Positions 1-61,892 of a stretch of DNA of 61,892 nucleotides are shown in pieces; the stretch's first letter is position 1; every line of letters starts with the position of its first letter. The notes under the pieces were generated by a model. The model made no database searches. It saw only the letters and a list, made by a program, of their open reading frames with translations, and was not told the DNA's origin. This DNA comes from Modestobacter altitudinis. GTDB lineage: Bacteria; Actinomycetota; Actinomycetes; Mycobacteriales; Geodermatophilaceae. The translations under genes were made by a program, and so were the position numbers. The stretch covers positions 1 through 61,892 of the forward strand of contig NZ_SJEW01000026.1 in NCBI RefSeq assembly GCF_005930475.1, written 5' to 3'.

Positions 1-579
1 GGGGAGCAGTGGGCGGCTGGCGGGGGCGAGCAGGACGTCGGCCAGCGGGCGGAGCTCCACCGCGATCTGCCCGGCAACCTCGCGGTGCAGCTCGAGTGAC
101 TGGCCGATCGGGTCGCGGATGTCGTCGGCCGGTCCGCCGGCGCGGCGGGCACGCGCCGCGTCCAGCCGAGCAGCCAGCTCCTGGGTGCGCTCGGTGAGCG
201 GCAGCAGGTCGAGCCCGGTGCGGTCGATCAAGGGCAGCAGTGTTGCCGCCTCTGCGAGCGTGAAGACCCGCCGCATCGCCCGCGGGTCCCGCCGCAGCAC
301 CTCACGCCGCTGCTCCCGGGTCATCGTGAGCACCAGGTCGATGTCTGCCGTCTCGCCGGCCTGCAGCTGACGGGCGACCGCGCCGTCCGGCTCGCCGCCG
401 AGCTCTCGCAGCGCCTGTGCGGCGCGCTCGTCCATCGGGCCGACGGCCGCCGCCGTCCCCGCACTCTCGACCCGCACGCCACGGGCACTGCCGAGCTCCC
501 GCTCGACCCACGACCGGAACAGTCGTTCGGCCAGCGGTGACCGGCACAGGTTGCCCGTGCAGACGAACAGCAGACGCAT
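1..579 (-). CDS. Low-molecular-weight protein tyrosine phosphatase, C-terminus beyond window
   Basis: The N-terminus reads MRLLFVCTGNLCRSPLAER, which contains the phosphatase loop C-x5-R-S (Cys7, Arg13, Ser14). A later DP motif (around IRDPIGQ) would supply the general-acid Asp. The frame stays open for 193 codons to the window edge, so the stop is not seen. The visible part already exceeds the usual 140-180 aa, so there is a C-terminal extension. In other bacteria these enzymes (Wzb, Etp, PtpA) dephosphorylate tyrosine kinases that control polysaccharide export. The CpsD-like protein at 10392-11735 is the obvious partner by context, although that protein looks kinase-dead. The ATG at 579 was chosen because the catalytic loop starts directly after it. 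Confidence 0.9.
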   Translation of the reverse strand, partial: MRLLFVCTGNLCRSPLAERLFRSWVERELGSARGVRVESAGTAAAVGPMDERAAQALRELGGEPDGAVARQLQAGETADIDLVLTMTREQRREVLRRDPRAMRRVFTLAEAATLLPLIDRTGLDLLPLTERTQELAARLDAARARRAGGPADDIRDPIGQSLELHREVAGQIAVELRPLADVLLAPASRPLLP

Positions 580-838
580 CCGTCCATCGTGCGAGCGACT
601 CCCGACTGCGGACCCGGTCTGCCGGACGCGGCGACCCATCGGGGTGAGCCAGTGGCTGTGAGTCGGGCCACACCGAGATGGTCAGCCAGCATGCGCCGAA
701 TCAGTCATGACACGTCCGGCGGATGGTGTTCTCACCCTGCCGTGTCGCCCGAACGGGTGGGGCTCCGGCTGAAGCGTTGTGGACAGCGCATCCGTGCAGG
801 CAGCGTCCGGCGACATCCGGGCGAACAGGGGTGGATGC

Positions 839-1063
839 GTGGCGTGGTGGGGCTGGCTGCTGGTGGGCTGGGTGGTGCTCGCGGTGCCGCTCACCTTCTG
901 GCTGGGCGCGGCCGCCATCAGGGTCAAACGCCGCGAACGGGAGCTGCCCGTCCTCGACCTGCCGGACGAGCGTGAGCAGGAGTCCACGGTCGTGCGACCG
1001 CGGTCCCGTCGGCGAGCGGGTCACCAGCCGGCAGTGACGCACCGGGCAGAGCCTCGCGACTGA
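839..1063 (+). CDS. Small WW-type single-span membrane protein (copy 1)
   Basis: The GTG start at 839 follows a purine-rich AGGGGTGG and gives a 74-aa protein beginning MAWWGWLLVGW. One membrane span (about residues 4-26) is followed by a basic VKRRERELP segment and a hydrophilic tail. The same N-terminal pattern, M-x-W-W, then a span, then an RRER-like basic motif, recurs at 20462, 20709 and 22179, which argues that this is a real gene. Function is unknown. It sits between the divergent phosphatase gene and the GMC oxidoreductase gene. Confidence 0.7.
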   Translation: MAWWGWLLVGWVVLAVPLTFWLGAAAIRVKRRERELPVLDLPDEREQESTVVRPRSRRRAGHQPAVTHRAEPRD

Positions 1064-1187
1064 CCGTCTGCTTCGTCACGCTGTGACACCGCGGTCTCAC
1101 GGGTAGTCTCCGGATCAGGGGCGCCCCGTCGTTGCGGCTCGTCGTCGCCCTGCCCATATGGTGCCGTGACGTCCCGAGGGGCTGCCC

Positions 1188-2849
1188 GTGCTGGTGACCT
1201 CGGCTCCCTCCTCGGCCACGGCCGACGTGTGCGTGGTCGGCGCCGGACCCGTGGGGCTCGCCCTCGCCCTCGAGGCCGCGGACTCAGGACTGCATGTCCT
1301 GCTCGTCGAGGCCGGCGGCGCGGACAGCGCTGTCGCGCCGACCGACTCGGCCACCGCCGTCGTGCTGGACGCCGACCGGCACGCACCGCTGAGCGAGACG
1401 ACCCGGCGCGGCATCGGCGGCACGTCCTGGCTCTGGGGCGGCCGGTGCGTGCCGTTCGAGCCCCTCGACCTCGCGGCCCGTGACCACGTGGCCGGCTCGG
1501 GCTGGCCGATCTCCAGCTCAGACGTCACGCCCGCGCAGGACCGGGCCGCCGCGTACCTGGACTGCGGGCCGGCCGACTTCCACGTCCCCGTCCTGCCCGG
1601 TTGGGACGACACCGTCGTCCGCACCTCCCAGCAGGAACGCTGGTCGCGGCGTCCGCACCTGGGGCGCCAGCTGGGCGCCCGCGTGCTGGCGCACCCGGCC
1701 ATCTCGGTGCTCACCGACGCCGTCGCCACCGACATCCGGTTCGACGCCACCGGGACGACGGTGAGTGGTCTGGTGGTGCGGCACCGCAACCGGGACGTCC
1801 TCCTCGGTGCCGGCCGTTACGTACTCGCCTGCGGCGGGCTCGCCACCACCCGACTGCTGCTGAGCGTGCAGCGCGCGCGGCCGGAGTCGTTCGGTGGCAT
1901 CGGGGGTCCGCTGGGCCGCCGCTACATGGGCCACATCACCGGCAGCATCGCCGCGCTCCAGCTGTCCCGGCCGGCCGACGTCCGCGACTGGGATTTCCGG
2001 CGCGATGTCGACGGCACCTACGTCCGCCGCCGCTTCTCGTTCTCCGAGGCCGCGCAGCGCGGGCAGCGCCTGCTCAACACCTCCTTCTACCTGGGCAACC
2101 TCGCCTTCCACGACGCCCGGCACGGCAGCGGTGCCCTGTCGCTGCTCGCCCTGGCCCTCGCGTCGCCCCCGCTCGGGCGGCGGCTGGCCGGAGCGGAGAC
2201 GCGGCGCCGGAACACCGGTGCACGGCTGGACGTCGCGGCGCACCTGCGGAACATCGGGCGCCGGCCGTGGCGGGTGGTGGCCGACCTGGCCGGCGTCGTC
2301 CGGCGCAGGTACCTCTCCTCGCCCCGCTTCGGGGTCTTCGTGCTCCGCACGGACACCGGGCTGTACGCGCTGCGCTACCACGCCGAGCAGGCGCCCGACC
2401 CGCGCAGCCGCGTCTCGCTGCGCGGCGACACCGGGCCGGACGGTCTGCCCACTCTGGACATCGACTTCCGCTACACCGACCAGGACGTCGACTCGGTGCT
2501 CCGGGCGCACGAGCTGCTCGACGAGCAGCTGCGGGCCAGCGGCCTCGGCCGCCTCGTGTACCTGACCCCGGACGGCCGCCGTCGCGACGCCGTCATCGCC
2601 CAGGCGACCGACGGGTACCACCAGATCGGCACCACCCCGATGAGTGCGGACCCCGCCGCCGGTGTGGTCGACCCCGACTGCCGGGTGCACGGGCTGGCCA
2701 ACCTCTACGTCGCCGGGAGCAGCGTCTTCCCGACCTCCGGTGAGGCCAACCCGACGTTCATGGCGGTGACCCTCGCCGTCCGGCTCGCCCAGCACCTGGC
2801 CGCGCTCGCGCAGTCCCGGCGTCCCGTCGGCACGCCGTCGGGCCGGTAA
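1188..2849 (+). CDS. GMC-family FAD-dependent oxidoreductase
   Basis: This 553-aa protein has an N-terminal Rossmann FAD motif (VVGAGPVGLALALEA, about residues 16-30), the GGTSWLWGG segment typical of GMC proteins, and a C-terminal block with YHQIGTTPMS followed by a conserved Asn in EANPTFMAVTLAVRLA. These match the GMC C-terminal domain, where His and Asn act on an alcohol substrate. Such enzymes oxidise alcohol or sugar hydroxyls using FAD. The substrate cannot be read from sequence. Its position directly ahead of a secreted GH16 gene suggests a sugar-related substrate, but there is no signal peptide. The GTG start at 1188 is preceded by GAGGG at a good distance; another GTG lies two codons downstream. 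Confidence 0.88.
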   Translation: MLVTSAPSSATADVCVVGAGPVGLALALEAADSGLHVLLVEAGGADSAVAPTDSATAVVLDADRHAPLSETTRRGIGGTSWLWGGRCVPFEPLDLAARDHVAGSGWPISSSDVTPAQDRAAAYLDCGPADFHVPVLPGWDDTVVRTSQQERWSRRPHLGRQLGARVLAHPAISVLTDAVATDIRFDATGTTVSGLVVRHRNRDVLLGAGRYVLACGGLATTRLLLSVQRARPESFGGIGGPLGRRYMGHITGSIAALQLSRPADVRDWDFRRDVDGTYVRRRFSFSEAAQRGQRLLNTSFYLGNLAFHDARHGSGALSLLALALASPPLGRRLAGAETRRRNTGARLDVAAHLRNIGRRPWRVVADLAGVVRRRYLSSPRFGVFVLRTDTGLYALRYHAEQAPDPRSRVSLRGDTGPDGLPTLDIDFRYTDQDVDSVLRAHELLDEQLRASGLGRLVYLTPDGRRRDAVIAQATDGYHQIGTTPMSADPAAGVVDPDCRVHGLANLYVAGSSVFPTSGEANPTFMAVTLAVRLAQHLAALAQSRRPVGTPSGR

Positions 2850-2936
2850 GGGCCGCGGTCCGGTCGCTGCTGCAGGTGCCCGCATGCGTCACCCGGGGTG
2901 GGTGGGGTGTCCGTGGCGTTGATGCCTTTCGTAACG

Positions 2937-2965
2937 TTTTGAGGTTGACTGTTCACGGTTAGTGT
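2937..2965 (+). promoter_or_regulatory. Candidate promoter for the GH16-lectin gene
   Basis: A clearly lower-GC patch lies in the gap before the gene at 3117. TTTTGA (2937-2942) and TAGTGT (2960-2965) are separated by 17 nt and resemble weak -35 and -10 elements. The assignment rests on spacing and local base composition only. Confidence 0.3.
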
Positions 2966-3116
2966 CTGCCCAACGGTCGGGTGGCGGCCTCCTGGGCCGT
3001 CCGCCGGCGTCGACCACGCCCATCCCGTCGCGCGCGTGCGCCGACGGGGAGCTCCCTGCCTCCGCTCGCTGACGAGTCCACGCCCTCCCGCACGAACAGT
3101 CCACGGAAGGACACCC

Positions 3117-4460
3117 ATGCCCCTCGCCAAGGCTGCCGTAGCAGTCGCCGCGCTGTTCGCGGCGGCGCTCGCTCCTCTCGCAGCCCCGTCCCCGCCCGCG
3201 GCGCAGGCCGTGGACCCCGGTGCGATCCTCTTCCAGGACGACTTCACCGGCACGGCTGGTTCCCTGCCGGACCGGACGAAGTGGGAGGACTACTCCACCG
3301 CCACCTACAACCCGTCGGCCGCCTTCGGCGAGATCAAGTCCGGGGACAACGAGACCCTCGACGGGCAGGGCAACCTCGTCGTCCCGGCGACGCCCACGGC
3401 CGGCTCCGCCATCCGCACGGGCGGCAAGTTCGGCTTCGTCTACGGCACCATGACCGCCTGGATCAAGGTGCCGGCCCAGGCGGGCTACTGGCCCGCCTTC
3501 TGGACGCTGAACAGCAACCCCAACGGCGTCGAGGTCTTCCCCATCGGGGAGGCGGACACCATGGAGAGCTACACGACCTGGAACAAGGTCTACCACGCCG
3601 TGGGTCACACCTGGACAGCGCACGGCACGCGGGGCTCAGGCTCACCGGACAACTACTGCCCCAACGCCCAGGACGCCGACCTCTCCGGGCGGTTCAACAA
3701 GTACTCGGCGACGATCGAGCCCGGGAAGATCACTTACTACCTCAACGACGTCCAGTGCGCAGAGGCGTACGTCAAGGACCCGGCGAAGCCGTGGGGGTTC
3801 GGCCCTGACATCACCCGCCCGAACTGGCTGATCCTGGACCTCGCTGTCGGCGGTGCCGATGGGCAGCAGACGCCGGCCAGCCAGCCGGCGCAGATGCTCG
3901 TGGACCGGGTCGAGGTCCGGGCACTGCCTGGCGCTGCGGCTCCGGTGACGCCGGCTCCGGTGACGCCGGCTCCGGTGACGCCGGCTCCAGTCTCTCCCGC
4001 ACCCGTCGTCCGGGCACCCATCGTCTCCGGTGGCGTGTACGAGCTGGCCAACGCCTGTGGCGGGAAGGTGGTCGAGGTGCCGGCCGCGTCCGTCACCGTC
4101 AACAAGACGCGGGTCAGGACCGGCACGGACACCAACGCCAGGAACCAGCGGTGGCGGGTCGTCGCTCTGCCCGGTGGCTTCTACAAGCTGGTCAACGTCG
4201 CGTCGGGTAAGGTGCTCCGCCTGCAGGCGACCTCGAGGACCATCGGTGTGAAGTTCGTCCAGTCCTCCGACACCAAGGGGACGAACGCGCAGTTCAGGTT
4301 GAGCAACCGGGGGGCCGGCACCTACCAGCTGCTGGTGCGGACGAGCGGCAGAGCGGTGCAGGTCACGGCGAACAGCACCGCCGTAGGTGCCACGATCGCC
4401 CAGGCAGTGCCCAAGTCCACCGCGTGCGGTCAGCGTTGGAAGCTGACGAAGGTCGGCTAG
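3117..4460 (+). CDS. Secreted GH16 beta-glucanase-like protein with C-terminal ricin-type lectin domain
   Basis: The 447-aa protein starts at ATG 3117, six nt after GGAAGG. It begins with a Sec signal peptide (hydrophobic to about residue 32, cleavage probably after AQA). A GH16 domain follows to about residue 270, with the catalytic signature E-A-D-T-M-E at Glu145, Asp147 and Glu150. The usual form is E-I-D-x-x-E, so the second position is Ala. A Pro-Ala-Pro-Val-Thr repeat linker (about 275-302) joins a C-terminal beta-trefoil ricin-like lectin domain with a QRW motif in NQRWRVV and again near the end in GQRWKLT. GH16 enzymes cut beta-1,3/1,4-glucans or galactans. In an exopolysaccharide cluster this one probably trims or remodels the polymer. 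Confidence 0.88.
   Translation: MPLAKAAVAVAALFAAALAPLAAPSPPAAQAVDPGAILFQDDFTGTAGSLPDRTKWEDYSTATYNPSAAFGEIKSGDNETLDGQGNLVVPATPTAGSAIRTGGKFGFVYGTMTAWIKVPAQAGYWPAFWTLNSNPNGVEVFPIGEADTMESYTTWNKVYHAVGHTWTAHGTRGSGSPDNYCPNAQDADLSGRFNKYSATIEPGKITYYLNDVQCAEAYVKDPAKPWGFGPDITRPNWLILDLAVGGADGQQTPASQPAQMLVDRVEVRALPGAAAPVTPAPVTPAPVTPAPVSPAPVVRAPIVSGGVYELANACGGKVVEVPAASVTVNKTRVRTGTDTNARNQRWRVVALPGGFYKLVNVASGKVLRLQATSRTIGVKFVQSSDTKGTNAQFRLSNRGAGTYQLLVRTSGRAVQVTANSTAVGATIAQAVPKSTACGQRWKLTKVG
3938..3988 (+). repeat. Tandem 15-bp repeat encoding a PAPVT linker
   Basis: Three perfect copies of GGCTCCGGTGACGCC (3938-3952, 3953-3967, 3968-3982) are followed by a partial copy. They encode the repeated Pro-Ala-Pro-Val-Thr hinge between the catalytic and lectin domains of the GH16 protein. 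Copy number may vary between strains. Confidence 0.9.
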
Positions 4461-4697
4461 ACCGCGCGCCACCTGCATCCGGACAGCTGCCCCGCAGATC
4501 GGCCTCAGGCCTGATCGGCGGAGCAGCGTCGCGTCCTGCGGACGTCCCCGGCGGTGACCCTCGCCGTCCGGCTGCCCACCACCTCGCAGCTCAGGTGCGA
4601 CCACCACCGCAGCCGGTACCTCAGCGGAGCCGGTAGCGTCGGCGGCTCATGCAGGTGGGTGGGCTCCTTCCGCCACTCGAGCCGAGAGGCAGACCCG

Positions 4698-5816
4698 ATG
4701 CCGACTGACCCCGCGCGGCCGGTGCGCTGGCTGCTGATGGCCGGTCACGTTCCACCGGACATGCGTGGCGGCGGCATCGTCCGCTACACCGTCGAGCTCG
4801 CCCGGGCGCTGCAGCGCCGGGACGACGTCGAGCTGCACCTGCTCACCGCTCAGGAGGCGGCCGGCCCGCTCGTCGAGCTCACCGGCTCCGAGGAGCGGAT
4901 CGTGCGCCTCCCGGCGCGCGTACCCGAGCAGCTCGTGCCGGCGTTCGAGCGGTCGCTGCTGGGGCGGATGCTGACGACCCGATTCGACGTCGTCCAGGGG
5001 GCCAAGCACCTGCTGCCCCGTTCGGTCGCGGCGCGGACGGTGCTCACGGTGCACGACATGTTGCTCTTCGACCGGCCGGCCGACTTCCCGTTGGCCAAGC
5101 GCACCCTGCTCCGGCGGCCCTACGCCGGCTCGCTGCGGCAGGCCGGCACCCTGTTGTGCGTCAGCGCGGCCACCCGCGCCCGGCTCACCGGGTGGGCGCC
5201 GGAACTGGCACCCCGGACCGCGGTGGTGCCGCTGGCGACCAGCCCGCGGCTGCTGGGCAGCGCGGCGACGCCCGTCGGCGGGCTGGTCGGGAGGACCTTC
5301 GGCCTGGTGGTGGGCGACTCCTCGCCGCGGAAGAACCTCGCCGTCGCGGTGTCGGCCTGGGCGCGGGTGGTCGAGCAGCGCCCGGACGCCGTGCTGGCGC
5401 TGGTCGGGCCGCCGACCTGGGGCGCGGAGGCCTACGGCCCGGACCACGCGGCGCTGGTTGCCTCCGGGCACGTCGTCCAGCTCACCGGGGTCGACGACGG
5501 CACCCTCCGGTGGTGCTACGAGCACGCCGCCGTGGTGCTGGCTCCCAGCCTGGCGGAGGGCTTCGGCCTGCCTGCGGTCGAGGCGCTCGACCTGGGCGCG
5601 CCGCTGGTCACCTCGCTCGACCCGGCGCTGGTAGAGGTCAGCGGTGCGGACGCCGACCACCTCCGCGCCGACGACGTCCCGGCCTGGGCGGACGCCGCCC
5701 TCCGGCACCTGTCCGCACCCCGCCCAACGCGGGACCGGCAGACCCGCACCTGGGACGACGTCGCGGCTGAGACCGTCGCCGCGGTCACCGGCGCCGGGGC
5801 GGTCAGCTCGACCTGA
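4698..5816 (+). CDS. Glycosyltransferase family 4 (GT-B fold)
   Basis: The frame is open further upstream, but the ATG at 4698 follows GAGAGGC and gives a typical N-terminus (VRWLLMAGHVPPDMRGGGIVRYTVELARAL), so 372 aa is preferred. The GT4 features are the Gly-rich acceptor loop (MRGGGIVRY), a VVGDSSPRKNL segment at the start of the second Rossmann domain, and the nucleotide-sugar EX7E-type region (PSLAEGFGLPAVEALDLG). It should be a cytosolic retaining glycosyltransferase adding one sugar to a lipid-linked intermediate. Donor and acceptor are not predictable. Its last 14 nt overlap the convergent GT4 gene. Confidence 0.88.
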   Translation: MPTDPARPVRWLLMAGHVPPDMRGGGIVRYTVELARALQRRDDVELHLLTAQEAAGPLVELTGSEERIVRLPARVPEQLVPAFERSLLGRMLTTRFDVVQGAKHLLPRSVAARTVLTVHDMLLFDRPADFPLAKRTLLRRPYAGSLRQAGTLLCVSAATRARLTGWAPELAPRTAVVPLATSPRLLGSAATPVGGLVGRTFGLVVGDSSPRKNLAVAVSAWARVVEQRPDAVLALVGPPTWGAEAYGPDHAALVASGHVVQLTGVDDGTLRWCYEHAAVVLAPSLAEGFGLPAVEALDLGAPLVTSLDPALVEVSGADADHLRADDVPAWADAALRHLSAPRPTRDRQTRTWDDVAAETVAAVTGAGAVSST

Positions 5817-6924
5817 TCGCCGCGGTGACCACCTCGGCCATCGCACTCCGGAAGCGTGCGCGGGAGAAGGTCTCGGCGTGGGCCCGGATGGCCGTGTCCC
5901 GGTAGCAGGTGCCGTCGAACGCGGCGAGGTGCTGCGCCCAGTCGTCGACCTCGTCGCCGGCCGCCGTCGGCAGCGGCACCAGCTCACCGGTCACCCCGGG
6001 GAGCACCGAGTCCCGGGCGCCGCCCGCGTCGACCGCCAGCACCGGGGCGCCGCAGGCCTGGGCTTCCACCGGTACGATGCCGAAGTCCTCGATGCCGGGC
6101 ATCAGCAGCGCCCGGCAGCGGCGGAACAGGTCCCGCAGTCCGGCGTCGTCCACCCGGCCGACGAACCGGGTGTCGGGTCCGGCCAGCGCCTCGACCTCCG
6201 CGCGCGCCCGACCGTCCCCGGCGACGACCAGCGGGACACGCGCCCGGGCCGCGGCCCGGACGGCCAGGTCCGGTCGCTTGTAGGGAACCAGGCGCCCGGC
6301 GAGCAGGAAGAAGTCCTCGCGTGGCACGTCGGCGTCCGGGGTGTAGTACTCGGTGTCCACCGGCGGGTGCACGACCGTCGCCTCCCGGTCCCACCAGTCG
6401 TTGATCCGCCCAGCGACGGCCCGCGAGTTGGCGACCATCGTGTGCACCCGCGCCGCGGCCGTGAGGTCCACCGGCCGGAAGGCAGTGGAAAAGGCGCCGA
6501 GCGCCGCCGCGCCCAGGCCCTTGCCCATCTCGCCGGCGCGCATCGACGGGTCCCACACCCAGCGGGCCGGCGTGTGCACGTAGGCGACGACCGGTGCCGG
6601 CGTCGCCCGGACCACCTGGGTGGCGAAGGCGTGGTGCGAGGCGATCACGACGTCCGAGGGCGGCAGCGGCAGCCTGCTCATGGCGACGGGCAGCACGGGC
6701 AGCAGGTGCGCGTAGGTGCTGCCGCGCAGCAACCGGCTCAGCCGGGTGGTGTGCAGCCGGGGTCGCAGGTCTGCCGGCAGGACACCGGGCCGGCCGATGG
6801 GCGCGAAGATCGGCGCGGCCGGCCACTCGCGGGCCAGCTGCTCGACGACCGCCTCTGAGCCGGCGTACTCGGTGAAGCGCTCGTGGACCAAGGTCACGCG
6901 GGGGGCCCCGGTCACGTCCGGCAC
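5803..6924 (-). CDS. Glycosyltransferase family 4, WbaZ-like
   Basis: The 373-aa protein begins MPDVTGAPRVTLVHERFTEYAGSE, followed by a segment (YVHTPARWVWDP) seen in WbaZ-like GT4 enzymes, the motif LAGRLVPYKRPDLAVRA, and the donor-binding EX7E-like region (GIEDFGIVPVEAQACGAPVLA). It probably transfers mannose or a related sugar in repeat-unit assembly; the specific sugar is inferred only from family resemblance. It converges on, and overlaps by 14 nt, the GT4 gene at 4698-5816, so the two are transcribed from separate promoters. Confidence 0.88.
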   Translation of the reverse strand: MPDVTGAPRVTLVHERFTEYAGSEAVVEQLAREWPAAPIFAPIGRPGVLPADLRPRLHTTRLSRLLRGSTYAHLLPVLPVAMSRLPLPPSDVVIASHHAFATQVVRATPAPVVAYVHTPARWVWDPSMRAGEMGKGLGAAALGAFSTAFRPVDLTAAARVHTMVANSRAVAGRINDWWDREATVVHPPVDTEYYTPDADVPREDFFLLAGRLVPYKRPDLAVRAAARARVPLVVAGDGRARAEVEALAGPDTRFVGRVDDAGLRDLFRRCRALLMPGIEDFGIVPVEAQACGAPVLAVDAGGARDSVLPGVTGELVPLPTAAGDEVDDWAQHLAAFDGTCYRDTAIRAHAETFSRARFRSAMAEVVTAAIRSS

Positions 6925-7128
6925 CGGGCTCGACGGGCACTCGCTGAGGTCTGCACGCGATCATGATGCCGTCCGTCCCGGGCCGGCGGGTCCGCCACCC
7001 GCCTGCCGGTCGGTCGTCGGCCCGGTCCCGTCACCAGGTCACCGGCTAGGGTCTTGCTGCTCCGAGCGCCCGCCAGGGCGTCGAGCTGCCCCGCCCGCGG
7101 CCTCGCGACCGCACGTCCGGAGGTTCCC

Positions 7129-8079
7129 GTGCCCGACTCGACGCCCGGCATGCCCGAGTCCGCCGCCGATCCGCGGCAGCCGACCAGCAGGCCCACCGCC
7201 CGCCCCGCCGTGATCCTCGCCTCGGCCGGCCGGCCGGAGCTGCTCGGGGAGGTGGTCGCCGACCTGAGCCGTCAGACGCGTCAGGACTTCACCCTCGTCG
7301 TCTCCGTGCCCGACGAGGCCAGCCTGCCCGCCGCACCGCTCCCCAGCGGGACCGTCGTGGTGCACGATCGGGGTCTGGCGGCCCAGCGCAACGCGGGGCT
7401 GGACGCCGTCCCGGACGCGACCCACGTCTTCTGCTTCGACGACGACGCGGTGGTGCGGGAGGACTTCGTCGAGAACGGGGTGGCGTTCTTCGACCAGCAC
7501 CCGGACGTCGTCGCCCTCACCGGGCGGGTCCTGCTCGACGGGGCGGCCGCGGAGGCGGTGTCGCGGGAGGAGGCCGAGCAGTTCCTGGCTGCCTCCCTGT
7601 CCGAGCCGTTGCTGCACCGCTGGCAGCCGAGTCGCGAGCTCTACGGCTGCAACTTCGGGTTCCGCCCCGATGCCCTCGACGGCCAGCGGTTCGACGGCCG
7701 GCTGCCGCTGTACTCCTGGCTGGAGGACCACGACTTCGCCCGCCGGGCGATGCGGCACGGCTCTCTCGCCAAGGTGGAGGACTGCGTGGTGGTGCACCGC
7801 GGCGTCAAGTCCGGTGGCCGGATGGCGCACGAGCGGCTCGGCTACTCGCAGGTGATGAACCCGGCCTACCTGCACCACGTCGGGAGCTTCCCGCTCTGGC
7901 TGGCCCTCCGCGAGACGGTGCCGAGGTTGGGCAAGAACGCCGTGCGCTCCCTCGCCGGGTCGGAGTCGGACTGGCGACGTGAGCGCCTGCGCGGCAACCT
8001 GCGGGCGGCCGGCGACATCGCCCGCCGGCGGTTCACCCCCGAACGGATCCTCGAACTCCCGGTGGCCCGGAACTCCTGA
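7129..8079 (+). CDS. Glycosyltransferase family 2
   Basis: The open frame begins earlier, but GTG at 7129 lies five nt after GGAGG and is the likely start, giving 316 aa. The GT-A fold is visible: VILASAGRPELLGEVVADLSRQ, then the DXD-type FDDDAVV and later WLEDHDFARRAMRHG, which corresponds to the catalytic-base E/D-D-x-D region. No membrane span is evident. It is probably a cytosolic inverting glycosyltransferase of the polysaccharide pathway, and it converges on the GH16 gene 20 nt downstream. Confidence 0.87.
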   Translation: MPDSTPGMPESAADPRQPTSRPTARPAVILASAGRPELLGEVVADLSRQTRQDFTLVVSVPDEASLPAAPLPSGTVVVHDRGLAAQRNAGLDAVPDATHVFCFDDDAVVREDFVENGVAFFDQHPDVVALTGRVLLDGAAAEAVSREEAEQFLAASLSEPLLHRWQPSRELYGCNFGFRPDALDGQRFDGRLPLYSWLEDHDFARRAMRHGSLAKVEDCVVVHRGVKSGGRMAHERLGYSQVMNPAYLHHVGSFPLWLALRETVPRLGKNAVRSLAGSESDWRRERLRGNLRAAGDIARRRFTPERILELPVARNS

Positions 8080-8099
8080 ACCGGGGCTCGGCCGGTGGG

Positions 8100-10163
8100 T
8101 CAGGTGTAGACGTGGATCCAGTCGACGTAGAGGTCGGAGATGTCGCCTGTGGGGGTGAGGTCGGTCGGCCAGCCACCGCCCAGGGCCAGGTTGACCATGA
8201 AGTAGAACGGGTCGGAGTGGTGGGCGAGGCCGGTGGCGGTGGCCACCTTGGTCCCGTCGATGTAGTAGATGGCTCCGTTGGGGATGATGCGGACTCCCCA
8301 GGTGTGCCAGGTCATCGACCAGTCGGGCAGGCCGTTGTCCTCCAGGCAGTTGACCTCGGGGTCTTGTGACTGCCCGCTGCTCCAGTTGACCAGCGAGTGG
8401 CAGCTGCCCACGGGGTTGTGGCCGTAGAGCTCCACGCCATCGACCTCTCCGGAGGTGGTGCTGGACCTGGTGGCGCTCTGGGAGTCCAGCATCCAGAACG
8501 CCGGCCAGGTCCCTGTTCCGGGGGCGCCCAGCATCCGTGCCTCGTAGTAGCCGTACTGGGCGGCGAATCCGGACGCGCCCACGTGCAGCGAGGACACGAT
8601 GCCACCGAGGTGGTCTTGCCCGAAGGGCGTCGGGACGTCCCGGTCGCCGATCGGCTCGGCGCGGATCCGCAGGTAGTCCTGGTCGACGGTGGAGATGTTG
8701 CCGGCTCCGGAGGCGGGGTCGGCGAAGACCGCGTCGCCGAACTCGGAGGGCCCCCAGTACGCCGGTTTGGTCGCTGCGTAGACCGCGTCCGCCCCGGTCG
8801 CTGTGATCGACAGTGGATCGGTGAACTCCTCGTCCCACTGCAGCGTCATCCCCTCGGGTGCATAGGACGATGCCGTGGTCGCGGTGCCCCCTGGGTTGAT
8901 CAGCTGCACGTACAGCGGAGTGCTGGCGGTCAGGGTCGTGACGACCTTGACCGTCAGCGGTCCCCTGGACAGGTCCGCGGTGCCGAAGGACAGCACCGCC
9001 CGTCCATCACGTCCGGTCGTGCCGGCCGCCACCCGGGCCATCGATCGGGTCGAGGGCTGCCATGCGGTGGCCTGGACCGACGTGCCGGGAGCGGCGGCCA
9101 CCACCACGGTCGCCGTGTCGTCCACCGCCGACCCCGGTGAGGGGCAGACCAGGGTGAGCTGGTCGGGCTGCGGCGGGGTCACTGCGGTCGCGCCGGGCCC
9201 GCATGCCACCGGCGCTGGTGACGTCGTGGTGTAGCCACCGCGGGTCTTGGGCCAGCGGGGCGGGGTGGTCCCGGCGTCGTAGAAGGCGACCTCGCGCAGG
9301 CCGACGACCGCAGCAGGGATGGTCTTGGCCAGCTCCAGGCGGACCGAGCTGGCCATCCGGGGTGTGAAGGCGATGGTCGTGGCCTGCCCGGTGCTCCCGG
9401 CGATCCCCGAGATCACCACCGTGCTGCCGTCATCGAAGACCAGCCGGCCATGCAGCGGAGCAGCCGCTGAGTAGCTGGGGTCGAACGCGGTCTGGGACGG
9501 ACCGAACACCTGCACGCTGGCCAACTCCCGCACAGAGTCCCACGCGAACTGCACCCATGGCGCGGCGTCGTCGCCGGCTGCCGACCACTCCTGACCCGTC
9601 TCCGCTCCAGCCGGATCTCCATCGACGAGAGCGCTCGTCCCGGAACGGGTGGAGCTCGAGGACGTGACGACGGGGCGTCCGGTCGATCCCCCCTGCCGCC
9701 CGCCGTCGTCCCCCGACGCGTCGATCGACAGCGCGGCGAGTGCCACCGACGTCGCACCATCCGGCACGTCGACGATCGTCAGCCGGGCCCGAGAGACGTC
9801 ACGCGCAGTGAAGTCCACGGTGGCGACCCCGTCCTCCGTCAGCGTCACCATCAGGGAGCCCCTGCCGTCGAAGGTCAGGAGAGCACTGGTGAACGTCGTC
9901 CCCGCATCCCCAGCGGCGCGGATCTCCAGGTGGTCGACCCGGGTGCTGCGCCGCCAGCTCAACTCCAGCCACGCGCCCTCGGTCTCGCCCTCGCTCTGCC
10001 AGGCTGCTTCACGGTCCGCCGCAGCGGGGAGGTCTGCCCCGTCGTCCCCGTTGACCAAGGCATCCGGATGAGAGCCGGGGGCCGAGGACGAGGTCGTGAT
10101 GCGCACATCGTGGGATCGCGTGACGTGCACGGTCACCCCAACGGACACGGTCAGCAATGCCAC
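8100..10163 (-). CDS. Large membrane-anchored or secreted GH16 protein with N-terminal discoidin-like domains
   Basis: The 687-aa protein has an N-terminal hydrophobic segment, two beta-rich regions (about residues 30-160 and 170-300) that look like F5/8-type-C or galactose-binding modules, a further linker domain, and a C-terminal GH16 domain (about 440-687). Its catalytic signature is G-E-V-D-G-V-E, with Glu573, Asp575 and Glu578, and typical downstream GH16 segments (WHTWGVRIIP, DWIHVYT) are present. It probably cleaves or transglycosylates the exopolysaccharide at the cell surface. The start is doubtful. The GTG used has no ribosome binding site, and upstream codons in the same frame (IKRKHRAVIAGVF) complete a convincing membrane anchor, but no normal start codon occurs before the in-frame TAG at 10242-10244. 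Confidence 0.82.
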   Translation of the reverse strand: MALLTVSVGVTVHVTRSHDVRITTSSSAPGSHPDALVNGDDGADLPAAADREAAWQSEGETEGAWLELSWRRSTRVDHLEIRAAGDAGTTFTSALLTFDGRGSLMVTLTEDGVATVDFTARDVSRARLTIVDVPDGATSVALAALSIDASGDDGGRQGGSTGRPVVTSSSSTRSGTSALVDGDPAGAETGQEWSAAGDDAAPWVQFAWDSVRELASVQVFGPSQTAFDPSYSAAAPLHGRLVFDDGSTVVISGIAGSTGQATTIAFTPRMASSVRLELAKTIPAAVVGLREVAFYDAGTTPPRWPKTRGGYTTTSPAPVACGPGATAVTPPQPDQLTLVCPSPGSAVDDTATVVVAAAPGTSVQATAWQPSTRSMARVAAGTTGRDGRAVLSFGTADLSRGPLTVKVVTTLTASTPLYVQLINPGGTATTASSYAPEGMTLQWDEEFTDPLSITATGADAVYAATKPAYWGPSEFGDAVFADPASGAGNISTVDQDYLRIRAEPIGDRDVPTPFGQDHLGGIVSSLHVGASGFAAQYGYYEARMLGAPGTGTWPAFWMLDSQSATRSSTTSGEVDGVELYGHNPVGSCHSLVNWSSGQSQDPEVNCLEDNGLPDWSMTWHTWGVRIIPNGAIYYIDGTKVATATGLAHHSDPFYFMVNLALGGGWPTDLTPTGDISDLYVDWIHVYT

Positions 10164-10391
10164 GAAGACGCCGGCGATGACGGCACGGTGCTTGCGCTTG
10201 ATCTCCGACCACCCCGTTCGCCCTCGCGCGGAGGCGCACCCCTACGGCCAGGGGCCGCCGACGACGCGCGGAGACGGCGAGCGTACATCCCACGAAGCCC
10301 CTGGTCGCACGGCTCGAGCTCCATCAGGAACGGCCGGAGTCCGGGTCGCCGACCGCCGACGCTGGAGGCATCGGAACTCGTCCGACGTCGT

Positions 10392-11735
10392 TCAGCCTGT
10401 CGTGCTCGAGACGACGGCCTGACCGCTGGTACCACCGAGGTCCAGGTCGCGCACGTGGTCGATGGCGACGCTGATCGACGTGACGCGGACACCGGCCAGC
10501 AGTTCCAGGGCGAAGAGGAACTGCGACCGTTTGGTGGCTCCTGACTCCACGACGACCAGTGTGCTGTCGGCCAGCGCTGCGGCTACCGCGGCTTCTGACC
10601 GCTCGACGAGCGGCGGGCAGGCGAGGATCACGTAGTCGAAGCGTGTGGTCAGATCATCCAACAGCTGGCGCATGGCAGGAGTGCTCAGGCGTTGCGCTGA
10701 GGACGCTTCCACTGTTCCCGTCGTCATCTGGTACACGTGTTCCCCGCTGCCAGGAGTGATGACCTCCTCGGTCTTGCTCGTGCCCTTCAACACGTCGGCC
10801 ACCCCCAGTCGGGGTTCGGGCCTCTCGGTGGGCTTGTGGCGCCCGCTGCGAGCGGGGCGGAGGTCGATGTCGACGAGAACCACCTCGGAACCGATCTCGC
10901 CGAGTGCCGTGGCCAACTGGCCAGCCGCACCATGGGCATCGGACGCTGACGTGACCCCGGCGACTGCGATCGTCCCCTGCGCGTGGATGCCGAACTGCAG
11001 ATTGGCCCGGAGGTTCCGGAAGGACTCCACACGAGCATCGGAGGCGGACGTCCTCCGGGAGGGGCGGGTCCGGCCGCTCGGGATGGACGTCAGAGAGGCA
11101 AGGCCTGGGTGTCGCGGGAGGTCCGCGAGCGTCCACATGCGGGTGTCGAGGGAATTCGCGACGACGACGACGCCCACGCCGAGAGCCAGACCGACAGCTA
11201 TGCCGATGAGCAGGTTCTGCGGCGGCCGAGGTGTCGTCGCGATCCGAGGCACTTCGGCGGTCTCCACCACCGTCAACTGCACGGGGGAGACGGCACCTGG
11301 GGCGTCGAGCAAGGGTGCCTCGGCTGCCAGGGCGTTGGCGACGGCGTTGGCCCGCGCCGCGACGACGACGGGGTCGGTGCCTGTCACGTCGATGTCGACG
11401 AGCGCCTTCTCGGCCCGAGCCGACGAGGTCACCGACGCTCGCAGGTCCGCGATGTCGGTGTCGGCGCCGAGTGTGGTGGCGGCACGGCCGAGGACCGCGG
11501 TCGTCGAAGCGAGGTCCGCATACGTGGCGGCTCGCTGCATCGCGAACACGTTGCCCTGCTGCAGATCTCCCGGCGTTGCGTCGCCGATCGTCGCGACGTA
11601 CACCGTCGCGCGGGCGTAGTAGGTGGGGGCGGTGGCGCGGGTGAGTGCGATTGCGGCTCCGGCACCGATGATCGTGAGCAGGACGATCACCCACCAACGG
11701 CGACGGAGAACCCGCACATAGTCGTGCAGATTCAC
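10392..11735 (-). CDS. Wzz/CpsD-like polysaccharide co-polymerase with degenerate tyrosine-kinase domain
   Basis: The 447-aa protein has a Wzz-type N-terminus (NLHDYVRVLRRRWWVIV, first span about 14-34), a periplasmic part, a second span (about 175-193) and a cytosolic P-loop-type domain. In bacterial tyrosine kinases the order is GxxxxGK[ST], VLLVDxDLR and VIIDTPP. Here the Walker A site reads VTSASDAHGAAGQLA (about 261-275) with no lysine. Walker A' is VVLVDIDLRPA (about 285-295). Walker B reads VILACPPL, without the Asp. No C-terminal tyrosine cluster is present. It probably controls chain length and export through Wzx/Wzy, but kinase activity is doubtful. The GTG start follows AGGAAG. Confidence 0.88.
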   Translation of the reverse strand: MNLHDYVRVLRRRWWVIVLLTIIGAGAAIALTRATAPTYYARATVYVATIGDATPGDLQQGNVFAMQRAATYADLASTTAVLGRAATTLGADTDIADLRASVTSSARAEKALVDIDVTGTDPVVVAARANAVANALAAEAPLLDAPGAVSPVQLTVVETAEVPRIATTPRPPQNLLIGIAVGLALGVGVVVVANSLDTRMWTLADLPRHPGLASLTSIPSGRTRPSRRTSASDARVESFRNLRANLQFGIHAQGTIAVAGVTSASDAHGAAGQLATALGEIGSEVVLVDIDLRPARSGRHKPTERPEPRLGVADVLKGTSKTEEVITPGSGEHVYQMTTGTVEASSAQRLSTPAMRQLLDDLTTRFDYVILACPPLVERSEAAVAAALADSTLVVVESGATKRSQFLFALELLAGVRVTSISVAIDHVRDLDLGGTSGQAVVSSTTG

Positions 11736-12231
11736 CGAGCTACTTCCTGGGGCTCAGGGCTATTGCCGTGGACACGGATCTGCACGACGCGGTGGGCAGC
11801 GGTCGGAGACCATAACAGACGGACGAGCAGGACGGATACGCAAGCTCCCCCTTCAGGATCCCCTGCCACGGGATGCCGCGGGGAGACGCCGCCGCCATGG
11901 TAGTGCTGTTCGCGCGGTCGACCACCAGCACGGCTGGAGCATCATCATGCCGACGGCGGTGCCTGGGCAGCACGAACGGGAATCAGCGGACTCGCCGGGG
12001 CCTGGAGGTGGCGTGCCGGGACAGCTAATGTCGTGGCGTCTCGGGACGACCGCCATCGTGACGAGCCGCGCCAACCACGGCATCTCGTCAGTATCGCGGA
12101 GGTATCCAGTGCCCGACCCGACGACGTCCCGCACGTGTGGCGGTCTGCCGTGAGCGGGAGTCCTCGGCGTCTTCCCGTCCTCGCCACTGGCGCGCTCGAT
12201 CTGCGGCTCGTCCTGACGAAACGACGTGCGC
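11736..12231. other. Divergent intergenic region without a gene
   Basis: About 500 nt separate the divergent CpsD-like and acyltransferase genes. Several short open frames exist on both strands, but none has a ribosome binding site together with a protein-like sequence. The region presumably holds both promoters. Apart from the candidate -10 element at 11809-11814, no clear signal was found. Confidence 0.6.
11809..11814 (-). promoter_or_regulatory. Candidate extended -10 element for the CpsD-like gene
   Basis: On the minus strand TGTTATGGT forms an extended -10 (TG-N-TATGGT), placing transcription start about 68 nt ahead of the GTG at 11735. No convincing -35 element is visible. Confidence 0.28.
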
Positions 12232-13407
12232 ATGACAACTGAGGGCTCTAGCTCACCGACTGGTCACCTGCCCGAGAACAACCAACTGGCACTCGAGCTG
12301 CAACGACCCGATGCGGCAGCCGTGGTGGCCGCGGCTGCGGATGCCCCGGTCAATTCTGCCAACAGGTTCGCCCACATCGACGCCATGCGCGCCGTGGCGG
12401 TGACCCTGGTGCTCGTCCAGCACGCTGGCCTGAGCTTCGTCCCCGGGGACAGCGGGGTCATCGTCTTCTTCGCGATCAGCGGCTTCATCATCACGTCCAT
12501 ACTCACTCGCGAACGAGACAAGTCTGGCGGGTTCGCGATCGGGCGCTTCTACCGCCGGCGCGTCATCAAGCTCGCGCCGCCCTTCCTGCTGGTCATTCTC
12601 ATCCCCAGTGTCATCTACTCGTTCTTCGAGCCGGTGAGCTGGAAGGCGGTCCTGTCGCAGGTCTTCTTCTCCTACAACTGGGTGCAGATCTATGACTCGC
12701 CCGCGAGCTACCTGGTACTGCCGGGGTCCAATGTGGTGTGGAGTCTGGCCGTCGAGGAGCAGTTCTACATCGTCTTCGCGCTCATCTGGCTGGGACTGGT
12801 ACGAGTCCACTGGTGGCGGAGGGCCTTGGTCGCCCTGTCCGTCTTCGCCGTCGTCTACGCGATGTCGGCCCGCGTCTGGCTCAGCATCCACGGCGACGCG
12901 GAGCACGTCCTCCGCGGGACGGATGTCCGGATGGACGGTATCGCCTGGGGCGTGCTCGCGGCACTCGCCTACCACTCCTGGCGCAATGGCGGGAGTCGGT
13001 GGGTCGGAGCGCTCGCTGCAGACTGGGTGCCCGTCGTCGCCATCGCAGCTTTCCTGGCGGTCTCGGCTGTGGGTTCGGATCAGTACGAGGCGATCTGGCG
13101 CAACGCCGTGTTGCCGCTGACCGCGGTGGTCATGATCCTCTACGGCCTCGTCCCCACCCAGTCACCGCTGCACCGCCTCTTCTACCGGGTCTCCGCCTGG
13201 CGGTTGGTGTCTCTGGTGGGCCTGGCCAGCTACAGCATCTACATAGCGCACTACGTCGTGGTCGAGCCGCTCTTCATGAGGATGAGCGACGTGGTTGTGC
13301 CAGTACGGGCCGTGTCACTCCTGGCCATCGGTCTGGGAGTGGGGATAGCGCTGTACTTCGCGGTGGAGCGGCCGGTGTTGGCTCTTCGGGAGCGGCTGGG
13401 GCTCTGA
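12232..13407 (+). CDS. Acyltransferase family 3 membrane protein (polysaccharide O-acyltransferase)
   Basis: The 391-aa integral membrane protein has about ten hydrophobic spans after a 40-aa hydrophilic N-terminus. The family signature R-x10-H is visible as R-AVAVTLVLVQ-H, followed by the VIVFFAISGFIITSIL segment. SLAVEEQFY, typical of OafA-type enzymes, occurs near the middle. OafA/NolX-type proteins transfer acetyl or other short acyl groups to sugars at the membrane, so this is likely a modifying enzyme for the polysaccharide. GTG at 12226 is a possible alternative start. It converges on the flippase gene 11 nt downstream. Confidence 0.88.
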   Translation: MTTEGSSSPTGHLPENNQLALELQRPDAAAVVAAAADAPVNSANRFAHIDAMRAVAVTLVLVQHAGLSFVPGDSGVIVFFAISGFIITSILTRERDKSGGFAIGRFYRRRVIKLAPPFLLVILIPSVIYSFFEPVSWKAVLSQVFFSYNWVQIYDSPASYLVLPGSNVVWSLAVEEQFYIVFALIWLGLVRVHWWRRALVALSVFAVVYAMSARVWLSIHGDAEHVLRGTDVRMDGIAWGVLAALAYHSWRNGGSRWVGALAADWVPVVAIAAFLAVSAVGSDQYEAIWRNAVLPLTAVVMILYGLVPTQSPLHRLFYRVSAWRLVSLVGLASYSIYIAHYVVVEPLFMRMSDVVVPVRAVSLLAIGLGVGIALYFAVERPVLALRERLGL

Positions 13408-13418
13408 GGGGCGCCACG

Positions 13419-14738
13419 TCACTGATTCTGCCGGCGTCGCACCTTGCCGAGCAGCGCCTGTCCTTCCGACACGAGAAGCGCGAAGTCGGACCGACGCGGG
13501 ATGACGAACCGAGCGGGAGGCACGCCGACCACTCGGGCAGCGGCGAAGACGGCGAAGACGGAGACCGCCGTTCCGCTGATGAGACCGGCGAGGGCGGCTC
13601 CGAGGGCGCCCAGGGGCGGCACGAGCAGCAGGAACGCCCCGAGGTTCGTGGCGAGCGCGATGACGAGTGCGACGCTGCGCAGGCCGGGGCGCCCCCACGC
13701 GCCCAGGCCGGCCCCGGCAATCAGGCCAGGGACGTTGGCGACTGCGGCGAGCAGCAGGATCCAGGTGGCGCTGGTCGCTCCGGTGAACCCCTCGCCGAAC
13801 ACCGGCCCGATCCAGTAGGGGACGGTGGCCGCCAACGCAGCGGAACCGGAGAACCCGATCAAGGTGGCCAGGCGCGAGGTCGTCGCCAGGCGGGCGGCGT
13901 CGGCGGTCCTGCTGTTGACGCCGAACATCACATCGCGGACCGCGGTGGCGACGATGAAGGGCACGTCGGAGATGGTGATCGCCACGACGAGCAGGCCCAG
14001 TTGCTCGGTGTTCGAGAGCGGCGTGACGAGGAGCTGGCTCAGTCGACCGGTGAGCATGCTGGCCACGGCCCCCAGCCAGATCCGGGATCCGAATCCGAGC
14101 AGGGCTGGCGTCACCCCCATGCCGTTGTCGGCGAGGTCGCGCTCCGGGGGGTGGGTCAGGAGCTTCCAGTACGCAATCCCGGCAACGATCGGCGCGCTGA
14201 ACATCACGATCACGGCGAGACGTACATCGAGCACTCCGAAGAGTGCGAGGCAACCGAGCGCGACGAGCCGGAGCAGGGAGTTCACGAGGCGCTCCGCTGC
14301 TACTGCACCCCACATCTGGCGCCCCGAGGCTGCCCCGCGCAGGAGATTGACCAGCAGGGTCGGTACGGCGAATGCCGTCGCCAGCACGATCAGGTCGGCG
14401 AGTTCGCCATCCCCGCCCGACAAGAAGCCGGCCCACAGCAGTGTGCAGAGGAAGCACAGTGCGCCCAACAGCGTGCTGATCACGCTCGTCGACACAAGCG
14501 CTCGCCTGGTTGCCCACGGGCGGGTGGCGAGATGGTAGGTCAGCGCCTCCGGTAGACCGAGCGTCGCGGTCGCCACCACGAGTGCGTTGGGGGCCAGAGC
14601 GGCTGCAGCTTCACCGCGTCCAGCGACCCCCAGAGCCTGCGCGAGGATGGGAGCGGTCACCACCCCGACCACGGGGACCAACAGGCTCGTACCCGTCATG
14701 AGCGCGAGAGCGCGACGGAAGGACGGGCCGTCCGACAA
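13419..14738 (-). CDS. Oligosaccharide flippase, Wzx-like (first copy)
   Basis: The frame is open much further upstream, but the protein-like region begins at the TTG codon at 14738, which lies five nt after GGGAGG. This gives 439 aa (MSDGPSFRRALALMTGTSLL). About 12 membrane spans are visible, and the N-terminal ALMTGTSLLVPVVGVVTAPILAQALG is characteristic of MATE/MVF-like polysaccharide exporters. The protein should flip undecaprenyl-linked repeat units across the membrane. It lies downstream of the polymerase gene on the same strand with a 131-nt gap, and the two are probably cotranscribed. A second flippase exists at 38589-40016. Confidence 0.85.
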   Translation of the reverse strand: MSDGPSFRRALALMTGTSLLVPVVGVVTAPILAQALGVAGRGEAAAALAPNALVVATATLGLPEALTYHLATRPWATRRALVSTSVISTLLGALCFLCTLLWAGFLSGGDGELADLIVLATAFAVPTLLVNLLRGAASGRQMWGAVAAERLVNSLLRLVALGCLALFGVLDVRLAVIVMFSAPIVAGIAYWKLLTHPPERDLADNGMGVTPALLGFGSRIWLGAVASMLTGRLSQLLVTPLSNTEQLGLLVVAITISDVPFIVATAVRDVMFGVNSRTADAARLATTSRLATLIGFSGSAALAATVPYWIGPVFGEGFTGATSATWILLLAAVANVPGLIAGAGLGAWGRPGLRSVALVIALATNLGAFLLLVPPLGALGAALAGLISGTAVSVFAVFAAARVVGVPPARFVIPRRSDFALLVSEGQALLGKVRRRQNQ

Positions 14739-14869
14739 AGTGTCCTCCCGCCGCAGAGCCGCCCCGGAGCAGGTGCAGCGCGGAGATCCTCGCACTGTGT
14801 GCAGCAGTCGTGAGTGGGGGTGTCGCACGCGTGCATCGAGGGCGGAGGGTGACGCGTCCGATGAGTCGA

Positions 14870-16240
14870 TCAACCGCTCAGGCGCGGAGCGTCCTGCGGT
14901 GGTGTGGTTGCCCCGAGTCGGGGGCCGTGGGCGACGCTGCCTGGCTGAGCGGCCGCCCTCAGGCCGGCATGGGCCAGGAGCCCGAACGACAACCACATGA
15001 CGCCGCTCGGATCTGACAGGTCTGGGCTGGCGATCACCTTCGTGACGAGCAGTGTGATCACGGCCCAGATGACCGGTCGGAACTGGTCGACCGCACTGGC
15101 GCGGCGTATCAACGTCCACACGACCGCTATGAACAGGGCCGTCCCGATGACCCCAGTGCTGCTGAGCAGTCCCGCGAAGAAGGAGGACGGTCGGTGTGCG
15201 CCCAGGCCCACGCCCACCCCGAGGGTCTCCTGCAGGATCTCGTACGAACGCGCGTCGGCCCCCGACCGCTGATCGTAGGAACTGGAGGACACCTTGTCGT
15301 CGATCACCGATGCGACGACGTTGGTGAGCAACGGGAGCACCCACATGGCTGCGATGGCTGCAGTGCAGAGAACTGTCACTGACAGTGCGCTGACTCGGGC
15401 GGATCGGGCGAGGACTCGGGTAGCGAATGTTCCGGCGGCGAGGGCGGCCATGACGATGCTCGCGACGACGAAGGTCGCAGACGTCGACAAGGCGGCCATC
15501 ACAGCAGCGATGACGGCTACGACGATCACGCCGACGCGTCGAGCTCCCCGTACCCGGACGGCTCGCGAACTCATGTACGCGATCGTCACCAGCGAGGAGA
15601 TGGCCAGTCCTGACGGCTCCGAGAATATGCCTCGGAACCGCTGCTGGCCGCCAGGTGCGGTCTCCACAAAGGCATACGCGGGGGAGTTGTCGAAGACCCC
15701 TTCGGGAAAGGGCACGCCCGCTAGGTGCGAGAGCAGCCTCCAGAAACTCAACAAGGTCGCGAGTCCGGTGGCGATCCCGACGAGACCCGGGCCGACATCC
15801 GGCGTTCGAGCGAGGAAGACCATGACCAGGATGCCGAGCAGGAGGTAGACGACCTGTGCGATGTTGGAGGTCGTGATCGACCCGGCTCGCAGCAAGGAGA
15901 TGGTGCCGTCCGGGGCGAGAACACGGATTCCCGAGAAGACGTGCGGCGCGATGAGCGTCACGACGACCGCCCAGCCTGCGAAGAGCGCCAGGGGTGTGAG
16001 ACCCGGGATCGGTGCCGTCGGCACCCGTTCGAACCGTTCGGTGCGGCGGAGCAAGCGAACGCTCAGACCGACGCCGGCACCCAGCGCGACGGCGTAGAAG
16101 GTCGGGACGGCTGTGTCCCCGGCGACGAGTGCGGCACCGATCGGCGTCGCCCCGCCGATTGCCAGCGCCCGCGGGTAACCGTTGGTGACGAACGCCCCGA
16201 TGACGATCACGGCGAGCGTGATCAACGTGAGACTCGTCAT
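14870..16240 (-). CDS. O-antigen ligase/polymerase-like membrane protein (Wzy candidate)
   Basis: The ATG at 16240 is preceded by a perfect GGAGGTGAC, so the 456-aa form is preferred over the longer open frame. About 11-12 hydrophobic spans are seen, with a larger extracytoplasmic loop in the middle (about residues 195-235, FPEGVFDNSPAYAFVE). Near the C-terminus, ETLGVGVGLGAHRPSSFFAGLLSSTG resembles the conserved loop region of O-antigen ligase/WzyC proteins. It probably polymerises flipped repeat units outside the membrane. Neighbouring flippase and chain-length proteins support this role. Sequence similarity in this family is always weak. Confidence 0.8.
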   Translation of the reverse strand: MTSLTLITLAVIVIGAFVTNGYPRALAIGGATPIGAALVAGDTAVPTFYAVALGAGVGLSVRLLRRTERFERVPTAPIPGLTPLALFAGWAVVVTLIAPHVFSGIRVLAPDGTISLLRAGSITTSNIAQVVYLLLGILVMVFLARTPDVGPGLVGIATGLATLLSFWRLLSHLAGVPFPEGVFDNSPAYAFVETAPGGQQRFRGIFSEPSGLAISSLVTIAYMSSRAVRVRGARRVGVIVVAVIAAVMAALSTSATFVVASIVMAALAAGTFATRVLARSARVSALSVTVLCTAAIAAMWVLPLLTNVVASVIDDKVSSSSYDQRSGADARSYEILQETLGVGVGLGAHRPSSFFAGLLSSTGVIGTALFIAVVWTLIRRASAVDQFRPVIWAVITLLVTKVIASPDLSDPSGVMWLSFGLLAHAGLRAAAQPGSVAHGPRLGATTPPQDAPRLSG

Positions 16241-16654
16241 GTCACCTCCAGACGCCCGGCATGGCCCGGTCATGGTCGCACCATGCGAGCGGGGGACGAC
16301 GGGAGGCATTGACGAGTCTCCTGCGCGTGACCGAGCGTGCGCCTGCGCGGAGCCGGCCGCAGGCACTCGGTGTACGGCAGTCGTATCGCCCGGGCGGATG
16401 TCCTGGTACCGGAGAAGCCGCCTCCCGCCGGTGACTGCTCCCCGCGAAAGCGGTCAGTGATCGGCTGACCTCAGAACGTACAACGATTGGCACCGCGTTC
16501 CACGAAGAGAGCGAACTTGAGGCCGAGAACACGTATCTCGGCCTTGATGCCGTCAGTATCTTTCGCTCAGGGCCGAGTGCGGCTGAACTGTCCGCGGCTC
16601 GGGTCCGACGAGCGGCACTGAGGACACGTCGCCACCGATCGATCTGGAGAGCGC

Positions 16655-17830
16655 GTGTCGGACAAGCCGTGCAGCAGTGTGAACGCCCCTCGTGCGGGTG
16701 ACTCCGCTACGGGATCGGAGGCGTCGGCTTCCATTCTGGAACGAGGGCGGACAGCGCCGACCGCCGCTCCGACTGCGGGACCGGCCGCGCATCCCGTGGC
16801 GGCCGCTGTGGCACCCCGTCCCGCGAGGCCCTATCACGAGCACGTCCACCGACTCCGCGGCATAGCGATCCTCGGCGTCGTGTCGACCCATGTCGTGTCC
16901 GTGCTGGGGGAGCGTCTGACTGGCCCAGTGGCGACTGTGTTCTACGTGCTGTTCGGCGAGGGCAGCCCCATCTTCCTCATGATCAGTGGCTTCCTCTTCA
17001 GGGAGACGTTGGTCAGGTATCGCTACCCACGATTCATCAAGCGCAAGGCCAAGAACGTGTTGGTCCCATATTTGGTCATCTCCATTCCTGCCCTCGTGGT
17101 TTACATCGGCGGCTTCAAGCAATCGCACCCATGGCTGTCTGATTCTTTTCTCCATGAGAACCCGGTCCTGCAGTTGATCGTGTTCCTGGTCACCGGCGCT
17201 CATCTGGGTCCACTGTGGTTCGTGCCGATGATCCTGCTGTTCTTCATCGTGTCACCGGTCTTCGCCATGGTGGATCGGCGTCCCTGGCTCTACCTGTCGA
17301 TCATCCCGCTCACAGCCCTGACTGTCTTGGTGCCGCGACCGCATCTGAACAGCGATCCACTGCAGTCATTCGTACATTTCTGCTCACTTTTCGTCATCGG
17401 CATGTGTCTGGCGCGTTACCACGACAGGCTCATCAACTCGTTCGCGCGGCATCGCGCGATCTACCTGACGGTTGGTCTGGTGGCTGTGGCCCTGCTGGCG
17501 GCATTGGCCAGCGGCTCTCACGCATTCGACAGTCTCTCGCGAGGTGCCTTCGGGCTGTACCTCGTCTTCGTTCTGCACACCTGGAGGGGGATCGGGCCGG
17601 CTGGGCTGGTCCTCGACAAGTTGGGCGAAGCGAGCTTCCCCATCTTCTTCCTGCACGGCTACCCGGTGGCGGGGTTCCGGGCCTTGAGCCTGGACGGTCA
17701 GCTCGGGGCGCCGGCATGGCTGGCCCTCTGGGGTGTGGTGATGGTCACCACGACGCTGGTCACGGCAGCGTTCGCCTTCGGAATGCGTGCCCTGCTGGGT
17801 GCGCGATCGCGGTATGTCATCGGGATGTAG
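16655..17830 (+). CDS. Acyltransferase family 3 membrane protein (second copy)
   Basis: The 391-aa integral membrane protein has a long Ala/Pro-rich N-terminal tail (about 60 aa) and about ten spans. The R-x10-H signature is present (R-GIAILGVVST-H), followed by GEGSPIFLMISGFLF. It belongs to the same broad family as the protein at 12232-13407, but to the branch often annotated as fucose/glucose O-acetyltransferases (WcaF/YiaH style). It probably adds an acyl group to a sugar or lipid-linked sugar. The GTG start at 16655 follows GGAGA. Its codons are somewhat less GC-rich than those of neighbouring genes. Confidence 0.86.
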   Translation: MSDKPCSSVNAPRAGDSATGSEASASILERGRTAPTAAPTAGPAAHPVAAAVAPRPARPYHEHVHRLRGIAILGVVSTHVVSVLGERLTGPVATVFYVLFGEGSPIFLMISGFLFRETLVRYRYPRFIKRKAKNVLVPYLVISIPALVVYIGGFKQSHPWLSDSFLHENPVLQLIVFLVTGAHLGPLWFVPMILLFFIVSPVFAMVDRRPWLYLSIIPLTALTVLVPRPHLNSDPLQSFVHFCSLFVIGMCLARYHDRLINSFARHRAIYLTVGLVAVALLAALASGSHAFDSLSRGAFGLYLVFVLHTWRGIGPAGLVLDKLGEASFPIFFLHGYPVAGFRALSLDGQLGAPAWLALWGVVMVTTTLVTAAFAFGMRALLGARSRYVIGM

Positions 17831-18068
17831 TGGCGCCATCTGACGCATCACCTGGGCGAGCGGACAGGCTCGAGCATCAGGGCGTGCGTCGGCACGATCA
17901 CTGGGGACCTGCGTTTCGGTGAAGGGTGCGAGCCCAGCCGCGGGCCTGATCCGTGCACCCGAGCGGTCGCTCCTTGGCGGCATGCCGACGGCAGTGGTCG
18001 TCCTCGTGTCGGTGATCAGTGGATTTTCCCTGCGCCCGGTCCGGTCGGCCGGCGCCAGCTGTCGCGGG
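17831..18068. other. Intergenic stretch, first part
   Basis: No convincing gene was found here. This is the first part of an almost 900-nt gap between the second acyltransferase gene and the initiating sugar transferase gene, unusually long for this gene-dense region. The rest of the gap holds a possible 36-aa gene and a candidate promoter, listed separately. Confidence 0.5.
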
Positions 18069-18179
18069 TCAGGGGGAGTGCCCCTCAGCGTCGACCGCGG
18101 TCTCGGTCGTGGACGGCACCCGCCCGATCGCGCTCAACAGTTCGCCCAACCGGCACTGCGGGCACCGAGGGCGGGCCAT
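18069..18179 (-). CDS. Possible 36-aa CxxC microprotein
   Basis: The ATG at 18179 opens a frame reading MARPRCPQCRLGELLSAIGR and so on to a TGA at 18069. The CPQC pair could bind a metal or form a disulfide, and the composition is protein-like. No ribosome binding site precedes it, and it would be antisense to the upstream leader of the sugar-transferase gene. It may be a decayed gene remnant. Confidence 0.3.
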   Translation of the reverse strand: MARPRCPQCRLGELLSAIGRVPSTTETAVDAEGHSP

Positions 18180-18373
18180 GCGCGGCGACGTAGTGCGTGC
18201 CCGAGGCGACCGGCGTGGGCACGACGGTGATCGGCTCGACCCCGAAGTCGACTTCGTCGCACGTCAGTGAGCTGGACGATCAACGTTGTGGGCGGTCGAC
18301 TCCTCCACCCGGAAGTCGGCGGAGTTGTCTTGATCAATCTGTGTGGGGACGCTCCTGGCCCATTGCCCCTCAA

Positions 18374-18413
18374 TGACACATTGATCAGAGCGGGCACATT
18401 GTGGTATGTGTCA
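18374..18413 (+). promoter_or_regulatory. Candidate promoter bracketed by an inverted repeat, ahead of the sugar transferase
   Basis: In a low-GC patch, TTGATC (18381-18386) and an extended -10 TGGTATGTG (TATGTG at 18405-18410) are spaced by 18 nt. The two arms of an inverted repeat, TGACACA (18374-18380) and TGTGTCA (18407-18413), lie on the upstream edge and over the -10. A dimeric regulator binding both arms would block the promoter. Transcription from here would leave a leader of about 300 nt. Confidence 0.35.
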
Positions 18414-18723
18414 CATGATCGGGCGCTCGGGTCTCAGGGCAGGACGAACAAATGATCTTCGGTCGCCATTCGCAACGACCTGTGGCGGTGAACTGGTGGC
18501 GTGACTCCTCGTCGCAGCGGTGGGACGATCACGGGAACTCCAGCCGTGCGTGCCGGGTCCGTAGGCCTTCCACCCGTCACATCGTGAGGGTGTGCTGCCG
18601 TAATGGTCGCACTCCGTGTGTGGCCCTTCACCTTGGGATGCGTTTTGTCGTGTGGCGTCCGGAAAAGGCGTTGGTTTCGTCGGTGAGGGTTTCGGTCTGA
18701 CCTGTGAACCCGCTAGGTTCCCG

Positions 18724-20340
18724 ATGTCGGTCGACAAAGAGGTGGTCCGGCCACATCGACCGACATGGTGTGGGGTTGCGCTACCCCACGCCTCGAGCCT
18801 GGGGGGGCACGGCTTGACACACTCGCGACAAACTGGCGAGCCCAATGGAACGACCAGCATCATCGGTTCCACGACTCGCCGTCGGAGGCTGCCGGTCTCC
18901 CGGCTCCGTGGCGAGGGTACGGACGCCCGTCGGGCATGGCGGACAGCCTACGTCCGGCGCATCGTCGTCGGCGACGGCCTCGCCGCGTTGGCGGCTGCTG
19001 CCATTGCCTATGTGGTAAGGTTCGGGCCGCAGACCGGGCCGCTGTCCACACCGCACGCGCCCATCTGGATGGTGGCGATCCTCCCCGTCCTCTGGCTGGC
19101 GGTGATGCTCTCCGGGCGCACGTACGAGGAACGGTTCCTGTGGGTGGGCGCCGAGGAGTTCCGGCGCGTCTTCTTCGCGGCCATGCTGATGCTGGCCACG
19201 GTCGGGACGATCTCCTGGGCCTTCAAACTCGAGATCGCCCGCGGATTCGTCGTCATCGCGCTGCCCCTGTCCGCAGGCCTGACCCTGCTGCACCGCCTGG
19301 CGCAACGCGGGCTGCTGCACCGAGCGCGGGAGCGAGGGCACAAGCGCCAGACGACCGTGATCGTCGGGCACCGCAACGGTGTGATCAGCCTGCATGCGCA
19401 ACTCGAGCGGCAGGCGTACCACGGGTACGACGTCATCGGTTGCTGCATCCCGCAGGCTGGGGCCGATGCGACGGCGGAGCACTTCGACGGGCTCCCCGTG
19501 CTGGGTGGGCTCGACGAGGTTGCCCGCGTCGTCCGCGACCACGAGATCGACACGGTCGCCGTGCTGCCGTCCCCCGAACTGGACGGCGCCGCCCTGCGGC
19601 AGCTCGGTTGGGACCTGGAGACGACCAAGGCGGAACTGCTGCTCGCTCCTGCCGTCACCGAGATCGTCGGCACGCGTGTGCAGATCCGGCCGGTGTGCGG
19701 TCTGCCCCTGATGCACGTCGAGCGCCCGGAGTTCACGGGGCTGCGGCGGGTCGTCAAGGCGGCGTTCGACCGGGTCGCGGCCGGGCTGGTGGTGCTGGCG
19801 ATCGCGCCAGCCCTCCTGACCATCGCCCTGACCGTCAAGCTGACCAGCCGGGGGCCGGTGTTCTTCCGCCACGAGCGTGTGGGTCAGGACGGGCAGCCCT
19901 TCCACGTGCTCAAGTTCCGCACCATGGTCCCGGGCTCCGATCGGCAGATCGACGACCTCCGCGACCAGAGCGACGGGAACACCGTCCAGTTCAAGATGAA
20001 GAGCGACCCGCGGGTCACCCCGGTCGGCAAGTACCTCCGCCGCTACTCCCTGGACGAGCTGCCCCAGCTGTTCAACGTGCTGGGTGGCTCGATGTCCTTG
20101 GTCGGCCCCCGGCCGCACGTCACCCGTGAGGTCGAGCAGTACGGGTTTGACATGCGCCGGCGGCTGCTGGTGAAGCCCGGTATCACGGGTCTGTGGCAGG
20201 TGAGCGGCCGCTCCAACCTCTCCTGGGACGACTCCGTGCGCATCGACGTCCGCTACGTGGAGAACTGGTCCCTCAGCTTCGACCTCATGATCATCGCCAA
20301 GACCGTCGGGGCCGTCGTCCGCGGCTCCGGCGCCTACTGA
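18724..20340 (+). CDS. Polyprenyl glycosylphosphotransferase (initiating sugar-1-phosphate transferase)
   Basis: The protein is 538 aa if it starts at ATG 18724; the frame is open further upstream and no strong ribosome binding site decides the start. The N-terminal half has four or five membrane spans and a CoA-binding-like domain (TTVIVGHRNGVISLHAQLE). The C-terminal catalytic domain carries the family hallmarks FRHERVGQDGQPFHVLKFRTM, RYSLDELPQLFNVLGGSMS, VGPRPH and PGITGLWQVSGRS. It transfers a sugar-1-phosphate (often Glc or Gal) to undecaprenyl phosphate and so starts repeat-unit synthesis. It is the committed step for the flippase and polymerase encoded upstream. Confidence 0.92.
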   Translation: MSVDKEVVRPHRPTWCGVALPHASSLGGHGLTHSRQTGEPNGTTSIIGSTTRRRRLPVSRLRGEGTDARRAWRTAYVRRIVVGDGLAALAAAAIAYVVRFGPQTGPLSTPHAPIWMVAILPVLWLAVMLSGRTYEERFLWVGAEEFRRVFFAAMLMLATVGTISWAFKLEIARGFVVIALPLSAGLTLLHRLAQRGLLHRARERGHKRQTTVIVGHRNGVISLHAQLERQAYHGYDVIGCCIPQAGADATAEHFDGLPVLGGLDEVARVVRDHEIDTVAVLPSPELDGAALRQLGWDLETTKAELLLAPAVTEIVGTRVQIRPVCGLPLMHVERPEFTGLRRVVKAAFDRVAAGLVVLAIAPALLTIALTVKLTSRGPVFFRHERVGQDGQPFHVLKFRTMVPGSDRQIDDLRDQSDGNTVQFKMKSDPRVTPVGKYLRRYSLDELPQLFNVLGGSMSLVGPRPHVTREVEQYGFDMRRRLLVKPGITGLWQVSGRSNLSWDDSVRIDVRYVENWSLSFDLMIIAKTVGAVVRGSGAY

Positions 20341-20461
20341 GCGCAGCGGCTCTCCGCGCGACCCACCGCTGCGCCCGTCGCTTCCGACGCACCCTGACAC
20401 GATCGGATGATCTGTGGGTGACGCATTGCTGTCTGGTCGCTACCACAGGCGACGATGACTC

Positions 20462-20617
20462 ATGCCGTGGTGGGCGTGGGCGCTGATCGGCTGGTTCGTA
20501 CTCGGCGGCGTCGGCGCCTACGGGGTCGCTGCGGTGTTGCGGCGCATGAACGACGCGCAAGGCGACCGGGATCTGGAGGACCCGCGCGGAGACCCCTCCG
20601 GTCCACCGGACCGGTGA
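20462..20617 (+). CDS. Small WW-type single-span membrane protein (copy 2)
   Basis: The ATG at 20462 opens a 51-aa frame beginning MPWWAWALIGWFVLGG, with one span and a charged tail (RRMNDAQGDRDLEDPRGDPS). It lines up with the proteins at 839, 20709 and 22179 through the M-x-W-W start and the tryptophan at position 11. It has no clear ribosome binding site. Function is unknown. Confidence 0.62.
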   Translation: MPWWAWALIGWFVLGGVGAYGVAAVLRRMNDAQGDRDLEDPRGDPSGPPDR

Positions 20618-20708
20618 GCAGGTCGGCCCCCGATCGCTGACCGCACCGAAGAGGTTTCGTCCTGTGACCTACGGGACATCTACCGAGGACTTCGGTGAGG
20701 AGATGTCG

Positions 20709-20867
20709 ATGTCCTGGTGGGTCGTGGCTCTGGTGGCCTGGGCAGTGGTGGCCGTCGTCGCTGGTCTGGTGTTGGGCGCTGTCGCCCGTACGGCGGACCG
20801 CCGGGAGCGTGCCCTGCGGGGGCCTGCCTTCGTCCCGGAGAAGTGGTCGCTGACGCCGACGCGCTGA
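20709..20867 (+). CDS. Small WW-type single-span membrane protein (copy 3)
   Basis: Three in-frame starts exist (GTG 20664, ATG 20703, ATG 20709). ATG 20709 was chosen because it sits six nt after GAGGAG and yields MSWWVVALVAWAVVAVVAG, matching the paralogues. The 52-aa product has one span followed by ARTADRRERALRGPAF. The ADRRER motif is identical to that in the larger membrane protein at 22179. It lies 43 nt ahead of cysQ and may be cotranscribed with it. Confidence 0.68.
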   Translation: MSWWVVALVAWAVVAVVAGLVLGAVARTADRRERALRGPAFVPEKWSLTPTR

Positions 20868-20910
20868 CCACTGGCCAGGATGGGTCATCGCCCCCGACGG
20901 AAGACGGACG

Positions 20911-21660
20911 TTGACCCCCTCCGACCACCAGACCGCCGCCCAGCTCGCCACCGAGGCGGGGGAACTGCTGCTGCAGGTCCGAGCCCGTGACTTCCCCACC
21001 ACCACCGCGCGCAAGACCGCCGGTGACGCCGAGGCCCACCGCTTCCTGCTCGACCGGCTCGCCGCGCTGCGCCCGGACGACGCCGTCCTCTCCGAGGAGG
21101 GCGCCGACGACCCGATTCGGCTGGTCTCCGACCGGGTGTGGATCATCGACCCGCTCGACGGCACCCGGGAGTTCTCCGAGCTCGACCGCGCCGACTGGGC
21201 CGTGCACGTCGCCCTCTGGGAGCACGGCGAGCTGGCCGCCGGTGCCGTCGCCCTGCCCGCCGAGCGCGCCACGCTGAGCACCATCGACGTCGCCGTGACG
21301 CCGTCCCGGTCCGACGGTCCGATGCGGCTGGCGGTCAGCCGGAGCCGCCCGCCGGCGCTGGTCACCGACCTCGCCGGCCAGCTGGGCGCCGAGCTGGTGG
21401 CGATGGGGTCGGCGGGGGTCAAGGCGATGTCCGTCGTCCGCGGTGACACCGACGCCTACGTGCACGGTGGCGGCCAGTACGAGTGGGACTCTGCCGCGCC
21501 GGTGGCCGTCGCCCGCGCTGCCGGGCTGCACACCAGCCGGCTCGACGGCTCACCGCTGCGCTACAACCGGCCCGACCCCTACCTGCCGGACCTGCTGGTC
21601 TGCCGGCCGGAACTCGCCGACCGGCTCCTCACCGCGCTGCAGACCGTCAGTCCTCGATGA
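20911..21660 (+). CDS. cysQ: 3'(2'),5'-bisphosphate nucleotidase / inositol monophosphatase family
   Basis: The 249-aa protein carries the metal-binding motifs of the lithium-sensitive phosphatase family: the Glu pair in VLSEEGADD, the signature WIIDPLDGTREFSE, and the C-terminal YEWDSAAPVAVARAAG. The combination matches actinobacterial CysQ, which hydrolyses 3'-phosphoadenosine 5'-phosphate to AMP and can also act on inositol phosphates or fructose-1,6-bisphosphate. It would recycle the product of PAPS-dependent reactions, and CysC at 45915 makes PAPS. The TTG start follows GGAAGACGG. Its end overlaps arr by 14 nt. Confidence 0.88.
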   Translation: MTPSDHQTAAQLATEAGELLLQVRARDFPTTTARKTAGDAEAHRFLLDRLAALRPDDAVLSEEGADDPIRLVSDRVWIIDPLDGTREFSELDRADWAVHVALWEHGELAAGAVALPAERATLSTIDVAVTPSRSDGPMRLAVSRSRPPALVTDLAGQLGAELVAMGSAGVKAMSVVRGDTDAYVHGGGQYEWDSAAPVAVARAAGLHTSRLDGSPLRYNRPDPYLPDLLVCRPELADRLLTALQTVSPR

Positions 21661-22108
21661 CGTCCAAGCCCTGCTCCCGCAGCCGGGCCAGGCTGTCCAG
21701 CATCCCCTGCAGCACCTCTGGATCATGTCCCTGCCAGTCATCCAGCTCGCCGACGACGCGCAGCGGGGAGTGGGTGCGGTAAGACCGGGTGGGGTTGCCC
21801 GGGAACCTCTTGTCCGTCACGTTCGGGTCGTCCTCGAAGGGGCCCAGCGGCTCGACGACGTAGACGCGTCCCCGCTCGCCGGTGCCGGCCAGCGCCGTCG
21901 ACAGCTCGGCTCCCCAGACGGCGGTCTCCACGACCGCGGTGAAGTAGATGTTGTTCGACAGCCGGCCGTCCTGGTAGTTCGAGCCGTGGCCGGGGACCAG
22001 CTCGTCGCCGACCTCGAGCGCGGCCTTCGTCCCGTGGAAGAACGGCCCCTGGACGTGCTCCCAGTGCTCGTAGGTCACCGGTACGTGGGGGCCCTCCTGC
22101 GGTGTCAC
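21647..22108 (-). CDS. arr: NAD(+)--rifampin ADP-ribosyltransferase
   Basis: The 153-aa protein begins at GTG 22108. It shows the Arr fold segments: FFHGTKA with the NAD-contacting His, SNNIYFTAVVETAVWGAEL with the Tyr, and a VYVVEPLGPFEDDPNVTDKRFPGNPT segment that includes the conserved acidic residues near the C-terminus. Arr inactivates rifamycins by ADP-ribosylation and is common in soil actinobacteria. It is slightly longer than the usual 140 aa. It converges on cysQ with a 14-nt overlap. Confidence 0.92.
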   Translation of the reverse strand: MTPQEGPHVPVTYEHWEHVQGPFFHGTKAALEVGDELVPGHGSNYQDGRLSNNIYFTAVVETAVWGAELSTALAGTGERGRVYVVEPLGPFEDDPNVTDKRFPGNPTRSYRTHSPLRVVGELDDWQGHDPEVLQGMLDSLARLREQGLDVIED

Positions 22109-22178
22109 GGTCGCCACCGTAGGGGGAGACCCTTCGGTATCGGTCAAGGTCCGTCTCGACCTGACCGATGACAGGGAC

Positions 22179-23042
22179 ATGGCGTGGTGGGTCTGGGCTC
22201 TCGTGGGCTGGGTGGGGTTGTCGGTCGTCGTCGCGCCGTTGATCGGGATGGCGCTGCACGTGGCCGACCGCCGTGAGCGCTCCACCCTCGGCCTGGGTCC
22301 GACGCCCGCCGTCGCGCCCGTCCGCACCCGCCGGATCCCGGTGCCGCCGCTCACCTTCGCGCTGCTGCTCACCACCGCGGCGCTGGAGACCGTCGGCTTC
22401 GTCGTCCGCACCTCCGGCCACGAGCACACTGCCCGGCTCTGGTCGATGGACGCCCCGCTGTCGCTGCCCCGTATGTTCGTCGCCGGGCTGTTCCTCGCCG
22501 CTGCGACGGCCGCTGCCGCCGGGGCCGTCCGTGCTCCGGGCCGCCGGCCGTGGTGGGTCGCCGTCGCACTCGTCGCCGCGTTCACCGGCCAGATCAAGGC
22601 CGGCGGGACCGTCCACTCCGGCGCCATCAGCGCGCTGGGGCTCGGTGGCCGCCCGCTGCTCGCCACGCTGCTCAGCGCCGCCGTCGTCGCCGTCGTCCTG
22701 GGCGTGCTGTGGTGGCTCAGCCGCACCGAGCGCCGCGACCGGCGCCGGATGCTCATCGCGTTCGGCCTCTACGCCTCCGCCGCCGTCGGCCTCTCCGGCG
22801 TCACCTCGCTCATCGGGCACGCCGGCGCCAGCGCCTACTGGACCGCCGTCGCCACCTTCGTCGAGGAGACCGGTGAGGCGTTCGGCGCGGTCGCCGTCCT
22901 CACCGCCGTCCTGGTCGGTGTCGCGCCACGGCTCGTGCTCCCCGCCGACTGGCTGCTCCGCCGCCAGGCGGACGCGCAGACGATCGACGCTCCCGGTGCG
23001 TCGCCCCGCCGTTCCGTCGAGTCGCCCCGCCTCGGGTCCTGA
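22179..23042 (+). CDS. Membrane protein with N-terminal WW module
   Basis: The first 40 residues (MAWWVWALVGWVGLSVVV, then ADRRERSTLG) are the same module as the free microproteins at 839, 20462 and 20709. A further integral membrane domain of five or six spans follows (about residues 55-270). It contains conserved-looking polar segments in the membrane part: TSGHEHTARLWSMDAP, GQIKAGGTVHSGA and TSLIGHAGASAYWTAVATF. The tail is hydrophilic. No known family is recognised. The fusion suggests the module works together with a membrane partner. Confidence 0.78.
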   Translation: MAWWVWALVGWVGLSVVVAPLIGMALHVADRRERSTLGLGPTPAVAPVRTRRIPVPPLTFALLLTTAALETVGFVVRTSGHEHTARLWSMDAPLSLPRMFVAGLFLAAATAAAAGAVRAPGRRPWWVAVALVAAFTGQIKAGGTVHSGAISALGLGGRPLLATLLSAAVVAVVLGVLWWLSRTERRDRRRMLIAFGLYASAAVGLSGVTSLIGHAGASAYWTAVATFVEETGEAFGAVAVLTAVLVGVAPRLVLPADWLLRRQADAQTIDAPGASPRRSVESPRLGS

Positions 23043-23052
23043 GACAGCTGGC

Positions 23053-24012
23053 TCAGTTGCTCGCGGCCATCGCCTGGTCGAAGAACGCGATGATCTCGTC
23101 GGTGTTGCCGAAGTGGCTGTCCGAACCGTGCTCACCGGTGACCTCGGTGTAGTCGACCTCGGCGGCCTGGACCCGGACGAGGTCCACCCAGGCCAGCGCG
23201 TTCGTCGTCTGGTCGATGGAGGTGTCCTCAGGGGAGGACCGGACGAGTGCGCGGATGCCCGCGTAGGCCGACGCAGGCTGCTGCATGGGGTCGTAGGCGG
23301 ACGCGTTGACGAGGAACGACTCCTGGTCTGTCGCGTCGTAGGCGGCGAAGAGCGCGGTGGAGGCCTGGCGGGTGAAGTCGTCGTGCCTGGTCAGGTACAC
23401 CTGCGACCAGTCGAGCAGCGGCGCGGTCAAGAAGGCACCGCGCACATCGGGCAGGGTCTGGCGGTGCAGTGCCACCGCGGAGATGCCCCCTCCCATGGAG
23501 AACCCCATCAGCACGGTGCCGGAGACGTCCCACACGTTCCCGACGTAGCTGCGGGCGCGCTCGATGCGGGACTGGCCGTCGGCGTTGCCGAAGGTGGCCT
23601 CGTGGTACGGCGAGACGACGACGTAGCCGGCCTCGAGCATGGCGTCGCGCATCGGGCTGATGTGGCCCTTGTCCAGCCACGTCGCCGCGTCGTCGGTGTA
23701 GCCGTGGGCGGTCATCACCACGGGGACGGCGCTGACGTCGGAGGACAGCAGGCTGTCGGGGACGTAGAGGACGGTGCGGCCCGCCAGACCGGCGGTCGCG
23801 CCGCCGTCGGTCCGGACGTCGTACTTCCGCGCTGCGACGTTCCCGCTGGTGGTGAAGGCCGTCGGTGCCCCCACCTGGTCTGGGATCGGCCGCCCTGTCG
23901 GTTCGCCGTTGCGCTGCTCCACGCCGTCGTCGCTGCTGCAGGCCGTGCCCACGAACGGAGCCAGGGCGCACAGGGCGGACAAGCCGATGAAGTTCCTCCG
24001 GCTCAAGGTCAT
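23053..24012 (-). CDS. Secreted lipoprotein alpha/beta hydrolase
   Basis: The ATG at 24012 is nine nt from GGAGG and gives 319 aa. The N-terminus carries a twin-arginine-like SRRNFIG motif, a hydrophobic stretch and a lipobox (VGTAC), predicting export and lipid anchoring. The mature part is an alpha/beta hydrolase: oxyanion region VVMTAHGYTDD, nucleophile elbow GFSMGGG, and a late His in GEHGSDSHFGN. It resembles cutinase/PETase-like or chlorophyllase-like esterases. It may deacylate surface polymers, but no substrate is evident. It lies just downstream of a strong terminator that separates it from the GH16 gene. Confidence 0.85.
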   Translation of the reverse strand: MTLSRRNFIGLSALCALAPFVGTACSSDDGVEQRNGEPTGRPIPDQVGAPTAFTTSGNVAARKYDVRTDGGATAGLAGRTVLYVPDSLLSSDVSAVPVVMTAHGYTDDAATWLDKGHISPMRDAMLEAGYVVVSPYHEATFGNADGQSRIERARSYVGNVWDVSGTVLMGFSMGGGISAVALHRQTLPDVRGAFLTAPLLDWSQVYLTRHDDFTRQASTALFAAYDATDQESFLVNASAYDPMQQPASAYAGIRALVRSSPEDTSIDQTTNALAWVDLVRVQAAEVDYTEVTGEHGSDSHFGNTDEIIAFFDQAMAASN

Positions 24013-24224
24013 ACGTCGCAACCTCCACCTGCTCGGGGCGTCGGCGGCGGCCGTCGTCGGAACGCCCCGGTCGTCATGGAGCCCCTCCGGGGCCGGTTTC
24101 GCGGAACCGAGGGACCTGGGCGGGTCCCGTCACCGCCCAGTGTGGATGACGCCCACCACCTGGGAGGAAGGGGCCCCGTCTCCAGGCTCACCCGCTGGCG
24201 CAGTCCGGGCACCAGCCCCATGCA

Positions 24225-24258
24225 CGAGCCCGCGCTGCCAAGGGGCAGCGCGGGCTCG
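24225..24258 (-). terminator. Strong intrinsic hairpin terminator after the GH16 gene
   Basis: A perfect 15-bp stem (24225-24239 with 24244-24258) closes a 4-nt loop, starting 27 nt beyond the stop codon of the minus-strand GH16 gene at 24285. There is no T tract, as is usual in high-GC actinobacteria. Confidence 0.8.
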
Positions 24259-24284
24259 GGAGCACCGGGCCGGGGGCCGACCGG

Positions 24285-25418
24285 TCAGCTCCGCTGCCAG
24301 AGGGAGACCCAGTCGACCTCCAGCTGGGTGACCGCGGGGTCACCCACGCCGCAGCCGAAGGACCCGCCACCACTCTGGCACCCGCCGGGCTGGACCTGGA
24401 TCGCCAGGTTCATCGGGGTGCTGGAGACGTTGGGGTGGTCGGTGGTCGCCCACGCCTGACCGTCGAGGGTGTAGGCGACCCGGCCCGGCGTCCACTCGAC
24501 GCCGATGGTGTGCCACTGGGTGAAGTCCGCCGTCACCTGCTCGCCGACCATCGTGTTGTTGCCGCCGTAGTGCAGCGTGCCGGTGGTGCCACCACGGTTG
24601 CCGCCCGCGTCCTCGGCGAAGTCGATCTCCGGCGGCCAGCTGTCATCGGCGGGCCACAGCAGCGCGGCGTACTTCATCTCGTCGCCCGCGTCGACGCGGA
24701 AGCGCATCTCCACCTTGCCGTAGGTCATCGTGGTCCGGTTCGCCAGTCCACCGGCGACCCACTCGCCGCCCTGCTGGCTCTGCGAGAGGACGAGCTTCCC
24801 GTTGCCCACCTGGACGTGTGAGGGATCCCAGCGCCCGTAGGGCGAACCGCCCGGCTGGCCGGAGTACAGCCGCCACTGGTTGCCGAGCGACGAGCCGTTG
24901 AAGTCGTCCGTGAACACCTGGCGCCAGCCGGCGAGGTCACCCTGGGGCGCGGACGTCCCCGCACCGCTCGCCACGACGGCCGGTGCCTGCGTCGCAGGCG
25001 TGGCGCTGGGTGCGGGAGCGGGTGCGGGAGCGGGAGCGGGAGCCGGGCGGGGCCGGCTGGTGGACGCCGACGCCGACGGCTGCGTCGGGACCGTCACGGG
25101 CGGCGTGGACGGCCGGGTGACGACCGTCGAGGGCGCGCTCGGCAGCGTCGGGACCGGGACGGGCTGCGTGGTCGGGGGAGTGACCGGGGTGGACGGGTGA
25201 CGGTGGGCGGAGTAGGCCTCCTGGGACGAGGCGTCCTCCGCCAAGGTGGTCTGGGCAGCACCCTCCGCGGGCCGCGGGTGAGAGCCGAACACCGCGGCTC
25301 CGGAGGCGCAGGTCGACATGGCCACCGCGGCTGCAGCCAGCATGCGAACGGACTTGCGTCGTGTGACGCCGCGGTATCGGTCGATCACCCTGTGTGCTGC
25401 CATGACGTGAGTAAACAT
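24285..25418 (-). CDS. Secreted GH16 glycoside hydrolase with Pro/Ala-rich linker
   Basis: The 377-aa protein has a basic N-terminus and hydrophobic export signal (RRKSVRMLAAAAVAMS), a long Thr/Pro/Ser-rich region, an Ala-Pro repeat linker to about residue 150, and a C-terminal GH16 domain. The catalytic signature E-I-D-F-A-E places Glu264, Asp266 and Glu269. A Cys pair in GGCQSGGGSFGCGVG may form a disulfide. It is the third of four GH16 proteins here and probably acts outside the cell on beta-glucan-like polymers. Neither ATG (25418 or 25403) has a ribosome binding site. The upstream region is clearly AT-rich and likely holds the promoter. Confidence 0.88.
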   Translation of the reverse strand: MFTHVMAAHRVIDRYRGVTRRKSVRMLAAAAVAMSTCASGAAVFGSHPRPAEGAAQTTLAEDASSQEAYSAHRHPSTPVTPPTTQPVPVPTLPSAPSTVVTRPSTPPVTVPTQPSASASTSRPRPAPAPAPAPAPAPSATPATQAPAVVASGAGTSAPQGDLAGWRQVFTDDFNGSSLGNQWRLYSGQPGGSPYGRWDPSHVQVGNGKLVLSQSQQGGEWVAGGLANRTTMTYGKVEMRFRVDAGDEMKYAALLWPADDSWPPEIDFAEDAGGNRGGTTGTLHYGGNNTMVGEQVTADFTQWHTIGVEWTPGRVAYTLDGQAWATTDHPNVSSTPMNLAIQVQPGGCQSGGGSFGCGVGDPAVTQLEVDWVSLWQRS

Positions 25419-25537
25419 GTCGACAATTCAGAAAGCGACGATCTGTGCCGCATCGATAGCAGTGAGTAACTAGAATCACACGAGCATCACGCGTCACGGC
25501 TGTCGGGGTGCCGGCCCCGGATGGGAAGTGCGGTGAC

Positions 25538-28495
25538 TCAGCTCTGCGACGCCGCCAGAGCAGCGTCCAGCTGGGCGGCCAGCTCGGCGCTGTGCTCGCC
25601 GCCGAGCAGCACGTGGTGGGAGCCGGGGACGTCCACCACGGTGAGGTCCGGGGCCACCCGGCGCCAGGCGTAGAGCAGATTGGCGACGACCGGCACCCGG
25701 AAGCGGGCCCGGAAGTAGGTGACCGGGCCCGCGTACGGTCCCCACTCGTACGCGTTGAAGACACGGTGGGCGGCGGCGAAGGTCGCCATCTCCTCGGTGG
25801 CAGGAGCGCCGTGCCCGAACCGCCGGCGGAGCACCCCGACCACCGTGTCCTCCACCATCCCCGGCACGACCAGCGCGATCCACCACGCCAGGGTCCGCAA
25901 CGCACGCGATGCCCGGGACAGCCTGCGGAACGGGGGCTCCGTGTCGAGCAGTCCCAGGAAGGTCACCGAGCGGCCCAGCGCAACCAGCTGTCGCGCCATC
26001 TCGTAGGCCACCAGACCACCGAAGGAGTACCCGGCCAGCCGGACCTCTCCCGCCGGCACCGCCTGCTGGACCTTGGTCACCAGTGACGTGGCGATCGAGG
26101 TGATGCTGACGCCGTCCCGCGTCGCGATCCGGGGGTCCGACGTCAGGCCGTAGACCGGTGCGGGCGTCCGGAGGGCGTCGACCAACGAGCGGTAGATGTC
26201 GACGTCGCCGAGGTAACCGTGCACCAGCAGCAGCGGAGCGGTCCCCGGGTCCCCGGCGCGCAGCACCTCCACGGGGCGGCCGTCCGCAGGCTCGCTGGTC
26301 ACCGCCCGCGTGACGCCGTCGACCGACGGGTCGGCGAGAAAGTCCTCGAGCAGGAGCGGCCGGCCGAGCTCCAGCCGCAGCTGACGCAGCAGCGTCATCG
26401 TCTGGCGCGAGGTCCCGCCGGCGTCGAAGAAGTCCGCGTGCCCGGGCACGGGCCCGCCGAGCACCTGCGCGAACACCGCGCCGACCGTGGACCGCACGTC
26501 GTCGCCCACGGCCGTGGTCGGCACGTCGGTCTCCGCGGCGCGGGCGGCCGCGGCGGCGAGGCCCTCAAGCGAGCCGGGGTTCTTCAGCGCCGACACGTTC
26601 CGCACCGGATCGCCGTCCAGCACGGCCCTCGCCGCGCTCTCGGACTTCTTGCCGTTGTGCGTCTGCGGTATCTCGTCGACAGGCAGGAGCAGGGACGGGA
26701 CGTGCGCGGGGGAGCCCTGACGCCGGAGCGTGCTGCGGATCTGCCGGGCCAGCGCGCCGTCCAGTTCCACCCCCGGCTGCAGGACGACCAGCAGCGCCAA
26801 CCGGGTGCTCCCGGGAGCCGCCGGGTCGCGGACCTCGACCGCGATCGAGTCGGCCACCCCGGGCACCGTGCGGACGATCGTGTAGATCTCCGACGGCCCG
26901 ATCCGCACACCGTTGATGTTGAGCACGCCGTCCGACCGGCCGTAGAGCCGTGACGAGCCGTCGACCGCGAACTCGATCCGGTCACCGTGCGTCCACATGC
27001 CAGGGTGCTGCGCGAAGTACGCGCCGCGGAACCGCTCGCCGTCGCTGTCCCGCAGGAAGCGGACCGGCCGCGACGGGAACGGGTTCCGGCAGACCAGCTC
27101 GCCGACCTCACCGACGACCGGTCGCCCGTCCTCGTCGAGGGCGGTCACGTCGAGGCCGAGGCTGATCGCCTGGCACCAGCCCGGCCGCACCGGCAGCTCC
27201 GGATGGCCCAGCACGAAGCACCCGACGATGTCCGTGCCGCCGGAGACGGAGCACACCGGCACCGGGCCGACGTGCTCGGCCACCCAGTCGAACTGCCAGG
27301 GGTGCAGCACGGCACCCGTCGACAGGACGGTGCGCAGGCGGCTCAGGTCGAGCGCGGCCGCCGGGGACCAGCCCTCGTCCTGGCACAGCTGCAGGTAGGC
27401 CGGGCTGGTGCCGAAGACCGTGACCCGGTGACGGGCCACCAGGGTCCACAACGTCTCGGGGCCGGCGATCGGACCGTCGTACACGACGACGTGGGCGCCC
27501 ACCGACAAGGCCGACAACTGCCAGTTCCACATCATCCAGGCCGTGGTGGTGTGGAAGTACAACGTGTCCGTCGGCCGGAGGTCGACGTGCAGCCGGTGCT
27601 CCTTCACGTGCTCCAGCAGCGAGCCGCCCACCCCGTGCACCATCGCCTTCGGAGGGCCGGTGGTGCCGGAGGAGAAGAGCACCCACAGCGGCGCGTCGAA
27701 TGCCTGCCTCGGCCATGCGGGACCCGGGTCGTCGGCCGGGACAGCAGCGACCAGCTCGGAGAGCCGAGCCACCCCGACACCCGCCAGCTCCGGCAACGGG
27801 AGGTCGTCGAGCAGGACGACCCGGCGCACGGTGGGCAGCTGCGCGACCAGCTCGCCCAGGACCTCGTCGGCGCGGCCTCCGCCACCCCCGAGCACGGTGC
27901 GGTCGACCAGTGCAGTGGTCGCCTCGACCTGACCGAACCGGCCGACCAGGGTGTTGACGCCCATGTCCGGGGTGGCGGTCGACAGCGCCGCACCCAGGCC
28001 CGCCACCGCGAGGGCAGCAACGGTGACCCGGGCGTGGTTGGCCGCGATGGCGAGCACCACGTCACCGGCGCGCACGCCGATGTCGGTCAGGGCGCGCGAG
28101 GTCCGGTGCGCGGCCGCGCGCAGCTCGCCGCGGGTCAGGGTCTCCGACGAGCCATCGCCGTGGACCGAGGTGAGTGCTGGCGCGCCGTCGTCGGCGTCGG
28201 GCAGCGGGCGCAGCAGGTTCTCGGCGTAGTTCAGCCTGACACCGGGGAAGAAACGGGCCTGCCGGACGTCGTCGCTGGTCGCGACGACCTCGGCGGAGCC
28301 CTCCCAGGCGAGGTCGGCCCAGTCGAGGAAGGTGCGCCAGAAGTCCTGGTAGGACGCCACCGACCACGCATGGAGCTCGCTCGGGGTGGACAGCTCGCGC
28401 CCCGCGACCGGCTGGCAGCGCGCCCGGAAGGCGGTGACCTGGGGCACTCGCGCCGCATCAGCGGATGTGTCCCGGGCAGCGTCCAGCGCGGTCAT
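25538..28495 (-). CDS. Acetoacetyl-CoA-synthetase-type adenylation domain fused to carrier protein and thioesterase
   Basis: The 985-aa protein has three parts. Residues 1 to about 640 match acetoacetate--CoA ligase: FSSGTTGPPKAMVHG, YFHTTTAWMMWNW, the C-terminal NGKKSE lysine motif, and VRNVSALKNPGSL, a typical AACS end. Next is a carrier domain whose FFDAGGTS gives Ser696 as the phosphopantetheine site. Last is an alpha/beta thioesterase with the GYSFGG elbow (Ser824) and a late GSHH histidine. It probably activates a small beta-keto or hydroxy acid, loads it on its own carrier and releases or transfers it. Its ATG overlaps the stop of the phosphopantetheinyl transferase gene (ATGA), so the two are translationally coupled. 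Confidence 0.9.
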   Translation of the reverse strand: MTALDAARDTSADAARVPQVTAFRARCQPVAGRELSTPSELHAWSVASYQDFWRTFLDWADLAWEGSAEVVATSDDVRQARFFPGVRLNYAENLLRPLPDADDGAPALTSVHGDGSSETLTRGELRAAAHRTSRALTDIGVRAGDVVLAIAANHARVTVAALAVAGLGAALSTATPDMGVNTLVGRFGQVEATTALVDRTVLGGGGGRADEVLGELVAQLPTVRRVVLLDDLPLPELAGVGVARLSELVAAVPADDPGPAWPRQAFDAPLWVLFSSGTTGPPKAMVHGVGGSLLEHVKEHRLHVDLRPTDTLYFHTTTAWMMWNWQLSALSVGAHVVVYDGPIAGPETLWTLVARHRVTVFGTSPAYLQLCQDEGWSPAAALDLSRLRTVLSTGAVLHPWQFDWVAEHVGPVPVCSVSGGTDIVGCFVLGHPELPVRPGWCQAISLGLDVTALDEDGRPVVGEVGELVCRNPFPSRPVRFLRDSDGERFRGAYFAQHPGMWTHGDRIEFAVDGSSRLYGRSDGVLNINGVRIGPSEIYTIVRTVPGVADSIAVEVRDPAAPGSTRLALLVVLQPGVELDGALARQIRSTLRRQGSPAHVPSLLLPVDEIPQTHNGKKSESAARAVLDGDPVRNVSALKNPGSLEGLAAAAARAAETDVPTTAVGDDVRSTVGAVFAQVLGGPVPGHADFFDAGGTSRQTMTLLRQLRLELGRPLLLEDFLADPSVDGVTRAVTSEPADGRPVEVLRAGDPGTAPLLLVHGYLGDVDIYRSLVDALRTPAPVYGLTSDPRIATRDGVSITSIATSLVTKVQQAVPAGEVRLAGYSFGGLVAYEMARQLVALGRSVTFLGLLDTEPPFRRLSRASRALRTLAWWIALVVPGMVEDTVVGVLRRRFGHGAPATEEMATFAAAHRVFNAYEWGPYAGPVTYFRARFRVPVVANLLYAWRRVAPDLTVVDVPGSHHVLLGGEHSAELAAQLDAALAASQS

Positions 28496-29202
28496 TCCCG
28501 GCCTCCAGGGACCAACGTCACGGGGGCCGGCAGGTCCGGGCCCACAGGAGTGCCGGTCGCGGCACTGGCCACGTAACCCGGGGGGACCGGGATCCGGGAG
28601 ACGTGCAGCTCAGCCACGGGCCCACCGTCCGAGACCGGCGTCACCGTGTCAACGGGGAGGCGCACCAGGCCGGTACCGCGTGCTTTGAGCACTGCCTCCT
28701 TCTGGGTCCACGCGCGGGTGATCGCCACGCCGCGCGCGTGCCCGGGCAGGGCCCGGAGCCGTACCAGCTCCTCGTCGGCCAGCCAGCCCTCCTCCAGGGC
28801 CGAGGTCCCGCCGTCGCGATGACGTTCGACGTCGACCCCGAGGGCGCCCCGGTCCGCGACCGCGATGAGGGCGAGGTCCTCGCTGGCCGAACAGGAGAGG
28901 ACGAGCTCGTTCCCCGGCAGGACGGGGCGACCCCGGTCGGTGCCCACCGGGACGTCGCCCGGGGAGAGCCCCAGCAGTCCGCCGAGCACCCGGCGGAGAC
29001 CGGCGCGCACGAGCACCCGGCGTCGCCGCACGGACGACGTGCCGCGAGCGGCTCGGGACAGTTCGGCGTCGGTCAGGCACGCCGCCTCGGCCGAGACGTC
29101 CCACCGCGGATCGGAGAGGTCCAGCGACCAGGCTAGGATGGTCGGGCGCGACACAGGGAGCGTGGGCGTGGACCCCGCGTCGTGCGCCGTCCTGGTCAGC
29201 AT
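28492..29202 (-). CDS. Sfp-type 4'-phosphopantetheinyl transferase
   Basis: The 236-aa protein shows the family motifs: LGVDVE with the Mg-binding Asp and Glu, and WTQKEAVLKARG (the W-x-x-KEA motif). It converts apo carrier domains to holo form using CoA. It is directly upstream of, and overlaps by 4 nt, the AACS-carrier-thioesterase gene. A second carrier synthetase is encoded divergently, so it very likely serves both. ATG 29202 was chosen over GTG 29220 because GGAG lies five nt before it. Confidence 0.92.
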   Translation of the reverse strand: MLTRTAHDAGSTPTLPVSRPTILAWSLDLSDPRWDVSAEAACLTDAELSRAARGTSSVRRRRVLVRAGLRRVLGGLLGLSPGDVPVGTDRGRPVLPGNELVLSCSASEDLALIAVADRGALGVDVERHRDGGTSALEEGWLADEELVRLRALPGHARGVAITRAWTQKEAVLKARGTGLVRLPVDTVTPVSDGGPVAELHVSRIPVPPGYVASAATGTPVGPDLPAPVTLVPGGRE

Positions 29203-29379
29203 CCTTGCTCCGTCCCACACTCGTCCCCGGCTCTGGCCTGGCTCCCCAGCACGGTATGCACTGGGTCACCCCGCCGCCGCCCTCGTCACCCGGATGAGCG
29301 AACCGTGCCACCTCTGACGTGGTTCCGGTGGTTCTCTCAGGACGGCCGACTGCTCAGTCACCCGAATGGTAGTTGGTTG

Positions 29380-29395
29380 GGACACAGAAGTGTCC
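29380..29395. promoter_or_regulatory. Candidate operator between the two synthetase transcription units
   Basis: A perfect 6-bp inverted repeat with a 4-nt spacer (GGACAC-AGAA-GTGTCC) lies in the lower-GC part of the divergent region, 67-82 nt ahead of the A-T-TE gene. No dedicated regulator gene is nearby. Confidence 0.3.
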
Positions 29396-29461
29396 TGGGA
29401 GCTCGCCTTGGTCCTGTGCGGCCGTTAGCGTTCACATGGCCCGAACTCGGAGGGAAGTCTG

Positions 29462-32080
29462 ATGTCCGTCACAGCGTCCGGCCGGACGGCGGTCCCGCGA
29501 ACCGCGGATCGTTCCGGGACGATCGCTTCCGCCTTCGCCGCCGTCGTCGCGGAACACGCTGCCGCGACCGCGGTCAGCGGGCAGGGCGCTCGACTGTCCT
29601 TCGCGGAGCTGGACGAGCGCGCGGCCGCGACCGCGCGCCGGCTGACGGCCCTGCTGCCGACCGACGCCGGCCCCGGGGCGCCCATCGCCGTCCTCGCGAC
29701 GCCCACGCCCGAGCTCGTCATCGCCGCGCTCGGTGTGGTCCTGACGGGTCGTCCGCTGGTCCTCCTCGACTCGCAGTTGCCGGCCGGCCGCATCCAGCAG
29801 ATCCAGGACATGGCGGGCGCCGCGCTGTGCGTGGTCGAGAGCCGTCTCGCCGAGCGCGCCGCTGAGGTCGACAGCTCGTGGCTGCGCACGGATCTCGACA
29901 CCGCCATCGCGCCGCCTGCCGGCACCGACGCCGACTCACCGCGCGCGGTGGCGGTGACGGCCAGCAGCCCGGCGACCATCGTGTTCACGTCGGGGTCCAC
30001 CGGCCGGCCCAAGGGTGTCGTGCACAGCCACGGGATGATCGTCACCGAGGCCGCCATCACCGCCCGGGAGATGGAGCTGACGTCGCGGGACCGGTTCGGC
30101 CTCCTCCTGCCGCCCTCCTTCAGCCTGGGTGAGCACACGTTCTTCGGCGCCCTGCTCAACGGGGTGGCGCTGCACGTGTACGACCCCCGGGACCGCGGTC
30201 TCCGCGGCCTGCCCGGGTGGCTGCGCGAGGAGCGGGTGACCGTCCTGTCCATGACACCGTCGCTGCTGCGCGCCCTGGCCGGCACCGTGCCGGTCGGCCG
30301 ACCGCTGGAAGAGCTCCGGCTGGTCGGCACAGCAGGCGAGGCGCTGCAGGGACGGGACGTGCGGCTGGCCCGCGAACGACTCGGACCCGTCGTCGTCGTC
30401 AACCACCTCGGCTCCTCCGAGACCGGCCAGCTGACCTTCGCGGCCATCGCGCCCGCCGACGCCGTGGGAGACGGTGCGGTGCCCGCCGGTCTCCCGGTGC
30501 CGGAGAAGGAGATCCGGGTGCTCGGGGACGACGGCGCTCAGCTGCCGGCGGGCGAGGTGGGGACGTTGGAGGTCATCGGCCAGCACCTGGGTCGGTACCT
30601 CGAGGGTGTCCCGGACGACCCGTTCGGGCGGGCTGCCGACGGCCGGTCGACCTTCCGCATGGGCGACCGCGGGCGCTACGACGAGGCAGGGGTGCTCCGC
30701 CAGCTCGGCCGGACCGACGATGCGGTCAAGGTGAACGGCTACCTCGTGGAGCCGGCCGAGGTCGAGGCCGCGCTGCGGGTCCTCGACGGCGTGGCCGATG
30801 CCGCAGTGACCGCGGTGCCCGGCGTCGGCGGCGCCGGCACGCTGCTGGTCGGGTACGTCGCGCCGAGCAGCGAGCAGCGCACCCCGTCGCCGGCGCAGCT
30901 GCGCCGCGGACTGACGGAGCTCCTGCCGAGCTGGATGGTGCCGGCTGAGCTCGTCCTCCTGCCGGAGCTGCCGCGGAACGAACGGGGCAAGGTCGACCGC
31001 GGCGCGCTGCCGGTGCCGAGCCGGTCCGACCCGGAGCTGCCCGAGGGGCACTGGGAACAGGTCGTCGCGGGGCTCTTCGAGTTGGTGCTGCACCGCCGTG
31101 GCGTCGGGAGGGACGAGTCGTTCACCGCCCTCGGTGGCGATTCGCTGGGCGTGGAGGAACTGCTCACCCGGCTTCGCGAGGAGCACGAGGTCGTGCTCAC
31201 CTCCGCGGACCTCGCCGAGAACCCGACGGTGCGCCAGCTGGCCTCCGTCGTGGGTCGGCCGGACACCGGGGACGACCGCAGGCGACGAGCGACGGCCCGG
31301 CGCCAGCACGCCAGCGTCGTCGCGCTGCGGCAGGCGGGCGCAAAGCCGCCCGTGCTGTGCTTCGCGGGCGCTGGCGCAGGGGGGCAGGTCTTCCTCCCGC
31401 TGGCCGAGGCCCTCGGCGAGGACCAGCCCGTGTACGCGTTCCAGCCGCACGGTCTCGAGGACTGGTCGTTCCCCGACCTGACCATCGGCATGGCCGGCCG
31501 CCGGCACCTGCGTCGGCTGCGGGCGGTCCAACCGCAGGGGCCCTACCGGCTGGTGGGTCACTCGATGGGCGCGCTGGTCGCCCTCCAGGTCGCCCGCCAG
31601 CTGAGCGCAGAGGGTGCGCAGATCGCCTCGGTGACCTTGGTCGACCCCGTCCTGCCGCAGGGTCTGGTCGACCGGGCATGGTCGCCCGACCCCGCCAGCC
31701 CCGGTGAGCACCCGCCCGTCGCCCCACTGCCCGGGGCACCGCTGCCCGGCGATGACAACTACGGCGCGCCACCGACCCGGCGCGAGTTGTGGCGTCGACG
31801 GCTGCTGGCAGGCGTCGCCGGTGCGTTGCCGCCGTCGACCGCGCGCACCGAGGGGCTGCTCGAACTGGGCGTCCGCGTCTCGCTGATGCACCGCCCCCAG
31901 CCGTGGGAGGGCCCGGCCACCGTCTACGTCAGCCACCTCAACGAGGCGAGCCTCGTGGTCTGGCGGCAGCTGCTGACCGGTGAGGCGACCCTGGTGACGC
32001 TGTACGGCGAGCACAACTCGCTGCTGCGCCAGCCGCACGTGGAGCAGGTCGCCCGGGGCCTCGAGGGGGCGGTGTCCTGA
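29462..32080 (+). CDS. NRPS-like synthetase, adenylation-carrier-thioesterase
   Basis: The 872-aa protein starts at ATG 29462 after GGAGGGAAG. The adenylation domain (about 20-510) has VFTSGSTGRPKGVVHSHG (A3), FRMGDRGRYDEAG and GRTDDAVKVNGYLVEP (A7/A8) and NERGKVDR with the catalytic Lys (A10). The carrier domain has LGGDSLGVEE (Ser561). The thioesterase has GHSMGAL (Ser701) and GEH (His851). There is no condensation domain. At core A4 the usual FD-x-S, whose Asp binds an alpha-amino group, is replaced by SFSLGEHTFF, so the substrate may not be an alpha-amino acid. It is divergent from the phosphopantetheinyl transferase gene. Confidence 0.9.
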   Translation: MSVTASGRTAVPRTADRSGTIASAFAAVVAEHAAATAVSGQGARLSFAELDERAAATARRLTALLPTDAGPGAPIAVLATPTPELVIAALGVVLTGRPLVLLDSQLPAGRIQQIQDMAGAALCVVESRLAERAAEVDSSWLRTDLDTAIAPPAGTDADSPRAVAVTASSPATIVFTSGSTGRPKGVVHSHGMIVTEAAITAREMELTSRDRFGLLLPPSFSLGEHTFFGALLNGVALHVYDPRDRGLRGLPGWLREERVTVLSMTPSLLRALAGTVPVGRPLEELRLVGTAGEALQGRDVRLARERLGPVVVVNHLGSSETGQLTFAAIAPADAVGDGAVPAGLPVPEKEIRVLGDDGAQLPAGEVGTLEVIGQHLGRYLEGVPDDPFGRAADGRSTFRMGDRGRYDEAGVLRQLGRTDDAVKVNGYLVEPAEVEAALRVLDGVADAAVTAVPGVGGAGTLLVGYVAPSSEQRTPSPAQLRRGLTELLPSWMVPAELVLLPELPRNERGKVDRGALPVPSRSDPELPEGHWEQVVAGLFELVLHRRGVGRDESFTALGGDSLGVEELLTRLREEHEVVLTSADLAENPTVRQLASVVGRPDTGDDRRRRATARRQHASVVALRQAGAKPPVLCFAGAGAGGQVFLPLAEALGEDQPVYAFQPHGLEDWSFPDLTIGMAGRRHLRRLRAVQPQGPYRLVGHSMGALVALQVARQLSAEGAQIASVTLVDPVLPQGLVDRAWSPDPASPGEHPPVAPLPGAPLPGDDNYGAPPTRRELWRRRLLAGVAGALPPSTARTEGLLELGVRVSLMHRPQPWEGPATVYVSHLNEASLVVWRQLLTGEATLVTLYGEHNSLLRQPHVEQVARGLEGAVS

Positions 32081-32200
32081 TCGCGCGGGCCGTCGGGCGG
32101 CGCGCCCGCACATCGAGCCCGTGCCTCATCCGTCGGTGTTCCTCCTCACGTCCAGGCTCGCTCTCAGCTCAGGCACAGGTTCGGGGGCGAAGCTGAGCAC

Positions 32201-33193
32201 ATGACCCGGTCGAGCTCGATGCCACGGTCCCTCGCCCTCGTCGCCGGGACCGACCACCTCGGGCCACCGGCCACGGTGTCCGTGGTGATCGCCTCCTACA
32301 CCGAGGCGCGGTGGGACGGGCTCACCGCTGCCGTCCGGTCCGCGCTGCAGCAGGACCGGCCCCCGCTCGAGGTGATCGTGGCGGTGGACCACGCGCCTTC
32401 CCTGCTGCAGCGGGTCCGACGTGAGCTCCCGGAGGTGCGCGCGGTCGCGAACACCGGTACGCCCGGTGCGTCCGGTACCCGGAACGCCGGCGCATCCGTT
32501 GCAGAGGGCGCCGTCATCGCCTTCCTGGACGACGACACCAGGGCGTCGCGGACCTGGTTGGCCGACCTCGTGCGCGGTCTCGACGAGGTGCCCGGGGCGG
32601 TCGGCGTGGGCGGGCGGGTCAGCGCGTCCTGGGCCGCCGGCCCGGCGCCGCGCTGGTTCCCGGCCACGTTCCTGTGGGCGGTGGGGGCGAGCTATGAGGG
32701 CATGCCGGGCGCGCGCAGCGCGGTGCGCAACGTCTGGAGCGAGAACATGGCCGTGTGGCGTCAGGACTTCGCCCGCGTCGGCGGCTTCCGCGACGGTTTC
32801 GGCAAGCTGGACACCAGCTCGGCCCCGGAGGACACCGAGTTCTGCATCCGCGTCGCCGGCGCCACCGGTCGCACCTGGCTCTACGAACCGGAGGCGGAGG
32901 TCGTCCACGACGTGCCGGCCGGCCGGGCCACCTGGTCCTTCTTCGTCCGGCGCTGCTACGCCGAGGGGAAGGGCAAGGCCGAGATGGCCGCACTCGACGA
33001 CGGGACGACCCTGGCGGACGAGCGGGGGCACGCGCTGCAGGCCATCCCGCGACGGATCCTCCGCGACCTGGCCGCTCCGCTGCGAGGGGACGTCTGGGGC
33101 GTCGCGCGTGCGTTCACCGCCGGGGCCGGGCTGCTCGCGGCCGGTCTCGGCTACGCCGCCGGGCTGTCGGCCGCGCGGCTGCCGCGTCGCTGA
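32201..33193 (+). CDS. Glycosyltransferase family 2
   Basis: The 330-aa protein has GT-A features (VSVVIASYTEARWDGL, NAGASVAEGAVIAFLDDDTRASRTW, VRNVWSENMAVWR, APEDTEFCIRV) and a weakly hydrophobic C-terminus (FTAGAGLLAAGLGYAAGL) that may associate with the membrane. It is clearly paralogous to the GT2 gene at 43401-44435; they share RWFP, VRNVW.xNMAV, GGF.D.FGK and the C-terminal layout. It probably adds a sugar, glucuronic or hexose type, to the repeat unit. Start is ATG 32201 or ATG 32219. Confidence 0.87.
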   Translation: MTRSSSMPRSLALVAGTDHLGPPATVSVVIASYTEARWDGLTAAVRSALQQDRPPLEVIVAVDHAPSLLQRVRRELPEVRAVANTGTPGASGTRNAGASVAEGAVIAFLDDDTRASRTWLADLVRGLDEVPGAVGVGGRVSASWAAGPAPRWFPATFLWAVGASYEGMPGARSAVRNVWSENMAVWRQDFARVGGFRDGFGKLDTSSAPEDTEFCIRVAGATGRTWLYEPEAEVVHDVPAGRATWSFFVRRCYAEGKGKAEMAALDDGTTLADERGHALQAIPRRILRDLAAPLRGDVWGVARAFTAGAGLLAAGLGYAAGLSAARLPRR

Positions 33194-33300
33194 ACCGCCC
33201 GTCGGGCGCTGCGACCCACAGGCGGTGGCCCACCCGATCCGGTGAGGTCACCGTCGGCGACGAGGGCCTCGCTGACCAGGTCGGTTACCCTGGGTGGACC

Positions 33301-34140
33301 ATGTCCCCGCAGACCACGGCCGTCCGGCCACCCCGCACCGGGCCGCGTCGGCGACGGGACGGGCGGGCGCGGGGGGTTCGTCGGGCGCTGTGCTCGAGCG
33401 CACTGTTATGGGTGCTGGCCGCGTGCACCACCAGTACGATCGAGGGCATCCCCTCCGGCAACGACACGACCTCGTCCACGCGCTCCTCCGCAGCCGATCG
33501 CCTCGGCTGGGAGCGGACCGGAGGCGACGAGTTCGCGAGTACCCACCTGGACCGGTCCACGTGGCGCCTCTACGGCGGGGTGGGGGCGAACGGTGTGGGC
33601 GTCCGGGACCCCGACGCCGTGTCCGTCAGCGACGGCTCGCTCGTGATCACGGCCCGCGGCGACGTCTCCGGCGGCCTCGCCTGGCACGCCCAGCCAGCGA
33701 CCACGTACGGCAAGTGGGAGTTCCGCGCCCGGGTCGAACCTGGCGCCGGTTACGCCCCGGCGATCCTGCTGTGGCCCGACTCCGACGTCTGGCCCCTGGA
33801 CGGGGAGATCGACGTGATGGAGATCGTGGCCGGCGATCGGATGACCAACCACACGACGGTGCACTACGGCGCCGACGACCAGCGTGACGAGCGCATCGTC
33901 AGCGGCGACTTCACGCAGTGGCACACCTACGCCGTCGACTGGCAGCCCTCCGGCATCACGGTGTACCTCGACGGCGACGAGATCTTCCGCACCACCGACC
34001 CCGATGCCATCCCGGACGGTCCCATGCACCTCGCCGTCCAGCTGGACGTCGGTCCCCAGGGCACCTGGATACCGCCGCGGGACGCGTCGACCCCGGACCA
34101 GGTCAGCCTCTACGTGGACTGGGTGCGGCTGTACCAGTGA
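33301..34140 (+). CDS. GH16 lipoprotein (beta-glucanase-like)
   Basis: The 279-aa protein has an Arg-rich N-terminus followed by a lipoprotein signal ending LLWVLAAC, so Cys is the likely lipidation site. The GH16 domain fills the rest. Its catalytic signature G-E-I-D-V-M-E (Glu169, Asp171, Glu174) is the most canonical of the four in this window. SGDFTQWHTYAVDWQPSGI and the final YVDWVRLYQ are typical. It should act at the outer membrane face on beta-glucan-like polymer. The next gene starts inside its stop codon (GTGA), so a phosphoesterase is translated with it. Confidence 0.92.
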   Translation: MSPQTTAVRPPRTGPRRRRDGRARGVRRALCSSALLWVLAACTTSTIEGIPSGNDTTSSTRSSAADRLGWERTGGDEFASTHLDRSTWRLYGGVGANGVGVRDPDAVSVSDGSLVITARGDVSGGLAWHAQPATTYGKWEFRARVEPGAGYAPAILLWPDSDVWPLDGEIDVMEIVAGDRMTNHTTVHYGADDQRDERIVSGDFTQWHTYAVDWQPSGITVYLDGDEIFRTTDPDAIPDGPMHLAVQLDVGPQGTWIPPRDASTPDQVSLYVDWVRLYQ

Positions 34141-35162
34141 CGACCGAGGGTGCTGCGGTCAGCGAGCTCGGGGCTCCGTCGGCCCGCAGGCGAGGGGGTG
34201 CGCCGCGGCGGGTGGCCGGCGTCCTGGGGACGATGCTCGGCCTCGCCGCCACGGTGGGTGTCCTGGCGCACCTCTACCCCTCGGGCAGCAACCGCCTGGT
34301 CGCCCTCAGCGCCTTCTCCTCCCACCTGATGGCGCTGGGTCCGCTGGCCGTGGTGCTGCTCGTGCTCGCGCGGCGCCGGTTGTCGGCGCTCCTCGCCGTC
34401 GCGCTCGCCGCGGTGTCGATCGTCGTCCTGGCCCCCACGTATGCCGGCGCCGGTCCGGTGGCTGCCGGGCCGATGCTGACCGTCCTGACCGCGAACGTGA
34501 AGCTGGGTGAGGCGGATCCCGACGGCGTCATGGCAGCTGTCCGGAGCGCGGGTGCGGACGTCGTCCTGCTCCAGGAGCTGGCACCCGAGCTGCGTACCCG
34601 GCTCGCCGCCGAGGGTCTGGACCAGGTGCTGCCCCACAGCGTCGTGGAGGCCCGGCCGGGAGCCGACGGCATCGGCCTGTGGAGCAGGTACCCGCTGGCC
34701 GACCCGCAGCGCGACCGGCTGACCTTCCCGTGGGTCGCGGCGAGGGTGGTGGTGGGCGAGGGTCGGCCCAGTGCCACCGTGCTCGCCTTCCACGCAGCAG
34801 GACCCTGGCCGCAGTCCGCGGACGAGTGGGTGCGGGACATGGCGCGGCTGCCCGGCGTGCTGGACCGGCTGGCGGCCGGGGCGGACGAGCACGGCTCGAG
34901 CGTCCTGGTCGGCGGGGACTTCAACGCCACCTGGGGCAACGCGCAGTTCCGCGCGCTGCTGCAGGACGGGTACCGCGACTCCGCCGAACAGCTCGGTCGG
35001 CAATGGACGGCGACGTTCCCGTCCGGCTACGCCGTGCCGCCGCTGATCGGGATCGACCACCTGCTCGTGCGGGGAGCCGCCGCCCAGGAGCTCCGGACGG
35101 TCGAGATCCCCGGGTCGGACCACCGCGGTCTCGTCGTCCGGGTGGCGCTCCCGGGCGACTGA
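34137..35162 (+). CDS. Membrane-anchored endonuclease/exonuclease/phosphatase-family protein
   Basis: The 341-aa protein has three N-terminal membrane spans (about 30-105) and then an EEP-fold domain facing outward. Visible motifs are TANVKLGE, LLQELAPE with the metal-binding Glu, GGDFNATWG, GIDHLLV and GSDHRGLVV with the terminal Asp-His. Family members cleave phosphodiesters in nucleic acids, lipids or other substrates. Here a role on an envelope phosphodiester, such as polyprenyl- or sugar-phosphate, is possible but unproven. GTG 34137 overlaps the GH16 stop by 4 nt. Confidence 0.85.
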   Translation: MTTEGAAVSELGAPSARRRGGAPRRVAGVLGTMLGLAATVGVLAHLYPSGSNRLVALSAFSSHLMALGPLAVVLLVLARRRLSALLAVALAAVSIVVLAPTYAGAGPVAAGPMLTVLTANVKLGEADPDGVMAAVRSAGADVVLLQELAPELRTRLAAEGLDQVLPHSVVEARPGADGIGLWSRYPLADPQRDRLTFPWVAARVVVGEGRPSATVLAFHAAGPWPQSADEWVRDMARLPGVLDRLAAGADEHGSSVLVGGDFNATWGNAQFRALLQDGYRDSAEQLGRQWTATFPSGYAVPPLIGIDHLLVRGAAAQELRTVEIPGSDHRGLVVRVALPGD

Positions 35163-35178
35163 CACCGCGCGGGCACCG

Positions 35179-35733
35179 TCACCCGACGGCAGCCCCGGGA
35201 CGCCGGTGCCCGGGGTCGTCCACGCGGACGACCTCCGCGGGGTTGCCCACGCACACACCCCATGCCGGGACGTCGCGCAGCACCAGCGCCAGAGCTGCCA
35301 CCCGGGCGTGTGATCCGACGTGCAGGGAGCCGACCACCACGCAACCGGCACCGAACTCGACGGCGTCCCCGGCGCTGGCAACCCCCTTCTCGGTGCCGTC
35401 CCGGCGGACGACGTTCCCGATGGTCACGTTCTGCCGCAGCACGCAGTCAGCGCCCAGCCGCACCCCGGGGTTCAGCACGATGCCGTGTGGGTGGTAGAGC
35501 CTCAGTCGTGGTCCCACCTCGAGGCCCGGCGGCAGCTCGATGCTCCAGAACAGCGACGTGAACAGGGAGTAGAAGGCCGCGAAGACCCGGCCGGGGAGAC
35601 CCCCGTGCCGGACGGCCCACTGGGCCGCGCGGAACCACGCGAGCACGAGCTGGGAGTCCAGGTAACCCGCGTTGACCGACCAGTCCTGGGTGACCCAGCG
35701 GAGCAGGCCCTGCTGCCGGCCGGGGGTCGTCAC
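35179..35733 (-). CDS. Serine-acetyltransferase-like hexapeptide acyltransferase
   Basis: The 184-aa protein has a left-handed beta-helix with hexapeptide repeats from about residue 75 (LRLYHPHGIVLNPGVRLGADCVLRQNVTIGN), the conserved His of the CysE/WcaB-type active site in the HPHGIV segment, and a C-terminal VGNPAEVV. The N-terminus lacks the long helical domain of true CysE. It probably acetylates a sugar of the polysaccharide. It is the last gene of the nine-gene operon, and GTG 35733 overlaps the previous stop (GTGA). Confidence 0.83.
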   Translation of the reverse strand: MTTPGRQQGLLRWVTQDWSVNAGYLDSQLVLAWFRAAQWAVRHGGLPGRVFAAFYSLFTSLFWSIELPPGLEVGPRLRLYHPHGIVLNPGVRLGADCVLRQNVTIGNVVRRDGTEKGVASAGDAVEFGAGCVVVGSLHVGSHARVAALALVLRDVPAWGVCVGNPAEVVRVDDPGHRRPGAAVG

Positions 35734-37586
35734 TGACCCGTCCCCACGTACTGGAACACCACCGCGTCCGCGGTGCGGTGCACCGTGGTCCAGCCGGGCG
35801 CGTCGGTGAGGGTCCGCTCGAGGGCCTGGAGCGAGCCGTTCGGGAGCATCCCGTAGTACTCGGCGTACTGGATCATCCCGGTGCTGATCATGAGGTAGGG
35901 CCGCTCACCCTGGGTGGCCATGAAGTCGTCGACCGCGGCCAGGTTGGCCTCGTCGAGCATCCGCCCACCCAGACCGGCGTAGCCGATGAGGTCCGGGTCC
36001 CCTCCGGATGACGGGACGCCGAAGCTGTTGTAGTCGCCGTCGAGCCGTCCCGGCGCGTTCTGCGCGCCGACGACGATCATCCGGCCCTTCTCGCCGTGGT
36101 CGTAGAGCCACTGCGCGGTCTGCACCTCGTTGCGCGGGAACGTCGTCCAGGCCAGGGTGCCGTGGAGCCCCTGGATGCTCGCCAACGAGGCCGCGACCAG
36201 GAACACCGCGAGAGCCGGGAGGACCACGCGCTGCCACCGGATGCGCAGCACCGCCTGCGCGATGAGGAAGGCGGTGAACGGCAGCGAGAACAGGTAGACC
36301 CGGTAGATGGCCTCACCGCCGTAGCTCTGCCCCACCAGGATGAGGAAGGGGGCGAAGGCCAGGGCCGCCGGCAGGAGCACGCGGCCCATCCGACGCCAGG
36401 ACGCCACGACGGCGACGGCGCCGAGCAGCCACACGGCCAGGGCCAGCAGCGAGGACACCTGGCTGGTGAAGACCTGCCCGGCCGTGCCCTGCGTCGCCGT
36501 GACGACGCCGCCCGCGTTGTCCCAGAACTTCAGGCTGTCCAGCAGCCCGTAGGCGCTGTTGATGAACTCCAGCCGCGGCGCGAGGTAGCCCGCGACGATG
36601 GCGATGCACCCCAGGACGGCCCAGCGCGGCCGGACCAGGCCGAGGACGGTGGCGAGGAACAGCCCGGCCACCAGGATGAAGGGGGACAACTGGTGGGAGA
36701 TCGTGATCGCGAAGACCACCAGGTACAGACCGGCCAGCGCCGTGGCGCGGGTCCGGGACGAGGTCTGGGGAACCTCCTCGGCACCGCGGGTGGACCAGGC
36801 CTTGAGCCGGCGCAGCAGTGCCGGCCCCCTCTGCCACCTGGTCGGGGTCCGGCGCAGCCAGGCCACGACCACCAGCAGGGCCCCGAGGCTCAGCTGGAAC
36901 GCGAAGGCCTGCGGCGAGAGGTAGGAGGTGCCCACCCACAGGCCGGCGTGGAAGAGGAACACCGTCAGGTAGGCGACCCGCCGGTCGGTGGACCAGTGCC
37001 GGGCGATGGCGTAGATCGGCAGGCAGGCCAGCAGGCTGAAGAACACCGGAGCCCAGGTGGCGAGCGCGAGGGTGCTGATCCCGGTGAGGTCGGCCAGCGC
37101 CGCCACCGCGGTGAACAGCGCGGGCCACTGCTGGTAGATGTCCCGTGGGTCGGTGACCCCGTGTCCCTGCACGAAGTACTCGACCACGCCGATGTGCTTG
37201 TACGTCCAGGCGTACTCGGGCATGGGGAAGAGCAGCGGGACAGAGGCGTCCAGGACGAGCACCAGGCCCAGCACGCCGGCCGCCAGCACGAGGGGGCGCC
37301 GACCAGCGGCGAGCTCCAGGACGAAGCCGGCGCAGATCAGTGCGAGGCCGACGAAGAACAACGGCCCGACCATGCCCAGCAGTCCGTAGTCGGAGCGGAC
37401 CGAGGTGTCGACCTGGGTCAGGCTCACCGCCCAGGCGACCAGACCGGCCAGCACCACGAGCGGAGCGCCCCAACGGCGGACCGGGGAGCTGGGGCGCGGC
37501 ACCTCTGCCGCTCCGTCGTCCCGGCGCTGTGGCGACGGGGCCGCCGTGGCACCAGCGAGGCCTTCCGGCGGCAGGGTGCGGGTCAT
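35730..37586 (-). CDS. Large multi-span membrane protein (putative membrane glycosyltransferase or polymerase)
   Basis: The protein is 618 aa from ATG 37586. About 13-14 spans are visible, with a periplasmic C-terminal domain of roughly 130 aa (WLYDHGEKGRMIVVGAQNAP and on). The first loop contains YKHIGVVEYFVQGHGVTDPRDIYQQWPALF, resembling the acidic-aromatic first loop of GT-C enzymes, though no clear DxD or ExD is seen. It may be a GT-C glycosyltransferase or the polymerase of a second polysaccharide. The start codon overlaps the previous stop (ATGA). Confidence 0.72.
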   Translation of the reverse strand: MTRTLPPEGLAGATAAPSPQRRDDGAAEVPRPSSPVRRWGAPLVVLAGLVAWAVSLTQVDTSVRSDYGLLGMVGPLFFVGLALICAGFVLELAAGRRPLVLAAGVLGLVLVLDASVPLLFPMPEYAWTYKHIGVVEYFVQGHGVTDPRDIYQQWPALFTAVAALADLTGISTLALATWAPVFFSLLACLPIYAIARHWSTDRRVAYLTVFLFHAGLWVGTSYLSPQAFAFQLSLGALLVVVAWLRRTPTRWQRGPALLRRLKAWSTRGAEEVPQTSSRTRATALAGLYLVVFAITISHQLSPFILVAGLFLATVLGLVRPRWAVLGCIAIVAGYLAPRLEFINSAYGLLDSLKFWDNAGGVVTATQGTAGQVFTSQVSSLLALAVWLLGAVAVVASWRRMGRVLLPAALAFAPFLILVGQSYGGEAIYRVYLFSLPFTAFLIAQAVLRIRWQRVVLPALAVFLVAASLASIQGLHGTLAWTTFPRNEVQTAQWLYDHGEKGRMIVVGAQNAPGRLDGDYNSFGVPSSGGDPDLIGYAGLGGRMLDEANLAAVDDFMATQGERPYLMISTGMIQYAEYYGMLPNGSLQALERTLTDAPGWTTVHRTADAVVFQYVGTGQ

Positions 37587-37987
37587 CGGGTCACCCGCCG
37601 GTGACGGAGCTCGGCCACGGCGACGGACACGACCGTCGCGACGGCGAGCACGAGCAGCAGGACGGTCGGCGACCAGTCGTTCAGCCAGGCCATCACCGCG
37701 GTGCCGATGGCCCACAGCGACAGGGACAGGACGTTGGTCAGCGCCACCGACGTCGACGGCCGCCCGGATGGCACGTGGGCCATCACGGCCGCCCCGGGGC
37801 CGGCGCAGACGAAGGCCAGCACGGTGACCAGCCGCAGCCAGGACGGGGCGTCGAGCAGGACGGCCGCGCTGGAGAGCACTGCGGTCACCAGGCCCACCCA
37901 GCCGATCGACCGCCGGGTGGACGGGATGGGCTGGTCGACTGCCGGTGCCGGGGTGCCGTCCTCCCGGACAGCCTGTGCGGTGCTCAT
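37583..37987 (-). CDS. Small four-span membrane protein
   Basis: The 134-aa protein has about four hydrophobic spans (roughly residues 30-48, 50-72, 82-100 and 106-126) and a basic C-terminus (ELRHRRVTR). No known family is recognised. It is translationally coupled on both sides by 4-nt ATGA overlaps, lying between the second hexapeptide transferase gene and the large membrane protein gene. It may be a partner subunit of the latter. Confidence 0.72.
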   Translation of the reverse strand: MSTAQAVREDGTPAPAVDQPIPSTRRSIGWVGLVTAVLSSAAVLLDAPSWLRLVTVLAFVCAGPGAAVMAHVPSGRPSTSVALTNVLSLSLWAIGTAVMAWLNDWSPTVLLLVLAVATVVSVAVAELRHRRVTR

Positions 37988-38592
37988 ACGGTTGCCTTCC
38001 GTCGTGGACCTGCAGCGCCTGCAGTTCCGACCTCCCGGACACGGCGCGCGGGGACCCCGGCGTACACGCCACCAGGAGCGCAGTCGGCCGTGACCACCGC
38101 ACCCGCTGCCACGATGACGTCGTCACCGATGGTCACCCCGGGGAGGACCATGACGCGCGCGCCGATCCACACGCGGTCCCCGATCCGGATCGGGAGCCCG
38201 GAGGCCGTCTGCACCCAGCCGCCACCGGCTGCGCGGTGGTCCGAGGTGATGAACAGCGCCTGCATCCCGATGGCGCAGTCGCTGCCGATCTCCACCGGTG
38301 CCACTGCCTCGATGTAGCAGCCCAGGTTGAAGTAGGTGCGCCCGCCGATGCGGACGTTGCGCGGATCCCCCTCCACTCGGAGCATCGGGCTGACGGCGAA
38401 CGAGTCGACCGTCATGCCGCCGACCCGGTACAGCCCCCGGCGCAGCACCTTGGGCACCACGAAGGACGCCGCGATGCGGTTGAACCACAGGTTGCGCAGG
38501 AAGATCCGCCCGTCGAGGCGGAGCTGTTCGGCCAGCAGGCGGAGGGACGCCGAGGACGACCGCTCAGCCGGCGGGGGGGCCGGGTGGATCAC
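37984..38592 (-). CDS. Hexapeptide-repeat acyltransferase (WbbJ/maltose-O-acetyltransferase type)
   Basis: The 202-aa protein has an N-terminal helical part and then hexapeptide repeats: NVRIGGRTYFNLGCYIEAVAPVEIGSDCAIG, with an ITSDHR segment carrying the catalytic His, then PIRIGDRVWIGARVMVLPGVTIGDD. It should transfer acetyl from acetyl-CoA to a sugar hydroxyl in the cytosol. GTG 38592 overlaps the stop of the flippase gene. A second hexapeptide transferase ends the same operon, suggesting two acetylation sites. Confidence 0.87.
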   Translation of the reverse strand: MIHPAPPPAERSSSASLRLLAEQLRLDGRIFLRNLWFNRIAASFVVPKVLRRGLYRVGGMTVDSFAVSPMLRVEGDPRNVRIGGRTYFNLGCYIEAVAPVEIGSDCAIGMQALFITSDHRAAGGGWVQTASGLPIRIGDRVWIGARVMVLPGVTIGDDVIVAAGAVVTADCAPGGVYAGVPARRVREVGTAGAAGPRRKATV

Positions 38593-40016
38593 GAGGTGCT
38601 CCCTGGGGACGGGGACGGGGACGGAGCCGGGAACGGTCCGACGGGTTGGACGGTGCCGGGGTCCAGAGGGGGCTCCACGCCGGGCTCGAGACCCGGTTCG
38701 AGGACCCGTCCGGTACCGGGGGGGTTGCCGGCTCTGTCGCCGGTGGGGGTGTCACCGGGCTCGATGAGCTCGCGGTGGAAGCGCAGGGCGACCGGCAGGA
38801 CCGCGAGGGCCGTGACGGCCTCGCAGACCAGGTAGAGCAGGGCCAGGCCGTCGATCCCGAAGTCGGGCAGGCCGATGACCGCCACGGTGAGGAAGACCAC
38901 CGTCTTCACCGCCAGCGAGGCCACCAGCGGCGTGAGCTTCTTGCGCGCGACGCTGAGCGCGGTGAACAGCACGAAACCCGCGCTGAACGGGAAGGACAGG
39001 GCGATCAGCCGCAGGGCCGTCGCACCCTCGTCGGCGTACCCGGTCCCGAGCAGGGTGAGGATCAGCGGGGCGGCGAGGGCGACGACCGCACAGGCGGCGA
39101 CGCTGACCAACGCGGTCAACCGGACGGAGCGCCGGATCAGCCGACGGAAGGTGCCGGCGTCCCCGGCGTACTCCACCACGAACGCCATCGCGATGTTCCA
39201 CACCAGGGTGCCGAAGGAGACCCCGATGAACCACGGGATGTAGAAGTAGGCGGCCGCCTCGCTCCCGAGCCGGGAGGACACCAGCACCGGCGGCAGCAGT
39301 GCCACACAGCTGGCCAGCGCGCTGGCTGCGTAGTCACCGGCGACGAAGCCGCGGATCGACCGCCAGCCGACCTCGCCCGAGGCGGTCGACGTCGTCACGT
39401 GCCGCGGGACCAGCCGCCGGAACACGAAGGTGTTGACCACCCCGACCGCCACGAGGGTCGGCACGACCAGGGCTGCGAGCGCTCCCCAGCGGGTGGAGAG
39501 CGGCACCAGCGCGAACAGCAGGCCGACCCGCAGCAGACCGGCCAGGAGGTTCTCCAACGGCACCCACACCGCCCCGCCCAGCGAGGTGAGCGCACCGTCC
39601 TGGACGAGGAAGAGCGCGTAGCAGAGGGTGGCCCCGATGAAGACCAGCGGGACGAACCACTCGTCGCCGAGGATGTCGCTGCCGAACCCGAGCGCCAGGA
39701 ACACCCCCGCGGCCAGCAGCCCGGTGAGCAGGGACAACCCGTAGGCCCGGGCGATGAACCCGCCGGTCGCCCGCCCTGCGCGGGGGACGAAGCGCAGCAG
39801 GACGCTGATGATGTTGAGCTGGGCGAGCCCCGCGAGGAAGGTGATCGCGGAGAGCGCGGACGAGGCCTGCCCGACGGCGGTCGGCGGCAGCAGCCTGGCC
39901 GCGATGATCCAGAACAGCATGCCCAGCACCCCGGTGAACACCGTGGAGGCCATCAGCGCCAGCGCGTTGAACTCCATGGCCCGTGCCTTGGGGGCTGCCG
40001 AGTGCGCGGGGGTCAT
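38589..40016 (-). CDS. Oligosaccharide flippase, Wzx-like (second copy)
   Basis: The 475-aa protein has about 12-14 spans. Its N-terminus (EFNALALMASTVFTGVLGMLFW) fits polysaccharide exporters of the MVF superfamily. A hydrophilic Pro/Gly-rich tail of about 60 residues (GDTPTGDRAGNPPGTGRV and on) is unusual for the family. It should flip a lipid-linked oligosaccharide. Because a different flippase is encoded at 13419-14738, the window may contain two export routes. Coupled by ATGA to the tandem glycosyltransferase gene upstream. Confidence 0.85.
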   Translation of the reverse strand: MTPAHSAAPKARAMEFNALALMASTVFTGVLGMLFWIIAARLLPPTAVGQASSALSAITFLAGLAQLNIISVLLRFVPRAGRATGGFIARAYGLSLLTGLLAAGVFLALGFGSDILGDEWFVPLVFIGATLCYALFLVQDGALTSLGGAVWVPLENLLAGLLRVGLLFALVPLSTRWGALAALVVPTLVAVGVVNTFVFRRLVPRHVTTSTASGEVGWRSIRGFVAGDYAASALASCVALLPPVLVSSRLGSEAAAYFYIPWFIGVSFGTLVWNIAMAFVVEYAGDAGTFRRLIRRSVRLTALVSVAACAVVALAAPLILTLLGTGYADEGATALRLIALSFPFSAGFVLFTALSVARKKLTPLVASLAVKTVVFLTVAVIGLPDFGIDGLALLYLVCEAVTALAVLPVALRFHRELIEPGDTPTGDRAGNPPGTGRVLEPGLEPGVEPPLDPGTVQPVGPFPAPSPSPSPGSTS

Positions 40017-42586
40017 CGCCGGCCCCCCGTCCGGGTGCGCAGGTACGCGCTCGGTCCACCGAGCATGCCTCGTACCCGCAGGCGGCCCAGCTCCGGCGGC
40101 AGACCCTCCAGCAGGGTGGTCACTCCCGGCTCGCGACGGCCCAGCCGCCCACGGAGGACGGTGAGCGCGGCGTGGGCCAGGCCGACGAGGTGTCGCGGGT
40201 CCCGGACGACCAGCGCGGTCAGCAGGGCGGTGAACCCGGTGCCGTAACCCGACATCTGACGGGCGAGCTCGGCGTCGGTCCGCCGGTGCGCGTGGTTGGT
40301 GACGGCGGAGGGCTCGTAGCCGAGCGAGAGCCCGGAGCCGAGCATGCGCACGACCATGTCGACGTCCTCGCCGCCGCGGCTCGCGGTGCCCGTGCCGAGC
40401 GCCTCGTCGAAGGGCCCCTGTGCGCGGAGCGCCTCAGCACGGAAGGCCATGTTGGCGCCCATGAAGGTGCCGAGTTGGTACAGCGAGTGCGAGCGGACGA
40501 CCCCGGCTGCGCGGCGGACGAGCACGCGGTAGCGGGCCGGGTGCCACGCCCCGGCGCGTGGGCGCTCCAGGCGGAAGGTCTCCGGCTCGAGGACCTTGGC
40601 CGTTGCCCCGCTGTGCCGTTCGAAGACGTCCTGGGCGGGCGTCTCCAGCTCGCTGGGCAGCACGAGACCACCGACGCCGGCGAGGTCCGGCTCCCGGGCG
40701 AAGCGCTCGGCGAGCGCGCGGGTCCAACCGCGGTCCACCTGGACGTCGTCGTCGGTGAAGGCGATGAGCTCTCCGGCAGCCTCGTCCACGCCGCGGTTGC
40801 GGGCAGCGGAGATCCCGGGCACGGGCTGGCGGAGCAGGCGCACCTTGGCATCGGTCAGCTGCGGGATGGTCGCGAGGACGTCGTCGGCGCTGCCCTCAGG
40901 CCGGTTGTCGACGACCAGCACCTCGAGCGGGAGGTCGTCCTGGTGGAGGAGGGTGTCCAGGCAGCGGGCCAGGCCCTCGGGGCGCTCCAGCATCGTGGGG
41001 ACCACCACGGACACGCTGGGCAACCCGGTCCCGGACGGCGGTCGCGGCACCTCTGGTGCAGCCCCGACCTGACCCGCCGCTGCCTCGCGGGCAGCGCTGT
41101 CCAGGGCCTGCGGCATGGGCAGGGTGACCAGCGCGACCGGTCGAGCGGCGCGCCACACCACGAACAGCACCGCGCCGTAACGTGAGCCGTCCTCGACGCT
41201 GAGTCCCAGGTCGGCGGGCGCCGCGTCGAGGTCCCAGCGGACGACCTTGGTCGGCCTCCAGCTCTCGTCCAGGGTCTCGACGGCTGGGACCCGGGCCGCA
41301 CGCCGGTCCGACCGGCGCTGCCGCAGGTAGGCGGCGGGCCCGCGCTTCATGCCGGCCCGGTTGGCGGCGAGCAGGTCGGTGGGGAAGTCCTCCGCCAGGC
41401 CCGACACCCGCAGGCTCGAGGGGCTCGTCATGTCGCGCAGTGCCTGACGGGCGAGCAGGGCCAACCGGACCAGGACGCGCGGGTCGTCGACGATCAACGA
41501 CGTGTAGAAGGCCGTCAACCCGGTGCCGTAGCCCTCCATCTGCCTGCGCAGGCCGGCCAGGTCGCTGCGGTGGAAGTGCCGGGTGATCGCACTCGGTCGG
41601 TAGAGCGTCGCGCCGCCGGCCCGCAGCAGGTCGGTGAACACCCGGGTGTCCTCCGCGCCGTGGGTCAGCGTGCCCGCCCCCAGCGCGTCGTCGAACCCGA
41701 TCCGGCGGAGGGCAGCCGTGCGGAAGGCCATGTTGGCCCCCACGCCGAAGGGCGGCAGCGGGTACAGCGGGCTCTGCTTGTCGGCACTGCCGCGCCCGAA
41801 GTCGGCGGGGACGAAGCCGCGGCCCTTGCTGTGGCCGCCGAACTGCTCGAACCACACCTGGGCTCGCGTGGCGAGCTCGGCGGGGACGACCAGACCCGAC
41901 ACGGCGTCGGCGTCGGGTCGTTCGGCCATCGCGCGGGTCAGCTCCGAGAGCCACATCGGGTCGGCGATCTCGTCGTCGTCGATCCACGCCACGACGTCAC
42001 CCTCCAGGGGCAGGGCGAGCGCGTGGTTGCGTGCACGGGAGAGTCCGGCGTGCGGCTCGACGGTGTAGCGGACGTCGAGCCGCCCGGCGAAGCCGGCGAC
42101 GACGTCCCTCGTGGCCGAGGTGACCGGCGCGTTGTCGACCACCCAGACCGCGAAGTCCGGGTGGTCCTGACGGGTGAGGCTCTCGAGGCAGGCGGCCAGG
42201 GCGTGGGGACGCTCACGAGTGCAGATCACCACGGTGGCCCGTCCGGCGCTGGCCAGGTGGCGGGCGTGCCGGTCTGCGAAGCGCTCGGTCGCCGTCCGGC
42301 GGCGCACCTCCTCGCCCCAGCGTTCGTCGAGCAGGAGCTCCACCTCGGCCGCCGTGAGACCCACCGGTGGCAGGGCGAGGACCTCCCAGCCCAACGGCTC
42401 GCCGTCAAGACGCACCAGCAGCCACGCCACGTCGGCTGTGCTGCCGTCGGCGGCCGTCCGCGGGACGGCCGGGGTCGGCCCGGCGAGGTCCACGTCCAGG
42501 ACGTGGGCTGCCACATCGCACGCCGGCGTGGCGCGGTCCTCCACCGCGGTCATGTCGAACCGCTCCGTCCTCGAGGTGGTGCTCAT
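40013..42586 (-). CDS. Two-domain glycosyltransferase (tandem GT2)
   Basis: The protein is 857 aa from ATG 42586. After an N-terminal domain of about 100 residues there are two GT2 modules: the first with ATVVICTRERPHALAACLESL and AWIDDDEIADPMW, the second with VSVVVPTMLERPEGLARCLDTL and AFTDDDVQVDRGW. Both are followed by matching regions (GANMAFRTAAL / GANMAFRAEAL; GYGTGLTAFYTSL / GYGTGFTALLTAL), showing an internal duplication. It probably makes two successive sugar transfers or acts as a polymerising enzyme. Both DDD motifs are intact, so both halves may be active. Confidence 0.88.
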   Translation of the reverse strand: MSTTSRTERFDMTAVEDRATPACDVAAHVLDVDLAGPTPAVPRTAADGSTADVAWLLVRLDGEPLGWEVLALPPVGLTAAEVELLLDERWGEEVRRRTATERFADRHARHLASAGRATVVICTRERPHALAACLESLTRQDHPDFAVWVVDNAPVTSATRDVVAGFAGRLDVRYTVEPHAGLSRARNHALALPLEGDVVAWIDDDEIADPMWLSELTRAMAERPDADAVSGLVVPAELATRAQVWFEQFGGHSKGRGFVPADFGRGSADKQSPLYPLPPFGVGANMAFRTAALRRIGFDDALGAGTLTHGAEDTRVFTDLLRAGGATLYRPSAITRHFHRSDLAGLRRQMEGYGTGLTAFYTSLIVDDPRVLVRLALLARQALRDMTSPSSLRVSGLAEDFPTDLLAANRAGMKRGPAAYLRQRRSDRRAARVPAVETLDESWRPTKVVRWDLDAAPADLGLSVEDGSRYGAVLFVVWRAARPVALVTLPMPQALDSAAREAAAGQVGAAPEVPRPPSGTGLPSVSVVVPTMLERPEGLARCLDTLLHQDDLPLEVLVVDNRPEGSADDVLATIPQLTDAKVRLLRQPVPGISAARNRGVDEAAGELIAFTDDDVQVDRGWTRALAERFAREPDLAGVGGLVLPSELETPAQDVFERHSGATAKVLEPETFRLERPRAGAWHPARYRVLVRRAAGVVRSHSLYQLGTFMGANMAFRAEALRAQGPFDEALGTGTASRGGEDVDMVVRMLGSGLSLGYEPSAVTNHAHRRTDAELARQMSGYGTGFTALLTALVVRDPRHLVGLAHAALTVLRGRLGRREPGVTTLLEGLPPELGRLRVRGMLGGPSAYLRTRTGGRR

Positions 42587-43404
42587 GTCAGTTCGCGGTG
42601 CAGTACCTGCACAGCGGTCCGGCGGGCCAACCGCCACGCCGGCGCGGCGAACCGCTTGACGTGCGGGGCCACACCGGGTTCCCCGTCGCGGACGAGGGCA
42701 GCGAAGGCGTCACCGGTGACGCCCGGTCGTACGTGCAGACGTGGTAGACGGTACGGATCATCGCGGGACGAGGCGATCCTCCGGCCGACGATGCACCCGT
42801 TGGAGTAACCCGCTGCCGCGACGGCCCTGGCCACGCGCCGGGACGAGTAACCATGCGGATAGCAGAACGAGCGGACCGGGAGACCCAGCGCGTCCTCGAT
42901 CTGGTGACGGCTGTCGGCGATCTCGGTGCGCAACTCCTCCCCGGGGAGCACGTCCATCGTACGGTGGTTGACCGAGTGGCTGCCGATCTCGACGCCGGCC
43001 GCGGCGGCCTCGGCCAGTTCGCTCCAGCTCAGGCGTGACCCGTGCGGGTCGTCCGGGGCCAGCCGCAGGCCCACGTCCCCCGTCGGCACGTACATGGTCG
43101 CCCGCGCGCCCACCCGCTGGAGCACCTCCACGGCGTTGCGGAAGTCGAGGAGGCCGTCGTCGAAGGTGACGCCGAGGACCCGCGCGGCGGGGTCGGCATC
43201 TCGCCGCGAGAGCGCCTCGGTGAGCCCGACCAGCTGCCAGCCGTCCTCGGTCAGAGCCGACAGCTGGTCCTCCAGCTCGCCCACCGGGACCTGGTGCTCG
43301 TTCGGATGGGCCGAGGCGACCGCGGGCACTGAGTGGTACATGAGGACCGGCATCCGCCAAGTCGCCCGCCCACCGGCGGCGCCCCGGCCGGGTAGCGCGG
43401 TCAC
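42583..43404 (-). CDS. Polysaccharide deacetylase (NodB-type, CE4)
   Basis: The 273-aa protein has the NodB motifs: LMYHSVP at the start, VTFDDGLLDF (motif 1 catalytic and metal Asp), GSHSVNHRTM (motif 2 metal His pair) and SFCYPHGY (motif 3). It removes N- or O-acetyl groups from amino sugars. There is no signal peptide, so it may act on lipid-linked intermediates in the cytosol or be exported otherwise. GTG 43404 overlaps the stop of the upstream GT2 gene. Confidence 0.88.
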   Translation of the reverse strand: MTALPGRGAAGGRATWRMPVLMYHSVPAVASAHPNEHQVPVGELEDQLSALTEDGWQLVGLTEALSRRDADPAARVLGVTFDDGLLDFRNAVEVLQRVGARATMYVPTGDVGLRLAPDDPHGSRLSWSELAEAAAAGVEIGSHSVNHRTMDVLPGEELRTEIADSRHQIEDALGLPVRSFCYPHGYSSRRVARAVAAAGYSNGCIVGRRIASSRDDPYRLPRLHVRPGVTGDAFAALVRDGEPGVAPHVKRFAAPAWRLARRTAVQVLHRELT

Positions 43405-44435
43405 GCCTGCGCCCCGTGCTGCTCGGTCTGCTCGGGCTCCGCACCGGCGTCGGTGGTCAGGCCCACCAGCGACGCGGTGGCCCGGGCCTGTTCCGCATCC
43501 CGCCGGTCCTGCGGCCGCACCGCCGCGCGTCGGGCCGAGACCAGGTAGCCGAGTCCGGCCGACGCCACGCCGAGGACCATCGCGCCGATCCGCGCCAGCG
43601 CCCAGACGTCACCGCGGAGCAGGTCCAGCAGGGCCCGGCCCACTCCCCGGGTCAGGACGGTCCGGACGAACGCCCGCTCCTCACCGAGGACGTCGGCGTC
43701 GGACCGGGACAACGCGGACATGACCTGCTTGCCCGATCCCTCGGCCCAGTTGCGGCGGAGGAAGAAGCCGAACGTCCGCCGCTCAGGCGGCACCTCGTGC
43801 GAGATCACCGCGCTCGGGACGAACCGCCACCTGGCGGTCGGTCCGATCCGGGCGTTCATCCGCAGGCAGAGCTCCGTGTCCTCCGGCTGGGAGGCGTGCC
43901 CGACCTTGCCGAACGCGTCGTCGAACCCGCCGACCGCGAGGAACGAGTCGCGGCGGACGGCCATGTTCCCGCCCCAGACGTTGCGGACGTCCGTGTCCTG
44001 CGATCGCGGCTCCGTGCCGCCGACCGTCCAGGAGAACTGCTGGGGGAACCACCGCGGGGTGCCGCCCGGCCACCGCGCCTCGACGGCTCCGCCGAGACCG
44101 GTCGCCTCGGGCGCTGCCCGGTGAGCTCGGACCAGGGCATCGATCCAGCCGGGGTCCGCCACCTCGTCGTCGTCCAGGAAGACCACCAGGTCGCCCTGGG
44201 CCACCCGGGCGCCGGTGTTCCGGCCGCCGGAAGCCCCGCGGGTGAACCGGTTGGCGACCACCACCGCCCGTTCGCCCAGCGACCGGCTCAGTCGCTCCAG
44301 CAGGAGGTCGTTGTGGTCGACGACCACGACGACCTCGCACGGGTGCGACTGCGCCAGCACCGACTGGACGGCCCGGAGGATCTCGTCCCACCGCTCCTCG
44401 GTGAAGCAGGGGATGACGACGGAGACCGTGGTCAT
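43401..44435 (-). CDS. Glycosyltransferase family 2, paralogue of the gene at 32201
   Basis: The 344-aa protein starts at ATG 44435. Motifs: VSVVIPCFTEERWDEI, VVFLDDDEVADPGW (DXD), PRWFPQQFSW, VRNVWGGNMAV, QPEDTELCLRM. A hydrophobic C-terminal segment (ARIGAMVLGVASAGLGYLV) is followed by a polar tail. The layout and many blocks match the GT2 gene at 32201-33193, so the pair arose by duplication. It probably works on a related sugar acceptor. Coupled by 4-nt overlaps on both sides. Confidence 0.87.
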   Translation of the reverse strand: MTTVSVVIPCFTEERWDEILRAVQSVLAQSHPCEVVVVVDHNDLLLERLSRSLGERAVVVANRFTRGASGGRNTGARVAQGDLVVFLDDDEVADPGWIDALVRAHRAAPEATGLGGAVEARWPGGTPRWFPQQFSWTVGGTEPRSQDTDVRNVWGGNMAVRRDSFLAVGGFDDAFGKVGHASQPEDTELCLRMNARIGPTARWRFVPSAVISHEVPPERRTFGFFLRRNWAEGSGKQVMSALSRSDADVLGEERAFVRTVLTRGVGRALLDLLRGDVWALARIGAMVLGVASAGLGYLVSARRAAVRPQDRRDAEQARATASLVGLTTDAGAEPEQTEQHGAQA

Positions 44436-45376
44436 GCCGCGCCGCCGTGGCGGCCGGCCAGCTGGCCGGGGGAGGTGGGCACGAGCTCCGCGACCGTGTT
44501 GGGCTCGGTGCCCAGCTGCTGGACGACGTTGTCGAAGTGGTGCCGGACCACCACCGCGTCCGTCGCCGACCGGAGCTGCTGCGCCCGTGAGCGGTCGACG
44601 CGGGCACCCCGGCCGACGCCGTTCACCCGCTCGACCAGGAGCGCCCGGAGGACGCGGGACCCGTCCCGCCAGGTGTTGAGGTTGCTCTCGCCGTGGATGC
44701 GCTCGAACTCGAAGCTGGGGACTTCGCTGATGCTGAGGTGTGCCTTGGCGACGCGGGTGTTGATGATGGTCTCGATCTCGAAGCCGTCGCCCCACAGCTT
44801 GCCGTCGCGACCGACGTCCGCGGAGTCGAGCTGGAGCACCGGCAGGCAGTGGGCCCAGAAGGCGTTGTAGCCGTAGCAGAGGTCGGTGTAGCGGGTGCCG
44901 AACAGGACGTTCACCGCTCGGTTCAGCCAGCGGTTGCCCCACGCACGAGTGGGCGTGATGTCGGCGCTGCCACCGCCGCCGGCGAACCGGGTCCCCTTGG
45001 CGAAGTCCGCACCACTCATCAGGACCCTGACGTAGTCAGCGATCTCCCGGGGGTCGGCGGACCCGTCGGCGTCGAGCATGACGACGATGTCACCCGTGAC
45101 GGCGGCGAAGCCGCACGCGAGGGCGTTGCCCTTGCCGAGCCGGTTCTGCCGGACGATCCGGACGCCGGGGCGCAGGGAACGGGCGACGGCGATGGTGTCG
45201 TCGACGCTGCGGCCGTCGACGACGATGACCTCGTGCAGGTCGTCGGGAAGCGCAGCGAAGACCGGGGGGAGGTTCTTCGCCTCGTTGTAGGTCGGGATGA
45301 CCACACTGACCTTGGGTGCTCGCGCATCCTCGGTCGTGGGGGTCGTCGTGGGCAGGTCGGCGGGTCCAGGGCTCAA
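44432..45376 (-). CDS. Glycosyltransferase family 2, polyprenyl-phosphate sugar synthase-like
   Basis: The 314-aa protein starts at TTG 45376 with GAGAGGA eight nt upstream. It has VSVVIPTYNEAKNLPPVF, EVIVVDGRSVDDTI, RLGKGNALACGF and VMLDADGSADPREI, as in dolichyl/polyprenyl-phosphate mannose or glucose synthases. There are no membrane spans after the catalytic domain, so it is a soluble or peripheral enzyme. It is the first gene of the nine-gene operon, preceded by a long non-coding leader. Confidence 0.87.
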   Translation of the reverse strand: MSPGPADLPTTTPTTEDARAPKVSVVIPTYNEAKNLPPVFAALPDDLHEVIVVDGRSVDDTIAVARSLRPGVRIVRQNRLGKGNALACGFAAVTGDIVVMLDADGSADPREIADYVRVLMSGADFAKGTRFAGGGGSADITPTRAWGNRWLNRAVNVLFGTRYTDLCYGYNAFWAHCLPVLQLDSADVGRDGKLWGDGFEIETIINTRVAKAHLSISEVPSFEFERIHGESNLNTWRDGSRVLRALLVERVNGVGRGARVDRSRAQQLRSATDAVVVRHHFDNVVQQLGTEPNTVAELVPTSPGQLAGRHGGAA

Positions 45377-45424
45377 CGCCAGGTCCTCTCGGGATCATGA
45401 CGGGCCCGGTTTCGCCACTGCTCA

Positions 45425-45460
45425 CCGTCGGGCTTCGGCGACCAAGAAAGTGCCCGACGG
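45425..45460 (-). promoter_or_regulatory. Leader hairpin upstream of the nine-gene operon
   Basis: CCGTCGGGC (45425-45433) and GCCCGACGG (45452-45460) form a perfect 9-bp stem around an 18-nt loop, 49-84 nt ahead of the operon start codon. The geometry suits an RNA regulatory element better than an intrinsic terminator. Confidence 0.4.
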
Positions 45461-45709
45461 GTCATCGCTACCCGTAGTACGTGTGCATGGCTGTCATCCG
45501 GCGGGGTGCCTCGTCGCTGTGCACTGATGACGAGACCGGCCAGGTCCGACGTTTCCCCCGTGTGCCCCCTCGCTCGTCACCGCCGTGACCCTGAGTCACC
45601 AAGGCGCCATGAAAACAGTGTTGCCTGACTGGCGAAAACCTGTCCACCTGCATACGAGGTGGTACCGCTCCGGGGTTCATCCGGATGGGTGAAGACAGTG
45701 AACTCGCCG

Positions 45710-45738
45710 ATCAAACTGCACAAAGGGTAATCAATCAA
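45710..45738 (-). promoter_or_regulatory. Candidate promoter of the nine-gene operon
   Basis: Read on the minus strand, TTGATT (45738-45733) and TTTGAT (45715-45710) are separated by 17 nt in the AT-rich patch. Each matches the consensus at about four of six positions. Confidence 0.3.
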
Positions 45739-45914
45739 TGACTCTGAGCGGTGTGCGATCGGTCTCGGTGACCATCGTGACCACGTACGGGCCCACACAC
45801 CGTGACGCCGGCCGAGCACGACCGGGCGTCCCTCGCGCGGGACCTGCCGATCACTGGTTGTTCTGTCAGTGCAGGGACAGCCCCCGGGCCGCTGGCGCCG
45901 GGACGCAGCAGCCG

Positions 45915-46943
45915 TCAGCTCCCGCCGAGGTGGTCCAGCACCCGCCGGGCGCTCTGCTCCACGCTGGACGAGCGGGTGTCGATCGTCAGCTCGGCGTCGG
46001 TGGGCTCCTCGTACGGGTCGCTGATCCCGGTGAACTCGGCGATCTCCCCGCGGCGCGCCTTCGCGTACAGGCCCTTCCGGTCGCGGGCCTCGCACTCGGC
46101 CAGCGGCGTCGCCACATGGACCAGCACGAAGGAGCCCGGCCCGGCCTGCTCCTCCACCAGCCGGCGGGCGTCGGCACGGGTGGCGGCGTAGGGCGCGATC
46201 GGCGCGCACACCGCCAGCCCGCCGTGCTTGGCGATCTGCGCAGCCACCCAGCCGATCCGGCGCACGTTGGTGTCCCGGTCGGCCTTGGAGAACCCCAACC
46301 CGGCGGACAGGTGGGTGCGCACCTCGTCGCCGTCCAGCAGCGTGACCGTGTGCCCGCCCTCGAGCAGCAGCTCGACCAGCTTGCCGGCGATCGTCGACTT
46401 CCCGGCGCCGGACAGCCCGGTGAACATCACCGCCCGCCCGCCGGTGTGCGGCGGCGCCGGGTCGACGTGGCTGGCCACCGGCCCGGCGCCGTAGGCGGTG
46501 GCGAGCTCCAGCCAGGTCACCTCCGGTGCCGCGGCGGTCACCGGCACCGGGACGACGATCGTCTCCCGACCAGCGGCGCGGTCGGCCCAGACGGCGGCGC
46601 CGAGGGAGATGACCGCGGAGTCCGGGGCGGTGCCGGCCACCGGCAACAGCACCAGCAGCCGGTCGGGCAGGCCGGCGTCGCTCTCCGGCGGCGTGCCCAC
46701 CCAGGCGGCCGGCTCGGTCCAGCCGCGCGCCTGCAGCTCGGCGCGGACGCTGGCCGGCGAGCGCCAGCGCGGGATCTCGTGGACGGTCAGCCCGTCGGGG
46801 CTGGTGGTGGCCACCAGGACGCCCTCGGCGTCCTCGAAGTCGGTGCCCGGGGCGAGGTCGGGCGCGCCGGGGGTCAGGCCGAAGGCGTGCCGGGCCAGGT
46901 CGGCGAGCTGGGCGTGCAACAACCGGGTCCGGGTGGGGGCCAT
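45915..46943 (-). CDS. cysC: Adenylyl-sulfate kinase with N-terminal extension
   Basis: The 342-aa protein starts at ATG 46943. The C-terminal kinase half has the P-loop GLSGAGKST (about 176-184), LLDGDEVRTHLSAGLGF, and the family motif EFTGISDPYEEP. It phosphorylates adenosine 5'-phosphosulfate to PAPS. The N-terminal 165 residues lack recognisable catalytic motifs and may be a degenerate remnant of an ATP-sulfurylase/PUA-like part. PAPS is the sulfate donor for assimilation and for polymer sulfation. No sulfotransferase is visible here, although cysQ at 20911 handles the PAP by-product. Confidence 0.9.
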   Translation of the reverse strand: MAPTRTRLLHAQLADLARHAFGLTPGAPDLAPGTDFEDAEGVLVATTSPDGLTVHEIPRWRSPASVRAELQARGWTEPAAWVGTPPESDAGLPDRLLVLLPVAGTAPDSAVISLGAAVWADRAAGRETIVVPVPVTAAAPEVTWLELATAYGAGPVASHVDPAPPHTGGRAVMFTGLSGAGKSTIAGKLVELLLEGGHTVTLLDGDEVRTHLSAGLGFSKADRDTNVRRIGWVAAQIAKHGGLAVCAPIAPYAATRADARRLVEEQAGPGSFVLVHVATPLAECEARDRKGLYAKARRGEIAEFTGISDPYEEPTDAELTIDTRSSSVEQSARRVLDHLGGS

Positions 46944-46980
46944 GGCTGCAGTCTGGCAAGCCGCTGCGGCGGGGGGCAGC

Positions 46981-47145
46981 TCAGATGGCGGGGCGGACGA
47001 CGCCGCAGCGGCACCGGTACAGCGAGGACCCACTGAACGGGTCATCGCCCGACCGGGTGTACCGGTGCAGGTGCCAGGAGGCACCGTCAGCGCGGCGCAC
47101 GTCGGACCGGGGGCCAGCCAGCACGCCCTCGAGGAGTCGGATCAC
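46981..47145 (-). CDS. Small 54-aa protein with CxC motif
   Basis: GTG 47145 opens a frame to TGA at 46981 reading MIRLLEGVLAGPRSDVRRAD at the start and SSLYRCRCGVVRPAI at the end. The composition is protein-like, and the C-terminal CRCG could bind metal. It ends 38 nt before the cysC start, so the two may be cotranscribed. No family is recognised. The absence of a strong ribosome binding site lowers confidence. Confidence 0.5.
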   Translation of the reverse strand: MIRLLEGVLAGPRSDVRRADGASWHLHRYTRSGDDPFSGSSLYRCRCGVVRPAI

Positions 47146-47244
47146 CCGATGATCATGCGGTCATCGGGCCACGAAAGGCGAGACTGCCTCGTCTCCGTGA
47201 CGAAGATCACGTCCCTCGCCGGGGTGACCCTCGGCGGGACGACG

Positions 47245-47273
47245 GCGGTGCGGCGGTGTCACCGCCGCACCGC
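47245..47273 (-). terminator. Perfect 13-bp hairpin, probable terminator
   Basis: GCGGTGCGGCGGT (47245-47257) pairs exactly with 47261-47273 around a 3-nt loop. It begins immediately after the TGA of a 41-codon minus-strand frame (47274-47276), which is where a terminator for that frame would be expected. Confidence 0.6.
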
Positions 47274-47399
47274 TCAGCGGGCGGTACGGATGCGCTGGCA
47301 GCCCGAGCGCTGGGCGGCGAAGCCGGACTGCAGGGCGTCGGCGAGGGCGATCGCCGGGTCGAGGACCTCGGACACCGGAGCGGGAGCGGTGGTCGTCAT
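47274..47399 (-). CDS. Possible 41-aa small protein
   Basis: ATG 47399 opens a frame reading MTTTAPAPVSEVLDPAIALA, then DALQSGFAAQRSGCQRIRTAR and stop. It contains a likely amphipathic helix and a basic end. The perfect hairpin starting at the base after its stop supports it as a transcription unit. There is no good ribosome binding site and no recognised family. Confidence 0.42.
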   Translation of the reverse strand: MTTTAPAPVSEVLDPAIALADALQSGFAAQRSGCQRIRTAR

Positions 47400-47452
47400 G
47401 CCGGAAAGCTAGGGCAACGCTGTGTGCAGCCGCGGGCGACACACGGTGATCG

Positions 47453-48685
47453 TCAGGAGGGAGCGGTCGTGGTGTGCACTCCTGTCACACGGGCTGGACG
47501 GCGGCCGAGCGTGGCGTCCAGCCAGGCGTCGGTGCGCCGGTCCCAGGTCCGCTCGGCGGCCCAGTCGACCCGCTCCTTCGCGCAGCCGACCGGCTCGTCG
47601 ACGGCGGCGCGCATCGCCGCGGCCATCTCCTGCGCGGTCGCGACGACGGAGGTGTGCGGCGGGGTCTCGCCGGAGTGCTCCAGGTGCCCGGCGGTCGCGA
47701 CGACCGGCAGCCCGCGCGCGCAGTAGTCGTAGGTCTTCATCGACGACTGGCCCAGCGCGATGCCGGCGACGTCGGGGATGAGCCCGACCGTCGCGGCGTC
47801 CAGCACGTCGGCCAGCCGGGCGCGGGGGAGCAGCCCCTCGTAGCGGAACCGGCCGCCGGTCTCTCGCTCCAGCGCGAGGAACCGCTCGCGGGCCGCCTGC
47901 GCGGAGCTGGGGAAGACGAGCTGGCCGTGCACGGTGAGCGTCCAGTCCGGCAGTGCTGCGAGCAGCGCGCGGACGAGGTCGACGTCGAAACGCTCGGCGA
48001 TGCTGCCGACGTACACCGCGTGCCGCTCGCGGCGCTCCGCCGTCCGGGGTGCGGTCAGCAGCGTCTCGTCGGTGCCGTTGGGGACGACGACCGGCGTCCG
48101 GCCGGGGAAGAGGTCGGCCAGCACCGGGTTGACCACGACGACCTCGTCGGCCTCGTCGGCGATCCGGCGCAGCTGGTCGGGCAGGCCGCGGGCGTGCGGG
48201 AGCAGCCGGGCCCAGTCGTCGGTGCAGTCGAAGACCCGCCGTCCGGGGAGGGCGCTGGCGGCCCGCCACTCCCAGGGGAGCATGAACACCGACAGCTCCG
48301 GGTCCCAGCCCGAGCGGTGCAGGAAGCCGGCGAGCAGGCCGGCGTCCAGTCGCTCGGCGGCCGGGCTGCGCAGGCCGGGCTGGACGGTGGACCGCTCGGT
48401 GACGGCGATGCCGGTCTCCGGGCTCTGGAAGCGGGCCCGGCGCAGGTGCGCCCACCAGTTGCCCGGGTCGGTGCGCAACCGGCGGGCGTCGGCCGGTGCC
48501 TGCACGAAGCGGACCGGCAGGCCGCGCTGCACCAGCTGCCGGGCGATCATCTGCTCGCGGCGGATGGCAGGGTCCCACGGGTCCTTGGCGAGGAACCCCA
48601 CGCCCGTGCTCGGGGGATGTGCGTCCAGGGCCGGCGCTCCTCGCTCTTCCCGGGTGCCGACCCTCGATCGCTGTTGACGAGGCAC
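47453..48685 (-). CDS. Glycosyltransferase, GT-B fold
   Basis: The 410-aa form starts at GTG 48685; a shorter start at GTG 48601 (VGFLAKDPWDPAIRREQ) is equally possible because neither has a clear ribosome binding site. Features are WDPAIRREQMIARQLVQRG near the N-terminus, FDCTDDWARLLPHARG, VYVGSIAERFDVDLVRALL at the start of the second domain, and a donor-site region around VGLIPDVAGIALGQSSMKTYDYCARGLPVVAT. It resembles glycosyltransferases of GT4-like exopolysaccharide clusters (GumK/TuaH-like). It is divergent from the ATP-grasp gene. Confidence 0.83.
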   Translation of the reverse strand: MPRQQRSRVGTREERGAPALDAHPPSTGVGFLAKDPWDPAIRREQMIARQLVQRGLPVRFVQAPADARRLRTDPGNWWAHLRRARFQSPETGIAVTERSTVQPGLRSPAAERLDAGLLAGFLHRSGWDPELSVFMLPWEWRAASALPGRRVFDCTDDWARLLPHARGLPDQLRRIADEADEVVVVNPVLADLFPGRTPVVVPNGTDETLLTAPRTAERRERHAVYVGSIAERFDVDLVRALLAALPDWTLTVHGQLVFPSSAQAARERFLALERETGGRFRYEGLLPRARLADVLDAATVGLIPDVAGIALGQSSMKTYDYCARGLPVVATAGHLEHSGETPPHTSVVATAQEMAAAMRAAVDEPVGCAKERVDWAAERTWDRRTDAWLDATLGRRPARVTGVHTTTAPS

Positions 48686-48748
48686 CGCGGACCAGACTGT
48701 GCACGACCATGATGCGTGCTGCCGGTCGGCGCGAACGAGGAGGTGGCC

Positions 48749-49597
48749 GTGTCGGCGTGGCAGGGGCTGCTCGTCCGGCTGCCGCTGCCGGTCAAGCGCG
48801 CCGTGCTGTTCCGCCAGGCGCACGGCCGCTGGCCGCCGCGGACCCCGCGGACGTTCGTGGAGAAGGTGAACTGGCGGGTGGTGCACGACCGCCGTCCGCT
48901 GATCGGGCAGCTCGGCGACAAGCTGGCGATGAAGGCCTACGCGGCGTCCCGGTGTCCCTCGGTGCGGGTCCCCGCCGTGCTCTGGTCGGGGACGGACGTC
49001 GCCGCGTTCGCGGCCCTCGACCTGCCGTCCCGGTGGGTGCTGAAGCCCAACCACGGCACGATGCGGGTGCACATCGGCCGCGGCCGCCCGGACGTCGCCG
49101 AGCTGGCGCGGATCACAACCGGCTGGCTGGACGAGCCGCTGTTCCGGACCCGCGGGGAGTGGGTCTACAGCCAGGCGCGGCGGGTGTTGCTGGCCGAGGA
49201 GTTCCTCGGGTCGGGGGAGCCGCCGGTGGACTTCAAGATCCTGGTGTTCGGCGGGCGGGTGGCGCTGGTGCAGGTCGACACCGGCCGGTTCGGGGATCAC
49301 CGGCGGCGGCTCCACCGCCCGGACTGGACGCCGATCGACGTCGCCGAGGACGTCGCTGCCGGGCCGGTGACCGCTCCGCCCGCGCTGCTGCCGCGGATGC
49401 TCGAGGTGGCCGAGGTGCTGGGCGCGGAGTTCGACTTCGTCCGGGTGGACCTGTACGCCGTCGACGGCGAGGTGTGGTTCAGCGAGCTGACGCCCTACCC
49501 CGGCGGCGGGCTGGACCGCTTCGACCCGGCGCTGGACGTGTCGCTCGGCGCGCTGTGGCAGCTGCCGCCCCGCTCGGCTGTGCGGCGCCGGCGCTAG
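48749..49597 (+). CDS. TupA-like ATP-grasp ligase
   Basis: The GTG at 48749 follows GAGGAGG, so the 282-aa form is preferred over GTG 48716. The sequence matches the ATPgrasp_TupA family: PRTFVEKVNWRVVHDRRP, LGDKLAMKAYA, WVLKPNHGTMRVHIGRGR (ATP-binding Lys), VDFKILVFGGRVALVQVD and FDFVRVDLYAVDGEVWFSELT (metal-binding acidic residues). TupA in Bacillus makes the polyglutamyl part of teichuronopeptide. Here the protein may attach an amino acid or peptide to a uronic-acid polysaccharide. Confidence 0.85.
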   Translation: MSAWQGLLVRLPLPVKRAVLFRQAHGRWPPRTPRTFVEKVNWRVVHDRRPLIGQLGDKLAMKAYAASRCPSVRVPAVLWSGTDVAAFAALDLPSRWVLKPNHGTMRVHIGRGRPDVAELARITTGWLDEPLFRTRGEWVYSQARRVLLAEEFLGSGEPPVDFKILVFGGRVALVQVDTGRFGDHRRRLHRPDWTPIDVAEDVAAGPVTAPPALLPRMLEVAEVLGAEFDFVRVDLYAVDGEVWFSELTPYPGGGLDRFDPALDVSLGALWQLPPRSAVRRRR

Positions 49598-49606
49598 GGT
49601 CGGGTG

Positions 49607-49843
49607 ATGCTTCGTTGGGCCGGTGCGCTGCTGACGGCAGCAGTTCTGTCCGCATTCGCGTTCCTGCTGCTCACCGGGGACTACATCCGCGAAGGTCCGG
49701 TGCTGGTGTCCCTGAGCGAGGCGCACGGCATCCACCGTGGCGACGTCGGCATCGTCGCCTTCTGGACCATCGGGATGATCGGCCTGCTCATCGCTGCCTC
49801 GACCCGACCCCCCTCGAGGGCCCGGGAGACGGACCGCCGCTGA
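49607..49843 (+). CDS. Small two-span membrane protein
   Basis: The 78-aa protein begins MLRWAGALLTAAVLSAFAF, with spans at about residues 5-24 and 46-64, a short polar loop containing GIHRGD, and a basic tail. It lies nine nt downstream of the ATP-grasp gene and is probably cotranscribed. No family is recognised. ATG 49607 or GTG 49604 could start it. Confidence 0.65.
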   Translation: MLRWAGALLTAAVLSAFAFLLLTGDYIREGPVLVSLSEAHGIHRGDVGIVAFWTIGMIGLLIAASTRPPSRARETDRR

Positions 49844-49934
49844 CGTCGGGCTGGCATCGCGGCTCCGTGACGATGAGTTCCGGTGTGGATCCGGGTCTGC
49901 CTCTCCACGAGAGTGCCCACGCGAGGAGAACGTC

Positions 49935-50519
49935 ATGACCGCCACGTACACCTTCGACGTCTTCTGCAGCCTGGACGGCTTCGCGTCCTACGGCGCCGGA
50001 GGCGATTGGGGCGGTTACTGGGGCAAACAGGGTCCCGAGTTCCTCGACCACCGCCTCGCCGTGGTGAGCAAAGCGCAGCGGATGGTCCTCGGTGCCACCA
50101 CCTTCCGGCAGTTCCTCCACTTCCTGGGCCCGGGCAGCGCGGAGCCGGACGGCGGTGATCCGGTGAACACCCGGATGAAGAACCTGCCGACGACGGTCGT
50201 GTCGTCGACGCTCGAGGGACCCCTCGACTGGCCGGACGCCACCCTCGTGAGCGGGGATGCTGTGGACGTCATCGCCCGGCTCAAGGAGGAGTCGGACGTG
50301 CCGCTGCGCTCGCACGGCAGCCTGTCGCTGAACCGGGCGCTCATGGCGGCCGGCCTGGTGGACCGCGTCCAGCTGACGATCTTCCCGGTGATCACCGGCC
50401 GGACGGGGGAGGAGTCGGTCTTCCAGGGGGCGGCCGACTTCGACCTCGAGCTGCTCTCGGGTCGGACCTTCGACGGCCGCATCCAGGAGCTCGTCTACCG
50501 ACCCACCCTGCACGGCTGA
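49935..50519 (+). CDS. Dihydrofolate reductase-like / RibD C-terminal domain protein
   Basis: The 194-aa protein starts at ATG 49935 after GAGGAGAACGTC. It has the YTFDVFCSLDGFASYG N-terminus, RMVLGATTFRQF, and RSHGSLSLNRALMAAGLVDRVQLTIFPVITG, all typical of the actinobacterial RibD_C/DHFR-like family. Such proteins use NADPH in folate- or riboflavin-type reductions, but members outside folA and ribD rarely have a defined substrate. No tie to the polysaccharide genes is apparent. Confidence 0.87.
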   Translation: MTATYTFDVFCSLDGFASYGAGGDWGGYWGKQGPEFLDHRLAVVSKAQRMVLGATTFRQFLHFLGPGSAEPDGGDPVNTRMKNLPTTVVSSTLEGPLDWPDATLVSGDAVDVIARLKEESDVPLRSHGSLSLNRALMAAGLVDRVQLTIFPVITGRTGEESVFQGAADFDLELLSGRTFDGRIQELVYRPTLHG

Positions 50520-50656
50520 CGTTCGGGCGCTGGTTGCGCACGTCGGCAGCGCGTGTGACGCTCCCCGGCGTCGCGCTGTGCCGGCGCGGTCCTCCTCGGA
50601 TCGGCCGTGCTCGAGGCGCTGCTCCTGACCGTCGCGGACCGGCGCCGCGAAGGCCC

Positions 50657-51115
50657 TCAGCCACCAGCCGGAGCGGGCGGCTGATCAGCCGCTCCGTCGG
50701 GATCCGCCCAGTCCACGGAGACGTCCGTGAGATCCGCCAGGCTCGCCAACGGCACTGCGCGGCCCTCGCCCGCGCACGTGTCGAAGACCTCCAGTTCGCA
50801 GACCCGGCCGTGCAGGACGTGCAGCACGACGTCCACCCGGCCTCGGCTGGTGGCGGTGACCGCGACGCGATCGCTCCGGTCGGTGGCGGACAACTGTGCG
50901 ATCCGCTCGGGCGGGATGGCCGGCCGGCCGGTGCGCAGCCGCACCGATGAGCAGCCGCAACGGCAGGTCGCGTCCACGAAGACCGTGGCGACCTGGTCGA
51001 GCAGCAGCGGCTCGTCGACGGCCGCAGCCAACGCGGTGAGCAGCCGGCGCTCCGGGGCCGTCGGCGCACGAGGTGGGTCGAGGTCCCGCCAGACGGGGTC
51101 GCCGACGGTGTCCAC
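50657..51115 (-). CDS. Uncharacterised protein with CxCxC motif
   Basis: The protein-like part begins near DTVGDPVWRDLDPPRAPTAP, so GTG 51115 (152 aa) is a reasonable start; the open frame reaches 51265 and the true start is uncertain. The middle carries ATCRCGCSSVRLR, a compact cysteine motif, followed by beta-strand-like repeats (RVAVTATSRGRVDVVLHVLHG). No family was recognised. It is divergent from the frameshifted membrane protein gene. Confidence 0.6.
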   Translation of the reverse strand: MDTVGDPVWRDLDPPRAPTAPERRLLTALAAAVDEPLLLDQVATVFVDATCRCGCSSVRLRTGRPAIPPERIAQLSATDRSDRVAVTATSRGRVDVVLHVLHGRVCELEVFDTCAGEGRAVPLASLADLTDVSVDWADPDGAADQPPAPAGG

Positions 51116-51222
51116 GACGGCCAGTCTGGCCAGGGTGACCCGGGCGGACCAGCGGATTCCGCGGGCCGACCGTGACCGCGTCGGGACCCGGTGCGGCGGC
51201 CGGCGGCCCTGGGGTGCTCGCC

Positions 51223-51895
51223 ATGTCGGACGGCGCATGGCGCGCGGGGCCGGGGACGCTGGCACCTCGGGGGCCGGGTCGGCGCGCCGCGGCGATCAGC
51301 CTCCTGGCCGCCGCGCTCGCCGGTTGCCTGGTCACCGTCCCCGCTGCGTACGCCTACTACGACGACCCCTGGCGGCCGCTCGGCCACGCGCTGGGTCCGT
51401 GGGTCGCCCTCGTCCACGCGGTCAGCGCCCGGTCGTGCTGTCGGTCGCGCGCTCGGTGGCCTGCCTGGTCAGCGCGGTGTTCACCTTCTACCTTCCCCTG
51501 GAGGTCGGCCACGACATCCGCTGGGCCGGCAGCGGCAGCGTCATGGCGGTCGACTGGAGCGACGTCCAGTTGTGGAGCGGCTTCGCGGTGGTCGCCGGCG
51601 CCGTCCTCGGTCCCCTGTCGGCCACAGCCACCCGCCCGGGGTGGCGCGGCGCCTTCGCCGCAGCCGGCCTGGTCGGCCTCCTGCTCGGTGACGCCGCCCG
51701 CCGCGCCGTCGGCTGGGGAGGCTGGGACGTCGCCGTCGTCGTCGACGCCCTGCTGGCAGTGGCCGTGCTCATCAGCGCCGCCGGCCACAACCGCGCACCG
51801 GTCCGGACGGCGGTGCTCAGTGTGCTGGCCGCGGGCGTCGGCCTGGCCCTGATCTCGGTGCCGACGCGATCGAGCAGCTGCTCGTCCAGGTCTAG
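51223..51895 (+). pseudogene. Membrane protein gene interrupted by two -1 frameshifts
   Basis: A hydrophobic protein can be followed through three frames: MSDGAWRAGPGTLAP to WVALVHAVSA, then PVVLSVARSVACLVSAVFTF to VGLALIS, then GADAIEQLLVQV and a TAG. The breaks fall at a CCC run (about 51427-51430) and a GG pair (51857-51858). Adding one C and one G would restore a single frame of about 224 aa with about six spans. This could be true decay, but homopolymer sequencing errors are at least as likely. No family was recognised. Confidence 0.7.
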
Positions 51896-52062
51896 CCGTG
51901 GTCGTCGTCTTGACCGGTTCGGCGCTCCGGGCGCTGGGGGACAGTGCGCCGCGCCCGCGCGGAGGGGCGCGGCGACCGCCAGCTCTGCTGCGCCTCCTCG
52001 GCCAGCTGCCGGGCAGCGATGACGCTGGCCGACTCTCGGTCGTCCCCGGCCCAGGCACGCAT
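51892..52062 (-). CDS. Small basic protein coupled to the FtsX-type permease gene
   Basis: ATG 52062 overlaps the permease stop in a TGATG arrangement, and the frame runs to a TAG at 51892 (56 aa): MRAWAGDDRESASVIAARQL, then an Arg/Pro/Ser-rich tail. Its helical N-terminus (ASVIAARQLAEEAQQSW) looks like real protein. It is the last gene of the PadR operon. Its stop codon shares a CTAG palindrome with the stop of the convergent frameshifted gene. Function unknown. Confidence 0.58.
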   Translation of the reverse strand: MRAWAGDDRESASVIAARQLAEEAQQSWRSPRPSARARRTVPQRPERRTGQDDDHG

Positions 52063-53399
52063 CAGGCCACCCGCAGGGACGACGGCGCTGCGGCCCGGGC
52101 GAGCTGCGGCCGGAGCACCCGGGTGACGGCGACCGCGAGCGCCCGGGCGAGCAGCAGGGCGAGTGCCACGGTCAGCAGCACGGTGCCCAGGGCGATCGGC
52201 GACTGCGCGCCCGGCGCGTAGAGACCGCCGAGCAGGACCCCGGCCAGCAGTGGCCCGGTCGTCACGACGGCCAGCCGGCGGCGCTGCACCTGTTCGAGCA
52301 CGGTCGGGTCGGCACCCAGCGCCGCGGTCGACGCCACCGCACGACGGGTCGTCACCAGGTCGTCGGTGGCGGCCAGGACCAGCGAGGCCACCGCGGCCAG
52401 CATCGCGAGCAGCCCGGCGAGCAGGGCGAACAGGATGCCCGGCAACGACTCGGACAGCGAGTGCTGCGGCTCCAGCAGCAGACCCGTCAGGCTGCCCACC
52501 ACGCCGATCACCAGACCGGCGACGCACGTGGTGCCCGCCGTCCGGCCGGCCGGCCCGGCCAGGGTGCGCAACCCGCCGGCGGCGAGCACGTCGACCGCCG
52601 TCCCGGACCGAGCCAGCCGGCGGGCCCGAGCGGTCACCCAGATCGACCCCGTCGACAGCAGGCCCAACGCCAGGACTACGAGCGCGGCGCAGAGCAAGGT
52701 GGTGGAGCGGGCGTGCCGGTCGATGTCCCGGGGCGCTGACACCGCCGCGACCAGGGCGAGGACGCCGACCCCCACGGCCAGCAGCCGCGGCCACGCCCGC
52801 ACCGGCCTGCGGCGCCGCGGCGTGGCGGCGAGTGCGCCGGCCACGCCGCCGACGAGCGTGCTGAGCGCGATGACCACGAGCCACGCGACGGCGTCCAGCG
52901 GGGACAGCCCGGGCAGCAACCGGGCGCTGGCCGGGGCGGCGACGTGCAGCAGGAGCCAGAGCGCCAGGTACACGGCGCCGGCCAGCAGGCCGCCGAACGC
53001 CCCGGCGACCGCGGGCTCCAGCATCGCCACCCGGCGCAGGTCGGCCGGGGTGGCCCCGCTGAGCCGCAGCCCCTCGTGGACGGCGGCCCGCCGGGCGCTG
53101 CCGGTGGTCACCGCCTGCCAGGCCAGGGCCAGCGCCGGGAGCACGAGCAGCAGGATGCCGGTGAGCACACCCGGCCGGAGACCCGCCTGGACGACGAGCG
53201 ACGAGTACTCCCCGGACGAGCTGGACACCGTGCCGCCGCCGTCCAGGTACCGGACCTCCTCAGCGGGGACGCGGAGCACGGCGGCGGCGGCGATCAGCAG
53301 CCCGCCCCCGACCGCGGCGCCCCCGGCGACGAGGAGGGTGCGGGTGCGGCCGGCGGACGTGCGGGGACGGCCGATCAGCCAGGCGGTCGAGGTCTTCAC
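52062..53399 (-). CDS. FtsX-like ABC transporter permease
   Basis: The 445-aa protein has about ten hydrophobic segments arranged as two FtsX-type halves. An extracytoplasmic part follows the first span (VRYLDGGGTVSSSSGEYSS). ARRAAVHEGLRLSGATPADLRRVAMLEPAVAGAFGG resembles the cytoplasmic segment that contacts the ATPase. With the LolD/MacB-like ATPase encoded upstream it should form a mechanotransmission or lipoprotein/peptide export system. GTG 53399 overlaps the ATPase stop. Confidence 0.86.
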   Translation of the reverse strand: MKTSTAWLIGRPRTSAGRTRTLLVAGGAAVGGGLLIAAAAVLRVPAEEVRYLDGGGTVSSSSGEYSSLVVQAGLRPGVLTGILLLVLPALALAWQAVTTGSARRAAVHEGLRLSGATPADLRRVAMLEPAVAGAFGGLLAGAVYLALWLLLHVAAPASARLLPGLSPLDAVAWLVVIALSTLVGGVAGALAATPRRRRPVRAWPRLLAVGVGVLALVAAVSAPRDIDRHARSTTLLCAALVVLALGLLSTGSIWVTARARRLARSGTAVDVLAAGGLRTLAGPAGRTAGTTCVAGLVIGVVGSLTGLLLEPQHSLSESLPGILFALLAGLLAMLAAVASLVLAATDDLVTTRRAVASTAALGADPTVLEQVQRRRLAVVTTGPLLAGVLLGGLYAPGAQSPIALGTVLLTVALALLLARALAVAVTRVLRPQLARAAAPSSLRVA

Positions 53400-54076
53400 G
53401 AGAGGGCCACCTCGTGCTCGATCACGCCGTCGCGCAGCCGGACCTCGCGGTCGGCCCGCGCGGCCACGGTGTTGTCGTGGGTGACCAGCAGGACGGCTCC
53501 GCCGGCCGCCACGGTGGTGGCCAACATCAGGTCCAGCAGCGCCCGCCCCGACCGGGTGTCCAGGCTGGCGGTGGGCTCGTCGGCCAGCAGCAGGGCCGGG
53601 CCGTGCACCAGCGCGCGGGCTGCCGCGGCGAGCTGCGCCTGGCCACCGGAGAGCTCGGACGGCAGGGTGTCCGGACCGACCGCCAGACCGACGCGGTCCA
53701 GCCAGCCGTCGGCCGCGGCCCGCGCGTCGGCGGCCGGGTGGCCCTCCAGCAGCAGCGGCAGCGCCACGTTGTCGCGCACCGGCAGGTCGGGCACCAGCTG
53801 GCCGAACTGCAGCACCAGGCCGATCGACCGGCGGCGCACCAGCGCGCGGGCGGTGTCGTCGACGCCGGAGAGCTCCGTTCCGGCCACGGTGACCCGGCCG
53901 CTCTGCGCGCGCAGCACACCGGCGGCGAGCAGCAGCAGCGTGGACTTGCCGCAGCCACTGGGGCCGGTCACCGCGACGACCTCGCCCGGCGCCACGGACA
54001 GGGTGGCGTCGCGCAGCGCCTGGGTGCGGCCGTAGGTGTGGCTGACCGCGGACAGGGTGAGGGTGGGCGGGTTCAC
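53396..54076 (-). CDS. ABC transporter ATP-binding protein (LolD/MacB type)
   Basis: The 226-aa protein shows Walker A (GPSGCGKSTLL), Q-loop (LQFGQLVPDLPVRDN), signature LSGGQAQ, Walker B (LLADEPTASLD) and H-loop (VTHD). The LVPDLPVRDNVALPLLL stretch is typical of the MacB/LolD branch that pairs with FtsX permeases. GTG 54076 overlaps the PadR-type stop (GTGA), so regulator, ATPase and permease are translated together. Confidence 0.93.
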   Translation of the reverse strand: MNPPTLTLSAVSHTYGRTQALRDATLSVAPGEVVAVTGPSGCGKSTLLLLAAGVLRAQSGRVTVAGTELSGVDDTARALVRRRSIGLVLQFGQLVPDLPVRDNVALPLLLEGHPAADARAAADGWLDRVGLAVGPDTLPSELSGGQAQLAAAARALVHGPALLLADEPTASLDTRSGRALLDLMLATTVAAGGAVLLVTHDNTVAARADREVRLRDGVIEHEVALS

Positions 54077-54606
54077 GAGTGGGTCCTCTCGGGCGGGGTC
54101 GGGGAGGAGCGGAGGAGATCGGTGGCCAGGTCCAGCCAGCGCAGGTCGGCGTCGAGGTGGGCGATCAGGTGCTCGCGCACCAGCCGCTCGGCCGGGCTCG
54201 CGCCCGGTGGCACCTGCCCGAGCTCACGCATCCGGCGCAGGTGCACCGCGCGCTGACGGGCGACGTGGCCCTGGACGTCGATGCCGGTGTGCAACGCGGC
54301 GATCGTCTTGCGGACGATCTCCTCGGCGCCGGTCCCGGTGGGAGGCGCGGGCTCGGTCAGCCACGCCCGCAGCCGCTCGTCCCCGGCGTCGGTGAGGGCG
54401 TAGACCGTGCGCTCGGGGCCGCCGTCGACCCGGGTCTCGACCACCTCGGCCAGCCCGTCCCGCTGGAGCCGGGCCAGGGTCGCGTACACCTGGCCGAACG
54501 GCAGCGGACGGCTGTCCGGGAACCACGCGTCGTGCTCCTGCTTGATGTCGTAGCCATGGCGTGGTGCACCCGCCAGCAGGGCGAGATGTAGTTCGGTCAA
54601 CGACAT
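54073..54606 (-). CDS. PadR-family transcriptional regulator
   Basis: The 177-aa protein has an N-terminal winged helix (ELHLALLAGAPRHGYDIKQE, PLPFGQVYATLARLQRDGLAEV, ERTVYALTDAGDERLRAWL) and a C-terminal Vir-type helical domain (about 100-170). PadR proteins repress nearby transporter genes and release DNA when they bind a ligand such as a drug or phenolic. It is the first gene of the ABC operon, and a palindrome lies just ahead of its start, so autorepression is likely. Confidence 0.92.
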   Translation of the reverse strand: MSLTELHLALLAGAPRHGYDIKQEHDAWFPDSRPLPFGQVYATLARLQRDGLAEVVETRVDGGPERTVYALTDAGDERLRAWLTEPAPPTGTGAEEIVRKTIAALHTGIDVQGHVARQRAVHLRRMRELGQVPPGASPAERLVREHLIAHLDADLRWLDLATDLLRSSPTPPERTHS

Positions 54607-54611
54607 GCGCT

Positions 54612-54634
54612 GTGTCTACACGACGAGTAGACAC
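54612..54634. promoter_or_regulatory. Inverted repeat operator for the PadR regulator
   Basis: GTGTCTAC and GTAGACAC form a perfect 8-bp inverted repeat with a 7-nt spacer, starting six nt upstream of the PadR start codon. The position and dyad shape fit an autoregulatory PadR site. Confidence 0.65.
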
Positions 54635-54674
54635 TTGGTGAGTAGCCGCGCGGCGGTTCTTGCGGTGGGAACGC

Positions 54675-55628
54675 TCAGACGTCGTGCGGTGGCTGCCGGT
54701 CGTGCCAGCGCAGCACGCGGAGAGCCCGCAGGGTGTTCCAGCGGCTGGGCTGCCCGTCGCCGTCCTCGAGCGGGAAGTGGACGGCGCCGGGATGGGTGGC
54801 CTCCAGGAGCCACCGGCCGTCCGGCTGCTGCTTGCTCCGCACCACCGCGACCGCCTCGGCCAGCCGCTCGTCCCGACTGCCGGCCGTCCGGAAGTGGTCC
54901 AGCGCCCGCAGCACGTCGTGGTGCCACTGCGGCGGGAACGAGAACTGCAGGTAGCCGTCCTGAGCGGGCTGGCCGGTGCTCCTGCGGCGGAACAGCGACC
55001 GCTCGAGCAGGTACTCCTCGCCGCGCTGCCGGGCGGCCCGGGTCTGCGCGGTGCCCCGGCCGGCCTGCTCGTACGCCAGCAGCCCCTCCAGCACGTTGAT
55101 CGTCGAGTCGAACGACGACCGGGTGGAACCGTGCTCGGTGAAGCAGTTCCAGCCGCCGTCCTCCAGCTGGTCGTCGAGCAGCCGTTGCACGACCGCCTCG
55201 ACGTCCTGGCCGAAGTACGCACCGACCGCGACGACGCGGCCGTTGATGCACGGCTCCACCTCGCCGTCGAAGAAGCGCGCGCCGTCGTACTCCCAGCGGC
55301 AGTTCTCGCCGACCAGCGCGACCGTCTCCCGAGCCGCGTCCGACGCCGGGTCCAGCCCGAACTCGCGGAGCAGCGCCAGGGTGGGCAGCGTCGGCGTCCA
55401 GGGCTGGCCGCCCTCGCCGTCCCAGCCGGACGCCGGGAAGCACGCGCCGCCGGCCCACTGACCGTCCAAGTCGCGGAGCGCCAGCAGCCGGGCGCCCCAC
55501 CCCTCGGTGGCCACCCGCGCCCGCTCGGCGGCCACGACGTCCTCCGGTGCGTCGGTCAGGTCGCGCAGCGCCTGCCAGCGGATGGCCGGGTCCGAGTCGG
55601 AGTCGAGCAACCAGTCCAGCGCCGTCAT
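54675..55628 (-). CDS. Squalene-cyclase/prenyltransferase-like alpha-alpha-toroid protein
   Basis: The 317-aa protein consists of helical repeats with QW-like signatures (DGQWAGGACFPASGW, LEDGGWNCFTEHG, PDGRWLLEATHPG), as in the alpha-alpha toroid fold of terpene cyclases and prenyltransferases. It lacks the DxDD or metal-binding aspartates needed for cyclisation, so a binding or uncharacterised role is more likely. Actinobacteria carry many such free-standing proteins. It is on the same strand as, but separate from, the PadR operon. Confidence 0.78.
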   Translation of the reverse strand: MTALDWLLDSDSDPAIRWQALRDLTDAPEDVVAAERARVATEGWGARLLALRDLDGQWAGGACFPASGWDGEGGQPWTPTLPTLALLREFGLDPASDAARETVALVGENCRWEYDGARFFDGEVEPCINGRVVAVGAYFGQDVEAVVQRLLDDQLEDGGWNCFTEHGSTRSSFDSTINVLEGLLAYEQAGRGTAQTRAARQRGEEYLLERSLFRRRSTGQPAQDGYLQFSFPPQWHHDVLRALDHFRTAGSRDERLAEAVAVVRSKQQPDGRWLLEATHPGAVHFPLEDGDGQPSRWNTLRALRVLRWHDRQPPHDV

Positions 55629-55689
55629 GCCCGGGGAACCTAGTGACCCGGCGCCCGTCGTGGCAGCACGCGCATCGGGTCAGGCCGCG

Positions 55690-57042
55690 TCAGCCGGGCA
55701 CCGACTCCAGCTGCCGCTCGGTCGCCGGCGCTGTGGACGGCGTCCTGGCCCGCCGGGCGGTGGTCGCCAGCGCCGCCACCCACAGGCCGACGACGACCCA
55801 GCCGCCGGCGCTGCCGAGCGCGTCGGCGGCGGCGGCCACCGGGTTCGGCCGGCCGAGCCGGTCGAGCAGCCAGCCGAGTGCGGCGATCCCCGCCGTGGTC
55901 GCGCCGCCGACGCGGACGACGCGGTAGACGGCGTCCGACGGGGACAGCAGCACCAGCGCGGGCAGCACCACCGCCACCACCAGCAGCTGCACCAGCTCGA
56001 TGCCCAGGTTGAAGCCCAGCAGCGAGACCACCAGCTGCGGGGTGGAGAGGTCCAGCTCAGCGAGGGTGAACGAGAAGGCCATGCCGTGCACCAGCCCGAA
56101 CACGCCGGCGACCAGCGCCTCCCGGCCAGGGAAGAGCGGCCGGATGGCGTGCACGGCGCTGACCAGGATGCTCGCCGCGATCAGGGCCTCCACCGGTCGG
56201 GCGGGGAGCTCCAACCGGCCCAGTGCGCTCAGCGCGAGGGTGATCGAGTGGCCGACGGTGAACGCCAGGGTGATCCGGGTGATCGCCCCGGCCGCCCGGC
56301 GGGTGCCTGCGGGTCCACCCCAGCGACGCCGCCCGGCGAGCACCAACGGCGCGGGGAGCAGCAGGGTCAGCAGGAAGAGGAGGTGGTCGGTGCCCTCGGC
56401 GATGTGGTGCCCGCCGAGCTGCAGCATGGCCATGAAGCCGTGCCAGGCACTGGCGTCGTCTACGTCGACCTCGAGCGGCGGCACGGTCATCGCGCTCGTG
56501 TCGATCCGGATGACGCCGAGTTCGCGGCCGTCGTCGGTCCCGAGCTGACCGGCGGCCCAGTCCTGCCGGAGCGTCACGAAGACGACGTGGGTGACGACCT
56601 GGTCGACCACGACGTCGTAGTCCAACGTGAACTGCCGGACACCGACCCCGACCGGCGGGGTGAGGGTGAGCTGGGCGACCAGCTCCTGGTAGGGGCCGGT
56701 GGAGGTCTGCTCGGCGTCGCTGACCGACAGGTCACCGACCGCGACGGTCCACGCCCGCCCGTCGGTCGACGGCTGCACGTGTGCCGTCAGGTACTCCCGC
56801 AGCTGCTGCTCGTCCGCGGCGACCGCCTGCTCGGTGTCGGTGCGCAGGTCCAGCCCGGTGGCCAGGCTCAGGTCGTCGACCGGTACCTGCAGCTGCGCCC
56901 CGATGGACTCCTCGTGCACGTCGAGCTGCACCACCGTGTGCGGCATCGGGTGGGCGGACGCCGGGGCGGCGCCCACGACCAGCGCGATGCCCAGGAGCAG
57001 GGCGGTCGCGCCGGCCGTGAGCGCCGCACGGAGCAGGTGCAT
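55690..57042 (-). CDS. HupE/UreJ-type membrane protein
   Basis: The 450-aa protein has a signal peptide ending PASAHPMPH, an extracytoplasmic beta-rich domain (to about residue 220) and a C-terminal HupE/UreJ_2 domain of six or seven spans. The conserved His-rich stretch GGHHIAEGTDHLLFLLTLLLP and a second GLVHGMAFSF are present. HupE proteins are linked to nickel or cobalt uptake, but this large two-domain form is poorly characterised. ATG 57042 overlaps the stop of the DUF3500 gene (TGATG), tying the two together. Confidence 0.85.
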   Translation of the reverse strand: MHLLRAALTAGATALLLGIALVVGAAPASAHPMPHTVVQLDVHEESIGAQLQVPVDDLSLATGLDLRTDTEQAVAADEQQLREYLTAHVQPSTDGRAWTVAVGDLSVSDAEQTSTGPYQELVAQLTLTPPVGVGVRQFTLDYDVVVDQVVTHVVFVTLRQDWAAGQLGTDDGRELGVIRIDTSAMTVPPLEVDVDDASAWHGFMAMLQLGGHHIAEGTDHLLFLLTLLLPAPLVLAGRRRWGGPAGTRRAAGAITRITLAFTVGHSITLALSALGRLELPARPVEALIAASILVSAVHAIRPLFPGREALVAGVFGLVHGMAFSFTLAELDLSTPQLVVSLLGFNLGIELVQLLVVAVVLPALVLLSPSDAVYRVVRVGGATTAGIAALGWLLDRLGRPNPVAAAADALGSAGGWVVVGLWVAALATTARRARTPSTAPATERQLESVPG

Positions 57043-58301
57043 CAGAAGGACAGCTCGCCGCCGTAGTCGCGGGTGTGGTCCCGGTAGACCGTGTGGTAGT
57101 GGATCTGGTTCGAGATGACGACGCCGTTCTGGCAGACGAACTCGATCCACACGCTCGGCCCGTCGATGCGCACGTAGTCGCCCTGCGCGGTCAGGTCGGT
57201 GCCACCGGAGTAGGAGATGTAGGTGTCGTCCAGCTCGGACTCGTAGGTGGCCAGCAGGTCGTCGGCGGTGGCGTCGTCGGCGATCGACACCCACGGCGTC
57301 ATGGCCGCCATGACCAGCTGCTTTTGATCGTCGGAGAGCTCGCTGACGGCCAGCCCCGCCTTGGTGTCGGGGAACCCGCCGTTCCCGTCGGGGCCCAGGA
57401 GCACGTCGGTGTAGGACTCGGACAGCTTGGCCGCGGCCAGCTGGTCCTCGCCCAGGCTGGCCGTGAGGGCCAGCATGCCGTCCTTCATGACGTCCAGCGG
57501 CGCGTACGGGGTGCCGTCGTCAGCGGTCCAGGTGGTGGGCTCCACGCCGACGAAGTAGGGGGTCGCACCGGCGACGACGCCGTCGACGTAGGTGATGTTG
57601 ACCGCCAGGTGGTGGCCGCCGAAGTGCATCTGCCAGGTACCGGTGGTGCCCGGGGTCCCCAGGAACGCGAGGTAGTAGTTGTCGCTGGAGTAGCCACCAC
57701 CACCGCCGGTACCGCCGCCTGCGCCTGCTCCGGTGTCGGTCGGGGCCGCGCCACCGCTGGGCATCGCACCGCTCGGCGGGGTCCCCCCACCCGCGCCACC
57801 GGTGGGCATCGCACCGGTCGGCGCAGCACCGCCGCCGCCTGCGCCGCCGCTGCTGCTGCCCTGCACGCTGCCCAGGTAGTCGTCGGCGAGCAGGATCTGC
57901 ATCGCCTGGTCGTAGCCGGTGCCCGCGCCCGTGCCGAGTGAGGCCTGCAGCACCGCCTCCGCGGCGGTGATCTGGTCGTCGCTCAGCTCGCTGAACTGGA
58001 TGCCCACCCGGCAGTCGGAGCCGCACGGCAGGTTCGACCAGGCCGTGGCGTTGTCCTCGTTGAACTCCAGCAGCACCTGCGCCGCCTGGTCGTCGTCCAG
58101 GGTGTCGACGAACGCGTCGGCGGCGTCCACGACGGACTGGACGTCGGCCGAGCCTCCTGCGGACGACGAGGCGGCACTGGAGCTCGAGGACGTGGACGAC
58201 GTGTTCTCCGAGCCGCCACATGAGCTGATCAGCACCGTCATCGAGGCCAGCGCCGTCGCGGCCACCACCCGGCGGCGCGCTGAGCCGCGCAGTCGGGTCA
58301 C
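57042..58301 (-). CDS. DUF3500 lipoprotein with Gly/Ala/Pro-rich insert
   Basis: The GTG at 58301 begins the protein-like part and gives 419 aa. A lipoprotein signal ends in VLISSC, then a Ser-rich stretch. The DUF3500 domain is split by a repetitive insert (SSGGAGGGGAAPTGAMPTGG and similar, about 145-190). After it, GTWQMHFGGHHLAVNITYVDG and the final IHYHTVYRDHTRDYGGEL show conserved His and Asp. Function of the family is not established. Cotranscription with a HupE-type protein suggests a surface-bound metal-related role, which is inference only. Confidence 0.8.
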   Translation of the reverse strand: MTRLRGSARRRVVAATALASMTVLISSCGGSENTSSTSSSSSAASSSAGGSADVQSVVDAADAFVDTLDDDQAAQVLLEFNEDNATAWSNLPCGSDCRVGIQFSELSDDQITAAEAVLQASLGTGAGTGYDQAMQILLADDYLGSVQGSSSGGAGGGGAAPTGAMPTGGAGGGTPPSGAMPSGGAAPTDTGAGAGGGTGGGGGYSSDNYYLAFLGTPGTTGTWQMHFGGHHLAVNITYVDGVVAGATPYFVGVEPTTWTADDGTPYAPLDVMKDGMLALTASLGEDQLAAAKLSESYTDVLLGPDGNGGFPDTKAGLAVSELSDDQKQLVMAAMTPWVSIADDATADDLLATYESELDDTYISYSGGTDLTAQGDYVRIDGPSVWIEFVCQNGVVISNQIHYHTVYRDHTRDYGGELSF

Positions 58302-58671
58302 CGTCGGCTGCCCGTCCCGAGGGCCGAGGGCCCTCGTCGATCCGTTCCGACGTCCTGACGCCTGATCACTCGTCCACCTCTCGTCCGACCGCCGAGGCGG
58401 TTCGTGCGTGCGGCGCTCCACCGGTCCGGGAGCGCCCCCGGGGCATGCGAGACCGACCGTGCCGTGTGACGCCCCGACGCTGGGGAAGGACACAGGTCTG
58501 GCTCAGCTCCTCCCAGCGATCGCCACGGACGATCGGTCCGGCACCTCGGGGAAGCGGCTGGCCTGGTCGGCCGGTGGGGACTCCTCGGGACGTCCGCCAC
58601 CACGAGCAGTCTGGGAGTGCGCGATCGGACTGTCCAACACCATCTACCGGCCCCAACGATCGGAGAAGGCG
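58302..58671. other. Divergent intergenic region between the DUF3500 and LysR genes
   Basis: These 370 nt separate a minus-strand lipoprotein gene and a plus-strand LysR gene. No coding sequence with a plausible start was found. The region should contain both promoters and the regulator's binding sites; one candidate site is listed separately. Confidence 0.55.
58518..58534. promoter_or_regulatory. Candidate LysR-type binding site
   Basis: GATCG-N7-CGATC is a 5-bp dyad with an embedded T-N11-A (T58520, A58532), the consensus core of LysR-type regulator boxes. It lies in the divergent region upstream of the LysR gene, consistent with autoregulation. Confidence 0.4.
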
Positions 58672-59589
58672 ATGGACCTGCGGCAGCTGGAGTGCCTGGT
58701 CGCGGTGGCGGAGGAGTCGAGCTTCACCCGGGCCGCCGCGCGGTGCCACGTCGTCCAGTCGGCGCTGAGCGCGCAGATCGCCCGGCTCGAGCGCGAGCTC
58801 GAGGTGACCCTCTTCCACCGCACCAGCCGCTCGGTGCGGCTCGCGCCGGCCGGTGAGCTGCTGCTGAAGCACGCCCGGACGCTGCTGCACGACGCAGAGG
58901 TCGCCCGGGCCGAGATGGCCGCCTTCTGCGGCCTGCTCACCGGGCAGTTGCGGCTCGGCGTGATCAGTCCCTCCGATGGGCGGATGCCCTACCTGGACGA
59001 GGCCCTGCTCGCGTTCCACGCCCGGCACCCGGCCGTGGAGATATCGGTGCAGGACACCGGCAGCCAGGTCATGGTCGAGGCGGTCCGCGCCGGCGAGCTG
59101 GACCTCGCGCTGGTCGGGCTGTACGCCGGTCAGGTCCCGGCCGGGGTCGGCCACCGTCTTCTCGACGACGAGCCGATGGTCGCTGCGGTCAACGCCGGAC
59201 ACCCGCTCGCGGGCCGCGGACGGGTGGGTCTGGCCGAGCTCGCCGCGACCACGAAGTTCATCGAGCCGCCGCGTGGCTCCGGCATCCGTCTCCAGGTGGA
59301 CGCCGCCTTCGCCCGTGCCGGGGTCGACCGCTGTGCGGCGTTCGAGCCCGACACACCCGTCGGCGTGCTGCGCTGGGTCGCACTCGGCCTGGGGGCCGCG
59401 GTCATCCCGGCCTCCGCTCCCACGTCGGGGCGCAAGGTCATCACCCTTTCCCTGGACGATGACCAGGCCCGGCACCCGCTCGCGCTGGTGCACGGACCGC
59501 CGGGGACTGCGACACCCAGCGCACGCGTGTTCCTGGCGCTGTTGCTGGCCGAGCTGGACGGACGCTCAGCCGCGGGTGCGTGCGAGTAG
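58672..59589 (+). CDS. LysR-family transcriptional regulator
   Basis: The ATG at 58672 sits after GGAGAAGG and gives 305 aa, the normal family length. The N-terminal winged helix reads MDLRQLECLVAVAEESSFTR and SALSAQIARLERELEVTLFHR; a periplasmic-binding-protein-like effector domain follows (LRLGVISPSDGRMPYL onward). The target may be the divergent DUF3500-HupE operon. Its effector is unknown. The end overlaps the convergent PHP gene by 24 nt. Confidence 0.93.
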   Translation: MDLRQLECLVAVAEESSFTRAAARCHVVQSALSAQIARLERELEVTLFHRTSRSVRLAPAGELLLKHARTLLHDAEVARAEMAAFCGLLTGQLRLGVISPSDGRMPYLDEALLAFHARHPAVEISVQDTGSQVMVEAVRAGELDLALVGLYAGQVPAGVGHRLLDDEPMVAAVNAGHPLAGRGRVGLAELAATTKFIEPPRGSGIRLQVDAAFARAGVDRCAAFEPDTPVGVLRWVALGLGAAVIPASAPTSGRKVITLSLDDDQARHPLALVHGPPGTATPSARVFLALLLAELDGRSAAGACE

Positions 59590-60615
59590 CTCCTCCGCCG
59601 TCCCGGTGTTGATGACCCGGTCGGCCGGGACACCGCACTCCACCGCCCGCACGCAGCCGTTGTCCTGCCAGTCCAGCTGGCCGGGGGCGTGCGCGTCGGT
59701 GTCGATGGCGAAGTCGCAGCCCAGCTCGACGGCCTGGGTCAGCAGCCGGCGGGGCGGGTCCAGCCGCTCCGGCCGGGAGTTGATCTCCACCGCCGTCCCG
59801 TGCTCGACGCAGGCCCGGAAGACGGCGTCGGCGTCGAACTCGCTCTCCGGCCGCGGCTTCTGGGTGCCGTTGCCCTGCTGGCGGCCGATCACCAGCCGCC
59901 CGGTGCAGTGCCCCAGGACGTCGGTGTGCGGGTTGGCGACGGCGGTGAGCATCCGCTCGGTCATCGCCGCCTTGGGTGCCCGCAGCTCGGAGTGCACGCT
60001 GGCGACGACGACGTCCAGCCGGCCGAGCAGCTCGTCGGTCTGGTCCAGCGACCCGTCGACGTTGATGTCGCACTCGATGCCGGTGAGGATCCGGAAGGGC
60101 GCGAGCTCGTCGTTCAGCGCCGCGACCACGTCCAGCTGCTGTTCCAGCCGCTGCGGGGTGAGGCCGTTGGCGACGGTGAGCCGGGGGGAGTGGTCGGTCA
60201 GCGCCAGGTACTCGTGGCCGATGGAGATCGCCGCCTCGGCCATCTCGCGGATCGGGCTGCCGCCGTCGGACCAGTCGGAGTGCGCGTGCAGGTCGCCCCT
60301 GAGCGCGGCGCGCAGGGCCGCGGCGTCGTCGGCGAGCGGGGCCAGCTCGGCGTAGGTCTCCTCGAGCTTGGCGAGGTACTCCGGGACGTCGCCGCGGTGC
60401 GCCTCGACCACCACGGCCGCGGTCTTGTCGCCGACGCCCTTGAGGTCCTTGAGCGTCTTCGTGCGTACCCGCCGGTCGAGCTCGGCGTCGTCCAGGCCGG
60501 CGACGACGGTGGCCGCCGTCCGGAAGGCCTTGACCCGGTAGGACGGCTCGCGGGCGCGCTCCAGGAGGAAGGCGATCCTCCGGAGCGCGCCCGCAGGCGT
60601 GAGCTGTGCCGTCAT
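59566..60615 (-). CDS. PHP-domain phosphoesterase with helix-hairpin-helix region (PolX C-terminal-like)
   Basis: The 349-aa protein has an N-terminal HhH region (LKDLKGVGDKTAAVVVEAHRG) and a PHP domain with the metal-binding motifs DLHAHSDWSDG, ALTDHSPRL, IECDIN, ASVHS, GHCTGR, EINSRPERLD and DTDAHAPGQLD. This corresponds to the C-terminal half of family X DNA polymerases without the polymerase part. It is probably a metal-dependent nuclease or phosphatase in DNA repair, or a stand-alone histidinol-phosphatase-like enzyme. Confidence 0.88.
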   Translation of the reverse strand: MTAQLTPAGALRRIAFLLERAREPSYRVKAFRTAATVVAGLDDAELDRRVRTKTLKDLKGVGDKTAAVVVEAHRGDVPEYLAKLEETYAELAPLADDAAALRAALRGDLHAHSDWSDGGSPIREMAEAAISIGHEYLALTDHSPRLTVANGLTPQRLEQQLDVVAALNDELAPFRILTGIECDINVDGSLDQTDELLGRLDVVVASVHSELRAPKAAMTERMLTAVANPHTDVLGHCTGRLVIGRQQGNGTQKPRPESEFDADAVFRACVEHGTAVEINSRPERLDPPRRLLTQAVELGCDFAIDTDAHAPGQLDWQDNGCVRAVECGVPADRVINTGTAEELLARTRG

Positions 60616-60625
60616 GCCGCCCAGG

Positions 60626-61174
60626 TCAGCCCTTGAGCTTCTTGGCCTGCTTGGCGGCCCGCTTCTGCGCCTTCGCGGCCTTCTTGGAGGCCCGCTCGTA
60701 GCTGGCCTCGGCTGCGGCGGCCGCGGCGCCCGCGGTCTTCCGGGCGCGCCAGCCGACCGACGGCTTGCCCTCGGTGTCGACGGCGGCGAGCAGCAGCCCA
60801 CCGAGCATGCCGGTGTTCTTCAGGAAGTTGCTCGTCTGGCCGAAGCGCTCCTTCGGGTCCTCGTGCTCCCAGAAGCGGTGGCCGGCGAAGGTGGTGGGCA
60901 CCAGCGAGGTGGCCAGCGCGAGCGCGGAGAAGCGGGGGAACTTGCCCAGCGCGAGCAGGGTTCCGGCGGCGACGTGCACGCCGGCGTTGACCTTCACCCA
61001 CTGCTCGACGTCGTGCGAGACCTCGATCGGCAGCTGCTTGTCGGCGATCTCGGTGAGCTGCTCGACGATCGGCGCTGCGCCGGGAACGCGGCTCTGCGGG
61101 TTCCGGAGGGTCTGGACCCCGCCGTAGATGAACGTGGAAGCGAGCATGGGCCGTGCGATCCGGCGGACCAACAT
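60626..61174 (-). CDS. DoxX-family membrane protein
   Basis: The 182-aa form starts at ATG 61174, which follows GAGG; ATG 61192 is an alternative. It has three or four spans with the DoxX pattern LVRRIARPMLASTFIYGGVQTLRNP and FLKNTGMLGGLLLAAVDTEG, plus a Lys/Ala-rich coiled tail (SKKAAKAQKRAAKQAKK). DoxX proteins are membrane subunits in oxidative-stress complexes in mycobacteria. The actual role here is not known. Confidence 0.85.
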   Translation of the reverse strand: MLVRRIARPMLASTFIYGGVQTLRNPQSRVPGAAPIVEQLTEIADKQLPIEVSHDVEQWVKVNAGVHVAAGTLLALGKFPRFSALALATSLVPTTFAGHRFWEHEDPKERFGQTSNFLKNTGMLGGLLLAAVDTEGKPSVGWRARKTAGAAAAAAEASYERASKKAAKAQKRAAKQAKKLKG

Positions 61175-61294
61175 CTGGAGACCTCTTCCCATCGGTGACG
61201 TCAGCAGGAACCTGCCCTGGTCAATGCCAGGACAACCCTGCCTTGCGACCGTAGTGAGAAGCGACCCCCGGCGCTGCGCGAACCTGCGCCGACG

Positions 61295-61468
61295 TCAGAT
61301 GGCGGTGCGCACGCCCAGGATGTCGTCGACCGTGAGGTCCTGGGGCAGCCCGGCCAGGTGGTCGTTGAAGGGGGCCCGCCGGTCGGCCACCCGGATGCCC
61401 GCGCTGATGATGAGGGCGGCACCGACGGCGAGGATGAACCAGACGGCGACGACCACGACGGCGAACAT
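61295..61468 (-). CDS. Small single-span membrane protein, distant WW-family relative
   Basis: The 57-aa protein reads MFAVVVVAVWFILAVGAALI, then SAGIRVADRRAPFNDHLAG and a short polar end. The span followed by ADRR matches the position of ADRRER in the proteins at 20709 and 22179, but the N-terminal WW pair is missing. It is probably a real gene, because the sequence has clear membrane-protein composition. Function unknown. Confidence 0.58.
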   Translation of the reverse strand: MFAVVVVAVWFILAVGAALIISAGIRVADRRAPFNDHLAGLPQDLTVDDILGVRTAI

Positions 61469-61617
61469 GGGTTCTTTGTAGCGGCCCAGGCTTGGTGTCA
61501 ACCCGATGTCCTGTAGGCGGAACCTGACAAAGCCTCCGCAGAGCCGTTGGGGCATCGCACAGGGATCGCGGTTGTGGCGGCATCTGGTTGGCAGAGTCAG
61601 GACGGGATGATGGACGC

Positions 61618-61892
61618 GTGACCAGGGAGGAGCTCGACGCGGCTCCTGCCGTGCGGGGTCGGTGGGTGCTGGCGCTCGCGCTGGTCGGCGGGCTGGTGTT
61701 CGCGATCGGGTTCGTCGTGGAGCTGCGCTGCGCGGTCGGGTCGTGCCCCGATCCCGCGGTCCGCCGGCTGTTCCGCCTCGACGCCCTGGGTGCGCTGCCG
61801 CGGCTGTTCACCACCGGGCTGCTCCTGGCCGTGGCCGTGCTCGCCGCGCTGACGGCGGTGCGGTCGGCGGGGCGGGCGCGGCTGTGGTGGGC
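61618..61892 (+). CDS. Membrane protein, truncated by the window edge
   Basis: GTG 61618 opens a frame that runs off the window after 91 codons: MTREELDAAPAVRGRWVLAL, a first span (about 15-35), a CAVGSCPDP loop, and a second span (about 58-80). Only the N-terminal part is visible, so the family cannot be judged. Confidence 0.6.
   Translation, partial: MTREELDAAPAVRGRWVLALALVGGLVFAIGFVVELRCAVGSCPDPAVRRLFRLDALGALPRLFTTGLLLAVAVLAALTAVRSAGRARLWW

Follow-up and report, generated by a model that had tools for sequence, protein, structure and literature searches.

The window, a stretch of 61,892 nucleotides from Modestobacter altitudinis, carries at 25538-32080 a gene for a synthetase made of an acetoacetyl-CoA synthetase (AACS)-type adenylation domain, a carrier and a thioesterase (AACS-T-TE), a phosphopantetheinyl transferase (PPTase) gene and a gene for a divergent adenylation-carrier-thioesterase protein (A-T-TE), all within a polysaccharide island of Wzx, Wzz and sugar-transferase type. 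Relatives of the AACS-T-TE synthetase are enriched near polysaccharide genes, and comparison of the related genomes suggests that the synthetases help to decorate the sugar coat chemically. In the explanation we tentatively favour, with slightly less than even confidence, the PPTase-primed synthetases would supply small acids for acylation of the polysaccharide.

Synthetase block and surrounding island

The original prediction had grouped these three genes and placed GH16 and glycosyltransferase genes beside them. Family models and Pfam bear out both points, with GH16 matches at 24285 and 33412, a GT2 match at 32201 and an EEP-family match ending at 35162. The features are given below.

10392..11735, minus strand: Wzz chain-length determinant (Pfam), with an AAA_31 kinase-like match under cut-off
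12226..13407, plus strand: acyltransferase-3 (AT3) protein (Pfam)
13419..15344, minus strand: Wzx-type flippase family (Pfam), probable start near 14699
14870..16240, minus strand: polytopic membrane protein without a Pfam match, likened to Wzy solely from its position and hydropathy
16655..17830, plus strand: AT3 protein (Pfam)
18616..20340, plus strand: initiating sugar transferase, Bac_transf (Pfam)
24285..25418, minus strand: GH16-family protein (Pfam)
25538..28495, minus strand: AACS-T-TE synthetase, 985 aa (family models and Pfam)
25568..26236, minus strand: its thioesterase domain, residues 754-976, triad S824/D851/H960 (Pfam)
26303..26485, minus strand: its carrier (PP-binding) domain, residues 671-731, phosphopantetheine Ser696 (Pfam)
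26540..28471, minus strand: its AACS-type adenylation domain, residues 9-652, Lys616, signature W325/Q326/F473/R476/T502
28492..29220, minus strand: PPTase, ACPS superfamily, HetI-like, start possibly the ATG at 29202
29462..32080, plus strand: A-T-TE synthetase, 872 aa, with AMP-binding, AMP-binding_C, PP-binding and Thioesterase (Pfam)
29537..31009, plus strand: its adenylation domain, Ser221 at the place of Asp235
31061..31246, plus strand: its carrier domain, Ser561
31349..32077, plus strand: its thioesterase domain, triad S701/D728/H851 (the Pfam match spans 630-734 only)
32201..33193, plus strand: GT2 glycosyltransferase (Pfam)
33412..34140, plus strand: GH16-family protein (Pfam)
34212..35162, plus strand: endonuclease/exonuclease/phosphatase (EEP)-family protein with predicted membrane segments (Pfam, scanned as 33918-35162)
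35179..35733, minus strand: hexapeptide acyltransferase-like, 25.1 bits, under the Pfam cut-off of 27
35730..37586, minus strand: polytopic membrane protein without a Pfam match, likened to Wzy solely from its position and hydropathy
37984..38592, minus strand: hexapeptide O-acetyltransferase-like
38589..40016, minus strand: Wzx-type flippase family (Pfam)
40013..42637, minus strand: protein with two GT2 domains
48716..49597, plus strand: TupA-like ATP-grasp (Pfam)

The adenylation Lys, the carrier Ser and the thioesterase Ser, Asp and His are in place in both synthetases. The PPTase ORF overlaps that of the AACS-T-TE synthetase by 4 bases; its ACPS superfamily domain scores 44.0 bits against a cut-off of 25, and the HetI equivalog model reaches 75.8 bits, below its cut-off of 370. 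The genome encodes two ACPS-family PPTases and four PP-binding carriers, two of which are those of the synthetases. No condensation or ketosynthase family was found, as predicted, when the island genes were scanned with Pfam; the scans covered the island apart from positions 1-579, three ORFs shorter than 100 aa and some of the genes past 50.5 kb. The claim that dedicated export genes are lacking needs correction, as the island encodes two flippase-family proteins.

Also present are a gene for an APS kinase and one of the inositol-phosphatase family. A sulfation role was set aside for want of a sulfotransferase family among the Pfam scan results, and a defence role because the two synthetases and the PPTase gave no PADLOC match at E ≤ 0.001. 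A shared divergent promoter of the PPTase and A-T-TE genes was likewise dropped, no clear conserved block being seen across three species.

Adenylation domains and their probable substrates

The AACS-T-TE adenylation domain exceeds the cut-offs of both acetoacetate-CoA ligase models (NF002937, 658.4 versus 639 bits; TIGR01217, 581.4 versus 520.9 bits). It retains the WMMWN and SGGTD stretches of acetoacetyl-CoA synthetase, which, to judge from the homologous acetyl-CoA synthetase, presumably form the walls of the acyl pocket. It differs from the ordinary enzyme in the fused carrier and thioesterase and at five nearly fixed positions. R476 and F473 are each present in 79/79 AACS-T-TE sequences, in contrast to Met in 13/13 and 12/13 canonical AACS, respectively; T502 occurs in 78/79 versus Arg in 13/13, and W325 and Q326 occur in 79/79, where the canonical sequences (n = 13) have other residues, mostly F/I and L/A. 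The domain falls outside AACS when judged by residues common to the 13 canonical sequences. C426 was dropped as a signature residue since Cys is also found in 4WD1, which we take to be the acetoacetyl-CoA synthetase structure from Streptomyces lividans. The AACS-T-TE relatives form a group separate from ordinary AACS, hosted by Geodermatophilaceae, Burkholderiales and a few others, and the tree splits this tri-domain group from four canonical AACS sequences. Class-wide, AACS-T-TE was found in at least 2 of 394 genomes, with two candidates scored per genome.

The A, T, TE order, the intact triad and the lack of a condensation domain give the second synthetase the NRPS-like A-T-TE layout. Its specificity pocket, with positions mapped by hand, reads S L H S G A H Q L K. 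The amino-group-binding Asp is missing, and the window A-T-TE therefore probably activates a non-amino acid, as judged from its pocket. Asp235 is likewise absent in 19 of 22 A-T-TE rows (two of the 22 are one protein) and in 11/11 A-T-TE from other actinobacterial families. The amino-acid adenylation model TIGR01733 is the best general model for the domain, at 239.1 bits and thus below its cut-off of 317.4. The A-T-TE lacks both the Asp235 of an amino-acid NRPS module and a condensation partner in the scanned island genes and in 23 related genomes; a condensation domain over cut-off was found in 0/23 Geodermatophilaceae genomes, four of which gave weak matches under cut-off. The exosortase-A-system acyl-CoA ligase model TIGR03098, which we take to describe the AMP ligase of a system tied to exopolysaccharide loci, matches at 150.7 bits, far under its cut-off of 592.35.

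Linkage to polysaccharide genes

Among the matches listed, Bac_transf lies within 35 kb of 25 of 59 AACS-T-TE copies, where 2.8 were expected. In contrast, none of 39 canonical AACS genes has an initiating sugar transferase this close; these 39 copies, from 31 of 47 genomes, are mostly actinobacterial (6/39 proteobacterial). Other NRPS genes had been planned as the control, and canonical AACS was chosen because 23/23 genomes had no condensation domain over cut-off. At least two polysaccharide markers are found within ±10 kb in 24 of 80 AACS-T-TE loci versus 0 of 35 canonical-AACS regions, which represent 35 of the 39 copies and are in part shortened by contig ends. The HEXAP label, which also tagged AACS-T-TE, was excluded from marker and tree-state counts; AACS-T-TE was often also tagged ATTE in the labelling.

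On the AACS-T-TE tree the polysaccharide-marker state changes at least 14 times, gains and losses combined. Of the 25 linked copies, 12 come from one syntenic group, as do all five copies with a dead thioesterase, so that these are not independent; with the mfd-syntenic group removed, 13 of 44 copies are near Bac_transf versus 2.0 expected. In islands of several Geodermatophilaceae, one or both synthetases are accompanied by the same clusters, namely GH16, GT2 and flippase-like ones. A-T-TE relatives occupy the same island type as in the window, and 8 of 14 copies lie within 40 kb of Bac_transf among the matches listed; tandem A-T-TE pairs occur in three genomes (G009, G060, G069). GT2 adjoins A-T-TE co-directionally in 4/4 Geodermatophilus loci of the window type (window, L003, L006, L045), and the order GT2, A-T-TE, PPTase, AACS-T-TE is kept in Geodermatophilus loci; in L006, the locus of G. 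tzadiensis that bears this block, the PPTase was not called.

The original prediction would be contradicted by synthetases residing mostly away from polysaccharide genes, and this is partly the case. Fewer than two markers flank 56 of 80 AACS-T-TE loci and 48 have none, mostly in Burkholderiales, for which the markers, seeded from the window, are weak. Two annotated plasmid AACS-T-TE copies are without polysaccharide neighbours. In other actinobacterial families, 10 of 11 A-T-TE loci have no polysaccharide marker match and one has; no plasmid copies of A-T-TE were found at E ≤ 1e-60.

Proposed polysaccharide acylation and competing explanations

The chemistry of the favoured explanation is that of established families. 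The PPTase would prime the carrier domains of both synthetases. The AACS-type domain would adenylate a small carboxylic acid, one that is probably short and resembles acetoacetate, and load it onto its own carrier, and the A-T-TE would likewise activate and load a different, non-amino carboxylic acid. The cis thioesterase, serving as an acyltransferase, may then move the thioester to an acceptor, either the polymer itself, a lipid-linked repeat or a precursor sugar, and a partner acyltransferase could make the transfer where the thioesterase is dead, to give a polysaccharide bearing acyl decorations. Such dead copies are seen in 5/79 AACS-T-TE, in which the thioesterase Ser and His are lost and Lys616 and Ser696 retained. 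Since they keep the loading residues and lie beside polysaccharide genes, they suggest hand-off of the acid to a partner; the next gene in L022 and L069 belongs to a hexapeptide acyltransferase cluster.

This logic of activation, carrier loading and transfer to a surface polymer resembles D-alanylation, as had been proposed, and the activation and loading functions lie near surface-polymer genes as in the Dlt system. A literal Dlt system is not seen: among the island genes scanned, Pfam shows no MBOAT/DltB or DltD family, the DltA model matches the A-T-TE adenylation domain at 137.1 bits against a cut-off of 559.85, each synthetase has a thioesterase in cis and the A-T-TE lacks Asp235. The two AT3 genes of the island, and those adjoining AACS-T-TE in L050 and (by cluster) L057, recall AT3-type polysaccharide acylation. 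According to PMC9558356, however, AT3 enzymes probably take their acyl groups from acyl-CoAs, in contrast to carrier-bound acids.

The decoration role draws on the linkage against two controls, the changes on the tree, the shared islands, the dead thioesterases, the AT3 neighbours, and the missing condensation domain and Asp235. It is weakened by the marker-poor loci, the plasmid copies, TIGR01733 as best model, the non-independence of copies and the mostly actinobacterial control; a thioesterase in cis usually releases the product, which also counts against it. With still more reserve, we propose a previously undescribed carrier-protein route, in which PPTase-primed single-module synthetases, AACS-T-TE and Asp235-less A-T-TE, might pick unusual acids and deliver them to the polymer, either via the cis thioesterase or with the help of another acyltransferase, interchangeable synthetases giving island-specific acyl groups. 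Searches of the open PMC literature, judged on titles and abstract openings, gave no description of polysaccharide islands with AACS-T-TE or A-T-TE proteins; subscription papers lie outside this scope and absence is not proven. If decoration is correct, surface polysaccharides could be acylated with acids picked by NRPS-like adenylation domains, beyond stock acyl-CoAs.

The chief alternative, which we regard as possible but rather doubtful, is that both proteins are autonomous small-molecule synthetases. The thioesterase would free the keto or hydroxy acid from its carrier, or condense it with itself, to give a metabolite of furanone, pyrone, lactone or quinone type; the neighbouring polysaccharide genes would then be chemically unlinked or serve to glycosylate this metabolite. 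The prediction that this is no ordinary peptide cluster holds, but it had not considered that fungal A-T-TE synthetases without a condensation domain are a known kind, which form such products from aromatic α-keto acids according to PMC9047271. The window A-T-TE shares with these non-reducing NRPS-like synthetases the layout, the missing condensation domain and a likely non-amino acid substrate; it differs in being bacterial and in a polysaccharide island, and the likeness is one of layout. The thioesterase Ser kept in 74/79 AACS-T-TE, the plasmid copies and the markerless A-T-TE loci fit metabolite release. The linkage measured against controls argues for decoration instead, as do the dead copies that remain able, by their residues, to load, and none of the genes that immediately flank the window synthetases is, by Pfam, an obvious one for metabolite tailoring. 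If metabolites are made, one-gene synthetases across Actinobacteria and Burkholderiales would be concealed under the name acetoacetate-CoA ligase.

Incidental co-location, with both gene classes accessory and piling up in the same variable regions, is unlikely. The islands are variable, many AACS-T-TE copies are located elsewhere, and the linkage control was canonical AACS rather than accessory genes, other NRPS genes being absent from these genomes; against this stand the repeated state changes on the tree, the linked copies outside the syntenic group and the conserved gene order in Geodermatophilus.

A metabolic role of AACS-T-TE, in which it would activate acetoacetate independently of CoA or act as an acyl store for central metabolism, is very unlikely: the cut-offs of the curated AACS models are exceeded and public annotation calls the copies acetoacetate--CoA ligase, but the group differs from canonical AACS on the tree and at the five positions, the same genome has separate genes for carrier-free AACS-like ligases (G000:C91, C75), and in 48 of 81 AACS-T-TE loci the neighbouring gene encodes a PPTase. 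Under the decoration reading, the tri-domain family so annotated would be something else.

Synthetases and their genomic setting

The three proteins named in the original prediction are real, and their domains were found with Pfam and curated models:

25538-28495, minus strand: AACS-T-TE, a 985-aa synthetase with an acetoacetyl-CoA synthetase (AACS) domain above two curated cut-offs, followed by PP-binding (carrier) and Thioesterase (TE) domains
28492-29220, minus strand: phosphopantetheinyl transferase (PPTase), with an operon-like 4-base overlap with the AACS-T-TE gene
29462-32080, plus strand: A-T-TE, an 872-aa synthetase with AMP-binding, PP-binding and Thioesterase domains

The window's genome encodes two ACPS-family PPTases and four PP-binding carriers, two of them in these synthetases. 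Another carrier probably originates from L166 (G000:C115), which reads by sequence only as a type II polyketide-like cluster with two ketosynthase-like genes and cyclase-like and carboxylase-like ones.

Gene calling and Pfam scans place an initiating sugar transferase (Bac_transf), a Wzz protein and two flippase-family proteins in the island, and two polytopic proteins are possible Wzy on position and hydropathy. The island further contains several GT2 and GT4 glycosyltransferases, four GH16 glycoside hydrolases, one polysaccharide deacetylase, two acyltransferase-3 (AT3) proteins, two hexapeptide acyltransferase-like proteins (one under the Pfam cut-off) and a TupA-like ATP-grasp. In four Geodermatophilus loci the A-T-TE and a GT2 gene are adjoining and co-directional, with the PPTase and AACS-T-TE genes divergent (the PPTase was not called in L006).

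The AACS-T-TE family and its neighbors

Genome contigs were scanned with patterns from the window protein, and the best 80 of 105 loci comprise 38 actinobacterial (Solirubrobacterales and kin included) and 42 other loci, chiefly Burkholderiales, by our own grouping. The family separates from four canonical AACS with an SH-like support of 100 in FastTree, which warned that long branches meet at locus L082. The PPTase gene is adjacent in 48 of 81 loci, window counted (37 of cluster c1, 11 of c6), and 33 of the c1 pairs overlap as called. Lys616, carrier Ser696 and TE Asp851 are invariant in the 79 proteins of at least 900 aa; TE Ser is present in 74 and TE His in 73. As the WMMWN and SGGTD stretches, which we take to line the acyl pocket by homology with acetyl-CoA synthetase, are kept, and five residues (near-)fixed in the 79 (W325, Q326, F473, R476, T502) differ from 13 canonical sequences, a small, acetoacetate-like substrate is probable, one that cannot safely be called acetoacetate itself. 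Public records label two tri-domain proteins (L123:17764-20853 and L125:17779-20847) acetoacetate--CoA ligase and give them a mevalonate-pathway GO term, which may be a misannotation.

Linkage was mapped in 47 genomes with 59 AACS-T-TE copies; 150 of 181 Bac_transf matches were listed, so observed counts are minima, and expected counts assume uniform placement. Within 35 kb, at least 25 of the 59 copies have a listed Bac_transf (2.8 expected); within 20 kb at least 15 do (1.6 expected), and within 10 kb at least 6 (0.8 expected); at 35 kb these are at least 19 of 32 copies in Actinobacteria and at least 6 of 27 in the rest. Fifteen copies share one syntenic setting adjoining mfd and contribute 12 of the 25. 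With these removed, at least 13 of 44 copies remain linked to a listed Bac_transf at 35 kb (2.0 expected), at least 10 at 20 kb (1.2 expected) and only at least 3 at 10 kb (0.6 expected). Canonical AACS gave 0 of 39 within 35 kb among the Bac_transf matches listed. Two or more polysaccharide markers (phmmer, window-seeded) occur in 24 of the best 80 of 105 loci (19 of 38 actinobacterial, 5 of 42 others) vs 0 of 35 canonical-AACS regions, with 5.1 vs 0.15 hits per 100 kb. On the tree, a minimum of 14 changes is required for the marker state, whose labels came from a broader selection of HMMs (33 of 79 are positive; the window's own count was set by hand to 9).

Among the same best 80 of 105, 48 loci have no window-seeded match and 56 fewer than two. 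The sensitivity of these markers outside Geodermatophilaceae is poor, since Pfam finds polysaccharide-family neighbors in L066 (flippase, GT4 and GDP-mannose dehydratase beside or near the synthetase) and L070 (flippase immediately adjoining). Others among the ten Pfam-scanned neighbors belong to no polysaccharide family, such as UbiA (L043) and DUF2189 (L082). For two plasmid-borne copies, on pENH92 of Cupriavidus and p1 of Caballeronia sp. Lep1P3, the listed annotation, incomplete for plasmids, contains no polysaccharide genes.

In five copies (L022, L069, L073, L025 and L027) neither TE Ser nor TE His remains (the His position of L069 is a gap), whereas the adenylation Lys and carrier Ser are retained; L063 shows only a His to Gln change. 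All five fall in the mfd-syntenic group and thus represent few events. Polysaccharide genes adjoin each: in L022 and L069 the next gene, convergent, belongs to a hexapeptide acyltransferase cluster (Pfam-tested in L022), followed by beta-helix, Wzz-type or glycosyltransferase genes; L073 has a Wzc-cluster gene, and L025 and L027 an initiating sugar transferase, as immediate neighbor. Loss of the release residues with the loading residues kept suggests that these copies hand the acid off to another acceptor.

The A-T-TE and relation to known systems

Alignment with linear gramicidin synthetase puts Ser221 of the A-T-TE at the Asp position of amino-acid adenylation domains. The Asp is absent in 19 of 22 homologue rows from islands (two rows are one protein), and the pocket letters, mapped by hand from motifs with an assumed position numbering, vary widely. 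Even so, the domain is matched best by the amino-acid adenylation model (TIGR01733, 239.1 bits, below the cut-off of 317.4), which counts against the non-amino-acid argument from the missing Asp.

At E <= 1e-90, 7 of 59 near genomes have homologues, the window's own included, as do 9 of 47 AACS-T-TE genomes at E <= 1e-95; at least 8 of 14 copies have a listed Bac_transf at a distance of 40 kb or less. Genomes G009, G060 and G069 carry tandem pairs ~11-13 kb apart. G009 has no AACS-T-TE, its sole match at E <= 1e-40 being a 29% ligase-domain match, and its island labels are the window's families (flippase, AT3, inositol-phosphatase family, GH16, GT2, Wzy-like, APS kinase, TupA). G007 and the L026 genome have AACS-T-TE with GH16, GT2-like and flippase-like clusters that also occur in these islands, the latter two named from sequence without Pfam. 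Within the class, matches occur in 6 of 118 genomes, the window's own among them, and 10 of 11 loci in the other five match no window-seeded marker; the A-T-TE is therefore a member of a wider family, one probably drawn into polysaccharide islands in Geodermatophilaceae. Asp235-less paralogues are seen in other actinobacteria (five in G213, two each in G141 and G191), mostly without window-seeded markers nearby.

The idea that the synthetases decorate a polymer gains real comparative support; it is not proven, and it does not extend to all members of the families. The PPTase would prime the carriers, the synthetases would load a putative acid, and the acid would then be transferred to a sugar. 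No condensation domain scored above cut-off in any of 23 Geodermatophilaceae genomes other than the window's own (weak matches in 4), so ordinary condensation-domain peptide assembly would not be expected in those genomes. The island system falls outside the Dlt system by its membership criteria, and open-access literature searches turned up no description of AACS-T-TE or A-T-TE in a polysaccharide island. The A-T-TE shares its domain layout with fungal enzymes that use their TE to condense two aromatic alpha-keto acids (PMC9047271). For AT3 enzymes, which add acyl groups to surface sugars, the likely donors are acyl-CoAs (PMC9558356). Rhizobial exopolysaccharide bears non-carbohydrate groups such as 3-hydroxybutanoyl (PMC5748678), and a tie between such groups and the AACS-T-TE would be speculation.

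Further genes of the island

An APS-kinase domain fused to an unassigned N-terminal half (45915-46943) and an inositol-monophosphatase-family gene (20911-21660) both have labels that recur in the G009 island; despite these genes, Pfam scans of the window found no sulfotransferase family. The TupA-like ATP-grasp (48716-49597), of a family that we take to act in teichuronopeptide synthesis, may be an amino-acid-to-polymer ligase of the same island. The protein at 40013-42637 combines two GT2 domains, and its match to MftF (mycofactocin glycosyltransferase), 193.5 bits, is below the cut-off of 280. The product of 23053-24012 is alpha/beta hydrolase-like by weak Pfam matches under cut-off; its start reads as Tat/lipoprotein-like, making it a candidate secreted esterase, and relatives (phmmer, label AHL17) occur in the G009 and G007 islands. 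We also note, at 21647-22756 within the island, a longer reading frame with a C-terminal Rifampin ADP-ribosyltransferase (Arr) domain.
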